A stretch of 50,640 nucleotides of DNA from Verrucomicrobia bacterium LW23 (GTDB taxonomy: Bacteria > Verrucomicrobiota > Verrucomicrobiia > Methylacidiphilales > UBA1321): NCBI GenBank assembly GCA_003054695.1, contig QAZA01000019.1:1-50640 (forward strand). Direction: 5' to 3'. The position numbers and the translations under genes were made by a program. Position 1 is the first letter of the stretch. Each line of letters starts with the position of its first letter. Below the pieces are notes generated by a model. That model had not been told where the DNA came from, searched no databases, and was given only the letters and a program-made list of their open reading frames with translations. Positions 1 through 50,640 of the stretch are shown one piece after another.

Positions 1-3000
1 ACCGTGGCCGTAAGCGACGGCCGCGGAGGCGAGATCGAGCAGACGTATACCCTTGTTACGGAAGCGGATACGACGCTCCCCGTCGTCAGCCTCACCGTGA
101 CGGATACTGTGCTCAAGCTGGGCGACGAGCTCGGCCTGCAAGCCTTCGCCACCGACAACGACGTGCTGGCCGACCTGATCGTCACCGTCGACGGCACACC
201 CGTCGCGCTCAACGGCAGCGGCATCGCCTACCTCAACGTGGCCCGCTCCGGCTTCATCCCCGTCGTCGCTACCGCGCGCGATCGCTCCGGCAACATCGGC
301 GCCGCCACGCAAACCATCCGCGTCACTAACCCGGCGGACCAGTCGTTCCCCACCGTCACCATCGACTCCGCCCCGCTCGAAGCCGTCAACGGCATCATCA
401 CCACCGCCACCGACATCAGCGGCACGGTTACCGACGACGGGCTGGAGTACTGGAAGCTCGAGATGGCGCCGATGGATCTTGTTAACACGCAAAATCTTAC
501 GGAGGAAAACCCCGCCTTCAAACTCATCGCCCAGGGCACCGCCAACATCAGCGGCCACCTCGGCCGCATCGACCCCACCGTCCTGGCCAACGGCAGCTAC
601 TACCTGCGCCTCACCGGCGCCGACGTCAGCGGCAACATCCGCACCAGCGGCTATGTCATCGAAGTCACCGGCAACCTCAAACTCGGCCGCGTGCTGCTGC
701 CCGTAACGGACCTCACCATCCCCGTCGCCGGCATCCCCATCACCGTCACCCGCGTCTACGACAGCCTCGAAGCCGGCCGCAAAGGCGACTTCGGCTACGG
801 CTGGAGCCTCGCCCTCCAAAACGCGCGCATTACCGAAAGCGTCCCCGTCGACCCCCACGAAGCCGCCAGCACCAGCTACGCGTATAGGAAGACCTTCCGC
901 AACGGCACCCGCGTCACCCTCCTGGCCCCCGACGGCCGCCGCATCGGCTTCACCTTCCGCCCCAAAATCTACCCCAGCGCCGCCCTCTTCGGCGACGTCT
1001 ACTTCCCATACTGGCAACCCGACCCAGGCGTCTACGAAAAACTCGACACCGGCGAAGCCGCCCTCACCCTCAACCCCGACGGCTCCGTCACCGGCTACCT
1101 CTTCAACCTCATCTACAACCCGGATACCTACACCCTCACCACCAAAGACGGCACCAAATTCCGCTACAACCAGTTCCGCGGCCTGGAGACGATTACCAAC
1201 CGCAACGGCAACGTCCTCACTTTCTCCCACGACGGCATTACCAGTTCCACCGGCGCCAAAGTAACCTACAATCGCGACGCCTCGGACCGCATCACCAGCG
1301 TTGTCGATCCCGCGGGCCGAACGATTCAGTACAGCTATAACGCCAGTGGGGAATTGGAGCGCGTTACGGATGCAGAGGGGCGGTTCAAGTCGTTTACGTA
1401 CCACAACGCGCCGGCGCCGGCGCATTTCCTCAATCAGGTGCTGGATGCGAACGGGCACCCGGTGGCGATTGCCAATTACGATGCGGACGGCCGCCTCTCC
1501 ACGCTTACCGATCCGCTGGGCAATATTACCACCATTGTTTACGACGAAGCTTTGCGTAAGGAGACGCGGACCAATCCGCTCAGCGGGGTTAGCGTCACCA
1601 CGTTCGACGAGCGGGGCAACATTACGCACAGCGTCAATCCCATTGGTACGGAATGGTTTGCGGAGTATGACGCCAACAACAACATGCTGAGCCAGACAGA
1701 CGGGCTTGGCCGCAGGACCACCTACACCTACGATTCCACCGGAAACTGGACCTCCTCCACCAATGCTCGCGGGGATGTCACCTCAATGACTTACGACGCG
1801 GGGAATCTGCCCCTGGTGCGGACGGACGCGCTGGGCCGCCGTCGCACGAGCTCCTACGACGCAAAGGGCAACATTACCGCGCTGAGCGACGCTGCGGGCA
1901 ACGTCTATCGCGTCACTACCGACGACTACGGCCGGCCGCTCACTGTCGTCGATCCGCTGGGCCATCTCACGCGACTGGAGTATGACGAGCCGGATCTGGC
2001 CACGGGCGTGCTTCCCACCATGCCCTCGCGCGTTATTTATCCGAATAATACGTCGATCTCCTACACATACGATACGCTCGGAAATGTAACGTCTTCTACG
2101 GATATCTCTGGGCCGACGTCGCACAACGTGTATGACAACTCGGGCCTGCTGCTTGAACGCATAGATCCGCTCGGGTATAAGACGAAGCACACTTACAACG
2201 AGCGGGGTGAGCTCGTCTCCATCACTAACGCACTGAATCAGGTCAGCACGTACGAGTACGATCTGGCTGGGCGTCTACTGCGCCACATCGGCCCGAACGG
2301 AGCAATTACCACTCACACCTGGGATAAGCTGGGGCGACCTGTCACGGTAACCGATCCCCTCAACAGAACGACAACCAGATTCTATCGTGCGGACGGCGCA
2401 ATGGAGAGGGTGCGCCAACCGGACAACACCGAGATTTTATTCGAATACGACGCGCTTGGCATTTGCAAGGCGGTCGTCGATCCTGCAGGCAATCGAACAA
2501 CGTATACGCACAATAATCTGTATCAGGTCATCGCCAGGACCGATCCACTGCTTTGCTCAACGGCCTCCACATATGACAAAGTCGGCAACCTAACTTCATT
2601 TACCGACCGCCTGGGCCGCGTTATCCAATACACGTACGACGCTAAGGACTATCTCGTTCGCGAGCAATGGCTTGCTGCGGGCTCTTCGGCCCTCGTCAAG
2701 GATATCCGGTACCAGTACGACACTCTCGGCAACACGCTCACCGCGAGCGACGACGTCAGTTCCTTCGCCTATACGTATGATAATCGTAACCGTTTGCTCT
2801 CCAGCACGGCGCTCTACCCCACGCTGCCCAACGCCCTGCCTCCCTTTGTGCTAACCAACACGTATGACGACGTCGCCCGTATCTACAGCACCACCGCAAG
2901 TGACGGCGTCCGAGTGGAGTCGCGGTATGACGAGCGCTTCCTGCTCTCGTCGCTACGTTGGAGTGCGGATGCGGTCGGCCCTGTCGCGGCTCAGTTCTCC

Positions 3001-4689
3001 AGCGCCCGGCTCGAGTTCGTGCGCGATCCGCTCGGTGCCGTCATCTCCACCAGCCGCTACAATGGCGTGGCCGCGCTGATGCCCGCGGTGTTTTCCGTCT
3101 ACTCATACGTCCCTTCCGGAGGCGTCGGCACACAGCAACTCTCCCGTATCACCCCCACCGACGGTGGCACTGGCCACATCCTGGCCGATTACCAGTACAC
3201 TCACGATGTTGCCGGGCAGCTGAAGACCACCACCTCGGCTGCCACCGCCGACTCCACAACTCTCACGCACGACCTCACCGGCCAACTCCTCAAGGCCGAA
3301 TATCGCTTCCAGCCCCAAAACAGCGAGCAGTTCACCTACGACCCCGCCGGCAACCGCACAACCTCCACTGCAGGCGGCATCTCCACCTCACCCCACACCA
3401 TAGGCGCTGGCAACCGCCTTCTCTCCGACGGCACCTACACCTACACTTACGACAACGCTGGCAACACCTCCCAACGGCTCCATGAGGCCACCAACGCCAG
3501 CACCAACTACGCCTACGACCATCGCAACCGCCTCATCGAAGTCCTCGACAAAGACGCGGCCGGCACGATAACGCAAGCCGTCACTTTCACCTACGACCTT
3601 TTCAACCGCCGTATCGCCAAGTTCGTCAACGGCGAGAGCACCCTCTTCGTGTATGGAGGTGACAACATCTGGCGCGAAACCGACCGGTCAGGCATCCCCA
3701 CCTGGTACCTGACCACTGAAGCCGTAGACTCTTGGCAAGCTCGCCAACGCTCCGCCGACGCCCCCATCAACCCCGGCCTCAACTGGTACCTCAAAGACCG
3801 CCTCGGCTCCATCACCGACATCGCGACCGCCGACGGCTCCGCACTGAAGAATCACACAGAATACACCCAGTTCGGCGCCGTCCGCTCCCACACTAACGCT
3901 GCTGCTGCGGACCGACTGACGTTCACGGGACGCGAGTCGGACCTGGAGATCGGCCTGTACTACTACCGCGCGCGCTACTACGACGCGCGGATTGGTAAGT
4001 TCACGTCGGAAGATCCCATCGGCTTTGCCGCAGGGGACTTTAACATCAGCCGCTACGTGGGCAACGGGCCGGGCAACGCGGTGGATCCGTTTGGATTATC
4101 TGCTGCAACCTTGCCGCAGACCGCTGGGCCTGGGACGGGAGGTAGAGGAGGACCCGGCGGAGGCCCCCTGCTTGAATACTCTTCAATTATTAGAGCGCTC
4201 GCCGTACTTAGCGCGGGCGGATTGCTATACCTTGGACATTTATATGATGCCCAAATGGGCGCTTATATTGAGTCTTTGGCGCAGAACAATGCGGGTGCCG
4301 GTCCCGGCGGCCAACCTGGTCCCGGCGGCCAACCTGGTCCCGGCGGCCAACCTGGTCCCGGTGGCCAACCTGGTCCCGGTGGCCAACCTGGTCCCGGCGG
4401 CCAACCTGGTCCCGGCGGCCAACCTGGTCCCGGTCCCAACCCCAATGGGACAACACCGCTAGCCGGTGACGCTCCCACCGCTCAAGCAGGGCGCAATGAA
4501 CGTGGGCAAGGAAACTATCTAAACGATGAAGCAAAGGCCAGGGCAAGAGCAAATGGCACTACTGAATGTGACGAATTAGCCAAAATGTGGGCCGCGGAGA
4601 AAGCCAAGGGACGATACGCCGACAGTGCATACCTCCAAGCAATAAAGAAGGCACAAAAGGCAGCTGGATGCAGGAATAGTAATAAGTGA
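1..4689 (+). CDS. RHS/YD-repeat polymorphic-toxin protein, 5' end outside the window
   Basis: The frame is open to the left edge, so this is the last ~1560 residues of a larger protein. Residues ~1-225 resemble extracellular Ig/cadherin-like modules. A DUF6531-like entry segment follows at ~230-270 ('VAGIPITVTRVYDS'). Dozens of YD repeats fill ~410-1250 ('YTYDNAGN', 'YEYDLAGR'). The RHS-core end has 'DRLGSITDI', 'YYRARYYDARIGKF' and the closing 'DPFGL' at ~1359-1363. In known RHS toxins this core forms a cage around a C-terminal toxin tip. Here the tip region (~1364-1561) has a hydrophobic stretch near 1397-1412, a (GPGGQP)7 linker, and a charged, Lys/Ala-rich domain with two cysteines whose fold I do not recognise. 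DNA after ~4480 is more AT-rich than the core, as is usual for exchanged tips. The HEAT gene 25 bp downstream is the likely immunity partner. RHS identity is firm; toxin activity is inferred. Confidence 0.92.
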   Translation, partial: TVAVSDGRGGEIEQTYTLVTEADTTLPVVSLTVTDTVLKLGDELGLQAFATDNDVLADLIVTVDGTPVALNGSGIAYLNVARSGFIPVVATARDRSGNIGAATQTIRVTNPADQSFPTVTIDSAPLEAVNGIITTATDISGTVTDDGLEYWKLEMAPMDLVNTQNLTEENPAFKLIAQGTANISGHLGRIDPTVLANGSYYLRLTGADVSGNIRTSGYVIEVTGNLKLGRVLLPVTDLTIPVAGIPITVTRVYDSLEAGRKGDFGYGWSLALQNARITESVPVDPHEAASTSYAYRKTFRNGTRVTLLAPDGRRIGFTFRPKIYPSAALFGDVYFPYWQPDPGVYEKLDTGEAALTLNPDGSVTGYLFNLIYNPDTYTLTTKDGTKFRYNQFRGLETITNRNGNVLTFSHDGITSSTGAKVTYNRDASDRITSVVDPAGRTIQYSYNASGELERVTDAEGRFKSFTYHNAPAPAHFLNQVLDANGHPVAIANYDADGRLSTLTDPLGNITTIVYDEALRKETRTNPLSGVSVTTFDERGNITHSVNPIGTEWFAEYDANNNMLSQTDGLGRRTTYTYDSTGNWTSSTNARGDVTSMTYDAGNLPLVRTDALGRRRTSSYDAKGNITALSDAAGNVYRVTTDDYGRPLTVVDPLGHLTRLEYDEPDLATGVLPTMPSRVIYPNNTSISYTYDTLGNVTSSTDISGPTSHNVYDNSGLLLERIDPLGYKTKHTYNERGELVSITNALNQVSTYEYDLAGRLLRHIGPNGAITTHTWDKLGRPVTVTDPLNRTTTRFYRADGAMERVRQPDNTEILFEYDALGICKAVVDPAGNRTTYTHNNLYQVIARTDPLLCSTASTYDKVGNLTSFTDRLGRVIQYTYDAKDYLVREQWLAAGSSALVKDIRYQYDTLGNTLTASDDVSSFAYTYDNRNRLLSSTALYPTLPNALPPFVLTNTYDDVARIYSTTASDGVRVESRYDERFLLSSLRWSADAVGPVAAQFSSARLEFVRDPLGAVISTSRYNGVAALMPAVFSVYSYVPSGGVGTQQLSRITPTDGGTGHILADYQYTHDVAGQLKTTTSAATADSTTLTHDLTGQLLKAEYRFQPQNSEQFTYDPAGNRTTSTAGGISTSPHTIGAGNRLLSDGTYTYTYDNAGNTSQRLHEATNASTNYAYDHRNRLIEVLDKDAAGTITQAVTFTYDLFNRRIAKFVNGESTLFVYGGDNIWRETDRSGIPTWYLTTEAVDSWQARQRSADAPINPGLNWYLKDRLGSITDIATADGSALKNHTEYTQFGAVRSHTNAAAADRLTFTGRESDLEIGLYYYRARYYDARIGKFTSEDPIGFAAGDFNISRYVGNGPGNAVDPFGLSAATLPQTAGPGTGGRGGPGGGPLLEYSSIIRALAVLSAGGLLYLGHLYDAQMGAYIESLAQNNAGAGPGGQPGPGGQPGPGGQPGPGGQPGPGGQPGPGGQPGPGGQPGPGPNPNGTTPLAGDAPTAQAGRNERGQGNYLNDEAKARARANGTTECDELAKMWAAEKAKGRYADSAYLQAIKKAQKAAGCRNSNK
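4303..4428 (+). repeat. 18-bp minisatellite, 7 copies, encoding GPGGQP repeats
   Basis: Seven tandem copies of an 18-bp unit (CCCGGCGGCCAACCTGGT) differ only by C/T at one synonymous position. They lie in frame inside the RHS gene between the core and the C-terminal tip and encode a proline/glycine/glutamine linker. Because the unit length is a multiple of three, copy-number changes alter linker length without breaking the frame. Confidence 0.97.
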
Positions 4690-4714
4690 GTAACCTTAAT
4701 GGAGTGCTATATCT

Positions 4715-5446
4715 ATGCTAACCCACGAGCTTTCAATTCTTTTAAAAATACCTCGGGACTTTAATGATCCTCATTTCTGTGGTATCTTAAGGGAAATTCA
4801 GTCCAAATTGGACGAAGCTTCTATTTTGTATATCCGAGGTCATATTACAAATGGCAACGAAACTGAGCAAATTCTGCTGGTCGACATCTTGGGGCAAAAT
4901 TTTGTTCAACATAAAAATTTTCATAGCGCGTGCGTTGAGATACTAACATCTCTCTTAAACGATGCTTCCAGCTCAAAACTTTTAACAGCTGTGATTTACG
5001 CGCTAGGACAGTTGGGCACACCAGTTCGTTGCCAATGCCTATTGCCCTTCTGCCAACATCCTGATTCTGCGGTCCGCACCGCTGTTGGTTGGAGTTTGGG
5101 TGGATGTGAAAGCGAGGATGCGGTTAAATCTCAAATTCACTTGAGTAAAGATATAGATGCCGAGGTTCGTGACATCGCGACATTTGGATTGGGGTCTCTT
5201 ATATCCAATAACACCTCAGAAATTCGTGATGCTCTTTTCTTACGTATGTCCGATGAAAATCCCGATGTTCGTTTTGAGGCAATTGTAGGTCTCATTTCAC
5301 GGCAGGATTCTCGTTGTCTAGAACATATCCAGCCTTCCTCGTTTACTGAGTTTCAACGGCGAGAACTTCTGGATGCCATTCCAGAAGAAGCCTCTGATGA
5401 ACGTTGGACAAGAACTAAAGAGCAGTTGTCCGATTCGTTGTCCTAG
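4715..5446 (+). CDS. HEAT-repeat protein, probable immunity protein of the upstream RHS toxin
   Basis: A 243-residue cytoplasmic protein with no signal peptide. From ~65 on it consists of HEAT-like helical repeats ('LLTAVIYALGQLG', 'SAVRTAVGWSLGG', 'AEVRDIATFGLGSL', 'PDVRFEAIVGLISR'), ~30-35 residues apart. HEAT-repeat proteins bind other proteins and are a known class of immunity protein in polymorphic-toxin loci. It starts 25 bp after the RHS stop codon on the same strand. A GGAG lies ~13 bases before the ATG, one of the few Shine-Dalgarno-like sites in the window. Its AT-rich composition matches the toxin tip rather than the RHS core, suggesting that tip and immunity gene travelled together. 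The HEAT assignment is solid; the immunity role rests on position. Confidence 0.8.
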   Translation: MLTHELSILLKIPRDFNDPHFCGILREIQSKLDEASILYIRGHITNGNETEQILLVDILGQNFVQHKNFHSACVEILTSLLNDASSSKLLTAVIYALGQLGTPVRCQCLLPFCQHPDSAVRTAVGWSLGGCESEDAVKSQIHLSKDIDAEVRDIATFGLGSLISNNTSEIRDALFLRMSDENPDVRFEAIVGLISRQDSRCLEHIQPSSFTEFQRRELLDAIPEEASDERWTRTKEQLSDSLS

Positions 5447-5561
5447 TAAAATGAGGCAACCGACGCAGGCGGCATCGTCCTATGCAAAAATAATAACCCT
5501 TGGAAGTCGTTGATGTTGAGTGCCTAACAAAACGTCAAAAACCTCCAATATTATTCCACTT

Positions 5562-6634
5562 TTATGCGGCTTTTCGCGAATAATGGCGTAAAAGTCCACC
5601 CAGCTGGGAATCACAACGAATGTCTTTCGACCGGGGTGGCGCGGCCTGAGTTGGGAACGGAATGATGTTGCCGATAGTCCGGTTCCCGATGCCCTGGTGC
5701 GGCCGAACGGTATTATAGTAGGACGCAAACTCCCGCAGCAAAAACTCCAAGTGCCGCTGACCAAACACCACGAAATGCCGCAAGCACTCATTCTTGATGG
5801 TCTGCACGAATCGCTCGGCGAAAGCGTTAAGGTTGGGAGATTCCCGAGGCAACTTTTTCACCTTGATGCCTTCGCTCTTGAAAATCTCGTCAAACGCCTG
5901 GGTGAATTTGGTATCTCCATCTCGCAGGAGATACGAGACTTTCTCGCCCCGATCCTGCAAATCCATAACAAGATTACGGGCTTGTTGTTCGACCCACGGC
6001 CCGGTCGGATTGCAGGTGGCTCCGGCGATATGGACACGCCTGGTGCCGATATGGATGAAGAAAAATACGTAGAATGTGACCTTGCCGCCTGCCGTCCAGA
6101 TGTCTTTGCAAAAAAAGTCGCACGCCCACAATGTCTCCATAGGGAGGCGGATGAAGCGATCCCAGTCGCCGCGCACCCTCCAAGGCGAAGGATGGAAGTC
6201 GTTGACAATCAACACCTTCTTGATCGTATTGTTGGCCACTTGGATCCCGAGCTTTTTGAGTTCGCCTCCGATTCGGGCGTAGCCCCAGGCGTTCTCCTTG
6301 GCCATGCGCAAAATCAGGGGGTGACATCTGGAGAAATGGTAGGCCGGCCAGGTTTGCGTGGCGAAGTTTTGAGATTCGTTCCATCTCGTTCTCTCCGAAC
6401 CCACTGCAGGAATGTCTTATAGTGGACGATGCCGAGGACTTCTCGGATCGAGCTGCCCAACGGCGCTCCAAGGCGCACCAGTATCGAGCGTTCCGCTGGT
6501 GTGGTTTGGATGGTTTTCAACCGGGAGCGCAAGATCTCATTCTCAGCTTTCAAATAGGCGATCTGGCGAAGCAGGGCGGAATGTGTGACATAAACTAAAA
6601 ATGTGAGCAATGGATTGCGACTAAAAAGTGACAT
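5562..6634 (-). pseudogene. IS transposase (integrase core), copy A, broken by a 1-bp deletion
   Basis: Two overlapping frames together give the ~357-residue transposase seen intact in copies C and D. The N-terminal part begins with the ATG whose first base is 6634 ('MSLFSRNPLL') and ends near 6314. The catalytic part continues in another frame from about 6320. Comparison with the other copies shows one C missing in the run 'CAGGG(C)GGTGAC' near 6316-6321. The catalytic segments 'ACDFFCKDIW', 'LLRDGDTKFT' and 'NAFAERFVQTIKNEC' are preserved. The break makes the product inactive unless ribosomes frameshift, for which I see no signal. Confidence 0.85.
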
Positions 6635-7117
6635 GGAAGGGTCGATCAGGATGGCCAAAAGATGCGGATTTTGGTAGGATTTAATCGCTCCAACGGGATT
6701 GCTTCAAAAAACAGTTTTCCGAGGAGTGTGAAGGCGGAAGGGCATTTTTGCATAGCGCTTTTCTATGGGTTTTCCGGGGCGGGTAAAATCAGGCTTTCCG
6801 GCATCTCAATAATGGATGCGATATTGATCGACTTCCGGCCTCACTCCCCATAAATAGATGAATTTTCGCGAACGCAAAAGGATTGAAGGAATCCACTAAT
6901 CCTGTCGACAAACCACCATTTCCTCTTCCCTCTGAGAACCGGAATGCTTCATCGAATAGATCACTATACCCCTCTTAACTAAAACGCGGTTCGTTTTCAG
7001 GTGTGCCTGGGGTTTACTAATCTTGCGATTTTCGAACTTTTTCTGTTTCTCTCTCTCCGATAAGTACTTCCGTGTGTTATAGAGGACTAACAAACTCTAT
7101 TTTAATTTATTTTCTAG
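6635..7117. other. IS copy A, ~480-bp leader upstream of the transposase
   Basis: No convincing gene. This stretch is part of the IS and is conserved in copies C, D and E. On the minus strand a 60-70-codon open frame with a TTG start begins near 7093 ('LSEREKQKKFE') and is open in four copies. Amino-acid changes between copies do not look constrained, so I do not call it a gene. The last ~40 bp before the right end are very AT-rich and could hold a promoter. Confidence 0.6.
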
Positions 7118-10099
7118 GTGTGCATGGGGAGGGTCTCCAGTCTTAACAATGAAGAAACTGAAGGAGGTGGATTTTGGCTTCCCAATATTCAGCGCCCGTT
7201 TGTCTGGAGTGAGGAGCAAATCTCCCGCCTATTCGATTCAATCATGCGAGAGTACCCGATAAGTACTCTGCTTGTCTGGAAGACTAAGGAGCCCGTAAAG
7301 CATCGTCGATTCATTGACAATTATCATCATGAGATAAAGCTAACCGACTTTTATGTAGCGGAAAACGCCAGGTCGAAAATGATGGTGCTAGATGGCCAGC
7401 AGCGTTTGCAAAGTCTGTTTATTGGTCTCAAAGGCAGCTATTCCTCCACTTCTCGTGAACTTTATCTGGATATATTGAGTGGTGACTCAGCGAATCCAGA
7501 GGATATCCGCCATCGGTTTGCCTTTTTAGATAAGTCTGAAGCGACGTGGCCATGGATCCGGTTCAAGGACATTATTTTTACCACTAAACTGGAAACACAG
7601 ATTGCTTCCCAGATAAAGTCCAGGGCTTCTGAAGTCGTTTCCAGTGAGGAGATTGAAATCATTGAGCTCAATGTTGGCCGAGCCAGACAGGAGTTTGTGA
7701 ATAATGATAATATCACCTTCCAGGAGCTGGATGGAATCGATAATCCTGACGCCTATAGGCCTAATGATATTGTTGAGATCTTTATCAGAGCTAATTCTGG
7801 CGGTACCAAGCTAAGCAAGTCCGATCTGCTTTTCTCTCTACTGATATCCAGCTGGGAGGAGGCAGACGGTGAGATAGAGGCCTTGCTGGAAGATGTGAAC
7901 AAGGGTGATTTCGAATTTGATCGAGATTTTGTACTCAAGTGCTGCCTTTCTATATTGGGTAAAGGGGCTAAGTATGACGTAGACAAGTTTCGCGACGGTA
8001 AAACTAAAGAAGAAATAGTTTTAAATTGGGACGCAATTTCGCAGGCAATTAAAGGCGTTCGAGACTTTGTTGTCTCAAAAACATACATACGATCGGGCAA
8101 GGCACTGCCGTCTTACTCCGCATTAATTCCATTGATTTATTATCGCTATCATTTTGCGCAGAGCTTCTCAGGGAATCGTGATTTGGCTGAGTATCTCCTG
8201 CGCTCTCTCATCACAGGTGTGTTCGGAGGAAGCCCCGACAGTCTCATTGATAAGGTTGTTCGCAACATCCAGGATAAGAAAGATTTCATTCTGGATGAAA
8301 TCTTTGGGGTTATTCGTGACAACAATAGAAGTATCGATATCACTAGGGAAATTATCCTTCAGCAAAGTTATACATCGCGCACCATCCATCTGTTTTTCAA
8401 TCTGTGGTATCTGAATTTTGACTATACGCCTGCTTTAGATGCCAACGGACCTCAGATAGATCATATCTTCCCTCAAAGTCTGATTAAGACGGTCAGACTA
8501 ACAAACCCGGAGAGCGGAACATCACAGCTTGTCCATTATCGGGCTGAACAAAGAGATCAGATTGCCAATTGCATGCTTCTTACGGCTGCGGAGAATGGCC
8601 CTAAAGGTAAGAGAGATACTCCACCCATCGACTGGTTCAACCTTTCTCGATTTGCAAGCGAGGAGGATCGTCAGCGGTATTTCCAATTGCATTTGATACC
8701 GAATGAGCCGGAATTATGGAAATTGGAGAACTTCGAGAAGTTTGTAGAAGCGCGAAAGCTCCTCATTATAGAAAAGTTTCAACACATGCTGCGCAGCGTA
8801 CCCCCTCCTCGTCCTGCTCCCGTTGAAACTAAGTCCAAATCATCCCCAGGACGTACACCTAAAACCGAGGCATCATTTCTGCAATCTATTGAGACCGCGG
8901 TGGGTGCGGATGCACGCCAACAAATAGAGAAGGCGTATTGGGAATTAATTGAATCGTTTGAGCTGGAGCCTGACTTTAAAGAAGCGTCATTGATGCTGAA
9001 GATCCCTCATCCAAATAACCTGCGTCCCGGAGTAAGTGTTATAGGGTTTGAGCAGAACGGCAAAGTCTACAATACGGGACATCTCACCGGACAACTAGGG
9101 CGTTGGGGGACTTTTAGCCCAGAAGAAGTGAAGACTATAGCAACGGACTACTGGTCCGCTCTGCATACGATAGATCCACGCTTTTCAACAGAGGGCCTCA
9201 ATCATAATGCTTATACGCTTTTTATTCCGTTTGCCGAGCTGCGGTCGAACTGGCCGGCGATCCGAGCGGCCATCGGCGCAGTCACAGTAAAGATCCGAGA
9301 GGCGGCGGGTGACGCCGGAGCCAATCCTTATCCGCTTCTCGCCACTACGCCTTCAAGCGGCGACAGCCTCTCCGTGGTACTGTGGAACATAGCCTGGGCG
9401 TCGCTGGGATCCGACCGAGGCGCCTATTTTGTGGATCAATTCGAGAAGTTCTCCAGCGACGTGATGTGCATTACGGAGGGCGACGCCGAGATACTCCCTT
9501 CCGCCGGGCACGTGATTTCCTCCGAGGCGGACTATGGATATCCTCTGATTCCCGGGCGGCGCAAAGTCCTTTTGTGGAGCCGCAATCCATGGCGTGATGT
9601 AGATGCCCTGGGATCCTCGTCCCTGCCATCGGGTCGCTTTATTGCAGGGACGACGGACACACCGCTCGGGCCTGTCCGTTTTGTCGGCGTTTGCATCCCG
9701 TGGGCCAGCGCGCACGTCAGTACAGGCCAGCGCAACCGCAAACAATGGGAAGATCACGAAACGTACTTGCGGCACCTGCCGTCGGCACTTTCATCCGCGG
9801 CCAACGACGCAAGCCTGCCCGTCGTGCTGCTTGGTGACTTCAACCAGCGCATCCCGCGAGGAAATCAACCGCAACGTGTTTTCACGGAACTTTCTTCTAT
9901 TTTGGCAAGGGGCTATCAACTCGCCACCGGCGGTCGCATTCCGCAGGCCCCCAGTTTGAGTATCGATCACCTGGCGGTCAATAATATGCTGGAACCCATC
10001 CAAACTGAGTTCGTGAATCACCTCGGTGTCGACGGGACCGCAATGAGCGATCATTTCGGGTTGCGTATCCTCGTGAAGCGCAGAGGCGAAAGTCAATGA
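7118..10099 (+). CDS. DUF262 (GmrSD-like)-HNH-EEP nuclease fusion, probable anti-phage effector
   Basis: 993 residues. The DUF262 (ParB-like, GmrS-type) domain fills ~10-400: 'LPNIQRPFVWSEEQI' and the diagnostic 'LDGQQRLQSL' at ~91-100. An HNH/DUF1524-type site follows at ~446 ('QIDHIFPQSL'). Residues ~560-740 form a domain I do not recognise. The C-terminus from ~750 is an endonuclease/exonuclease/phosphatase (EEP) domain: 'VVLWNIAWA', 'LLGDFNQR' (~905), 'SIDHLAVN' (~949), 'MSDHFGL' (~977). DUF262-DUF1524 proteins of the GmrSD/BrxU type cut modified DNA; fusion to EEP is unusual. The start is uncertain: GTG 7118 and ATG 7124 lie in the right end of IS copy A, and ~15-20 residues normally preceding the 'LP..QRPFVW' motif seem missing, so the IS probably replaced the native 5' end. 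It converges on the helicase gene (112-bp gap). Confidence 0.85.
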   Translation: MCMGRVSSLNNEETEGGGFWLPNIQRPFVWSEEQISRLFDSIMREYPISTLLVWKTKEPVKHRRFIDNYHHEIKLTDFYVAENARSKMMVLDGQQRLQSLFIGLKGSYSSTSRELYLDILSGDSANPEDIRHRFAFLDKSEATWPWIRFKDIIFTTKLETQIASQIKSRASEVVSSEEIEIIELNVGRARQEFVNNDNITFQELDGIDNPDAYRPNDIVEIFIRANSGGTKLSKSDLLFSLLISSWEEADGEIEALLEDVNKGDFEFDRDFVLKCCLSILGKGAKYDVDKFRDGKTKEEIVLNWDAISQAIKGVRDFVVSKTYIRSGKALPSYSALIPLIYYRYHFAQSFSGNRDLAEYLLRSLITGVFGGSPDSLIDKVVRNIQDKKDFILDEIFGVIRDNNRSIDITREIILQQSYTSRTIHLFFNLWYLNFDYTPALDANGPQIDHIFPQSLIKTVRLTNPESGTSQLVHYRAEQRDQIANCMLLTAAENGPKGKRDTPPIDWFNLSRFASEEDRQRYFQLHLIPNEPELWKLENFEKFVEARKLLIIEKFQHMLRSVPPPRPAPVETKSKSSPGRTPKTEASFLQSIETAVGADARQQIEKAYWELIESFELEPDFKEASLMLKIPHPNNLRPGVSVIGFEQNGKVYNTGHLTGQLGRWGTFSPEEVKTIATDYWSALHTIDPRFSTEGLNHNAYTLFIPFAELRSNWPAIRAAIGAVTVKIREAAGDAGANPYPLLATTPSSGDSLSVVLWNIAWASLGSDRGAYFVDQFEKFSSDVMCITEGDAEILPSAGHVISSEADYGYPLIPGRRKVLLWSRNPWRDVDALGSSSLPSGRFIAGTTDTPLGPVRFVGVCIPWASAHVSTGQRNRKQWEDHETYLRHLPSALSSAANDASLPVVLLGDFNQRIPRGNQPQRVFTELSSILARGYQLATGGRIPQAPSLSIDHLAVNNMLEPIQTEFVNHLGVDGTAMSDHFGLRILVKRRGESQ

Positions 10100-10211
10100 G
10101 TGACCTCCGAATGGAATCGAAGATCTGGACAGAAGACTGTTCAACTATCTGAATTGGGGTCTTTAACAACACGCTGAAGGTTGCGATTCGCCTCGGAAAG
10201 CGCTTTGGCAT

Positions 10212-13200
10212 CTATTCAGAAGGAACCGGATCCAAGGATTCCGGCTCTGCCGTGGAGGCTTTGTCGTGGGCGTCGGAAATTTGGGTCAGGACTTTGGTGG
10301 GATCGCGGAAGAGGGCTGGGGACCAGATGCGGTGGAGGTGCCAGCCCTGGCTGGTGAGGACGATGGTGCGGAATTGTTCCCAGAGTATGGGGTCCGGGGT
10401 TTTGCGGAAGCGGGTGAAGTCGGCCAGGACGCCGATCGTGACGTCTGCCGGCAGCTCGGGGTGGGTCAGGGCGGCGTCGATGCAGAAGCCGTCGGTGCCC
10501 CAGTAGACCGTGGAGCCGATTTCGTGGCCTGCGAGGAGAGCTTTGCCTATGCCTTCGGCGATGCCTGAGGGAGACGCGGTGGGGCGGGCGTGGCAGGAGG
10601 GCGCGATGTTACGCTGGGCGGTTTCGAGGTCGTCTTGCCACTCGTTGAACTTGGTTTCCAGGCTTTCCGCAAAGCGCAGGTAGTCGTAGAGGAAGTGCCG
10701 GCCGGTCTTCGCGCGGGCATCCTCCATGTCTTCGGGAACCAGGTACTCGGCGCGGGGAATGGACGTGAACAGGTGGATGGCGTGGCGCGCGCGAGTGACC
10801 AGGACATTGAGACGTCGCTCGCCGCCGGCGCGGCTCAGGGCGCCGAAGTTGCGGCGGAACTGCCCTTCGGGTGAGCGGCCGAAGGTGGTGCTGATAATCA
10901 TGTGGTCGCGCTCGTCACCCTGCACGTTTTCGAGGTTCTTGACGAACAGACCTTCGAAGGAATCGCGGCCGCGCCGTTTGCGGGCTGTCTGGAGAAGCTC
11001 CGCAAACGCAGAATCTTCCGCCGCCAGCTTGTCGAGGGCGTCCAGAATAGTGTCGCGCTGCGTAATGTTGAAACACGCTATGCCAATGGACGGCGGATTC
11101 GGTGTGTCGAGAAGCTCTCTAACAAGACGGGCGGCGGCTCGAGCTTCGTCCTCGTTGGTGCGGTCCTTATACACGCCATCGACGCGGGTCAGGCGGATGG
11201 GCACCTTGGCGGCGCGGTTCTTCGGATGGCCGGGAATCGGCTGCAGGCGGCTGGAGTAGAACGAGTCGTTGGAAAACGCGATGAGCGCTTCGTTGTTGGA
11301 GCGATAGTGGACGTCGAGGAACGCTTCCTCCACGTCCAGATTGAGCGTGGCGGTAAGCAGATCCTCGGCTTCGCCCTGCACGTGCTCAAAAACTTCGTCG
11401 GTAGTTTCGGGAGCTGTGTCGTCGCTGTCGGCAAGCGCTTGCTCGAAAAAGCGGGTTGGCGGCAACTGTTTGGGATCGCCCGCGACGACCACACGTTTGC
11501 CGCGAAGCAGGACGGGGAGCGCTTCTTCCAGCCGGCACTGGCTCGCTTCGTCGAAGATGATGACGTCAAAGATGGTTTCGCGAGGAAAAATCTGCGCGAC
11601 GGTGGACGGGCTCGCCATCCATACTGGGCACAGATCAAAGATCGGATCGCCACCCTCAACTTCCGCTCCGGCAGCCAGCATCTGGCGCAATTTCATGGCG
11701 TTCTTGCCGCGGACAAAGAGTCGTTGCCGCAGCGAGGCGCCAATGGAGTTGAGGCGAGTACCCGCTACCGCCAGGAGACGCGTCTTGGCTCGGGCGCGCC
11801 AGTATTCGGCCACCAGGGCCCGCACGAGGTCCTGCTTGCGGGCGGTTCCGTCGAGCAGTTCCGCAAACGCGGATTCCACGCGCGCCGTGTCGATGCGTGC
11901 GAGCTCCGTATTGGTGCGGATCTTCTCCTGGATTTCATGCGAGAGCGCAGCGGCGAGCATCTCGGGCTCAGCACGTTTCCAGTCCATTCCGTGCGCAATT
12001 GCGTCTTCCAAAATGGCGTGCAGCGGAGGCGGCATTTCCGCCAGGCGGCAGGTCAGGCGGACAGAATCCTCCAGCACGGGCAGATACTCGCGGAAGCCAC
12101 CGATGGCCGCCCGGGCGCTTCCGTTTGCGCAGAGATCGGCGATCAGCTTTGCGCAGACCTCAGCGGCAAAGAGTTGGGTGGAACGGAGCGTTGCTTCGAA
12201 AGTCGCAATCTTCTCCCGACGATCGGCGGACTGACGCAGCAGCGCCGTCAACTCGGAGATTTTTCCGGCAATGTCGCGCTGCGCTTCCTCGACGTGCGGC
12301 CATAAGGGGGCTGACGCCGACTTTCCTTTGAGTGTGAGCAGCGCTTCGATGGCTCGGAATCCCGCGATAAAGCCGGAAAGCGTGTCGTCGTCGGGCAATC
12401 CCCCGCCATCCGATGTGCGGAGCAGCTCTTGCCGGACGGCCGCTATGGAAACGCGCGCGCGCAGCCCCTTGTAGAATGATTCCGCTCGCAGAAGGTTCGC
12501 TTTGAGCGGAGTAAGCCCCAGCGGGGCAAGAGCTTCCGTCGCGCGGGGCTTCTTGAAGAGGCAAAACGCATCCTGCCAGGTTCCGGCAAAGGGAAGGAAT
12601 TCCGCAATCGCCTGAAGGCGAATGTTGATCTCGGCAATCGATGGGATTGAGCCTTTGATGGCACGAAACAAATCGCGCTCCAGCGGAGATTCGATCAGCG
12701 CGATCTCGTCGCTCAGCCCGGCAAGTTCATCTGCCACCGGCTTCAGGTTCTTAATCGAAACCATTGCAGTGACAAGGGGTTGATCAGCCCTGGATGCCAC
12801 GGCATCTAGCGCGTCCGCCAGTTGCCTTCGCCCGGCAATGTGCACGGGGCCAGGGATGAGCGGATCGCATGGAATCAGCCCGGGATGGGCAAGTGCGTCA
12901 ACCTCGGCGGCGCACTTCTCCAGCGCAACGAATTGCTGTTCAATGGTCTGTGGGCTTATCGCCAAAAATGTATCGATGCCAATGGCCAGCTTCCCCCGGA
13001 ACGGGCTGGATTTCCATTGCGCGGCGATGCTCCGACGCAGCACCTCTTCCGCGTCCGTGCGCCGCTCCGTTACCATGGCGACGGTGAGCCCGGCGGGCAC
13101 CCGCAGCACGCCCGCGCCCTGCGACCGGAGGTCGAACCAGCGTCCCGTAAGGTCATGAAACGACGGCTGTCCATCGGATGCACCGTGGAGGCGCTGGTAG

Positions 13201-14753
13201 TAATTGTGGAGTTCGCCGTAGCGCTCGTTCAGTCGCTGGCACAGGGCGTTGTGTTCGTACGAATGAGAGGCGCCGATCGTCATTTCGTTGAGATCCTCAA
13301 GCTGTTGACGCAGAGCCATATAGAAGTCGCGCCGATCCCGAGTCGGATCATGAATGACTCCACACAGGTGACCCAGACCCATCGAATCCAGCCGATACTT
13401 CACCACGTCCAGGGCCGTGCGCTTGTCGCAGACGAAGAGCACTTTCTGTCCACGCGCCAGGTGATCGCCGATGATATTGGAAATCGTCTGGCTTTTCCCT
13501 GTCCCTGGCGGACCATGAATTACCAGCGCCTCGCTGGATTGCGCGCGCTTCACCGCTGCCGTCTGGCACGGGTCGGAATGCGTCACAAGCCACTCCTGGG
13601 CAAAGTCGCGCCGCAGCGCCGCATGAGGGGCCGTATGATCCCACTCTCCGGCCGCGGGCAATGCATCCACCTGATCGCTCTCGATCGCCTTCAGTGACAG
13701 AAACTTGCGTGTTGGAGAAACAAGCGCCAATTCATTCTGCTGCATCCACTTCGTATCGCGCAGCAGCCCGGGATTCGTCTGCGGAAAGAGCCCCAACACC
13801 GCGCTTGGAAGGACAGCCTTACCTTTCGGCAAATCATCCGTTTTCGGCACAGGCAACAGCTTCGTCTCCGCCGTAAACGGAACGTAGTCCACCTCCGCCG
13901 CGCGGCATACCCACTTCACAATCGCTTCGAGCGTTCTCCACGCGTCTTTCTCGGCGTTCTCGCCGCCAAAAAGATCGTCCGTGTCCTCGCCCGTCCGCTG
14001 CTCCAACCACGCCATGAGGGCGGGATTCGGAATCACCCAATCCGCAGTCTCCCCAACCGCCTGCAGCGTAACTCCAGGTTTCGCCTCTCGCCGCACCGAG
14101 AGATTCACCGCTGTAAACGCGATCGGAGCCAGGATCCGGCCGCTGCCACTCGCAAATCCGCGCTGCCCGCTCCCTTGCACCGGTATCGACAACAGCGGAT
14201 ATCCCACAAAAAGCGCCTGCTCGCCGTGGTCGTTGTAGTAGTCCGTTGCATCCTCAACAACATCGCGCAGCTTTCGCAGCAGTTTCGATTGCGCCTCATA
14301 CGCGCTCCGCGCGACTTTGTCTTCCCTGGATAGGTCCGCATTCTTCGCCCGCTTGCCCTTCGGCGGCGCAGGCTGGACGGGGGCCGGAGTCGGAAGCACC
14401 GCGGGACGGGAATCCGATACACTACTTCCAGCTTCTGGCTGGTCGGATACAGGAATAGTAGCTTCCGAACCTACAACAGGCGCCGAGATTTCTTGCGCAG
14501 CAACAGGCACCGATGCCTCCACAATAATCGGCGAGGAGCTTCCCGACTCCACAAACACCGGCACCTTCGCCGGAAACTCTACGCCTTTTCCGCCTCCCAG
14601 CAACAGTGGGAGCACCGCCTCCGGCGACAGTCCCCCAAGCGCTTGCAGCTCCATTACGTCGATACGCAACCGGCTATTCTGCGGTCGTGCGTTCAATCCA
14701 GGTCCACGAGCCAACCCGGCATACAATCGCTGCAACATTTTATCGAGGATCAT
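10212..14753 (-). CDS. SF1 (UPF1-like) helicase with C-terminal MTES_1575-like nuclease domain
   Basis: 1513 residues. Walker A 'GPPGTGKSQT' at ~414-423, Walker B 'VIIFDEASQC' at ~1063-1072, motif III 'VVAGDPKQLPPT', and late SF1 motifs 'VQGDERDHMI' and 'RLNVLVTRARHA' (~1310). This is the AAA_11/AAA_12 helicase arrangement found in several defence systems. About 640 residues of helical insertion separate the Walker motifs. The tail (~1395-1490) matches the MTES_1575 restriction-endonuclease fold by 'FCIDAALTHPE' and 'GWHLHRIWSPALFRDP'. The usual acidic 'E-C-D-G' segment reads 'GVLADFTRF', so catalysis may be lost. Residues ~70-130 are a low-complexity Pro/Ala/Ser/Val stretch. The start at 14753 has no Shine-Dalgarno. 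It is divergent from mrr (212-bp gap) and convergent with the DUF262 fusion. A helicase/translocase defence role is inferred. Confidence 0.88.
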   Translation of the reverse strand: MILDKMLQRLYAGLARGPGLNARPQNSRLRIDVMELQALGGLSPEAVLPLLLGGGKGVEFPAKVPVFVESGSSSPIIVEASVPVAAQEISAPVVGSEATIPVSDQPEAGSSVSDSRPAVLPTPAPVQPAPPKGKRAKNADLSREDKVARSAYEAQSKLLRKLRDVVEDATDYYNDHGEQALFVGYPLLSIPVQGSGQRGFASGSGRILAPIAFTAVNLSVRREAKPGVTLQAVGETADWVIPNPALMAWLEQRTGEDTDDLFGGENAEKDAWRTLEAIVKWVCRAAEVDYVPFTAETKLLPVPKTDDLPKGKAVLPSAVLGLFPQTNPGLLRDTKWMQQNELALVSPTRKFLSLKAIESDQVDALPAAGEWDHTAPHAALRRDFAQEWLVTHSDPCQTAAVKRAQSSEALVIHGPPGTGKSQTISNIIGDHLARGQKVLFVCDKRTALDVVKYRLDSMGLGHLCGVIHDPTRDRRDFYMALRQQLEDLNEMTIGASHSYEHNALCQRLNERYGELHNYYQRLHGASDGQPSFHDLTGRWFDLRSQGAGVLRVPAGLTVAMVTERRTDAEEVLRRSIAAQWKSSPFRGKLAIGIDTFLAISPQTIEQQFVALEKCAAEVDALAHPGLIPCDPLIPGPVHIAGRRQLADALDAVASRADQPLVTAMVSIKNLKPVADELAGLSDEIALIESPLERDLFRAIKGSIPSIAEINIRLQAIAEFLPFAGTWQDAFCLFKKPRATEALAPLGLTPLKANLLRAESFYKGLRARVSIAAVRQELLRTSDGGGLPDDDTLSGFIAGFRAIEALLTLKGKSASAPLWPHVEEAQRDIAGKISELTALLRQSADRREKIATFEATLRSTQLFAAEVCAKLIADLCANGSARAAIGGFREYLPVLEDSVRLTCRLAEMPPPLHAILEDAIAHGMDWKRAEPEMLAAALSHEIQEKIRTNTELARIDTARVESAFAELLDGTARKQDLVRALVAEYWRARAKTRLLAVAGTRLNSIGASLRQRLFVRGKNAMKLRQMLAAGAEVEGGDPIFDLCPVWMASPSTVAQIFPRETIFDVIIFDEASQCRLEEALPVLLRGKRVVVAGDPKQLPPTRFFEQALADSDDTAPETTDEVFEHVQGEAEDLLTATLNLDVEEAFLDVHYRSNNEALIAFSNDSFYSSRLQPIPGHPKNRAAKVPIRLTRVDGVYKDRTNEDEARAAARLVRELLDTPNPPSIGIACFNITQRDTILDALDKLAAEDSAFAELLQTARKRRGRDSFEGLFVKNLENVQGDERDHMIISTTFGRSPEGQFRRNFGALSRAGGERRLNVLVTRARHAIHLFTSIPRAEYLVPEDMEDARAKTGRHFLYDYLRFAESLETKFNEWQDDLETAQRNIAPSCHARPTASPSGIAEGIGKALLAGHEIGSTVYWGTDGFCIDAALTHPELPADVTIGVLADFTRFRKTPDPILWEQFRTIVLTSQGWHLHRIWSPALFRDPTKVLTQISDAHDKASTAEPESLDPVPSE

Positions 14754-14965
14754 AGCTACGACAATTCACATACCGCATCCAACCGGTATTGGAAAGCTCC
14801 AATGGCCAAAACCGAAACCTCTACATACCGTTTTGCTACCTATCTATTACGCCCTGGGCCACCTTTTCCGATTGACGCTAAAGCAATTAAGTCGATAGAA
14901 GCCTATGTGTCCGCCCGCTGGACTGCCACCCAGTCCCAAACCTCCCGCTTTATAGAATCCGAGCC

Positions 14966-15892
14966 ATGCCCATCCCCGACTACCAAAGCTGTATGCTGCC
15001 GCTGTTACGATTCGCAGGGGACGGCTCTGAGCGCCAGATCAAGGACGCGGTCCAGGCACTTGCCGTCCAACTCAACTTGACCGAGGAAGATTTGAACGAG
15101 TATCTACCCAGCGGACAGCAACCGGTATTCATCAATCGCCTGGGATGGGCCCGCACCTATCTAACCAAGGCTGGGCTACTGGGAAAGCCGAAACGCGGCT
15201 TCTTTCAAATCACCGAGCGTGGCAAAGCGGTCCTGAAAGAAAACCCGCCCGAGATCAATATTAAGTATCTGGATAGGTTTCCTGAATTTCTTGAGTTCAG
15301 ATCACCAAAGAAAGGCGGAGGCACAGAACCTGATGACGATGAAGGGTCTATAACATCCGTAGCTATATCGTCCCAAACTCCAAACGAAGCGCTTGAAACC
15401 GCATATGAAAGGCTGCGATCTGAACTCTCGTCAGAGATACTTCAGGCACTGAAGAATTCCGATCCAACGCTGTTCGAAAACATCGTTGTCGAGCTACTGG
15501 TCAAGATGGGCTACGGCGGTAGCCGAAAGGACGCAGGAAAAGCCATCGGTAAGAGTGGAGACGAAGGTATAGACGGCATTATTAAAGAAGATCATCTTGG
15601 CCTCGACAATATATACATACAAGCCAAGCGATGGGGCGCGACAATCAGTCGCCCTGAAATACAGAAATTTGCCGGCGCACTTCAAGGCCAACGCGCCCGC
15701 AAAGGAATCTTCATTACCACATCCGATTTTACCAAAGAAGCGAGCGAGTTCGTTTCCAAGATCGACTCCAAAATCGTTCTCATCGACGGCAAAACTCTTG
15801 CGCGCCTCATGATTGATTTCGGTGTAGGAGTAACAAGCGTTGCTACGTACGAAGTTAAGAAGATTGACTCCGACTATTTTACAGAGTTGTAG
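14966..15892 (+). CDS. mrr: Mrr-type (type IV) restriction endonuclease
   Basis: 308 residues. Residues 1-95 form the Mrr N-terminal winged-helix domain ('RQIKDAVQALAVQL', 'GLLGKPKRGFFQITERG'). A charged linker covers ~110-150. The Mrr catalytic domain (PD-(D/E)xK fold) spans ~170-300: 'LFENIVVELLVKMGYGG', 'GDEGIDGIIKED', 'IYIQAKRW' (the Q-x-K variant of the active site typical of Mrr) and 'KGIFITTSDFTKEA'. Mrr proteins cut methylated or otherwise modified DNA. The gene is divergent from the helicase gene, so the 212-bp gap should hold both promoters. A hairpin terminator follows 44 bp after the stop. The key residues look intact. A stand-alone mrr is common, but this setting suggests it belongs to the neighbouring nuclease/helicase genes. 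Confidence 0.93.
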   Translation: MPIPDYQSCMLPLLRFAGDGSERQIKDAVQALAVQLNLTEEDLNEYLPSGQQPVFINRLGWARTYLTKAGLLGKPKRGFFQITERGKAVLKENPPEINIKYLDRFPEFLEFRSPKKGGGTEPDDDEGSITSVAISSQTPNEALETAYERLRSELSSEILQALKNSDPTLFENIVVELLVKMGYGGSRKDAGKAIGKSGDEGIDGIIKEDHLGLDNIYIQAKRWGATISRPEIQKFAGALQGQRARKGIFITTSDFTKEASEFVSKIDSKIVLIDGKTLARLMIDFGVGVTSVATYEVKKIDSDYFTEL

Positions 15893-15935
15893 TAGCCCGC
15901 TTATCGTTGCTCGGACTTGCATTGAAAAAGGATCA

Positions 15936-15981
15936 GCCTGCGGGAGGAATACCTAAACGCTCCCTCCCACAGGCCTTTTTT
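15936..15981 (+). terminator. Rho-independent terminator after mrr
   Basis: Imperfect 12-bp stem: GCCTGCGGGAGG pairs with CCTCCCACAGGC, with one C-A mismatch and a ~15-nt loop, followed by CTTTTTT. It stands 44 bp after the mrr stop codon in the right orientation. Confidence 0.8.
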
Positions 15982-16378
15982 GCGTTTGCTATAAAGAACA
16001 AAGACCGCTGCCACCGGAATTCGGTCGCACCCGCAGGGTTTTGCAGCGGATGTTTCGGTGTTTCGGGCATACCTCCCAGGAAGCCCTCGTTGCGATGAAA
16101 GCATCAAAAAGTACTCATGTACAATGCCTTGCATTCGGAAATCGGATACCTACCTACCGATCACGTTACAAACTGGCCGCAATGGCAAGCCGTTCAAATG
16201 TGGGAAATATCACTGTTTGGTGAAAACGTAGCGAACAACCTCAGCATGTCGAGAAGCCGTGGGTATGAATAGGTTTGCGCCTGCCTGCGTGTGGACAGGC
16301 GTATGATTGGTATCTGCAATTCTGGGGGCTTGAGATGGTTGTTGGAGACCAGAATAACTTGGGCTGAGGGCGGAAAAC
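15982..16378. other. Intergenic region with no recognisable gene
   Basis: About 400 bp between the mrr terminator and the end of the convergent small membrane gene. Short open frames on both strands resemble nothing I know and lack start signals. A small hairpin (CGCCTG...CAGGCG) lies near 16280-16305 and may end transcription of the leftward gene. No tRNA-like structure was found. Confidence 0.5.
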
Positions 16379-16675
16379 TTACTTCATTGCTTCGGGGAAG
16401 TCTTTATCGACGCCGAGCTTGCGAAGTTCTTCCTGTCTTGCGGCGATGGTGACCTGATACTTGGGTTTGAGATCGGGGAAGTTGGGGTCGTTGGCGAGGG
16501 AGCGGAGGCGGTCGATGTCGGCGGCTATTTTTTTGCCGTATTCGAGGTGGGCTTTTTGGGTGTACTGCTGGGTGATATGTTGTATCTGCATGCGTTTGTA
16601 GATGAAGATGCTGGCGATGAGTGTGACGATGACGGCGAGCGCGAGAGCGGGGTAAAAGAGCTGTTTGCGAGTCAT
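16379..16675 (-). CDS. Small single-pass membrane protein, unknown function
   Basis: 98 residues from the ATG whose first base is 16675 ('MTRKQLFYPALALA'). In-frame starts further upstream add a Pro/His-rich stretch with no structure, so I reject them. Residues ~6-28 are a hydrophobic segment ('ALALAVIVTLIASIFIYKRM') acting as signal anchor. The rest is a hydrophilic, helical tail rich in Lys, Gln and Asp, probably facing the periplasm. It resembles no family I recognise. It is divergent from the giant LamG gene (~260 bp between starts). Confidence 0.6.
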   Translation of the reverse strand: MTRKQLFYPALALAVIVTLIASIFIYKRMQIQHITQQYTQKAHLEYGKKIAADIDRLRSLANDPNFPDLKPKYQVTIAARQEELRKLGVDKDFPEAMK

Positions 16676-16907
16676 GGGGTTATGCGTAGGGAAATGGGGT
16701 GCGGATGCAAGACAATCTCGCACAGGGTTATTGTGCGGAGCACGGTGTGTCATTGGTGTAACAGTGGGGAGAAATCGAGGTAAGGGAGAGGCGACGCAAC
16801 GGGTTTTCTCGAGGTGGTGAGTTTTTACTGCAAAAATTTTCTTTGACGTGTAGAGGTTATTGCCCTAACGGTTTTCATGCTGTGAGATAAGGTGATGCGA
16901 TGTAGTA

Positions 16908-16933
16908 TATAATGCTTAGCTTAACTTAAGCAT
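16908..16933 (+). promoter_or_regulatory. Possible -10 box and inverted repeat at the start of the giant gene
   Basis: TATAAT at 16908-16913 overlaps an inverted repeat, ATGCTTA (16912-16918) with TAAGCAT (16927-16933), that abuts the ATG at 16934. No good -35 box is visible, and a -10 this close to the ATG would give a very short leader. If the ATG at 16976 is the real start, the geometry is more normal. Operator function is a guess. Confidence 0.3.
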
Positions 16934-19900
16934 ATGCATTTGAAGTGGGCCCTCTCACATAACTCTCCTTTTTCAATGAACTGGCTTACTTCTCGCGCGG
17001 CCTGGACGAGTCCTGCTGTTTTGGTATGCAGCGTGGTAATGGGAGTGGCGGCTATGGTTGGGCTGAATGTGTCCTGGTTGCCACACATTGGGGCGGCTGG
17101 AAAAGTGGGGCTTGTCGCGCCGGATGGTGTATCCCTTGCGGCGCGGGCGGTGGCGGAGAATGTGTTGGGGCCGGTGTTTGATCCAACTTCGATCACTGAC
17201 TGCTTTGTGTGGCTGGATGCGGAGGCGGGGGTGACGGCGGATGGGGCGGGGAAGGTGTCGGTGTGGGAGGATCAGACGTCTGTTGGCAATGATGCGGCGC
17301 AGGGGACGGGTGCGAATCAGCCGGCCGTGATCGCTGATGCGCTAAACGGCCATGATGTGATACGGTTTGATGGTGTGTCGTCCTATGTGCGGATTGCGGA
17401 CAATGGGACGGTTCGCCCGACGGCGGGGATTACGGTGTTTGCGGTGGCGCGGCCTTCGGGGGCGGCGCGGGGGGACGTGGTGGCGAAGGCGTTGACGCGG
17501 GCAAGCTGGGCGGCGCCGCAGTATAGTTATGCGCTCTCCCACGAGGCGGACAATACGGGTTACGGGTATTTGAGTACGACTCCCAGTGCGGCCACGACGG
17601 TGATTGGTGCGGGCACCGCGAGGCGGGAGAAGTATGCATATGTCTCTGCGCTGGTGTATGATGGAGCGGCGCTGAAGGTGTTTAGCAATGGCACGGAGCA
17701 GGCGAGTACGGCGGCCACGGGCGATATCAATTATGATGATTTGACGGCGCGCGATTTGCTGATTGGCGCGGCGCACGGAACGTCGGGAGTGACGCGCTAT
17801 TTCAAGGGCGATGTGGCGGAGGTGATTGCCTACGGGCGGGCGCTGAATGCGACGGAGCGTGGGCAGGTGGAGGTTTATTTGGCGGATAAATACGGGCTGT
17901 ATCATGCGTCGGCCACGTGGCCGCTGGCGTATGACGGGGACACGCAGGCGGAGATTACGGCGCAGAAGTGGAATAAGGATCTGGCGGACGCCTATGTGGC
18001 GTTTAAGGCGACGAATCCGGGGATTCCTACGCAGGGGCTTGCGGTGTGGCTGAATGCGGAGACCGGGGTGACGAAGGATGGGAGTGGGAAGATCAGCGGG
18101 TGGTCGGATCTGAGCCCGTGGGGGAACCATGCGGCGCAGGGTACGGCGGCGAATCAGCCGCTGCATGTGACAAATGCGTGGGCGGATAAGTCTACGGTGC
18201 GTTTTGCCGGGAATCAGTTTTTGCGGATTGCGGACAATATGGGACTGCGGCCGTCACAGGGGGTGACGATATTTGTGCTGGCACAATCGACCGCTACGGG
18301 TAACAGGGCATTTGTGAGCAAGCCCGTAAGCGCAACAACTACGGCGGCTCCGTGGATTTCGTATTGGCTTGGTTCGAATGCCAATATACCGCGAGGCGTT
18401 TTGGGCATTTTGCCTGCAGGTACGAACTCGGAAGCCTACGGCGGCTCTCGCCCGGCTACACCCTTTTTTACATCACTTGTCTATAATAAAGCTACCCACT
18501 CCGTACATACAAACGGCGCCTTAAGCGCGACCGTGAATGTGACAGCAGATATAGATTACGGCAATACGACTGCTAAGGATGTTTTTGTGGGCGCCGTTCT
18601 CTATTCCGTTGGTATCAATGATCCGGCTATCGGCGATATTAGCGAGGTCATCATCTACAACCGCGCTCTTTCGCCCACCGAACGTACACAGGTTGAGGGT
18701 TATCTTGCGGATCGTATTGGCGTATATCACCCCCAAGCCGCTTGGCCGGCGGCGTATGATGCGGAGACCCAGCAGCATATTGCGCTGTTTAAACTCAATA
18801 AGGCGCAGGCGGATGCGTTTGTGTTGTTCAAGTCGATCAATACGGAGACGGCGGTGCCGGAATCCGGACTGGCGGTGTGGTTGCGGGCGGACGAGGGAGT
18901 GACGGCGGACGGCACGGGCAAGACTAGCGTGTGGGCCGACCGGACGCCTTTTGGCAACAACGCAGTGCAGGCAACAGCGGCCAGTCAGCCGAATCTTGTG
19001 GCGTCGGCAATCGGTGGCAAGCCGGCGCTGCGGTTTAACGGCAGCCATTTTCTGCGCATTCCGGACCATTTGTCGCTGCGTCCTTCTTCGGCGCTTACGA
19101 TTGTGGCGGTGTCGAAGCCGAACGTTCCGGTGGTGCCGAGCAGTGCGGCGATGGTGGTGGCCAGGGGGCAGCGTCGCGTGGACGGGCTGAATCGGTGGAT
19201 CGGGCCGAACTTTACGTATCTGCTGCATTACGGCTCCAATAACGTTCCGGAGAGCCAGGTTTCCGCAAACAGTACGGGAGTTTATGGGGCGGCGGGGCCT
19301 TCGCAGACGGACTGTCGGGCTCGGGTGCACAGCTCGGTATATAATGGGAGCACGCTGAAGATTTACAACGACGGGAGTGAGGCGGGCAGCACTGCGGTTT
19401 CGGGGCCGATCAGTTATGACTGGAGCATGGGACTGGACGTGTGTATTGGCGCAAACAACAGCGCGGTAGGTACTTACGGCAATGGTGTTAACTACTTTTT
19501 CACGGGAGATGTGGCGGAAGTGATGATTTTTGCGCGGGCGCTATCCCTTTCCGAGCGCCAGGATCTGGAGATCTATCTTGCGGACAAATACGGTCTCCCG
19601 TGCCCTGGCGCCACGTGGCCGGCGGCGTTTGACGCGGATACGCAGACGCAGATTGCGGCGCATAAGTGGACGAAGGAGCAGGCTCAGGCGTATGCGGATT
19701 TAAAGGCGACCTCGCCTACGCTGCCGACTCAGGATCTGGCCATCTGGCTGAAGGCGGACAGCGGGGTAACGGCGGACGGCTCCGGCAAGGTGAGCAACTG
19801 GACGGACAATGGGCCGCTGGGCAACCATGCCTTTCAGCCCACGGCGGGCAATCAACCCACGCTGGTGACCTCGGGTCTGAACGGGCAGAACACGATCCGT

Positions 19901-22900
19901 TTTGATGGCGCCCAGCTCCTGCGGGTGAAGGAGAATTCCTCCACCCGGCCGGCAAGCGCAGTGAGCATTTTTGCGGTGACGCGCCCTCGCACGCTGCACG
20001 GGGACGTGAGCAACATTGCAGGGCGCGGGCTGAGCTTCTCGGGGCATCCGTTTTACAGCTACGGGCTCACGCATGTGGGCAATAACAATCAATCGTACGG
20101 CTATGTCTACACCAATCCCGGCGCCGTGGCGCGTGCGGTTACGGGACCGCAGCCGCTGGATATGCGAGCCAGGGTAATGGAGATGGTGTTTGACGGCACC
20201 GTGCACACCACCTGGTCGGACGGTGTGCAGGAGGCGACGGCAACCTATCCAGCCAGCACGCTTCACTATTACGATAAGGCGGAGCGGGAGTTCTGCATCG
20301 GCGGCAGCAACACGTACGGCAACCGGCATTTGTTCAACGGCGATATTGCGGAGGTGATTGTGTATCGCCGCGCGGTAACGTCGACGGAGCGCCAGGCGAT
20401 CGAGCTGTATCTGGCGGAGAAATACAAAGTGCACGCGCCCGGCGTAACCTGGCCGACGACCTACGATGCCGATACGCAGACGCAAATTGGCCTGTATAAG
20501 TGGTCCAAAGAGCAGGCGGATGCGTATACCGCCTTCAAGGCAGACACCCCGGCCATCCCCGCGCGCGACCTCGCGGTGTGGCTTAAGGCGGATGCGGGTG
20601 TAACGGCGGACGGCTCCAACAAAGTGAGCAAGTGGGCGGATCAGGGGTTCCTTAAGAATGATGCGACGCAAGTCACGGCCGCCAACCAGCCTCTGCGCGT
20701 CACCGGCGGGCTCAACGGTAACGCCGTGATGCGCTTTAATGGCGCCAACCAGTTCTTCCGCCTGCTGGACAGCAGCAGCCTGCGGCCGTCATCGAATATA
20801 TCTGTATTTGCAGTGGCCAAATCGGTCACTCCGCACAACGGCTATGTGTATACGAGGAGCTTAACGTATACGCATTGGTTTACCAACGCGTGGATAGCAC
20901 CCCACCTGAGCTACAGCCTCTCCTATGTCAACACCAACTCGCCCCGCGCCTACTTTACCACCGACCCGGGCGCCGCGGTAAAGGATCTTATCACCAGCAC
21001 CTCCATCAACAACCGATGGAGCTCGCTGAGCATGATCTACAACGGCACTAACCTGACGCTCGGTGGGAATGGATCCACGCTGGCGACCATGCCGGCCACG
21101 GGTAACCTGCACTACCAGGACGCCTCGCGCCGCGACGTCCACATCGGCGTGAACCTGGATGCCTGGAACAGAGCCAACGGCTGGCTCAACGGTGATATTG
21201 CCGAGATCGTCGTCTACAACCGCATCCTCAGTCCCTCGGAGCGCAGCGACGTGGAGCTTTACCTGGCCAACCGGCACGGCATGTACCATCCCCAGGCCAC
21301 CTGGCCCACCACCAACGGCTACAGCGCCGAGGTGCAGGCCGCCATTGCGGCCAACAGCTGGAATAAGGGCGAAGCTGACGCGTACGCGGCGTTCCTCGCC
21401 AACCCGCCGGCCACCGTTCCCGCTGCGTCCGACCTGGCCGTGTGGCTTAAGGCCGACGCAGGCGTGACGTCGACCTCCGGCAACGTCAGCGCCTGGGCGG
21501 ACAGCGCCACCGGCCTCTACACCGCCGTGCCCGCCGGTGCCGGCCAGCCCACGCTCGTGCCCAACGCCATCAACGGCAAGCCTGCCATCCAGTTCCCCGG
21601 CGATCGCCGCGTGGAAATCCTCAACCAGCCCGAGCTTAACCCCACCACTCTGACGGTCGTCGCCGTGGGCAAGTTCGACGCGCCCGGAACCGACCAGGCC
21701 CCCTTCGTCGCCAAAGCCAACGACGCGCGCAACGCTGGCTGGGCCCTGGTGCAAACGGCCGCCAACTCGCTCGGCGCCTGGGTCGTGGGACCTGCGCAGA
21801 AGTCCGGCAGCTATCAATTTGCCCGCACTTGGGGCACGGTGAGCGCCACCTACACGACAAGCGGCGGCCAGTCCCTCGCCACGTTTATCAACAACATCTC
21901 CACCGGCACCCCGGTGACCATCACCGGTACCCTGGGCCCGGTGACCGAGCCCCTACGCATCGGCGGCGACGGTACCCGCAACCTCCGGGGATCGATCGCC
22001 GAGATCCTCGTCTTCCGCCGCGCGTTAACCCAGCCGGAACGCGCCGACCTCGACAGCTATCTCTCCGAAAAATACGGCCTCTACCGCCCGAATGCCACAT
22101 GGATCACCACCAGCGGCTACGACGCCCCCATGCAGGCGCGCATCCACGCCGGCAAGTGGAACAAAGACACCGCCGCCGCCTACCTGACCTGGATCGCCAC
22201 CAACCCCGCCGTGCCCACCGAAGGCATCCGCCTCTGGCTGCGCTCCGACACCGGCCTCACCCTGGCAGGCACCGCGCCGAACCAGACGGTGAGCGCCTGG
22301 GCCGACCAGACCTTCCACGGCAACCACGCCACGCAGCCGACGGTTGCCAACCAGCCCGTCTACGTCCCCGCCGCCCCCGGCGTGTTCAACAACAAACCGC
22401 TGCTTCGCTTCAACGGCACAGCCGCCCGCTTCCTCGAATCCGTCGACCAGCTCAGTCTCCACCCGGAGAAGCTCACCATCATTGCCGTAACGGCCCCGAA
22501 CGTCGCCACTCCGCTGGCCACCACTCCGGGCCGAATCCTCTCCAAACCCTACACCCCCGGCGCCCCCTGGAACGCCCCCTACATCAACTACCAACTCAGC
22601 GCCACCCCCACCGCCCAGCCCCAGTTCGCGCTGACCACCCCCTACACCTACCAGCAAACCACCGCCTCGCTCACCGCCTCCCCTCCCACCGCCGGCGCCG
22701 CCCAGCTGCTGGTGGCCACCTACGACGGCGTCACCCAAACCCTCCTCCACAACGGCGGCATCACCGCAACAAGCCCCTCCCTCGGCCCCATCTCCTACGC
22801 CCCGGCCAGCGCCCCCGCCCCGGTGCCCAGCAACCTCGCCATCGGCACCCGAAGCCCCACCTCCTTAGCCGAGCACTTCAACGGCGACCTCGCCGAACTC

Positions 22901-23410
22901 CTCATCTACGACCACGCCCTCACCCCGGCCGAGCTCGCCGACATCAGCACCTACCTCGCCACCAAATACGCGATCACCCTCATCTCCCCACCCGCCATTA
23001 GCCCCGCCAGCGGCGACTACCCCAGCGACGTCACCGCCACCATCACCTGCCCCACCCCCGGCGCGCTCATCCGCTACACCCTCGACGGCTCCGACCCTAC
23101 CACGGCGTCCACGCAATACACCGCCCCTCTTGCCATCAGCCAGTCCCGCGTCCTGAAAGCCCGCTCCTTCCTCGCCAACACGCCCCCCAGCCAGGTAGTG
23201 AGCGCCACCTACTACATCAACGACCCCACCCACGAGCAACTCTACGGCAACATCAACACCGACACCCGGACCGGCACCGGCCGCGTCACCCCTCCGCAGC
23301 CCCTCGTCGAAATCGATATCGACCCCAACACCGCCTTCGCCCCCGCTGATCCTGGCGACCCGCCGCAGATCATCATCCTGCGCCCGCCCAATGCCGTGGA
23401 GGTCCCGTAG
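16934..23410 (+). CDS. Giant exported protein with seven LamG-type modules and a chitobiase-C-like domain
   Basis: 2158 residues. A hydrophobic segment near 25-45 acts as signal peptide or anchor; starts at 16934 or 16976 ('MNWLTSRAAW') are both possible. Seven modules, each opening with a 'VWLKADAGVTADGSGKVS' type motif, begin near residues 91, 370, 648, 937, 1215, 1503 and 1767, i.e. 264-289 apart. Each has an 'NGxxVIRFDG' motif, a 'GDIAEVIVYNRALS' motif ending in 'YLADKYG', and a linker 'YDADTQTQI..KW.KEQADAY'. This is the concanavalin/LamG pattern of large secreted proteins of Verrucomicrobiota and Planctomycetota. Residues ~2019-2096 match the chitobiase/beta-hexosaminidase C-terminal domain ('IRYTLDGSDPTTAS'). 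Such proteins are thought to bind glycans or act as adhesins. The RHS gene starts 28 bp downstream, so co-transcription is likely. Codon third positions swing from G-ending in module 1 to C-ending in module 7. Confidence 0.88.
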   Translation: MHLKWALSHNSPFSMNWLTSRAAWTSPAVLVCSVVMGVAAMVGLNVSWLPHIGAAGKVGLVAPDGVSLAARAVAENVLGPVFDPTSITDCFVWLDAEAGVTADGAGKVSVWEDQTSVGNDAAQGTGANQPAVIADALNGHDVIRFDGVSSYVRIADNGTVRPTAGITVFAVARPSGAARGDVVAKALTRASWAAPQYSYALSHEADNTGYGYLSTTPSAATTVIGAGTARREKYAYVSALVYDGAALKVFSNGTEQASTAATGDINYDDLTARDLLIGAAHGTSGVTRYFKGDVAEVIAYGRALNATERGQVEVYLADKYGLYHASATWPLAYDGDTQAEITAQKWNKDLADAYVAFKATNPGIPTQGLAVWLNAETGVTKDGSGKISGWSDLSPWGNHAAQGTAANQPLHVTNAWADKSTVRFAGNQFLRIADNMGLRPSQGVTIFVLAQSTATGNRAFVSKPVSATTTAAPWISYWLGSNANIPRGVLGILPAGTNSEAYGGSRPATPFFTSLVYNKATHSVHTNGALSATVNVTADIDYGNTTAKDVFVGAVLYSVGINDPAIGDISEVIIYNRALSPTERTQVEGYLADRIGVYHPQAAWPAAYDAETQQHIALFKLNKAQADAFVLFKSINTETAVPESGLAVWLRADEGVTADGTGKTSVWADRTPFGNNAVQATAASQPNLVASAIGGKPALRFNGSHFLRIPDHLSLRPSSALTIVAVSKPNVPVVPSSAAMVVARGQRRVDGLNRWIGPNFTYLLHYGSNNVPESQVSANSTGVYGAAGPSQTDCRARVHSSVYNGSTLKIYNDGSEAGSTAVSGPISYDWSMGLDVCIGANNSAVGTYGNGVNYFFTGDVAEVMIFARALSLSERQDLEIYLADKYGLPCPGATWPAAFDADTQTQIAAHKWTKEQAQAYADLKATSPTLPTQDLAIWLKADSGVTADGSGKVSNWTDNGPLGNHAFQPTAGNQPTLVTSGLNGQNTIRFDGAQLLRVKENSSTRPASAVSIFAVTRPRTLHGDVSNIAGRGLSFSGHPFYSYGLTHVGNNNQSYGYVYTNPGAVARAVTGPQPLDMRARVMEMVFDGTVHTTWSDGVQEATATYPASTLHYYDKAEREFCIGGSNTYGNRHLFNGDIAEVIVYRRAVTSTERQAIELYLAEKYKVHAPGVTWPTTYDADTQTQIGLYKWSKEQADAYTAFKADTPAIPARDLAVWLKADAGVTADGSNKVSKWADQGFLKNDATQVTAANQPLRVTGGLNGNAVMRFNGANQFFRLLDSSSLRPSSNISVFAVAKSVTPHNGYVYTRSLTYTHWFTNAWIAPHLSYSLSYVNTNSPRAYFTTDPGAAVKDLITSTSINNRWSSLSMIYNGTNLTLGGNGSTLATMPATGNLHYQDASRRDVHIGVNLDAWNRANGWLNGDIAEIVVYNRILSPSERSDVELYLANRHGMYHPQATWPTTNGYSAEVQAAIAANSWNKGEADAYAAFLANPPATVPAASDLAVWLKADAGVTSTSGNVSAWADSATGLYTAVPAGAGQPTLVPNAINGKPAIQFPGDRRVEILNQPELNPTTLTVVAVGKFDAPGTDQAPFVAKANDARNAGWALVQTAANSLGAWVVGPAQKSGSYQFARTWGTVSATYTTSGGQSLATFINNISTGTPVTITGTLGPVTEPLRIGGDGTRNLRGSIAEILVFRRALTQPERADLDSYLSEKYGLYRPNATWITTSGYDAPMQARIHAGKWNKDTAAAYLTWIATNPAVPTEGIRLWLRSDTGLTLAGTAPNQTVSAWADQTFHGNHATQPTVANQPVYVPAAPGVFNNKPLLRFNGTAARFLESVDQLSLHPEKLTIIAVTAPNVATPLATTPGRILSKPYTPGAPWNAPYINYQLSATPTAQPQFALTTPYTYQQTTASLTASPPTAGAAQLLVATYDGVTQTLLHNGGITATSPSLGPISYAPASAPAPVPSNLAIGTRSPTSLAEHFNGDLAELLIYDHALTPAELADISTYLATKYAITLISPPAISPASGDYPSDVTATITCPTPGALIRYTLDGSDPTTASTQYTAPLAISQSRVLKARSFLANTPPSQVVSATYYINDPTHEQLYGNINTDTRTGTGRVTPPQPLVEIDIDPNTAFAPADPGDPPQIIILRPPNAVEVP

Positions 23411-23438
23411 TCTACTTAGTATAAATTAATTTACTCCT

Positions 23439-26400
23439 ATGTCATACCGCGTAGTTGCTATCCGTCTTATTCCACTTGCTTTATGCATTTGGTTTCTGCT
23501 CGCTCATCAACAGGTCGCGGTAGCTGACCAGATCAATTTAAGGTGGTCCCAATACAATGGTCTCGGTCCCCCTGGATCGGCGGGACCAGGTGCTTACAAC
23601 GATTGGTACCCCATTAGTGCTGACAAGGTGACTTTTGTTTTGAGGATTCGGAACTCACAGACTCTCGTGCCTGGCCGCTACGATGTTTATCGTCGAATAT
23701 CTGAAACAAGCGTGGAATTCTTATGGCATTTTTATGTCATGGGGGATCGGCAACTGTATGCCGACTCGATGGGAAATCATTCAAGTGGATCGTTAGGCTA
23801 TACCCACGAAGAACCTATCCTTTTTCGTCAAGGAAAATCAGAAAACTCGAACGAGCCGATACATATTATTGTAGAGCGGTATCCAGATGACATTAGAGAT
23901 CCCCAAGCTCCCATTCGAATGGAGAAGCACTGGACAATTGACTACAAGTTTCTTACTGATCATCTTGAGTTCTGGACTCAGTTTCCCATGTTATCCTATT
24001 ATGTGAAGCCTACAGACAATAAGGCCTATTTTGATATAGGAGGTGACGACTACTTCCAGCCCAATGAGGGCGGAACTCCCAAACCTCAAGGAGGAAGCGG
24101 TCCTGAACCTGGAGGATCAGCGCCGCCGCCACAACCCATCTTTGATGATTGTTCAGGAGGGGGAGTGGGAATGGCGAAATATACTCTAGACATCGCCCGC
24201 GCTGGTTTCAATATCATAGATACCCCACTTACCTATGCTGTGCCTCGTGGGCCGTCTGTAGCGTTCACGTTAAACTATAGGCTTTTTGACAATAGCCAAG
24301 AAAGCTCCATGCCATTTACAAACCTGGGCAAACACTGGAGCAACTCGTTCATATCTTACATCAAAGGCGGCCCACCAGCGGCTTCCGAAAACGCCTGGCA
24401 CTTCCTCGCTGGTGGCGGGCAAGAGGAATTTGTGGGACTGGATAAAACTCATCCAGGCCCTGGTTCCGGAGGCTTTTTTGAACGTGGACCTTACAGCAGG
24501 TCGCAACTGGAATGGGTAAACGACGGTGCAAACAGCCACTTTGTTTTAAGAACGGTTGGTGGCAGCACCTTGCTGTTTGCCTCCCCAGATAAACCCGGAG
24601 ATCCTGAATGCCGCTATTTCTTAACTGAAGCAGCGGACTCGTTTGGAAATAAGCTTACCTATACCTACGAGACTCTTCCCAGCAATGGCGGCTTCAGGCT
24701 AATTGGCGTAGCGGACGCAGCAGGTCAGATAACGACTCTGGCGTACGAAAATTCCTCCTTCCCGTTGCAGATTACCAAAGTAACTGACCCTTTCGGACGC
24801 TTTGCATCAATAACCTACGATGGCCAAGGTCGCCTGGTGTCCGTGATTGATCCAATCGGCATCGTTTCAAGCTTCGCATATGACGAACATCACGCCTACC
24901 TGAACCGGCTGATTACTCCATACGGTACAACGAGCTTTGACGTACAGAGCACGCCGGGCCATCAAATCCTGGAAGTCACCAATACCAAGGGGATTAAGGA
25001 ACGAGTTGAGTTCTTACTCAAAAATCCGCACGTTCTCTCTGCAGAGCCGGTTGCCGATGTTCCCGTTGTCGCCCAGACCCATAACACCAGCCTGGACACA
25101 AACAATGCCTACTACTGGACCCGAGAAGCGATAATGCACGCTGCCGCGGAAAATATCCAGCCGGGGACGCCTGCGTTTTATCAGAAGGCAATCGTAAGTC
25201 ACCTGCTTATGGGTGCGGGCGGGGTTACACGCGTAGTCGGCAGCTTCAAAAAGCCACTGGAGAGCCGAGTGTGGCTCACATTCCCTGGGCAGACTCAATC
25301 CAACGCCTTACTTGGTCAGAAAGTGAAGGCTCCCGCAACGGTTTCTCGCAAGTTGCCGTCTGGGCAGGATCAGGTATTATCAAGTTTGTATAATGATCTT
25401 GGATTACCCATTGAAACAAGCGACCCTTTGGGGCGGACGAATATATATACTTATGCTGCTAACAATAAAGATTTGCTGTCTGTTCAACGCCGTAATGGTG
25501 CGGGCTTGGATATCCTTGCCAGCTTCTCAAACTACGTCAACCACGTTGCGACAACACTTACCTATGCTTCTGGTCAGTCCACGGTTCTGACCCTCAACGC
25601 CTACGGACATCTACTGACCTCCACAAATGCCAAGAATGAAGTCACTACCTATACTTACGAAGCTAATGGACGTTTGCTCACAGTCGCCCGGCCCGGCGGC
25701 TTCGGCATTATGATGACTTATAACGCTAACGGCAATGTCCAGACCATAACAGACACAGACGGTAGCAGCACTTCTTACGACTATGATGCGCTTAATCGAA
25801 ACATCAGAACGACCTATCCCGACAGTACATTTAAGGAGATAACTTATAAACATCTTGATATAGAATGGACGAAGGATCGCGTGGGGCGCTCTACTCATTA
25901 CATTTACGACACTGAACGCAAACTGATCAGCGTAGAAGACCCATCAGGTCATACCATTAAATTTGGTTATTGTGCCTGCGGCGTTCTGCTTAGTCTTACT
26001 GACGCCAGGGGACATGTCACCCGCTGGGAGTACGATGTTCAAAGCCGTGTCATCAAAAAGCTATATCCAGATAACTCACAGAAGACCTATACTTATGACT
26101 CGGCCGGGCGCGCTTTAACTACTACAGATATAATGGGACAGTTGACAACGTACTCCTACAATATTGATAACACTATTGCAGGCAGTTCATGGAGCAATCT
26201 TGCCTCGGGCACTGCAGCTACGCCTCCTATCAGTTACACATATGACACTATCTACAGGCGTCTGCTTACCATGACGGACCAAACTGGTACAACTAGCTAT
26301 ACGTACAATCCCTTCAACGGACAGCCTGGCGCTGGGCGAGTCCTGTCCATTACAGGGCCTGTGGGCTCGGGAACCTATACGATGACAGGGCAGTACGACG

Positions 26401-28352
26401 AGCTCGGTAGATTCATTGCCGGATCATTGGACGGCACTATTTTTGCAACCACATACGACTCCGCAGGGCGTGTAGCTACTGAGACTAATTCGATCGGTAC
26501 TTTCACCTATAACTATGTAGGTAATACTAGTCGAATATCTGCTATAGTCTATCCTAATGGAATTACAGTCGCCTACGATTACGAGAATAATGTTAGTGAT
26601 AAACGGATCAAGCAAATCAAATATACCAATACCTCCAGTGTCGTTCTGGCTCAGTTTGATTATACGTACAACTCTGTCGGTATGATCCGGACTTGGCGCC
26701 AGCAACTCGGCTCTGACACTAACTCTGCTTATATCTGGAACCCGGCCTACGATTCGATCGACCAAATCATTGCTGTAGATGAGGTTAACGCAACCACCAA
26801 AGCCCTTAGGAAGCGCTGGGACTATGGTTATGACGCTGCTGGCAATCGCCTAACTGATACAGTCACGGATGCTGTCGCCCTCACGGTCTCCCCGTCATTA
26901 GCTACGTTTAACAACCTAAATCAGATTCTCACTCTCCTGCCTGACGCTGGAAAAATTGCGATTGAAGGTGCAACAGATAAAGAGGCTTCTGTCACCGTTA
27001 ACGGCCAACCCGTCCAACCGGATGCCAGCAAGCGCTTCACTTCAAGCATCCCAGTCCCAATTTCCCCTGGTGGTAACGTCAGCATCAGCATTACTGCTAC
27101 CGATAGTTCAAGTCAGACGACTACCAAGTCCTACAGCATCCCGATCACGCAAAGCGCCACGCCGAAGAGCTACGCCTATGACGCCAAAGGCAATACCATC
27201 TCTGATGGCGATCGAATATACACTTGGGATGCACTGAGCCAACTCATTGCCATCAACTACATCACGGGACCAAACGCAGGTGGAAGAACCGAGTTCATCT
27301 ATAACGGTAAACAGGAAAGAGTAGCTATTATTGAGAAGGATAGTTTGGGATCAATTATAAGTGATAAACGTTACATCTGGCTGGGTGCTACACACCCCGT
27401 AGAAGAACGTAATTCAAGTGGCTCAGTAATAGCGCGCTTCTCGCAAAGAGGAGAAAATCTAACAAATGCAAGCTCGCCCGATAATAAGCTCTATTATGTC
27501 CGCGATCATATTGGATCGATTCGCATGCTAGTAGACGAGAATGGAATTGTGCGAAGCGCATACGCATTTGATCCGTTTGGAAATAGAGAAAAAATTTCCG
27601 GCGATCTTAGTACTGACCATGCTTATACCGGGCATTTACTTCACGAAAGAAGTTCCTTATATTTGGCAAAGTATCGTCTATTCAACAGTGTAAGTGGCAG
27701 TTGGCTATCAAGAGATCGCTTGGGCGAATTTGGAGCAGACGGCCCAAATTTATATAGCTATGTTCGAAACAATCCTCTAAACTTAGTGGATCCTTTGGGA
27801 AATCAGAGTGAAACCGGGTCCGAAACTCATTGGTCGGAAGGTAGGAAAAATTCTAGGGATTATTTGAGGCTTGATTCCGAAATGCCAACGGGCCCCGGAG
27901 ATGCAAATGGTGATATTCACATTCATTACGGGCCAAATGAGGAGAAATACCACTTTAATACGGAAACCGGTCAATTCGAGACGGAGGATGGCAAAAGGCT
28001 TCCAAATAGTGTAAGAAAACAGCTGGCCAAGAACAAGGACTTCCAAAAGGAACTTACCAAAGCTTTTGATAAAATCAATAATAGATGCGGAGGATTTGCT
28101 GACTTGCACGGAGGCGGTAGATGGATTAACGGCGCCAGAGCCTTGGCTGGGTTCGCCGCCCTCATGCTTCTTTTAGAAGGCGATGAGAAAGCAGATAAAC
28201 TGGCTGAAATGGTACGCGAATACATAAATGCCAGTAGAGGTGAGGAAGTTGATGAGCTTGCAAAAACCTTTGCAGCAGCGGAAATTGCCAAAATGCTACA
28301 GGAACTAGCTCCCGGAGTTGGTACTGCAATATTCATGGATCTTATAAAATGA
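23439..28352 (+). CDS. RHS/YD-repeat exported toxin-like protein with variable C-terminal tip
   Basis: 1637 residues with a clear N-terminal signal peptide ('LIPLALCIWFLLAHQQVAVA', cleavage after AVA). Residues ~30-200 are an N-terminal domain I do not recognise, followed by a Pro/Gly-rich hinge and a DUF6531-like segment (~245-290). YD repeats span ~390-1340. An Ig-like insert with 'ASVTVNGQPVQPDASKRF' lies near 1185-1225. The RHS-core end shows 'YYVRDHIGSIRMLVD', 'YLAKYRLFNSVSGSWLSRD' and 'DPLGN' at ~1450. The last ~185 residues are the tip: a His/Tyr-rich part ('DIHIHYGPNEEKYHF'), a basic helix ('VRKQLAKNKDFQKEL') and an Ala/Leu-rich segment. I cannot assign the tip to a toxin family. The immunity-candidate gene overlaps the stop by 4 bp (ATGA). 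RHS identity is secure; tip activity is unknown. Confidence 0.92.
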   Translation: MSYRVVAIRLIPLALCIWFLLAHQQVAVADQINLRWSQYNGLGPPGSAGPGAYNDWYPISADKVTFVLRIRNSQTLVPGRYDVYRRISETSVEFLWHFYVMGDRQLYADSMGNHSSGSLGYTHEEPILFRQGKSENSNEPIHIIVERYPDDIRDPQAPIRMEKHWTIDYKFLTDHLEFWTQFPMLSYYVKPTDNKAYFDIGGDDYFQPNEGGTPKPQGGSGPEPGGSAPPPQPIFDDCSGGGVGMAKYTLDIARAGFNIIDTPLTYAVPRGPSVAFTLNYRLFDNSQESSMPFTNLGKHWSNSFISYIKGGPPAASENAWHFLAGGGQEEFVGLDKTHPGPGSGGFFERGPYSRSQLEWVNDGANSHFVLRTVGGSTLLFASPDKPGDPECRYFLTEAADSFGNKLTYTYETLPSNGGFRLIGVADAAGQITTLAYENSSFPLQITKVTDPFGRFASITYDGQGRLVSVIDPIGIVSSFAYDEHHAYLNRLITPYGTTSFDVQSTPGHQILEVTNTKGIKERVEFLLKNPHVLSAEPVADVPVVAQTHNTSLDTNNAYYWTREAIMHAAAENIQPGTPAFYQKAIVSHLLMGAGGVTRVVGSFKKPLESRVWLTFPGQTQSNALLGQKVKAPATVSRKLPSGQDQVLSSLYNDLGLPIETSDPLGRTNIYTYAANNKDLLSVQRRNGAGLDILASFSNYVNHVATTLTYASGQSTVLTLNAYGHLLTSTNAKNEVTTYTYEANGRLLTVARPGGFGIMMTYNANGNVQTITDTDGSSTSYDYDALNRNIRTTYPDSTFKEITYKHLDIEWTKDRVGRSTHYIYDTERKLISVEDPSGHTIKFGYCACGVLLSLTDARGHVTRWEYDVQSRVIKKLYPDNSQKTYTYDSAGRALTTTDIMGQLTTYSYNIDNTIAGSSWSNLASGTAATPPISYTYDTIYRRLLTMTDQTGTTSYTYNPFNGQPGAGRVLSITGPVGSGTYTMTGQYDELGRFIAGSLDGTIFATTYDSAGRVATETNSIGTFTYNYVGNTSRISAIVYPNGITVAYDYENNVSDKRIKQIKYTNTSSVVLAQFDYTYNSVGMIRTWRQQLGSDTNSAYIWNPAYDSIDQIIAVDEVNATTKALRKRWDYGYDAAGNRLTDTVTDAVALTVSPSLATFNNLNQILTLLPDAGKIAIEGATDKEASVTVNGQPVQPDASKRFTSSIPVPISPGGNVSISITATDSSSQTTTKSYSIPITQSATPKSYAYDAKGNTISDGDRIYTWDALSQLIAINYITGPNAGGRTEFIYNGKQERVAIIEKDSLGSIISDKRYIWLGATHPVEERNSSGSVIARFSQRGENLTNASSPDNKLYYVRDHIGSIRMLVDENGIVRSAYAFDPFGNREKISGDLSTDHAYTGHLLHERSSLYLAKYRLFNSVSGSWLSRDRLGEFGADGPNLYSYVRNNPLNLVDPLGNQSETGSETHWSEGRKNSRDYLRLDSEMPTGPGDANGDIHIHYGPNEEKYHFNTETGQFETEDGKRLPNSVRKQLAKNKDFQKELTKAFDKINNRCGGFADLHGGGRWINGARALAGFAALMLLLEGDEKADKLAEMVREYINASRGEEVDELAKTFAAAEIAKMLQELAPGVGTAIFMDLIK

Positions 28353-28960
28353 AAAACCTGCTGTTTATTCGATCTATCAGTTCTATAAGTATGTGGGAGT
28401 ATTACGAGCTAAATACTCAAGCTGTTGTGTATGGGGATGTAGATGGATACAGCTATTTCATTGATAGTTTAAAAATGTTGAGAAAAAACAAGAAAGATAT
28501 ATTTCTTGATGAAATAGACTCTAAATCTAACAGCATGCGAGTGGCTTTAGTCATGGCACGTGGCATTCCGTCGGAGCCAGCGCAATTGAGGATAATTGAA
28601 CGACCGGTATTGGTTCATGGCAAACCAAATATGGAGCTAGTATTTTGCGGTAACAGCTCCGGATATAAACATTTAATAAAGTTTTTTTGCAAACTCGCTC
28701 CGTCTGCTAAAGATACTTTTAGTGATCATGTTCATCTCGAGGAATCTATGCAACCTTGGATTGTTAAAAGAAGTGTTTCTCTAAATGTCCGTACTCCGCT
28801 TTCCAAGTGGTCTGAAGAAAAGCTTATGCACTATGCCAAAGCGATACGAGAGCAACAGGCTACCTACTTACCAGAAAATTTAAAATATTTCTTCCATAAC
28901 ACCTCCGTAGAAGATTATGAAGAAATACGAAAAAGCCTAAAGAATGAATATATAGAATAG
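28349..28960 (+). CDS. Probable immunity protein for the RHS tip, unknown family
   Basis: 203 residues, AT-rich, no signal peptide. The start codon overlaps the RHS stop (ATGA), implying translational coupling, which suits a toxin/immunity pair. The N-terminal half contains 'VVYGDVDGYSYFIDSLKML' and 'MELVFCGNSSGYKHLIKFF', a repeated pattern of strand, Gly-Tyr and helix that hints at an internal duplication. The C-terminal third is helical and charged. I recognise no named immunity family. IS copy B starts 6 bp after its stop codon. Confidence 0.7.
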   Translation: MKNLLFIRSISSISMWEYYELNTQAVVYGDVDGYSYFIDSLKMLRKNKKDIFLDEIDSKSNSMRVALVMARGIPSEPAQLRIIERPVLVHGKPNMELVFCGNSSGYKHLIKFFCKLAPSAKDTFSDHVHLEESMQPWIVKRSVSLNVRTPLSKWSEEKLMHYAKAIREQQATYLPENLKYFFHNTSVEDYEEIRKSLKNEYIE

Positions 28961-29911
28961 ACCTGCGTCCTATGCAAAAAATAATAACCCTTGGAAGTTG
29001 TTGATGTTGAGCGCCTAACAAAACGCCAAAAACCTCCAATATCGTTCCACTTTTATGCAGCTTTTCGCGAATAGTGGCGCAACAATCCGCCCAATTTGGA
29101 GTCGCATTGGATGTCTTCCGGCCGGAGCGGCGCTGCCTGCGTTGGAAACGGAATGATGTTTCCGATCGTCCGGTTCGCGATCCCCTGGTGCGGCCGAACC
29201 GTGTTATAATAGGACGCGAATTCCCGCAGCAAAAACTCCAGGTGCTTCTGTCCAAAAACCACGAAATGCCTCAAACACTCATTTTTGATGGTCTGCACGA
29301 GCCGCTCCGCGAAGGCGTTCAGATTGGGAGACTCTCGCGGAAGCTTTTTGACTTTGATACCTTCGCTTTTGAAAACTTCGTCAAACGCCTGGGTGAATTT
29401 GGTGTCTCCGTCGCGCAGCAGGTAGGATACTTTTTCGCCCCGATCCTGCAAATCCATGACAAGATTACGGGCTTGTTGTTCGACCCACGCCCCGGTCGGA
29501 CTGCAGGTGGCACCCGAGATGTGGACTCGCCTGGAACCTACGTGGATGAAGAAAAGTACGTAGAAAGTGACTTTACCTCCTGCAGTCCAGATATCTTTCG
29601 TGAAAAAGTCCGTGGCCCACAGTGTCTCCATGTGGAGTCGGATAAAGCGGTCCCAGTCCCCCTTCGTTCTCCACGGAGATGGATGGAAACCGTTGATGAT
29701 CAAGGTCTTTTTTATGGTATTGTTGGCGACAACAACGCCAAGCTTCTTGAGTTCGCCTCCGATCCGGGCATAGCCCCAGGCGTTCTCCTTGGCCATGCGC
29801 AAAATCAGGGCGGTGACGTCCGGCGAAATGGTTGCCCGGCCCGGTTTGCGGGGCGTAACTTTAACATTCGTTCCATCCCGTTCTCTACGAACCCATTGCA
29901 GAAACGTCTTA

Positions 29912-29934
29912 GACCAATTCCATGCGTTAATCGG
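29912..29934 (+). repeat. IS630 left terminal inverted repeat
   Basis: GACCAATTCC-ATGCGTTAATCGG; it matches the right repeat at 31047-31069 in 22 of 23 positions. Confidence 0.9.
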
Positions 29935-29978
29935 TAAAAACAGGTTGCCCTTTTGGCGTGGATTCGCTACGGTGGGGA

Positions 29979-31043
29979 ATGCCACGACCTATGACGCAGT
30001 TGACGTTGTCGGGAGAAGAGCGGGAGCGACTGGAGAAGGAATTTCGCGAGACCGGCGATGTGCGCACGCGCACTCGGCTGGGGGCGTTGCGGATGCTGTG
30101 CGGCGGCACCCATACGCTGGCGCAAGTTGCTGAGGCTGTGGGCTGTGCGCGCAGCACGCTTCAGGTATGGGTGGCGGCGTACCGGCGGGGAGGGCTGGAG
30201 CAGGCGGTGCTGCGCGAGAAGCCCGGGGCCAGCTCCAGCCCGATGCAAGATGCTGGCCTGCAACAACAACTGCGCGAAAACTTCGCCGCCGGCGCCTTCC
30301 GCACCTGTGAGCAGATGCGCCGCTGGCTTCGGGCGACGCACGGCATCGTCCTGCATCTCAAGGCGGGCTACTACTGGCTAAAATCCTTCGGCGCGAAACT
30401 GCGGGTGCCGCGCCCGGTGCACATCAAGAAGGACCCGCAGGCCCCGGCCGCCTTCGTCGCCGGGCTGGAGGACACCCTGGCCGCCCTGCCGCTGAGGCCG
30501 GGTCGCCCGGTGCGGGTGTGGGTGGAGGATGAGGCCCGCTTCGGCCTGCACACCCTGGTGCGCCGCTGCTGGGCACTGCCCGGCGTGCGCGTGGTGCTGG
30601 CGCATCAACGCAAGTACCAGTGGGCGTATATGTTCAGCGCCCTGGAGATCGGCACCGGGCGCCACGTCCCCCTCTGGATGCCCGGCGTCGACCTCGGCAT
30701 CACCACCACCTTCCTCGAGCACCTCGCCGCCAGCGAGCCCGGCGCCGAACACATCATCCTCTGGGACGGCGCCGGCTTCCACCCCCGCCCCGAGCTCCAC
30801 CCGCTGCCCGCCCACATCCACCTGATACGCCTGCCCCCCTACAGCCCCGAGCTCAACCCCGTCGAAAAGCTCTGGGACATCGTCAAAGACGGCATCAGCA
30901 ACACCATCTTCCCCACCCTCGACCTCCTCTACGAGCACGGCCTGGTGCCCGAACTCGAACCCTTCAAAAACCCCAACCGCGTCCTCCAACTCCTCGGCAA
31001 CAGCTCCATGATCGCTTCAGTAAACGCTTCCTCCATAAGGTAA
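29979..31043 (+). CDS. IS630-family transposase
   Basis: 354 residues from ATG 29979; GTG 29958 and ATG 29991 are alternatives. Residues ~20-130 form helix-turn-helix DNA-binding domains ('TLAQVAEAVGCARSTLQVWV'). The DDE domain carries D184 ('VEDEARFG'), D263 ('ILWDGAGFH') and E296 ('PPYSPELNPVEKLW'), with a D-E gap of 33 as in IS630/Tc1 enzymes. Length and motifs are complete, so the element may be active. Its GC content is much higher than the IS it sits in. It is read opposite to the interrupted transposase. Confidence 0.93.
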   Translation: MPRPMTQLTLSGEERERLEKEFRETGDVRTRTRLGALRMLCGGTHTLAQVAEAVGCARSTLQVWVAAYRRGGLEQAVLREKPGASSSPMQDAGLQQQLRENFAAGAFRTCEQMRRWLRATHGIVLHLKAGYYWLKSFGAKLRVPRPVHIKKDPQAPAAFVAGLEDTLAALPLRPGRPVRVWVEDEARFGLHTLVRRCWALPGVRVVLAHQRKYQWAYMFSALEIGTGRHVPLWMPGVDLGITTTFLEHLAASEPGAEHIILWDGAGFHPRPELHPLPAHIHLIRLPPYSPELNPVEKLWDIVKDGISNTIFPTLDLLYEHGLVPELEPFKNPNRVLQLLGNSSMIASVNASSIR

Positions 31044-31046
31044 ATA

Positions 31047-31069
31047 CCGATTAACGTATGGAATTGGTC
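31047..31069 (-). repeat. IS630 right terminal inverted repeat
   Basis: CCGATTAACG-TATGGAATTGGTC; partner of 29912-29934 with one mismatch, followed by the TA duplication. Confidence 0.9.
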
Positions 31070-31290
31070 TTATAGTGCACAATCTTCAAGATTTCCCGGA
31101 TCGAGCTGCCCAGCGGCGCCCCGAGGCGGACCAGGACCGAGCGTTCAGCAGGTGTGGTCTGAATGGTTTTCGGCAACCGGGAGCGCAGGATCTCATTTTC
31201 CGCTTTCAAATAGGCGATCTGGCGAAGCAATGCAGAGTGTGTGACATAAACTAAAAAGGCGAGCAATGGATTGCGGGCGAAAAACGACAT

Positions 31291-31656
31291 AAAAGGGACT
31301 GATCAGAATGGCCAAAAGTGGCGGATTTTGGTAGGATTTAATTGCTCCAATGGGATTGCTTGAAAAATGCAGTTTCAGAGGAGTCCGAGGCGGAAGAGCA
31401 TTTTTGCATAGCGCTATTCTATAGGGTCTACCGGGCGGGTGAAATCAGGCCTTCCGGCAGTTCAAAAATAGAAGCGAATCTGATCGACTTCCGGCCATGA
31501 TCCCCATAAATAGATGGATTTTCGCGGATGCGGGAGAAAGTCGGAGGACCGGCAGAATACAGGAATCCCATCCCCCTCTGAAAACGGGAATGCTTTAGCG
31601 AATAAATCACTATACCCCTCCTAAGTAAAACCGGTTCGTTTTCGGTTGTGCTTGGG
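31291..31656. other. IS copy B leader, truncated
   Basis: The untranslated region upstream of the copy B transposase, alignable with the leaders of copies A, C, D and E but lacking the last ~130 bp including the true right terminus. The minus-strand open frame seen in the other leaders is missing its start here. No gene found. Confidence 0.6.
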
Positions 31657-31742
31657 CGTCCTATGCAAAAAATAATAACTCTTGGAAGTCGTTGATGCTA
31701 AGCGCCTAACAAAAAGTTAAAAACCTCCAGAATCGTTCCACT

Positions 31743-32816
31743 TTAAGCTGTTTTCCGCGAATAATGGCGCAGCAAACCACCCAATTTGGCGGTGCATTGA
31801 ACCTCTTCTGGCCGGGGTGGCACTGCCTGAGTTGGAAACGGAATGATGTTGCTGACGGTCCGGTTCGCGATCCCCTGATGCGGCCGGACGGTATTATAAT
31901 ACTCGCCAAATTCCCGAATCAAAAACTCCAGGTGCCGTTGGCCAAATACCACGAAATGCCTCAAGCACTCATTCTTGATAGTCTGCACGAACCGTTCCGC
32001 GAAGGCGTTGAGATTGGGAGACTCCCTGGGAAGTTTCTTCACCTTGATTCCCTCACTCTTGAAAACCTCGTCAAAGGCCTGGGTGAATTTGGTATCTCCA
32101 TCTCGCAGGAGATAGGAGACTTTCTCGCCACGATCCATCAAATCCATCACGAGATTGCGTGCCTGTTGCTCGACCCAAGGCCCGGTGGGATTGCAGGTGG
32201 CACCCGCGATGTGCACTCGCCTGGTCCCAACATGGATGAAGAAAAGCACGTAGAAAGTGACTTTACCTCCTGCGGTCCAGATATCTTTGGTGAAGAAATC
32301 ACAGGACCACAGAGTCTCCATATGGAGGCGGATGAAGCGATCCCAGTCGCCCCGCACCCTCCAAGGCGAAGGATGGAAGCCATTGACAATCAACACCTTC
32401 TTGATCGTATTGTTGGCCACTGGGATCCCGAGTTTTTTGAGTTCGCCTGCGATCCTGGCATAGCCCCAGGCGTTTTCCTTTGCCATGCGCAGAATCAGGG
32501 CGGTGACATCCGGGGGAATAGTGGGCCGGCCAGGCTTGCGGGGCGTAACTTTAACATTCGATCCATCTCGTTCTTTCCGAACCCATTGCAGAAACGTCTT
32601 GTAGTGGACGATGCCGAGGACTTCTCGAATCGAGCTGCCCAACGGCGCTCCGAGGCGGACCAGTACCGAACGTTCAGCCGGTGTGGTTTGGATAGTTTCC
32701 AACCGGGACCGCAGGATCTCGTTTTCAGCTTTCAAATAGGCGATCTGCCGAAGCAATGCAGAGTGTGTGACATAAACTAAAAAGGCGAGTAGAGGATTCT
32801 TGCGGAAAAATGACAT
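31743..32816 (-). CDS. Intact IS transposase with rve integrase core, copy C
   Basis: 357 residues starting at the ATG whose first base is 32816 ('MSFFRKNPLLAF'). A longer in-frame reading from 33089 runs back into the IS leader and is absent from other copies. Residues ~15-45 are a leucine-rich coiled stretch ('LRQIAYLKAENEILRSRL') like the OrfA zipper of IS3-type elements. A helix-turn-helix follows at ~95-140 ('ILRMAKENAWGYARIAGELKK'-type segment). The integrase core has 'WSCDFFTKDIW', 'LLRDGDTKFT' and 'NAFAERFVQTIKNEC' as the D, D, E blocks and ends 'YYNTVRPHQGI'. Unlike most IS3 elements, DNA-binding and catalytic parts form one frame without programmed frameshift. A related single-ORF family (IS481-like) is possible. 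No Shine-Dalgarno precedes the ATG. Confidence 0.9.
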   Translation of the reverse strand: MSFFRKNPLLAFLVYVTHSALLRQIAYLKAENEILRSRLETIQTTPAERSVLVRLGAPLGSSIREVLGIVHYKTFLQWVRKERDGSNVKVTPRKPGRPTIPPDVTALILRMAKENAWGYARIAGELKKLGIPVANNTIKKVLIVNGFHPSPWRVRGDWDRFIRLHMETLWSCDFFTKDIWTAGGKVTFYVLFFIHVGTRRVHIAGATCNPTGPWVEQQARNLVMDLMDRGEKVSYLLRDGDTKFTQAFDEVFKSEGIKVKKLPRESPNLNAFAERFVQTIKNECLRHFVVFGQRHLEFLIREFGEYYNTVRPHQGIANRTVSNIIPFPTQAVPPRPEEVQCTAKLGGLLRHYSRKTA

Positions 32817-33324
32817 AAAGGAACCGATCAGAATGGTCGATTGTGGGGGATTTTGGTAGGATTTAATTGCTCCAACTGGTTTGCATCCAAAATGTGGTTC
32901 CAGAGGAGTGCGATGCCGGAACGACATTTTTGCATAGCGCTTTTCGTGGGGGGGCTGCCTGGGCGGGCAAATTCGGCCTCGTGGGAGCTCAAAAATAGAT
33001 GCGAATTTGATCGATTTTCGGCCATTGGCCTCATATATAGATGAAATTTCGTGGATACGGAAGAAACGCCGAAGGGTTTGCAGATCCACGAATCCTTCCC
33101 ATCAACTACCATCCCATCTTCCCTCTGAAAACGGGAATGCTTCAGCGCAAGAATCACTATACCCCTCCTAAGTAAAACCCGGTTCGTTTTCAGGTGTGCC
33201 TGGGGTCTACTAATCTTACGGATTTCGAACTTTTCCTGTTTCTCTCTCTCCGATAAGTACTTCCGTCTGTTATAGAGGACTAACAAACTCTATTTTAATT
33301 TATTTTCTAGGTGTGCATGGGGAG
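32817..33324. other. IS copy C leader, ~510 bp without a supported gene
   Basis: Conserved leader between the transposase start and the right terminus. It contains the internal near-copy of the right terminus (GGTGTGCCTGGGG near 33193-33205) and a minus-strand open frame from 33286. The AT-rich 40 bp next to the terminus may hold the transposase promoter. Confidence 0.6.
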
Positions 33325-33642
33325 ACTCGATTCACCCAAAAGCCTTTGAGGCAGACCCCGCGCTCCGCGACGCTGTCGCGCTCGATAATCTGGTAATCCA
33401 AGACGGTTTCGGAGGGGAACTCCTGGCGGCGAATGCGGGCGTCAATGGCGTCGACAGCCGTGGCGGCGAGGGTGCGGTAGTCCTGAGTGATGGCTGTCTG
33501 GGGCGGCATGCAGTAGCGGGATACCATCGCGCGCTCGGAGACGATCAGGGAGACGTCGCCGGGCACGCTCAGGCCGTAAAGGGAAAGCGCATAGGCTGTG
33601 ATGATGCCTCCGGAACCGCCGGGGGCAAAGATAGCATCCACC
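33325..33642 (-). pseudogene. LacI-type transcription regulator, C-terminal fragment
   Basis: About 105 codons read leftward: 'DAIFAPGGSGGIITAYAL', 'GLSVPGDVSLIVSE', 'TAITQDYRTLAATAVDAI' and 'YQIIERDSVA'. This is the end of the periplasmic-binding-like sugar-sensor domain of LacI-family repressors. The DNA-binding part is gone: the fragment starts at the solo IS left end (33643) and runs into the right end of copy C, which supplies the stop codon. It is a non-functional remnant of a gene broken by IS activity. Confidence 0.7.
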
Positions 33643-33748
33643 CGTCCTATGCAAAAAGTCATAACCCTTGGAAATCGTTGATCTTGAGCGACTAACAAAA
33701 TGCCAAAAGCCGCCTGAATCGTTCCACTTTTATGCCGCCTTTCGCGAA
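33643..33748 (-). repeat. Solo IS left end
   Basis: 106 bp matching the left end of the IS family, from CGTCCTATGCAAAAA through the transposase stop-codon region to TTCGCGAA, then the similarity stops. Same orientation as copies A-E. The ~97 bp between it and the arsS stop codon hold no recognisable gene. Confidence 0.8.
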
Positions 33749-33845
33749 GGAGAAAAAGCAAAAGGAATACGAAACCGGCATGGAACGGGTCAACCAGAAG
33801 CGGCGTGATCTGTCCTATCAGGAAAAAGGCGATGCGTGGGAAAAG

Positions 33846-35708
33846 CTATCCGCCGCTGAGGCTCTGCAGCGTGGCGCCGGAGCAACTGCTGCCGGAGCCG
33901 GCGGTGCAGCCAAAGCAATGATCTCCCAGGGCAATGTCCCGGCTATCCAGTGCGGAGATATCGATGTCCCACACGGATAATGGGTTGCCGTTGCGCCACT
34001 GCATGCCGAGCTGCTGGTTGAAGTCGCAGTCGTACACCTCCCCTTGCCAGCCGATGCTGAGCGTGTTCCGGCACATCAGCCTGTCAACCGCTGCGGGATT
34101 GAAGGAGGTGCGCAGCAAGTCCATGTAGTCGTCCAGCTTGCCGTTGTTTTTCAGCCAGGATTTGTAGCGGGCGATGGGCATGTTGGTAATGGCAAAGAGG
34201 CGGTGAAAATCGATGCCAAAGTGGTGCTTTAGCTCGCGCTTGTAGTCCGCCTCCAGCTCCGCCTGATCGGGCGGGAGGAAGGCGCCATTGGGGTTGTAGA
34301 CTAGGTCGAGCGGAAGCTCCTCGCTTCGGCCGTAGCCCAGGCGGTTGAGCACTTGCAGTGCGCGGATGCTAGCATCAAAGACGCCGTCGCCGCGCTGGGC
34401 GTTAACGTTGGCGGGCTCGTAGCACGGCATGGAGGCCACTATTTTTAGGCGGTGCTGCGCAATAAACTGTGCCGCCCACTCATAGCCAGGCTCGAGCAGA
34501 ATGGTGAGGTTGCAGCGGTCGATGATCGTCTCCACCTGGGGAAGGGCGCGCAGGCGTTGGATGAAGTAGCGGAAGTCGGGGATCATCTCCGGGGCACCGC
34601 CCGTCAGGTCCACTGTGTGGATATCCGTGGTTTCCAGCCAGGCCACAATGCGGTCGATGGTCTCGCGGGTGATGATTTCCTTGCGCTTTGGCCCGGCGTT
34701 GACGTGGCAGTGCACGCAGGTGAGGTTGCACAGCTTACCGGTATTGATCTGCAATATTTCTGTACCCCCGCGCCGCAGAGTAAGCCCGCGCTGTGAGAGT
34801 ACGTGCGCAAAGCCCTGGCTATCCGTTTTCGCCCCCGCCACCTGCTGAAGCGGGAGAGCGTCGGGCGAGATGATATCTTGCGATGCCTCGCCTTCGCGTA
34901 GATGGGGTGTGGTCATAAAATGGGGACGGTGCGGTACGAGGGCCGGTTCGTCAGATGCTGTTGACACCATCCGTGCCAGGGCAGTCCGGCGGGGGATTGG
35001 CCGCCTTTTTTTACGCCAGGCCAGTTGGCCGATGGTGCGCAGTATTATGGTGCCAGCCATTAGCGTGCCGCGAATGGTGCCGGAAATCTTTTGCTGACCG
35101 GCGGGGCGCGGATAGGTGCGGACGGGGATCTCCACGATGCGCAGGCCTTCTTCCGCGGCGCGCACCTGCATCTCCACAGTCCAGCCGAAGCCGCGGTCTT
35201 GCATCTCCAGCCGGCGATAGGCTTCCACGCGGATGGCGCGCTGCGGCCCCAGATCGCGGAAGCGATACCCCCAGATGACGCGGATGAGGAAGGGCGCGAG
35301 CCAGTTCCCAAAACGCTGCGGAAGCGACATGGCGTGGCGATCCTCCGCCATGGTGCGGCAGCCCAGGATGAGGTCGTGGCCGGGCGCCAGCTCCGCGTAG
35401 CGGTGGAGGGCGTCCAGGTCATCGCTGGCATCGGCATTGCAGTAGAGCAGCCACACCACGTCCGGCGGCACTTCTTCCCCACCCACCCAGCACGCAAGGC
35501 CATACCCGGCCCTGGGGTGGGAGATGACCTCGGCACCCGCATCCGCGGCGCGCTGAGCGGTTCTATCCCGACTGGCGTTCTCCACCACGCGTATGCGCTG
35601 GAATCCGATCTCGCGCAAGCGCCGGACGACATCGCCAACGCACTCCTCCTCGTTGTGGGCAGGAATGATCACGAGCGTCTGTGAGGCGAAAGCGTCAAGT
35701 GTCGGCAT
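33846..35708 (-). CDS. arsS: Glycosyltransferase (GT2)-ArsS fusion, arsenosugar biosynthesis radical SAM protein
   Basis: 620 residues from the ATG whose first base is 35708 ('MPTLDAFASQTLVII'); the longer frame from 35954 overlaps arsM and lacks similarity. Residues ~1-235 are a family-2 glycosyltransferase ('IIPAHNEEECVGDVVRRL', 'YCNADASDDLDAL', 'RDLGPQRAIRVEAYRRL') like the rSAM/selenodomain-associated transferase. From ~265 the protein is ArsS: radical-SAM cluster motif 'CNLTCVHCHV' (Cys 327, 331, 334), 'DLTGGAPEM', 'MPCYEPANVN', and the Cys-rich end 'MCRNTLSIGW', 'YDCDFNQQLGM', 'HCFGCTAGSGSSC'. ArsS attaches a 5'-deoxyadenosyl group to dimethylarsenite. In related proteins a C-terminal residue may be selenocysteine; here all are Cys. 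The two parts are usually separate genes. ATG 34916 could also start ArsS alone. Cytoplasmic, downstream of arsM. Confidence 0.9.
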   Translation of the reverse strand: MPTLDAFASQTLVIIPAHNEEECVGDVVRRLREIGFQRIRVVENASRDRTAQRAADAGAEVISHPRAGYGLACWVGGEEVPPDVVWLLYCNADASDDLDALHRYAELAPGHDLILGCRTMAEDRHAMSLPQRFGNWLAPFLIRVIWGYRFRDLGPQRAIRVEAYRRLEMQDRGFGWTVEMQVRAAEEGLRIVEIPVRTYPRPAGQQKISGTIRGTLMAGTIILRTIGQLAWRKKRRPIPRRTALARMVSTASDEPALVPHRPHFMTTPHLREGEASQDIISPDALPLQQVAGAKTDSQGFAHVLSQRGLTLRRGGTEILQINTGKLCNLTCVHCHVNAGPKRKEIITRETIDRIVAWLETTDIHTVDLTGGAPEMIPDFRYFIQRLRALPQVETIIDRCNLTILLEPGYEWAAQFIAQHRLKIVASMPCYEPANVNAQRGDGVFDASIRALQVLNRLGYGRSEELPLDLVYNPNGAFLPPDQAELEADYKRELKHHFGIDFHRLFAITNMPIARYKSWLKNNGKLDDYMDLLRTSFNPAAVDRLMCRNTLSIGWQGEVYDCDFNQQLGMQWRNGNPLSVWDIDISALDSRDIALGDHCFGCTAGSGSSCSGATLQSLSGG

Positions 35709-35752
35709 GGATGGGCAGGCAGGGGATAGATTTGCCGGGGTGTATTGGCTTG

Positions 35753-35822
35753 GCCGGAACGATTCCGAGGGGAGGCTCAAGCTTTTTCCCCACTGGGCTG
35801 CTCCCGTGTGAATCGTTCCGGC
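35753..35822 (-). promoter_or_regulatory. Long hairpin between arsM and arsS
   Basis: Perfect 13-bp arms GCCGGAACGATTC (35753-35765) and GAATCGTTCCGGC (35810-35822) around a 44-nt loop, which itself can pair GGGGA with TCCCC. It stands 10 bp after the arsM stop and 45 bp before the arsS start. No U-run follows on the minus strand, so it is not a typical terminator. It may act in mRNA processing, differential expression or attenuation. Function not shown. Confidence 0.6.
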
Positions 35823-35832
35823 GTAGCGGGGC

Positions 35833-36984
35833 TTAACAACAGCTGCTGCTGCCGGCACCGCCGTCGCAGCACTGGCTGCTGGCCAGGGTAGTCGCGCTGT
35901 AGCTTTGCCCTTTTGTCTCCCTGGGGTGACGGCGTGCGGTGCGGCTGCAGTCATAGGGTGCGGCGCTTTCCGGCGTTATGGGCTGGAGCGGGTCGATGAA
36001 GTCAAAATAGGCCGCATAGGGCGCTTTTTTGTAGAGATTATATGTTTTGTCGCACACGGCGTACCGCACGCCGCGCTCCATGCGATGGCCGTCATCATCC
36101 AGGACCTCCCTAAAGGGGCCGCGATAGATGACCGCCTGATTGCGCTCGAAGCACGCGCCCTGCTTTCCCTTGTAGGCCCGCACGGTCATGGAGCGAAATT
36201 CAATTCCCTCCACCGTGCGCCACGGCTGCACATCCAGCTTCAGCACTTCGATGCCGTAGAATCCCGCATCTGCGAATGCCTTCAGAAAGCCTTCCTCCGT
36301 CAGCGCTCCGGAGATGCAGCCGCTCCACAGGTCCGGATCGTTCTGCATGTGTTCCGGCACCTGTTCATCGCATACGATGTCTGAGATGACGGCCCGGCCC
36401 CCATTCTTCAGCACGCGAAAGATCTCGCGAAACAATTGCGGCTTGGCCTGCGGCTCGACAAGATTCAATACGCAGTTGGAGACCACGACGTCAATGGAAT
36501 CGGTGGCGATCAGCGGCTGTGTAACGCGGAGCTCGTCCGCGGAGGAGAGGAACGCCGCGGAATCCAGCACGGGGTGCCGCTTCAGCTCCGCATCCAGCGC
36601 TTCCAGATCGAGGGACAGATCCTGGATGCGGCCTTTGCGAAACTCGACGTTGGCGTGGCCTATGCGCTCCGCCACGATGGGCGCGTTGCGGCGGGCCACT
36701 TCCAGCATGTCATCCGTCATATCCACGCCGATGACTTTACCGAGCGGCCCCACCACTTGGGAGGCGATGAAGCAGATCTTGCCGGTTCCGGATCCGAGAT
36801 CGAGCACCGTTTCGCCTTCGTGTACGTGTTTGCTGGGATCGCCACAGCCGTAATCTTTCTCAATCACTTCCGCCGGAATCGCTTCCAGATATTTCCTGTC
36901 ATAAACGACGGGACAGCACAGGGCGGCTTCCGGCGCTTTGGCGGCACCAGCGTAGCGATCTTTAACTGCGTTCTCAGTTTTCAT
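35833..36984 (-). CDS. arsM: Arsenite S-adenosylmethyltransferase ArsM with cysteine-rich tail
   Basis: 383 residues from the ATG whose first base is 36984 ('MKTENAVKDRYAG'). The Rossmann methyltransferase domain has the SAM motif 'VLDLGSGTGKICFIA' and 'GVDMTDDMLEVARRN'. Arsenic-binding cysteines fit the ArsM pattern: 'CCPVVYD', 'KDYGCGDP', 'VSNCVLNLV' and 'SGCISGAL'. The C-terminal region from ~260 ('CFERNQAVIYRGPF', 'VCDKTYNLYKK') matches the usual ArsM extension. The tail ends with 'SSQCCDGGAGSSSCC', a likely metalloid-binding cysteine cluster. ArsM methylates As(III) stepwise with SAM in the cytoplasm, giving the substrate for ArsS. It is first in a two-gene minus-strand unit with arsS and divergent from the FAD oxidoreductase gene. 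No Shine-Dalgarno and no ArsR-type operator is obvious in the 176-bp divergent gap. Confidence 0.94.
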   Translation of the reverse strand: MKTENAVKDRYAGAAKAPEAALCCPVVYDRKYLEAIPAEVIEKDYGCGDPSKHVHEGETVLDLGSGTGKICFIASQVVGPLGKVIGVDMTDDMLEVARRNAPIVAERIGHANVEFRKGRIQDLSLDLEALDAELKRHPVLDSAAFLSSADELRVTQPLIATDSIDVVVSNCVLNLVEPQAKPQLFREIFRVLKNGGRAVISDIVCDEQVPEHMQNDPDLWSGCISGALTEEGFLKAFADAGFYGIEVLKLDVQPWRTVEGIEFRSMTVRAYKGKQGACFERNQAVIYRGPFREVLDDDGHRMERGVRYAVCDKTYNLYKKAPYAAYFDFIDPLQPITPESAAPYDCSRTARRHPRETKGQSYSATTLASSQCCDGGAGSSSCC

Positions 36985-37160
36985 GGGAGGGTGCAACAAT
37001 GAAGAAGTCTGAAGCAAAAATTTGTATGGAGTTTACCATCCTTGGTCGTGGGAGCGGAAAGGGCAATCATTTATTCCCAAAAAATCAGCGGTGGCACCTC
37101 TTCTTGCATCATGCGGTAATAAGCGGAATAAAACGAGAATCGTTCCACTCCCACTGAACA

Positions 37161-38561
37161 ATGAGCACCCGAAGCATCGTTATCCTGGGAAACGGGATCA
37201 CCGGCATCACCGCCGCCCGTAACATTCGCAAGCGCTCGGACGACGACCGCATTACGGTAGTCTCCGGCGAAACGGACCACCATTTCTCGCGCACCGCCCT
37301 GATGTACATTTTTATGGGCGACATGACGTATGCCGATACCAAGCCCTATGAGGACGGCTTCTGGCCGAAGAACCGCATTGAGCTGAAGCGCGGCTGGGTG
37401 GACGCGATCGACACTACTGCAACGCGCCTTACCTTCAGCAATGGCGACTCGCTCCCTTATGACGAGCTGATTATCGCGACTGGCTCCCAACCGAACCGCT
37501 TGGGCTGGCCGGGGCAGGATCTTCAAGGCGTGCAGGGTCTTTACTCCTTGCAGGACCTGGAATCCATGGAGAAGCTCTGCCCGACAACGAAGCGCGCCGT
37601 CATCGCCGGGGGCGGCCTGATTGGCGTGGAGGTGGCGGAGATGCTGCTGACGCGCGGCATTGCGGTAACGTTCCTGGTTCGCGAGAAGTCCTTCTGGGGC
37701 AGCGTGTTACCGGAGGGGGAATCGAAGTTGGTGGGCCGGGAGATATTGCGCCACGGCATTGATCTGAGTCTACAATCGGAGATCCAGGAAATTCTGCCCG
37801 ACGCGGCGGGGCGGGCCCGGGCAGTGAAGACGAAGGCTGGCGACGAAATCCCGTGCGAGATGGTGTTCCTCACCGCCGGCGTAAGCCCCAACATCGCGGT
37901 GGCCAGGGCAGCTGGCGTGGAGTGCGACCGCGGGGTGCTGGTCGACGAGTTTTTTCGCACCGCAACTCCCCACGTGTGGGCCGGGGGCGACTGCGCGCAA
38001 CATCGCACCGTGCCGGCGGGGCGCCGCCCCGTGGAGCAGGTGTGGTACACGGGCAAGCTGCACGGCGAGCACATTGCCGCCAACATTTGTGGCGAGAGCC
38101 TGCCGTACCAGCCGGGAATCTGGTTCAACTCCGCCAAGTTTTTTGACATAGAGTACCAGACCTACGGCACGGTGCTGCCGAAGCCGCGGGATGGGGAGCA
38201 ATCCTTCTACTGGGAGCACCCGGACGGCGATAAGTCGATTCGCGTGAACTTTCGCGGCGATACGGGGGAGTTGGTTGGCGTGAATGTCTTCGGCATCCGT
38301 CACCGCCACCTGGTATGGGAGCACTGGATCGCCGCCGGCACAACCGTTACGGAGGCCATGTCCGACCTCGGCGCGGCCAACTTCGATCCGGAATTCTTCC
38401 GCCAGTACGAGCCGGAGATCGTCGCCGCGTTTAATGCCGCGCACCCACAAAGCGCTGCCACACTGCGCACGCGTAAGGGGCTGTTCACCCGCGTCTTCCA
38501 GCGGCTCTTCAAAAGCGCGTCGCCCCGAGGCGCTGTTGCTGTTTCCGCCATGACTCCGTAA
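37161..38561 (+). CDS. FAD/NAD(P)-dependent pyridine nucleotide-disulfide-type oxidoreductase
   Basis: 466 residues. The N-terminal FAD-binding motif 'IVILGNGITGITAARNIR' starts at ~6. The second dinucleotide motif 'AVIAGGGLIGVEVAEMLL' is near 150. The conserved 'IIATGSQPNR' and the FAD ribityl-contact motif 'VWAGGDCAQ' are present. Residues ~310-430 form a C-terminal domain ending in a basic tail. There is no CxxxxC redox disulfide, so it resembles nitrite-reductase/rubredoxin-reductase-type enzymes rather than glutathione reductase. It is divergent from arsM and followed 61 bp later by a polyferredoxin membrane gene, suggesting an electron-transfer pair. The role in organoarsenical chemistry is inferred from location only. 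Confidence 0.87.
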   Translation: MSTRSIVILGNGITGITAARNIRKRSDDDRITVVSGETDHHFSRTALMYIFMGDMTYADTKPYEDGFWPKNRIELKRGWVDAIDTTATRLTFSNGDSLPYDELIIATGSQPNRLGWPGQDLQGVQGLYSLQDLESMEKLCPTTKRAVIAGGGLIGVEVAEMLLTRGIAVTFLVREKSFWGSVLPEGESKLVGREILRHGIDLSLQSEIQEILPDAAGRARAVKTKAGDEIPCEMVFLTAGVSPNIAVARAAGVECDRGVLVDEFFRTATPHVWAGGDCAQHRTVPAGRRPVEQVWYTGKLHGEHIAANICGESLPYQPGIWFNSAKFFDIEYQTYGTVLPKPRDGEQSFYWEHPDGDKSIRVNFRGDTGELVGVNVFGIRHRHLVWEHWIAAGTTVTEAMSDLGAANFDPEFFRQYEPEIVAAFNAAHPQSAATLRTRKGLFTRVFQRLFKSASPRGAVAVSAMTP

Positions 38562-38622
38562 TACATACCTCACTGGCGACATCCCGTCCGCTTCCATCAA
38601 TCCCTTTATCGTCTGTTTTCCT

Positions 38623-40011
38623 ATGAAAGATCTCACGGCAAATCTGGCGTACGAGAGCCATTCCCTTACCCCCGGCGGCCATCGGCTGGCGCCCCTGGAG
38701 CAACTTGGCCTGGCCCTGTGCGGCGTCGGCTTTATGGTACTACTGGCAGGTTACTTTACCGCATCGGATGTCTCCTCTGGTGTCCGGGCCATATGGCTGG
38801 GCCTGGCGTGGGGCGGCGTTGTCAGCGGCACGCTCCTCTACGGCCTGCACAAGCACCTTTCGGAGAACGCCGGCGTGCGAAATCACGGCAAGACCACGGA
38901 GAGCCTTACCGCACGCGGGGCGCTGGGGTGGATTCTAGCCGTCCTGCTCACGGCGTTCTACGTCGTCCTCTACTGGTTTCCCGAGATGTTTGGCGGCATC
39001 ACACGCCTGCACGATCCCCTGAGCCAGGCATTGCGCGGGCGTCCCGCGGACCACTGGTTCCTTTATGGCACGGCCTATACGGTAGGCACGACGATCATGG
39101 GGGCCAAAGCGTTGGCCAAGTACCGGCACAGCCGCTATCAAGTCGTGCGTACTCTGGTGATCATGGCATCCCAGCTTGTCATGGCCTATCTGTTGCCCGG
39201 GTTTCTCGCCAGCATCAACCAGCCGGAGGCCTACCTGACCTATTTCTGGCCGCTGGCGTACGAGAATCTGTTCCCCGGCTCCATCCAGGGCCTGATGAAC
39301 CGCGGCGCCTTTGGCACGTTTGTCGTGGCGTGGTCCTTTATCTCCATTTTTGTCGCCACGCCCATACTGACGTACTTCTATGGCAAACGCTGGTACTGCT
39401 CCTGGGTATGCGGCTGCGGCGGCCTGGCCAACACAGTAGGCGATTCGTTTCGGCAGATTTCCGATAAGTCCCTGCGGGCGTGGCAGGTCGAGCGCTACAC
39501 CGTTTACGGCGTGCTGGTCTTTATCGTGCTGGTAACCGGCCTGCTGTGGCTGGAGCCCTACATGCCCGCCTACATGCACGAGCCCCTGTACATGCTGCGC
39601 AAGACTTACGGCTTCCTTATCGGCATGGTCCTCGCCGGCGTGGTTGGCGTGGGTGCTTATCCGCTGATGGGCACGCGTGTGTGGTGTCGATTCTTCTGCC
39701 CGATGGCGGCAGTGCTGGGCATCATTCAGCGCTTTTTCTCTCGATTTCGCATTACTACCAATGGCGGCCAGTGCATTTCCTGCGGCAACTGCTCCAAGTA
39801 CTGCGAGATGGGTATCGACGTGCGCTCGTACGCCCAGCGCGGCGAGAACATTGTGCGCGCATCGTGCGTCGGCTGCGGCGTCTGCGCCACCGTCTGCCCC
39901 CGCGGCGTCTTATCCCTGGAGAACGGCCCTACCGAGGATCGCCTGAAGGGATACACCGCGCCTACGCAGCCGGTCATCACGAAGTCAGTCAAGCGGGTCG
40001 CGATGCGGTAA
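38623..40011 (+). CDS. Membrane-bound polyferredoxin (NapH/NosR-like 4Fe-4S protein)
   Basis: 462 residues with about eight hydrophobic segments (first near 28-50, last near 330-350). The membrane domain carries two Cys pairs of the Fer4_5 type, 'YCSWVCGCGG' near 262-271 and 'RVWCRFFCPMAAVLG' near 352-366. Two ferredoxin clusters follow: 'CISCGNCSKYCEMGI' (~385-399) and 'CVGCGVCATVCPRGV' (~413-427). Such NapH/CcoG/NosR-like proteins move electrons across or along the inner membrane. It is 61 bp downstream of the FAD oxidoreductase gene, so the two may form a membrane electron relay supplying the radical SAM enzyme. That link is speculative. The gene is complete. Confidence 0.88.
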   Translation: MKDLTANLAYESHSLTPGGHRLAPLEQLGLALCGVGFMVLLAGYFTASDVSSGVRAIWLGLAWGGVVSGTLLYGLHKHLSENAGVRNHGKTTESLTARGALGWILAVLLTAFYVVLYWFPEMFGGITRLHDPLSQALRGRPADHWFLYGTAYTVGTTIMGAKALAKYRHSRYQVVRTLVIMASQLVMAYLLPGFLASINQPEAYLTYFWPLAYENLFPGSIQGLMNRGAFGTFVVAWSFISIFVATPILTYFYGKRWYCSWVCGCGGLANTVGDSFRQISDKSLRAWQVERYTVYGVLVFIVLVTGLLWLEPYMPAYMHEPLYMLRKTYGFLIGMVLAGVVGVGAYPLMGTRVWCRFFCPMAAVLGIIQRFFSRFRITTNGGQCISCGNCSKYCEMGIDVRSYAQRGENIVRASCVGCGVCATVCPRGVLSLENGPTEDRLKGYTAPTQPVITKSVKRVAMR

Positions 40012-40072
40012 GTCTGCATTCCCGCCAGGAGTGCGCTTTTACTTTGTTCCCTCGCCGACCTAAACTGAGCCC

Positions 40073-41512
40073 ATGATCGGAATCACCCCCAGGCAAAGCT
40101 GGATGCTGGGCTGCGCGCTATCCATCGCTATGCTGGCCGGAGCATTCGTAGCGCTGCCCTATGGCAAAATGCATCAAGCCGGCAACATCCCCCCGTTTTT
40201 GGCGGGGGCGGGGCTGATGCTGGCCGCGTTTGCGGGCGCAATGATGGCAGGCCGGAAGTGTCTGCTCTGCACGGAGTCTGATCGCGATTCCGTTTCTCAT
40301 ACTGATGCTGATTCCGGCTCTGGCACCAGGCAACGTCACCCGTCGTTCCCCATTCCCCTCCCGCTCATCGCTATCGCCGCGGTGGCGATACGCGTGGTAC
40401 TTCTCTTCCAGGCGCCCGGGGATGATCTCTACCGGTACATCTGGGAGGGCAAACTGCTGCTGGCACAGAAAAGCCCCTACCTGCATGCTCCCGACTCTGC
40501 CGGGCTGGTGCCCCTGCGTGACGCGAACTGGGAATCCGTAGAGCACAAGAGCGTCTCCGCGATCTACCCGCCCATGGCGCAGTGGTGCTTTGCCGCGCTC
40601 CATGCCATCGCTCCCACGATCCTCTGCTACAAACTGGCATTTGCCGCGGCGGATCTCGCCACGGGCTGGCTGCTGTGGCGGCGCTTTGGTGGCGCGGCAT
40701 CCCTCCTTTATCTGTGGAATCCTCTCGTCATCTACTCCTTTGCCGGCGGCGGCCATTACGACAGCCTCTTCATTCTGCCCCTGGTAGCAGGCTGGCTGGC
40801 CTGGATGCGGGAGAAAACGGTGGCCGGCGTCCTGTGGATCGGCGTTGCTGTGGCCATGAAGTGGCTGGCGCTCCCCATCCTGGGCTGGGCGGTGTGGCAA
40901 GTGATGCGCAAGCGCGGCCTCGTGGCGGCGCTGCCCGCCGGGGCATTGGCATTACTTGTGGGCATGGCGCCGTTCGCCGGATGCTGGCTGGCACTGCTGG
41001 TGTGGACGGGAGAGTGGTCATGGCAATTGCATCCACGCGCCTTTACCGAGGTGGCCCGCAGCGCGGAGTTGGTGCCAAGCCTGGTGGTAGTCTTTTGGCC
41101 GGATGCGGCGCAGGGTAACCAGTGGATTCTACCGCTGATGGCCATGGCGTGGGCTGTTGTCATCCTTTCGTGCAACAGAATAACCACTGCTATGGAGTGG
41201 ATCTTTTTTACGACACTTATCCTTTCGCCCGTCGTCCACGCATGGTACTTCACCTGGCTCATCCCCTGTGCCGTCGCGAGCCGAAACCTCGGCGCCATCC
41301 TCGTCAGCGGCTCCGCATTCGCCTATTTTCTCATTCATCACCGCCTCAGCGCGGATTGGGAGCTCAAGTGGACCTTCACCCCAACGGAGCTGGTTATCAT
41401 CTGGCTGCCCTACGTCACCGGCTTCCTCTGGACGTATCTCCGCCGCCAGTCCCCGGATTCACCCTCGCCTGCCGCCGATACCACCGATGACAACCGCCTG
41501 CCTCTTTCTTAA
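40073..41512 (+). CDS. Integral-membrane GT-C/GT87-like glycosyltransferase
   Basis: 479 residues with at least ten hydrophobic helices. The first luminal loop carries 'DDLYRYIWEGKLLLAQKSPY', characteristic of polyprenyl-phosphate-hexose-dependent GT-C enzymes (DUF2029/GT87), and later 'YPPMAQWCF', 'LYLWNPLVIYSFAGGGHYD' and 'HAWYFTWLIPC' also fit. A Ser/Asp-rich loop near 65-90 may be cytoplasmic. It would transfer a sugar from a lipid carrier outside the inner membrane. It starts 61 bp after the polyferredoxin gene and overlaps the next gene by 26 bp, so the four plus-strand genes look like one operon. Substrate unknown; a role in arsenosugar or arsenolipid decoration is inferred from location. 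Confidence 0.85.
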   Translation: MIGITPRQSWMLGCALSIAMLAGAFVALPYGKMHQAGNIPPFLAGAGLMLAAFAGAMMAGRKCLLCTESDRDSVSHTDADSGSGTRQRHPSFPIPLPLIAIAAVAIRVVLLFQAPGDDLYRYIWEGKLLLAQKSPYLHAPDSAGLVPLRDANWESVEHKSVSAIYPPMAQWCFAALHAIAPTILCYKLAFAAADLATGWLLWRRFGGAASLLYLWNPLVIYSFAGGGHYDSLFILPLVAGWLAWMREKTVAGVLWIGVAVAMKWLALPILGWAVWQVMRKRGLVAALPAGALALLVGMAPFAGCWLALLVWTGEWSWQLHPRAFTEVARSAELVPSLVVVFWPDAAQGNQWILPLMAMAWAVVILSCNRITTAMEWIFFTTLILSPVVHAWYFTWLIPCAVASRNLGAILVSGSAFAYFLIHHRLSADWELKWTFTPTELVIIWLPYVTGFLWTYLRRQSPDSPSPAADTTDDNRLPLS

Positions 41513-42125
41513 AGCCCCGCGCGCCGGAACCGTCAAGACACGTCTGGCCAGGGATATCGGTGCCGACCGTGCCCTGGCCGTGTACCGCGCCCTTGTGGAG
41601 CGCCAGGCCGCGGCGCTGCCACCAGCCTGGAGCGTTGTCGTCAGCTTTGCCCCGCACGATGCACTGGAGGAGATGGAATCATGGCTTCGCCCCCGCTTCC
41701 CCCAAGGCGTCCGATTCGAGCCCCAGTGTGACGGCGACCTGGGAGACCGCCTCGCAAGTGCTGTGCAGCGCGAGTTCCTGCAGTGCGGTGCCACCCGGCT
41801 ATTCCTGCTGGGTGGCGATTGCCCCCAAATCACCGCCGACTACCTGCACAAAGCGGAAGCATCCCTGGAAACTCACGATATGGCTGTCGGCCCGGCCCAA
41901 GACGGCGGCTACGTGCTGCTGGGCCTGCGCTCCCCTCTCACGGCACTTTTTGAAAACATTACCTGGAGCACCCCCGTTGTGCTGGCCCAGACCCTGGCTG
42001 TCGCTAAGCACCTGTCGCTCTCCATTGCCACCCTACCCACTTTGGAGGACGTCGACAACCTGGAAAGCCTAGAGCGCCAAAACCACGCATTCCTTACCCA
42101 CGCCGCCGGCCTGCGCAAAGCCTGA
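41487..42125 (+). CDS. DUF2064 transferase (rSAM/selenodomain-associated transferase 1 family)
   Basis: 212 residues from ATG 41487, which overlaps the GT-C gene by 26 bp; the longer frame is rejected because its extra 73 residues are low-complexity shadow sequence. The GT-A fold is shown by 'FLKAPRAGTVKTRLARDIG' at the start, 'LFLLGGDCPQI' (~108-118) and 'VGPAQDGGYVLLGL' (~137-150), the hallmarks of the DUF2064 family. That family is repeatedly found next to arsS and annotated as an arsenosugar-associated glycosyltransferase. Its presence with arsM, arsS and the GT2 domain completes the typical gene set. The stop codon TGA (42123-42125) is followed at once by CGTCCTGTGCAAA, which resembles the IS left terminus. 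Confidence 0.9.
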   Translation: MTTACLFLKAPRAGTVKTRLARDIGADRALAVYRALVERQAAALPPAWSVVVSFAPHDALEEMESWLRPRFPQGVRFEPQCDGDLGDRLASAVQREFLQCGATRLFLLGGDCPQITADYLHKAEASLETHDMAVGPAQDGGYVLLGLRSPLTALFENITWSTPVVLAQTLAVAKHLSLSIATLPTLEDVDNLESLERQNHAFLTHAAGLRKA

Positions 42126-42155
42126 CGTCCTGTGCAAAGGCCTTATTCCGTTGTA
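42126..42155 (-). repeat. Possible IS left-terminus stub
   Basis: CGTCCTGTGCAAA matches the first 13 bases of the IS family left end with one change; the rest has no clear similarity and runs into the TA flank of the IS630 derivative. Short enough that chance cannot be excluded. Confidence 0.35.
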
Positions 42156-42503
42156 AGACCAATGACCAAAAGTAATCGGTAAATGGGTATGAGTGTTGCT
42201 TGAGCAGAGAGATGGCACGAGAACGAACACGATTGATCATCGAAGACGAGTTAAAGAGTCAACTGGAGGTGCGGTGGCGCGGGGCGAAGGAGGCGTGGGA
42301 AACTCGGGGACGCCATGAAAGATGACATCTGCAACAAAGCGTTCTCCTCGCTGGCCGAACTCGAAGCCCTCCTCAAACCCCTCTGGCAGCACTACCACTC
42401 GACACCACAAGCCGTCTTCTCCGTCCTCGGTAAAGGCTGGCTCCACAGTCAAGTAAACGCTTCTGCCAATCCCATTTTACCGATTACTTTTGATAATTGG
42501 TCT
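42156..42503 (+). mobile_element. MITE-like internally deleted IS630-family element
   Basis: 348 bp flanked by TA (42154-42155 and 42504-42505). Ends AGACCAAT...ATTGGTCT form ~27-bp imperfect inverted repeats sharing AGACCAAT and TAATCGGTA with the intact IS630 element at 29912. Inside are only the first ~36 codons of a transposase-like frame from ATG 42212 ('MARERTRLIIEDELKSQL') and, in another frame, ~55 codons of a transposase C-terminus up to 42506 ('SVLGKGWLHSQVNAS', compare 'QLLGNSSMIASVNAS' in the intact copy). The middle ~800 bp is missing. It could move only with a transposase from elsewhere. Confidence 0.8.
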
Positions 42504-42554
42504 TAGAAGTGCCGAGCACACACTACAGAAAGCTTCTACTGTTCCATGAAGGCT

Positions 42555-42688
42555 CGTCCTACGCAAAAAATAATAACCTTTGGAAGTCGTTGATGTTGTG
42601 CGCCTAACAAAACGCCGAAAACCTCCAGAATCGTTCCAGTTTTATGCTGCTTTTCGCGAATAATGCCGCAGAAGTCCGCCCAACCATG
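42555..42688 (-). repeat. Solo IS left end
   Basis: About 130 bp from CGTCCTACGCAAAAA through the last 13 transposase codons ('LGGLLRHYSRKAA' on the minus strand) to GTCCGCCCAA, then directly followed by the left end of copy D. Same orientation as the complete copies. Confidence 0.82.
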
Positions 42689-42780
42689 CGTCCTATGCAA
42701 AAAATTTTAACTCTTGCAAGTCGTTGATATTGAGCACCTAACCTAACAAAACGCCAAAAGCCATGAATATCGTTCCACTT

Positions 42781-43854
42781 TTATGCCGCTTTTCGCGAAT
42801 AATGGCGCAGCAATCCGCCCAGTCTGACTTCACATTGGACGTCTTCCGGCCGGGGCGGAGCAGCCTGGGTGGGAAGGGGAATGATGTTGCCGATCGTCCG
42901 GTTTGCAATGCCCTGGTGCGGCCGGACGGTATTGTAATGGGACGTAAATTCCCGCAGCAAAAACTCCAGATGGCGCTCCCCAAACGCCACGAGATGTCTC
43001 AAACACTCATTTTTGATGGTCTGCACGAACCGCTCCGCGAAGGCGTTGAGGTTGGGAGATTCACGAGGCAGCCTTTTAACCTTGATGCCTTCGCTCCTGA
43101 AAATCTCATCAAACGCCTGGGTGAATTTGGTATCTCCATCTCGCCGGAGATACGAGACTTTCTCACCACGATCCTGCAGGTCCATGACAAGGTTGCGCGC
43201 CTGTTGCTCGACCCACGGGCCGGTGGGATTGCAGATGGCACCCGCAATATGGACGCGCCTGGTCCCGACGTGGATGAAGAACAGCACGTAGAAAGTAACC
43301 TTACCGCTTGCAGTCCAGATATCTTTGCAAAAGAAATCGCAGGACCACAATGTCTCCATATGGAGTCCGATGAAGCGGTCCCAATCCCCTTTGATTCTCC
43401 AGGGAGATGGATGGAACCCGTTGATAATGAGCGTTTTCTTTATGGTATTGTTGGCCACGATAATGCCAAGTTTCTTAAGCTCGCCTCCGATGCGGGCATA
43501 GCCCCAGGCATTCTCTTTAGCCATGCGCAAAATCAGGGCGGTAACGTCCGGAGAGATGGAAGGGCGTCCGGGTTTGCGGGGAGCAGCTTTCACATTCGTT
43601 CCATCTCGTTCTCTCCGAACCCATTGCAGGAACGTCTTATAGTGCACAATCCCGAGGATTTTCCGGATCGAGCTTCCAAGCGGCGCCCCGAGGCGGACGA
43701 GGACCGAACGTTCAGCAGGTGTGGTTTGGATGGTTTTCGACCGGGAGCGCAGAATTCGGTTCTCCTCGTTCAAATAGGCGATCTGCCGAAGCAGTGCGGA
43801 ATGTGTGACATAAACTAAAAATGCGAGCAATGGATTGCGGGCGATAAACGACAT
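42781..43854 (-). CDS. Intact IS transposase with rve integrase core, copy D
   Basis: 357 residues ('MSFIARNPLLAF' to 'LLRHYSRKAA'), collinear with copy C. The acidic triad is D173 ('WSCDFFCKDIW'), D239 ('RRDGDTKFT') and E274 ('NAFAERFVQ'), giving 34 residues between the last two, as in rve enzymes. The leucine-rich coiled segment near the N-terminus reads 'LRQIAYLNEENRILRSRS'. With copy C it is one of two transposases here without visible lesions, so the family may still be mobile. Confidence 0.9.
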   Translation of the reverse strand: MSFIARNPLLAFLVYVTHSALLRQIAYLNEENRILRSRSKTIQTTPAERSVLVRLGAPLGSSIRKILGIVHYKTFLQWVRRERDGTNVKAAPRKPGRPSISPDVTALILRMAKENAWGYARIGGELKKLGIIVANNTIKKTLIINGFHPSPWRIKGDWDRFIGLHMETLWSCDFFCKDIWTASGKVTFYVLFFIHVGTRRVHIAGAICNPTGPWVEQQARNLVMDLQDRGEKVSYLRRDGDTKFTQAFDEIFRSEGIKVKRLPRESPNLNAFAERFVQTIKNECLRHLVAFGERHLEFLLREFTSHYNTVRPHQGIANRTIGNIIPLPTQAAPPRPEDVQCEVRLGGLLRHYSRKAA

Positions 43855-44363
43855 AAAAGGGACTGATCAGGATGGCTAAAACAGGCGGATTTTGGTAGGA
43901 TTTAATTGCTCCAACCGGATTGCTTCAGAAAACAGTTTTCAGAGGGGTACCGCGGCGGAGGAACATTTTTGCATAGCGCTTTTCATGGGGCTCCGCCCGG
44001 CCAGATAAAATCTGGCTTCCAGGCAGCTCAAAAACAGATGCAATTCTGATCGACTTCCGGCCATTCGCACCATAAATAGATTGAATTTCGCGGCTTCGGG
44101 TGCAAAACCAGAAACCGCCAGAATCCACCAAACCCGGGCACCAACCATGATCCCATTTCCCCTCTGAAACCGGGAATGCTTCAGCAAATAAATCACTATA
44201 CATCTCCGAACCAAAACCCGGTTCGTTTTCAGGTGTGCCTGGGGTTTACTAATCTTACGGATTTCGAACTTTTTCTGTTTCTCTCTCTCCGATAAGTACT
44301 TCCGCTTGTTATAGAGGACTAACAAACTCTACTTGAATTTATTTTCTAGGTGTGCATGGGGAG
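43855..44363. other. IS copy D leader, no supported gene
   Basis: About 500 bp between transposase start and right terminus, ~97% alike by eye to the copy E leader. It has the internal near-copy of the right terminus (GGTGTGCCTGGGG near 44233-44245) and the minus-strand open frame from 44325. Confidence 0.6.
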
Positions 44364-44499
44364 GTTCATTGTTCGTCCCGTTCGCTCCGGCATTGTTCGC
44401 GGAAAGCGGCATAAAAGTGGAAAGATTCTGGCTGTTTTCGGCGCTTTGTTGGGCACTCAAAATTAACGTCTTCCAAGGGTTGAATTTTTGCGCAGGACG
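44364..44499 (+). repeat. Solo IS left end, inverted
   Basis: Reverse-oriented remnant. Read on the minus strand from 44499 it gives CGTCCTGCGCAAAAA and TTCCACTTTTATGCCGC. On the plus strand it encodes 'SLRHCSRKAA', the transposase C-terminus. It lies between the right end of copy D and the stop codon (44501-44503) of the leftward gene. It is the only piece of the family in this orientation and is more diverged than the others. Confidence 0.75.
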
Positions 44500-44500
44500 C

Positions 44501-45238
44501 TCAGAACGGGCTTACATCCTTAACGGAAGCTGGCACGGGAGGGAGGTTTCCAAGTTTCTTAAACGATTCCGGCTCCAGCGTTTTATCCAAACCGGGCGTG
44601 GTTGTGATGAAGTTGACAATGTGCTTTTCAAATCGCTTTAAATTGCGGGCACAGGTTTCGAAATAGTAATTGGCCCGCCGGTTTCGCTTTGCCAGCTGAA
44701 TGGCCTCTTCGTACTTTTTGCGAACGTCGGGATCCTTGATGGTTGCGGAGCTCCCTCCGTTGACAGGGCTCCTTCCTCCCGGAATCGAGCTGGGGTAATC
44801 GACAGGCAATCGCTTGAAGTTTGCCGTCTGGCCGATGAGGAAGAGATAGTGCCAGGTGAGAAGCGTCGCGAGTTTGCGGGTGGATTCGGTGGTTCGAACA
44901 GCAGACCGTGCCTGAAAATTGCTCTGCAACTGAGTCAGGGCAATGGTCATATTCGTTACGCAGCCATTGTTCCCTTCCTGTTCAGGCACGTAGACGGTTG
45001 GCATCAGCTCAATGAGCTGATCGAGCCGCTGAGTGAACACAGCCGCGTCCTCCGTACTGGCATTCTTCGTCACCATCTCTTCCAATACGAGGTACTCCTT
45101 GCTGGGCTTTGGCCGTACGGCAAGATTATTCGGCTGCGGCGCCTGGATGACGCCGTTGTCACTCTCCTGGCAGTGTGCCGAGTGCGGAAATGTTGCCAAA
45201 AGGCAAACCAGGATGATTGTGGCCAGAGGATATTTCAT
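44501..45238 (-). CDS. Exported protein of unknown function, helical
   Basis: 245 residues with a signal peptide ('MKYPLATIILVCLLATFPHS', cleavage near AHC-QE; the Cys could alternatively be lipidated). The mature part is mostly helical: 'EYLVLEEMVTKNAS', 'VFTQRLDQLIELMPTVYVP', 'TRKLATLLTWHYLFLIG' and a basic helical C-terminal third with 'RNRRANYYFETCARNLKRF'. I recognise no family. It is the last gene of a minus-strand set of four exported proteins, 30 bp beyond the preceding gene. Its stop codon is one base from the inverted IS left end, so the C-terminus may have been reshaped. Confidence 0.7.
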   Translation of the reverse strand: MKYPLATIILVCLLATFPHSAHCQESDNGVIQAPQPNNLAVRPKPSKEYLVLEEMVTKNASTEDAAVFTQRLDQLIELMPTVYVPEQEGNNGCVTNMTIALTQLQSNFQARSAVRTTESTRKLATLLTWHYLFLIGQTANFKRLPVDYPSSIPGGRSPVNGGSSATIKDPDVRKKYEEAIQLAKRNRRANYYFETCARNLKRFEKHIVNFITTTPGLDKTLEPESFKKLGNLPPVPASVKDVSPF

Positions 45239-45268
45239 TATGGTGTCAGTCTTTAGCGCCGCATTGCC

Positions 45269-46471
45269 TCACGGCACCTGCTTACCAAGCTTCTTCATGG
45301 TTAAAATTCCGCTGGAGGAGAGGATAAACTGTTGAGTAATCCAAAACGGTACAACCTTCTGAGTGTCGTCGTCCGCCAGGACAAACTGAACGGGAATGGT
45401 CCAGTCAAAATAACCATAAGTAAACGGCGTTGGCAAGGGTGGGTCGGTCAAACGAAGTTGCCAGCCGGCGGTATCTACATCGTCTACAACGTTGTCATTG
45501 TCTATTGTCCTGGCACCACCCCTGGGGTCATGGTCGAGATCGTTCGCATTAAAGTGTGTAAGGTAGTATCCTGTGACGTCTTTCGCCGGGCACGGAAGTT
45601 CCTCTATTTTAACTCCCCCAAACGATACAGTTGTTGGCATGATTTTCCACTTCGTTACCAAAGCCGCTACGCCGTGACCGGTACTGTGAGAGGCATTATT
45701 GTCTTTGGTTGCCTCAATTTGGGTCGGGAAGATAGATCTGAAGGTTGTGTCTATGGATTTGCCTTCAATGGTAGCCGTGATTTTAATGGTCTTTGCTCTT
45801 ACACCAATTTGGAAAGGTACTGAGCTCGCGTCATTGGATAAGAATTTGCCACCGCCTTCATCAACGGTCCAGCGCACATCTTTTGAGGGAAGAAATGTAA
45901 GTTGCACGTGCTCACCTATGCCAAAGATCTTACGTTTCTTATCGTCCGGACCCTCGGGAACCGGTCGCGTGGATTCAGTCTCAATTTTGCATACGAGAAT
46001 CTTGATCTTGTCGCTGGCCTGGTCGTTCGTCTTTGCGCCGCCGGATACACCCCCGGAAGCGGCCGGGTTTGAGCATTTGTATTTCTGCTCTTTCTTGGTG
46101 AGCTGATATTCGTATTCACCAGGCTCTGTTTCCGGATTGACTGTTAAGGTAACCTTGTTGCCCAGATTCGCACTCTGCTCTCCTTTTCCTATACTAAATG
46201 TATAGGTAGCAGCGCCATCCGTAGTGGGATTTGTCTTTTTACCGGCGCAGGTGCACTTGTCTGCTTCAGTTAAAGGCGGTAGTGCTCCACTCCCCGTTAT
46301 GGTGACAGTAACCGAGCCGTTGGTGGGAATCTTGACTAAATAGTAGGTGTCAGAGGCTTTAATGGCTCCTCCAACAGTCAGTTCCAGGGGTTCCACCGTT
46401 CCCTGCGCCATGGTGCTTTGCACTCCACACAGAAGGACAATCCAGGATAACATCCATAAGCGAGCATGCAT
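45269..46471 (-). CDS. Exported beta-rich protein of unknown function
   Basis: 400 residues from the ATG whose first base is 46471 ('MHARLWMLSWIVLLCGVQST'); a start 30 bp upstream adds unconvincing residues. Signal peptide cleavage near TMA-QG. The mature protein has short beta-rich segments typical of Ig-like secreted domains ('GSVTVTITGSGALPPL', 'NKVTLTVNPETEPGEYEYQL', 'DVRWTVDEGGGKFLSND', 'KTIKITATIEGKSIDTTF'). Similar modules occur as companions of RHS-type exported proteins. It follows the YD-like gene by ~35 bp and is followed by the helical exported protein, so the three form an operon. No catalytic motif visible. Confidence 0.72.
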   Translation of the reverse strand: MHARLWMLSWIVLLCGVQSTMAQGTVEPLELTVGGAIKASDTYYLVKIPTNGSVTVTITGSGALPPLTEADKCTCAGKKTNPTTDGAATYTFSIGKGEQSANLGNKVTLTVNPETEPGEYEYQLTKKEQKYKCSNPAASGGVSGGAKTNDQASDKIKILVCKIETESTRPVPEGPDDKKRKIFGIGEHVQLTFLPSKDVRWTVDEGGGKFLSNDASSVPFQIGVRAKTIKITATIEGKSIDTTFRSIFPTQIEATKDNNASHSTGHGVAALVTKWKIMPTTVSFGGVKIEELPCPAKDVTGYYLTHFNANDLDHDPRGGARTIDNDNVVDDVDTAGWQLRLTDPPLPTPFTYGYFDWTIPVQFVLADDDTQKVVPFWITQQFILSSSGILTMKKLGKQVP

Positions 46472-46505
46472 GGTATATAAATGTGTTTGTTCCAGTGTCA
46501 TATCG

Positions 46506-48146
46506 TTAGTGGGATTGATCCGTCAGGATGTGCGGTGTATTCTGCGGTGTGGGTGAACTTGCGGGTATAGTCTTTGCGGTAACGCCGGTCCGCGAATGGT
46601 AGCTATACTCAGTCATTTGCCCGGGTACTTTGCCGATGTGCTCTGTAACCTTCTCCCGGATCACTCTGCCCAGGCTGTCGAGCTCCGAAGTAAAGGTGCG
46701 CTCCGGTACTTGCAATTCCTTATTGAAAATGACCTTCGTGATGCGTGTATTGTCCGTGGAATAGGTAACTTCCGAGTGAAGGCGATTGTTGATCTTCATT
46801 CTGATCTCTCTACCCATATCATCATACTCAAACTGGTGGATGGTACCTGTTGAGGACGTAATGAGAGCAACTCGCCAAACCTTCGTGTCATAGACTATTT
46901 CATAATCGGGCTTGCCGTCTTTTGTCACAGTCTCTTTCAGAGCCCGGCCATCCTCGTTGCGTTGGATGGTCTTGATCCCTCCGTCTTCCAGTACTTCTCG
47001 AATGATGTAGCCTTTTTCATCATAAGTTGCCTGGTAGAGAACGCGGGTTGTACCCTTTCCGGTCTCTTCAATCTTGCGAACAGCTCCGGCCAGCACACCG
47101 TCCGAGATCCAGTACGTCACACGCGAGATGCCGTCGACGTCCGTTTTCTTCTCATTGCCCTTAATAACATCCTTGAACCAGTACTCGCTTTTCCCTTCGG
47201 CATTGGTGCGGCGAATCGCCGCATTCTCCCTGGCGCTTTTCGCCGGGACAATCTCGTACGTCCAGGCGCTGTCTGCGAGAATAAGGCGGGTCGCCGGATC
47301 CCACACAAAGCGCCGCTCGGGCGTAACGCCTTTGATCGTGAGAGTCGGGTTGCGATCCTTGTCCAGGCCGTACGTAATGGTACGCTGATGAGCGGCATCG
47401 TTCCCCGTTCCCACAAAGGCGATTGTGCCGAGGCCCGGGTACATGCCGCCAACAACCTTCTGGCCATTAAGCACTTCCACCCTCGGGCGGGAATCCTGCC
47501 CAATCCGGACTTCCGTTGAGTTGTTGAGGCGGAAGCCGGAAACCAGGCCTCCGTCGGACCTGATGACCCTGATGAGCGTCGTGTTGCCTTCCCGGACTTC
47601 CGTGACCACGTCGCCGTCGTAAAGGTAGTCAAAAGTCTGATCCTTCACCTTCATGGAGATGATGCGACCCTTGTGGTAGACCAGGCGAAGCCCGCACTCC
47701 GCCACGACCGTGATGGTATCGGCCTGAATCTCCGCTTTCCACTCGGCGCCGCCGTTGAGAACGGAGGGCTGCGCTCTGTCGCGCCGGAAGGTGAGGTACC
47801 ATCCGTCGGGTAGATTCAGTCGAAACGTCCCTTCCTCCTGCTGCACGATGCGGGATTCCAGCAGCGGCACCTCGTATCCGTACCCCACATAAGGGGACAG
47901 ACGATCGCTCGACGAATTGAATACCGCATACAGAGGGAGCTGAAACGATGCCTTGCTTGTGGCGACATCTCCAATTCGCTCGACAAACTGCACGTTACCC
48001 CGGGAACTGACCCCGTCGAAATAGCTTTCAGGCTCCTTCCAGCCCATGCCGCAGGCGCGCGCGTTCGCTGCGCCGGCCTGCATAACTGCCGACAGGATCA
48101 AAGCGGCGAGGACATACTCAAAGACGAAGCTGTATCTCACGAGCAT
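46506..48146 (-). CDS. Exported YD/RHS-like repeat protein
   Basis: 546 residues from the ATG whose first base is 48146 ('MLVRYSFVFEYVLAALILS'), with a signal peptide ending near ANA-RA. Residues ~25-130 resemble the N-terminal entry region of RHS-type proteins ('YVGYGYEVPLLESRIV', 'LNLPDGWYLTFRRDRAQ'). The rest is a chain of diverged YD-like repeats ('FDYLYDGDVVTEVREGN', 'YQATYDEKGYIIREVLEDG', 'FEYDDMGREIRMKINNR', 'TSELDSLGRVIREKVTE'). It has no RHS-core end, no 'DPxGL' and no toxin tip, so it is a short YD protein rather than a toxin. It lies ~60 bp downstream of a small exported-peptide gene. A role at the cell surface is probable; ligand unknown. Confidence 0.78.
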   Translation of the reverse strand: MLVRYSFVFEYVLAALILSAVMQAGAANARACGMGWKEPESYFDGVSSRGNVQFVERIGDVATSKASFQLPLYAVFNSSSDRLSPYVGYGYEVPLLESRIVQQEEGTFRLNLPDGWYLTFRRDRAQPSVLNGGAEWKAEIQADTITVVAECGLRLVYHKGRIISMKVKDQTFDYLYDGDVVTEVREGNTTLIRVIRSDGGLVSGFRLNNSTEVRIGQDSRPRVEVLNGQKVVGGMYPGLGTIAFVGTGNDAAHQRTITYGLDKDRNPTLTIKGVTPERRFVWDPATRLILADSAWTYEIVPAKSARENAAIRRTNAEGKSEYWFKDVIKGNEKKTDVDGISRVTYWISDGVLAGAVRKIEETGKGTTRVLYQATYDEKGYIIREVLEDGGIKTIQRNEDGRALKETVTKDGKPDYEIVYDTKVWRVALITSSTGTIHQFEYDDMGREIRMKINNRLHSEVTYSTDNTRITKVIFNKELQVPERTFTSELDSLGRVIREKVTEHIGKVPGQMTEYSYHSRTGVTAKTIPASSPTPQNTPHILTDQSH

Positions 48147-48204
48147 TGAATGTCTAAAAAGCTTGGAAGGGAAAAGGTTAGAGCAATAACTCTCCGAATT
48201 GGTC

Positions 48205-48384
48205 TTACTCGGGATTCTCGTTAGGGGGAGGCGGCGTGCAGGACGAGTTTTCATCGCTGTTGAGCCGGGCCTTGTCCTGACCCACCATGTTGGATTCCTT
48301 TGTCTCCAATACGTTGGAACTCGGCGAGAGTATGGGGGAAATGGAGCACACGATCATCAGGGAAAGAGAAAGATGGTATTTCAT
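48205..48384 (-). CDS. Small exported peptide, unknown function
   Basis: 59 residues from the ATG whose first base is 48384 ('MKYHLSLSLMIVCSISPILS'). The signal peptide resembles that of the last gene of the operon. The mature part of ~40 residues is polar and ends with a proline-rich 'CTPPPPNENPE'. The reading frame is open further upstream but without a better start. First gene of the exported-protein set. Small size makes the call uncertain. Confidence 0.5.
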   Translation of the reverse strand: MKYHLSLSLMIVCSISPILSPSSNVLETKESNMVGQDKARLNSDENSSCTPPPPNENPE

Positions 48385-48763
48385 TATGGTAGGTGGTTGA
48401 TGCGATTTGGTGCGTATTCCATTGGATTTAGGACTATGGGTAGCAACGTTGAAGGACGGTGTAAAGAAAAAATACCACTTAATATACAAGATAATCCGCG
48501 TGTTATGCCTAGATAACATTCTCATTTACCTACCACTTTTTAGGCTGCACACACGAGGCGACATCTTCCAACCACGTTACCCCAATAGGTAGTGGCCATA
48601 GACCAGCGCACCGAGACATGGACACCAATCAACCACGCAGCGCTGAAAATGCAGCGCGTTTGTAGAGAGGAGGGCACGAAGTCTCGCTCTACCTGTACAC
48701 GGAGTGTGACACAACGCCTGCAATATATAGCGCTAACGTTTCGTTTAGCGCTTACCACCCCGA
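48385..48763. other. Intergenic region upstream of the exported-protein operon
   Basis: About 380 bp without a supported gene. It should contain the promoter of the leftward operon. A 219-bp minus-strand frame (48540-48758) has no known similarity and ends in a cysteine/arginine-rich sequence typical of chance frames. The right part holds an operator-like palindrome and then IS copy E begins. Confidence 0.5.
48729..48752. promoter_or_regulatory. Operator-like palindrome
   Basis: AGCGCTAA (48729-48736) and TTAGCGCT (48745-48752) are perfect inverted arms around an 8-bp spacer CGTTTCGT. The arms resemble half-sites of LacI-family operators with a central CG/GC step. The palindrome lies right before the truncated left end of IS copy E. 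Regulator unknown. Confidence 0.4.
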
Positions 48764-48826
48764 CTTACAAGACGTTGATGTTGAGCGCCTAACAATACGC
48801 CAAAAACCTTCAGCATCGTTCCACTT

Positions 48827-49195
48827 TTATGCCACTTTTCGCGAATAATGGCGCAGCAATCCACCCAACTTGGCCTCGCATTGAACCTCTTCCGGTCGGG
48901 ATAGAGCAACCTGATTTGGAAACGGAATAATGTTACCGATCGTCCGGTTCGCGATCCCCTGGTGCGGCCGAACAGTGTTATAATAGGACTCAAATTCCCT
49001 CAACAGAAACTCCAAGTGCCGCTGACCAAACACCACAAAATGCCTCAAGCACTCATTCTTGATGGTCTGCACGAACCGTTCCGCGAAAGCGTTCAGGTTG
49101 GGAGACTCCCTCGGGAGCTTCTTTACTTTTATACCTTCAGTCTTGAAGATCTCGTCAAACGCCTGGGTGAATTGCGGGCGAAAAACGACATAAAA
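48827..49195 (-). pseudogene. IS transposase remnant, copy E
   Basis: Retains the C-terminal ~110 codons ('IKNECLRHFVVFGQRHLEF' to 'LLRHYSRK') and only the first few N-terminal codons, joined at the internal deletion near 49172. The first two catalytic aspartates and the DNA-binding part are gone. Confidence 0.85.
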
Positions 49196-49701
49196 GGGAT
49201 TGACCAGGATGGCTAAAACTGGCGGATTTTGGTAGGATTTAATTGCTCCAACCGGATTGCTTCAAAAAAGCAGTTTTCAGAGGGGTACTGCGGCGGAGGA
49301 ACATTTTTGCATAGCGCTTTTCATGGGGCTCCGCCCGGCCAGATAAAATCTGGCTTCCAGGCAGCTCAAAAACAGATGCAATTCTGATCGACTTCCGGCC
49401 TTTCGCACCATAAATAGATGGAATTTCGCGGCTTCGGGTGCAAAACCAGAAACCGCCAGAATCCACCAAACCCGGGCACCAACCATGATCCGATTTCCCC
49501 TCTGAAAACGGGAATGCTTCAGCAAATAAATCACTATACATCTCCGAACCAAAACCCGGTTCGTTTTCAGGTGTGCCTGGGGTTTACTAATCTTGCGGAT
49601 TTCGAACTTTTTCTGTTTCTCTCTCTCCGATAAGCACTTCCGTGTGTTATAGAGGGCTAACAAACTCTATTTTAGTTTATTTTCTAGGTGTGCATGGGGA
49701 G
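49196..49701. other. IS copy E leader, no supported gene
   Basis: About 500 bp nearly identical to the copy D leader, including the internal near-copy of the right terminus (near 49571-49583) and the minus-strand open frame from 49663. Confidence 0.6.
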
Positions 49702-50170
49702 GACATTTTCAAGGCGAGCCGATCATGCGCGGCAACCAGATGAACCTTGACGCTCCATCCTCCCCGGCATTTGCCGATGGATCGGGGCCCCCTTTTTTTA
49801 AAGCCACCGTGCCATCTGGATGCACCTTGATGATCGTGCTGTCGAGTGACACCACTTCCATACGAACACGGACCATCATGCGTTGCTGCAATACAGTGAA
49901 CACGCGATCCATTATTCCCTTCTTACTCCACCGGTTCATCCGCGTGTAAATGGTATGCCAGTTGCCAAAGTGCCTCGGCAGCGCCCGCCATTGACAGCCG
50001 TTCTCCAGCACATAAAGAATCGCGTTGAGTACCATAAGATTGCTCAGCGAAACATTCCCTCTCTGCCGCGGCAAATACGGCTTAATCTCCTCATACTGTT
50101 GATCGGTCAGTTCCATCCCTGCTTCTTATCATTTTTATACCTCTGTTTCAATAGTGTTAACAGGCCCTAG
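49702..50170 (-). mobile_element. IS5-family (IS427-type) element, truncated by the IS copy E boundary
   Basis: Contains the upstream end of an IS5-type element. On the minus strand it begins CTAGGGCCTGTTAACA near 50170, the style of IS427-group termini that target CTAG-like sites. The downstream half, with the rest of the DDE domain and the other terminus, is missing at 49702 where copy E ends. Confidence 0.8.
49705..50116 (-). pseudogene. IS5-family transposase, N-terminal half with frameshift site
   Basis: The first frame gives 'MELTDQQYEEIKPYLPRQRG', 'LMVLNAILYVLENGCQWRAL' and 'FGNWHTIYTRMNRWSKKG', the DUF4096 N-terminus of IS427-type transposases, then the first DDE aspartate in 'VSLDSTIIKVHPDG'. 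At the A7G5 run (49788-49799) the family-typical sequence continues in another frame ('GPRSIGKCRGGWSVKVHLVA'). This fits the programmed frameshift known for this group. The protein is cut at the copy E junction, so the gene is dead. Confidence 0.85.
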
Positions 50171-50183
50171 TGCTACGTCCATC

Positions 50184-50640
50184 TTATAATTGAGGATAGA
50201 TGGATTTGAGTTTGGTTCTGGCATCTGCGGTTTTGAACTGCCAGTTGACGGCGCGTTGTCGGGCGTTGGTGTGGTGGGACCAGGCGGCGGTATCGCGGCG
50301 CAGGTCGTCTGCGGTGGCGAAGCGGCGGTGGGCGATGCATTGGCGGGTCATGCAGCTGAGTTCGCATTCGGCGATGTTGAGCCAGCTGCCGTGTTTGGGG
50401 GTGTGGCGCAAGTCGATCTGCCGCACCAGGTTGCGTGCTTTTTCTGGCGCAAATACCTCGTAGAAGGCGCCTTTGGTGTGGGTGTTGAGGTTGTCGCACA
50501 CCAGCAGGACTTTTTCGGCGTCCGGGTAGCGGGTGCGCAGCAGGTGCTCGACTTCCTGCGCCCAGTCGGCGCGGGTGAGGCGGTCGCGCACGGTGACCTG
50601 GCGCGACCCGGTGAGCGGCTCGCAGAACATGAAGATGCTG
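50184..50640 (-). CDS. IS630-family transposase, C-terminal part, continues past the window
   Basis: The last ~152 residues of a transposase distinct from the one at 29979; the frame is open to the right edge. It carries 'VLLVCDNLNTHTKGAFYEVF' with the second DDE aspartate, then 'RHTPKHGSWLNIAECELS' with the final glutamate, the DDE_3 signature of IS630. The C-terminus is 'KSIYPQL'. The N-terminal helix-turn-helix and first aspartate lie outside. It starts right next to the IS5 terminus, so the two elements are adjacent or one is inserted at the other's edge. Confidence 0.9.
   Translation of the reverse strand, partial: SIFMFCEPLTGSRQVTVRDRLTRADWAQEVEHLLRTRYPDAEKVLLVCDNLNTHTKGAFYEVFAPEKARNLVRQIDLRHTPKHGSWLNIAECELSCMTRQCIAHRRFATADDLRRDTAAWSHHTNARQRAVNWQFKTADARTKLKSIYPQL

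Follow-up and report, generated by a model that had tools for sequence, protein, structure and literature searches.

A rare in-frame fusion of a GT2 glycosyltransferase with ArsS in a verrucomicrobial arsenic cluster, and a candidate lipid-carrier partnership of the GT2 with a membrane GT-C protein

In the window, i.e., the whole stretch of 50,640 nucleotides from Verrucomicrobia bacterium LW23 that was analysed here (contig QAZA01000019.1), a GT2 glycosyltransferase and the radical-SAM enzyme ArsS share one open frame. We read this frame, with a probability of roughly 0.55 for the reading as a whole, as a read-through fusion in which the ArsS part adenosylates and the GT2 part pairs with a membrane GT-C glycosyltransferase in a polyprenyl-phosphate relay. 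The frame would represent a lineage-specific joining of adjoining genes in an arsM-GT2-arsS operon, and its product would most likely be a single protein of 620 residues, in which a short linker that is not conserved connects two domains working independently of each other. Taken by itself the fusion is a rare one-off, and more is to be gained from following the GT2/GT-C pair: this set tracks with ArsS in the order, has the predicted folds of a polyprenyl-phosphate sugar relay, and makes the question of what follows ArsS experimentally approachable.

The fusion frame lies on the minus strand (33846..35708) and encodes 620 aa from an ATG at 35708 to a stop at 33846-33848. An earlier note on this DNA had given the same coordinates, which are correct, and had omitted the strand; the plus-strand frame of this interval contains nine stops, which rules out a plus-strand reading and leaves the gene on the minus strand. 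From stop to stop the frame is 709 aa long with no internal stops, and counted from its first ATG (33846-35954, minus strand) it is 702 aa. That a single 620-residue frame holds both domains is confirmed by profiles that each exceed their cut-offs, namely PF00535 Glycos_transf_2 (30.9 bits, cut-off 23.3) for the GT2 part, Radical_SAM (34.5 bits, cut-off 29.5), DUF3641 (184.9 bits, cut-off 24.9) and, for ArsS, TIGR04167 (433.2 bits over residues 311-612 of 620, cut-off 300). The ArsS core (33873..34778, minus strand) covers TIGR04167 positions 2-302, and a CX3CX2C radical-SAM cluster motif, read from the sequence, occupies residues 327-334 (34707..34730, minus strand). ArsS adenosylates dimethylarsenite (Cheng et al., 2021, as cited in PMC12159101). 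The GT2 domain (35004..35687, minus strand; residues 8-235) was delimited by an alignment with 13 relatives and a structure model, and is DPM1/ArnC/AglJ-like. In alignment A1, which set the complete fusion against relatives that have one of its domains, the GT2 rows were 16-21% identical and, given this identity, are probably misplaced; A1 was set aside for folding. Between the two domains lies a linker of 29 codons (34917..35003, minus strand; about residues 236-264), followed at residue 265 by the in-frame ATG at 34916 that had been pointed out before; a further in-frame ATG at 34970 corresponds to residue 247.

The GT2 part had been taken for the annotated arsenosugar transferase, an assignment ruled out by its score of 27.2 bits against the TIGR04283 'arsenosugar biosynthesis glycosyltransferase' profile, whose cut-off is 182. 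Its best NCBIfam match is AglJ (TIGR04182; 95.3 bits, cut-off 325 missed), and the fusion frame also matches, below cut-off, the dolichyl-phosphate hexose transferase profile (46 bits), PpgS (40 bits) and GpgS (34 bits); none of the NCBIfam equivalog profiles for polyprenyl-phosphate transferases reaches its cut-off with the GT2, and neither fusion domain matches a PDB sequence at E 1e-4. A model made from 14 sequences, i.e., the window and 13 relatives that are 39-66% identical to it, reached pLDDT 90 and pTM 0.88. The top fold match of this model is dolichyl-phosphate mannose synthase (DPMS, 5mlz; Z 22.8, rmsd 3.2, 225 aligned), and ArnC (9bhe) aligns with Z 21.4 and rmsd 3.2 over 219 residues. 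The DAD motif reads NAD in the window GT2, which so lacks the first acidic residue, and in five of the 13 relatives; the other relatives have DAD or DGD. DPM1, ArnC and AglJ are enzymes that load sugars onto polyprenyl phosphate, and from the profile scores and the model we infer that the GT2 is probably a DPM1/ArnC-type enzyme that glycosylates polyprenyl phosphate. GpgS and MpgS came out next to ArnC in an initial fold search and fit the GT2 model almost as well as DPMS does (Z 21.1 against 22.8), and with Z values this close the fold cannot tell the DPM1/ArnC type from GpgS. The GT2 might accordingly be GpgS/MpgS-like and pass activated arsenoribose straight to an acceptor of the glycerol type, yielding glyceryl arsenosugars in the cytoplasm. 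The acceptor of GpgS and MpgS is phosphoglycerate, which the glyceryl aglycone found in known arsenosugars resembles, and glycerol arsenosugars are named in PMC10456119. We nevertheless consider this route unlikely, since the sequence lies nearer to the polyprenyl-phosphate transferases (AglJ 95 bits, GpgS 34 bits) and the GT2 is fused to, or lies near, a lipid-carrier-type GT-C in several lineages. In structure the window GT2 is thus about as similar to GpgS and MpgS as to ArnC, while its sequence score against them is lower. We know of no GT-C partner of GpgS or MpgS.

That the GT2 takes part in the pathway, as had previously been argued from the fusion, is supported on other grounds, namely its distribution and the arsM-GT2-arsS gene order. 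Six of 60 order relatives, several of them incomplete genomes, are ArsS-positive (G013, G016, G017, G021, G026 and G036). GT2 relatives of at least 50% identity occur in all six and in none of the 54 ArsS-negative ones, a contrast that does not amount to six independent events because the ArsS-positive relatives fall in four families. Homologues of the GT-C protein were found in five of these six genomes and in none of ten ArsS-negative controls drawn from the 54; the exception, G017 (68% complete), has GT2 and ArsS and no GT-C match. Additionally, the GT2 and the GT-C share one frame of 645-668 aa in G016, G036 and G446. In G441, G443, G450 and G451 a GT-C is in one frame (679-704 aa, stop to stop) with a TIGR04283-like GT2, which at 117-171 bits misses the cut-off of 182. 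Pfam detects both the GT-C and the GT2 domain in the fused frame of loci L046 and L047. Among 80 ArsS loci, a GT-C occurs in seven, a DPM-like GT2 in seven and both in four; in the other three GT-C loci the GT-C is adjoined by a TIGR04283-type GT2, these being the GT-C/TIGR04283-like fusions. Together, the phyletic link of the GT2 to ArsS, that of the GT-C, and the frames shared by GT2 and GT-C support the view that the GT2 belongs to the arsenosugar pathway.

In the window the GT-C gene (40073..41512, plus strand) encodes a membrane glycosyltransferase whose predicted structure has a polyprenyl-phosphate-sugar-dependent fold. The protein itself has no Pfam match up to E 1, whereas GT87 is matched by five of the nine sequences aligned for it (best E 3.6e-6). 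Its model (pLDDT 76) aligns with GPI mannosyltransferase I in complex with Dol-P-Man (Z 20.5, rmsd 3.9, 342 aligned), PimE (Z 16.9, rmsd 4.0, 334 aligned) and ArnT (Z 13.8, rmsd 4.5, 257 aligned). PIG-U (within the GPI transamidase), ALG3 and ALG6 are also among the nearest folds, and the best 46 fold matches are, by their titles, nearly all GT-C enzymes or complexes containing one.

Other genes of the cluster complete this setting. Upstream of the fusion and in the same direction lies an arsM-like methyltransferase gene (35833..36984, minus strand), whose start at ATG 36984 was picked by its homologues, the listed ORF starting at TTG 37017. The arsM-like label comes from its best NCBIfam matches, all below cut-off: NF040538 (328 bits, cut-off 500), arsenite methyltransferase NF008823 (206 bits, cut-off 263) and arsenosugar ArsM NF038099 (141 bits, cut-off 400). 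Divergent from arsM-GT2-arsS are a FAD/NAD(P) oxidoreductase gene (37161..38561, plus strand), kept beside arsM-GT2-arsS in G013, G021 and G026 at 67-68% identity, and a gene for a NapH-like membrane ferredoxin protein (38623..40011, plus strand; matches below NCBIfam cut-offs), kept in the same three loci at 60-61% identity. In G013 an MTAP-like gene (172 bits, cut-off 275 missed) adjoins the NapH-like gene. The GT-C gene is followed by one for a TIGR04282 protein, which is CofC/DUF2064-like (41487..42125, plus strand; 172.7 bits, cut-off 134 passed). No adenine-removing enzyme was found among the ORFs assigned in the window cluster.

Elsewhere GT2 and ArsS are mostly separate, as had been assumed, and a shared frame was found in two of 469 ArsS matches, which come from five samples (22 + 71 + 136 + 122 + 118) between which genomes may recur, and several of which end at contig ends where fusions could be hidden. 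The GT2 check in these samples covered ArsS frames of at least 500 aa. There were 12 such frames: the window, L048 (genome G439), G365, G527 and eight from planctomycetes. Two of the 12, the window and L048, have a GT2 in frame with ArsS, and the GT2 subfamilies differ: L048, from an Akkermansiaceae MAG, is a 570-aa fusion of a TIGR04283-like GT2 (162 bits, cut-off 182) with ArsS (432 bits). The same fusion was therefore not recovered from another genome, the sole other GT2-ArsS frame having a GT2 of a different subfamily. Among 115 ArsS loci, more than 200 residues of open frame precede ArsS in L048, L072 and L124, as well as in the window's own two copies. The frames of L072, L124 (G365) and L188 (G527) were rejected as GT2-ArsS fusions after a Pfam scan showed no GT2 in them. 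The eight planctomycete frames of at least 500 aa (L229-L236) were likewise rejected; blastp with the window GT2, two TIGR04283-type GT2s, the GT-C, the TIGR04282 protein and arsM as queries gave no match upstream of ArsS at E 1e-3. The sequence ahead of ArsS in these eight mostly resembles Arg-rich out-of-frame sequence. In L231 the TIGR04282 query matched within the ArsS part at 4.5e-5, a match left out of all readings. The ten long ArsS frames with no detected GT2 are taken as open frames that extend into adjoining genes.

Among the six ArsS-positive order relatives the window fusion occurs in none. In four of them arsM, GT2 and arsS follow one another as separate ORFs, with GT2 and arsS overlapping by 14 bases in G017 and by ATGA in G026, separated by a transporter-like ORF (judged by eye) in G021, and separated by a gap in G013. 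In the remaining two, G016 and G036, the GT2 is joined to the GT-C instead of ArsS, and it lies 2 kb from arsS on the opposite strand in one and on another contig in the other. A literature search by title and opening of the abstract, with thin coverage of subscription journals, showed among the matches listed no work on a GT2-ArsS fusion or on a lipid-carrier step in arsenosugar synthesis; in one related query, none of those listed held the word arsenosugar.

The junction itself points to how the fusion arose. Conservation of the GT2 core stops near residue 235, and in the four relatives with separate genes the GT2 terminates no more than about 20 residues from this point. A run of seven A (35006..35012, minus strand) is the most obvious candidate site of a frame change, although the exact site can at most be surmised. 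Read in the +1 phase from this run, the sequence continues for 32 codons until it meets the TGA of an ATGA (34913..34916, minus strand) that overlaps the in-frame ATG of ArsS, an arrangement as in G026. Of 1409 internal ATGs in sampled ORFs of this genome, 98 (7%) belong to an ATGA preceded by 31 codons that are free of stops in the +1 phase, and a start-stop spacing of -4 is the commonest among neighbouring ORFs (57 cases; the next 13). In the linker the coding signal of the fused phase is weaker, by 5.6 bits, than that of the open +1 phase, as is also the case at 3.6% of 166 ORF ends; true +1 gene ends have a median difference of 21 bits, and 11% of them lie at or below 5.6, so that the linker signal is weak. 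With these values, the linker has the look of a stretch that once was the GT2 gene's tail, in another frame. Since the +1 phase of the linker closes exactly in the ATGA where ArsS starts, the fusion most likely goes back to a minor shift of frame between two coupled genes, and we read this change as fairly recent, which falls short of proof. In the order of events that we infer at the junction, a small change in the last part of the GT2 gene (net +1 base, or equivalent) would have shifted the frame and so eliminated the stop overlapping the start of arsS. The A7 run (AAA AAA AGG, with AGG used at 3.7 per 1000 codons) could also be a site of programmed frameshifting; nothing in support of this was found.

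The same features could arise from a base error in the assembly, in which case the living genome would have separate GT2 and arsS genes overlapping by ATGA. The exact closure of the +1 phase at the ATGA, the seven-A run directly ahead of the linker and the ATGA arrangement in G026 would all fit such an error, and same-genus genomes are absent from the relatives searched, hence there is no second sequence for comparison. However, homopolymer runs of at least six bases keep the coding phase in 52 of 52 judgeable cases (8 of 8 for runs of at least seven) across 334 kb of the genome plus the window, a test that gives a general rate rather than a verdict on the A7 run singly and in which 203 of 255 runs of at least six, and 43 of at least seven, were too weak to judge. 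For runs of at least five, the phase is preserved at 381, shifted within the same strand at two and moved to the other strand at one. Likewise, the frames of the FAD oxidoreductase, the NapH-like protein, arsM and the GT-C can be aligned to relatives along the greater part of each frame, and the neighbouring TIGR04282 frame scores above its cut-off. The homopolymer tests argue against an assembly error, short of proof, and we regard such an error as quite improbable.

A genuine frame could still give separate enzymes, or both forms, if ArsS were made from the internal ATG at 34916 (or at 34970). The ArsS of L050 matches from precisely residue 265 and has an ATG there, and the linker shows little conservation and many Arg and Pro residues; the ArsS start points of the other relatives vary, and no Shine-Dalgarno-like sequence was seen by eye before either ATG 34916 or ATG 35708, so that this feature favours neither start. 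Against an internal start, the fused phase has no termination at the ATGA, and with no ribosome terminating there reinitiation would be unable to serve arsS. We hold internal initiation to be doubtful and prefer the single 620-residue product.

The earlier note had gone further and proposed that the fusion channels the product of arsenic adenosylation to a sugar-transfer step. The evidence does not support such a selected bifunctional enzyme, which we consider very unlikely. A second, non-orthologous GT2-ArsS fusion in L048 is in its favour, but these two are the only such fusions found among 469 ArsS matches when frames of at least 500 aa were checked, the fusion is missing from all six ArsS-positive order relatives, and the linker is unconserved and resembles an old out-of-frame tail. 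Moreover, the recurrent fusion partner of the GT2, found in more than one genome, is the membrane GT-C and not ArsS. Since it resembles lipid-carrier sugar enzymes, the GT2 would come into play only after two or more further reactions on the ArsS product, presumably adenine removal and ribose activation.

In the proposed relay, which would serve the making of arsenosugars or arsenolipids, ArsM would make dimethylarsenite, to which the ArsS domain would add a 5'-deoxyadenosyl group, and adenine would then be removed. The TIGR04282 protein, a relative of the guanylyltransferase CofC, may make a nucleotide-activated sugar from a sugar phosphate. The GT2, acting with the GT-C at 40073-41512 rather than with ArsS, would load the sugar onto a carrier, probably polyprenyl phosphate, and the GT-C would hand it to a final acceptor across the membrane. 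Glycosylation by way of a lipid carrier is known to proceed in two such steps, with a DPM1/ArnC-type synthase and a GT-C. The cargo would be either arsenoribose or an ordinary sugar. Tentatively, and as an unlikely version of the relay, nucleotide-activated 5-deoxy-5-dimethylarsinoyl-ribose could be transferred to polyprenyl phosphate by the GT2 and from there to a membrane lipid by the GT-C, an arsenic counterpart of the ArnC/ArnT route. If arsenoribose were the cargo, the cluster would provide a genetic route to arsenosugar lipids, with the first enzyme and the lipid-loading enzyme combined in one protein in the window genome. We know of no enzymes assigned to the reactions that follow ArsS on the way to arsenosugars and arsenolipids.

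Among known systems, the closest to the C-terminal part are other ArsS proteins (TIGR04167), with which the window shares a full-length match, the CX3CX2C motif, and arsM and GT2 upstream; it differs in carrying the GT2 in frame at the N-terminus, as does one other sampled ArsS (L048). The TIGR04283 type of GT2 also lies near arsS, with tblastn matches in 40 of 80 ArsS loci, whereas the window GT2 is of a different subfamily (27 bits against the cut-off of 182). The database label 'arsenosugar glycosyltransferase' thus fits only part of the GT2 types in ArsS loci, in which the one-frame combinations include GT2 with GT-C, GT-C with a TIGR04283-like GT2, a TIGR04283-like GT2 with ArsS, and GT2 with ArsS. 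Compared with ArnC/ArnT and DPM1/PIG-M, the window has the same predicted pair of folds in one cluster, and the pair is encoded in one frame in G016, G036 and G446; identity to DPMS, ArnC, GPI mannosyltransferase I and ArnT in structural alignments is low, at 14-23%, and the window pair, unlike these counterparts, sits in an arsenic cluster.

None of the 11 same-family relatives of the source genome that were searched carries a strong match to ArsS, the radical SAM enzyme that adds a 5'-deoxyadenosyl group to dimethylarsenite. Because of this absence, the arsenosugar cluster is patchily distributed, and it may have been either acquired or often lost. In another sampled genome, G603, an ArsS match (contig C181, 3369-4271) spans three in-frame TGA codons, which could represent selenocysteine, some other form of coding, or decay. 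In the arsenosugar locus of G013, an ArsS-positive relative from the same order (locus L117), an MTAP-like nucleoside phosphorylase gene (11136-11903; 172 bits, below the cut-off of 275) adjoins the NapH-like gene, and the enzyme is a candidate for removing adenine from the ArsS product.

The arsenosugar cluster itself (window 33849-42125) has a G+C content of 61.8%, which is not unusual for the genome sample, where values run from 52 to 65% and mostly exceed 60%; the rest of the contig, at 54.8%, contains several full and partial repeat copies. Also present in the window are three very large ORFs, of 1561 (4-4689), 2158 (16934-23410) and 1637 amino acids (23439-28352), the last resembling a YD-repeat/RHS protein by eye.

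On each side of the cluster lies one copy of a transposase-bearing repeat of ~1.67 kb (31657-33324 and 42688-44367); the two copies are 80% identical and share the same orientation, and the transposase ORF (31746-33089) gives a weak, below-cut-off match to IS481. Another repeat copy (28966-31656) is interrupted at ~29911/31060 by an insert containing a second transposase-like ORF, recognized by eye (29958-31043). Between the ~1.67-kb repeats and the cluster, the same repeat end occurs on both sides as a short copy (33643-33748 and 42555-42682). This arrangement of paired repeats on either side of the arsenosugar cluster resembles the layout of an old composite transposon.
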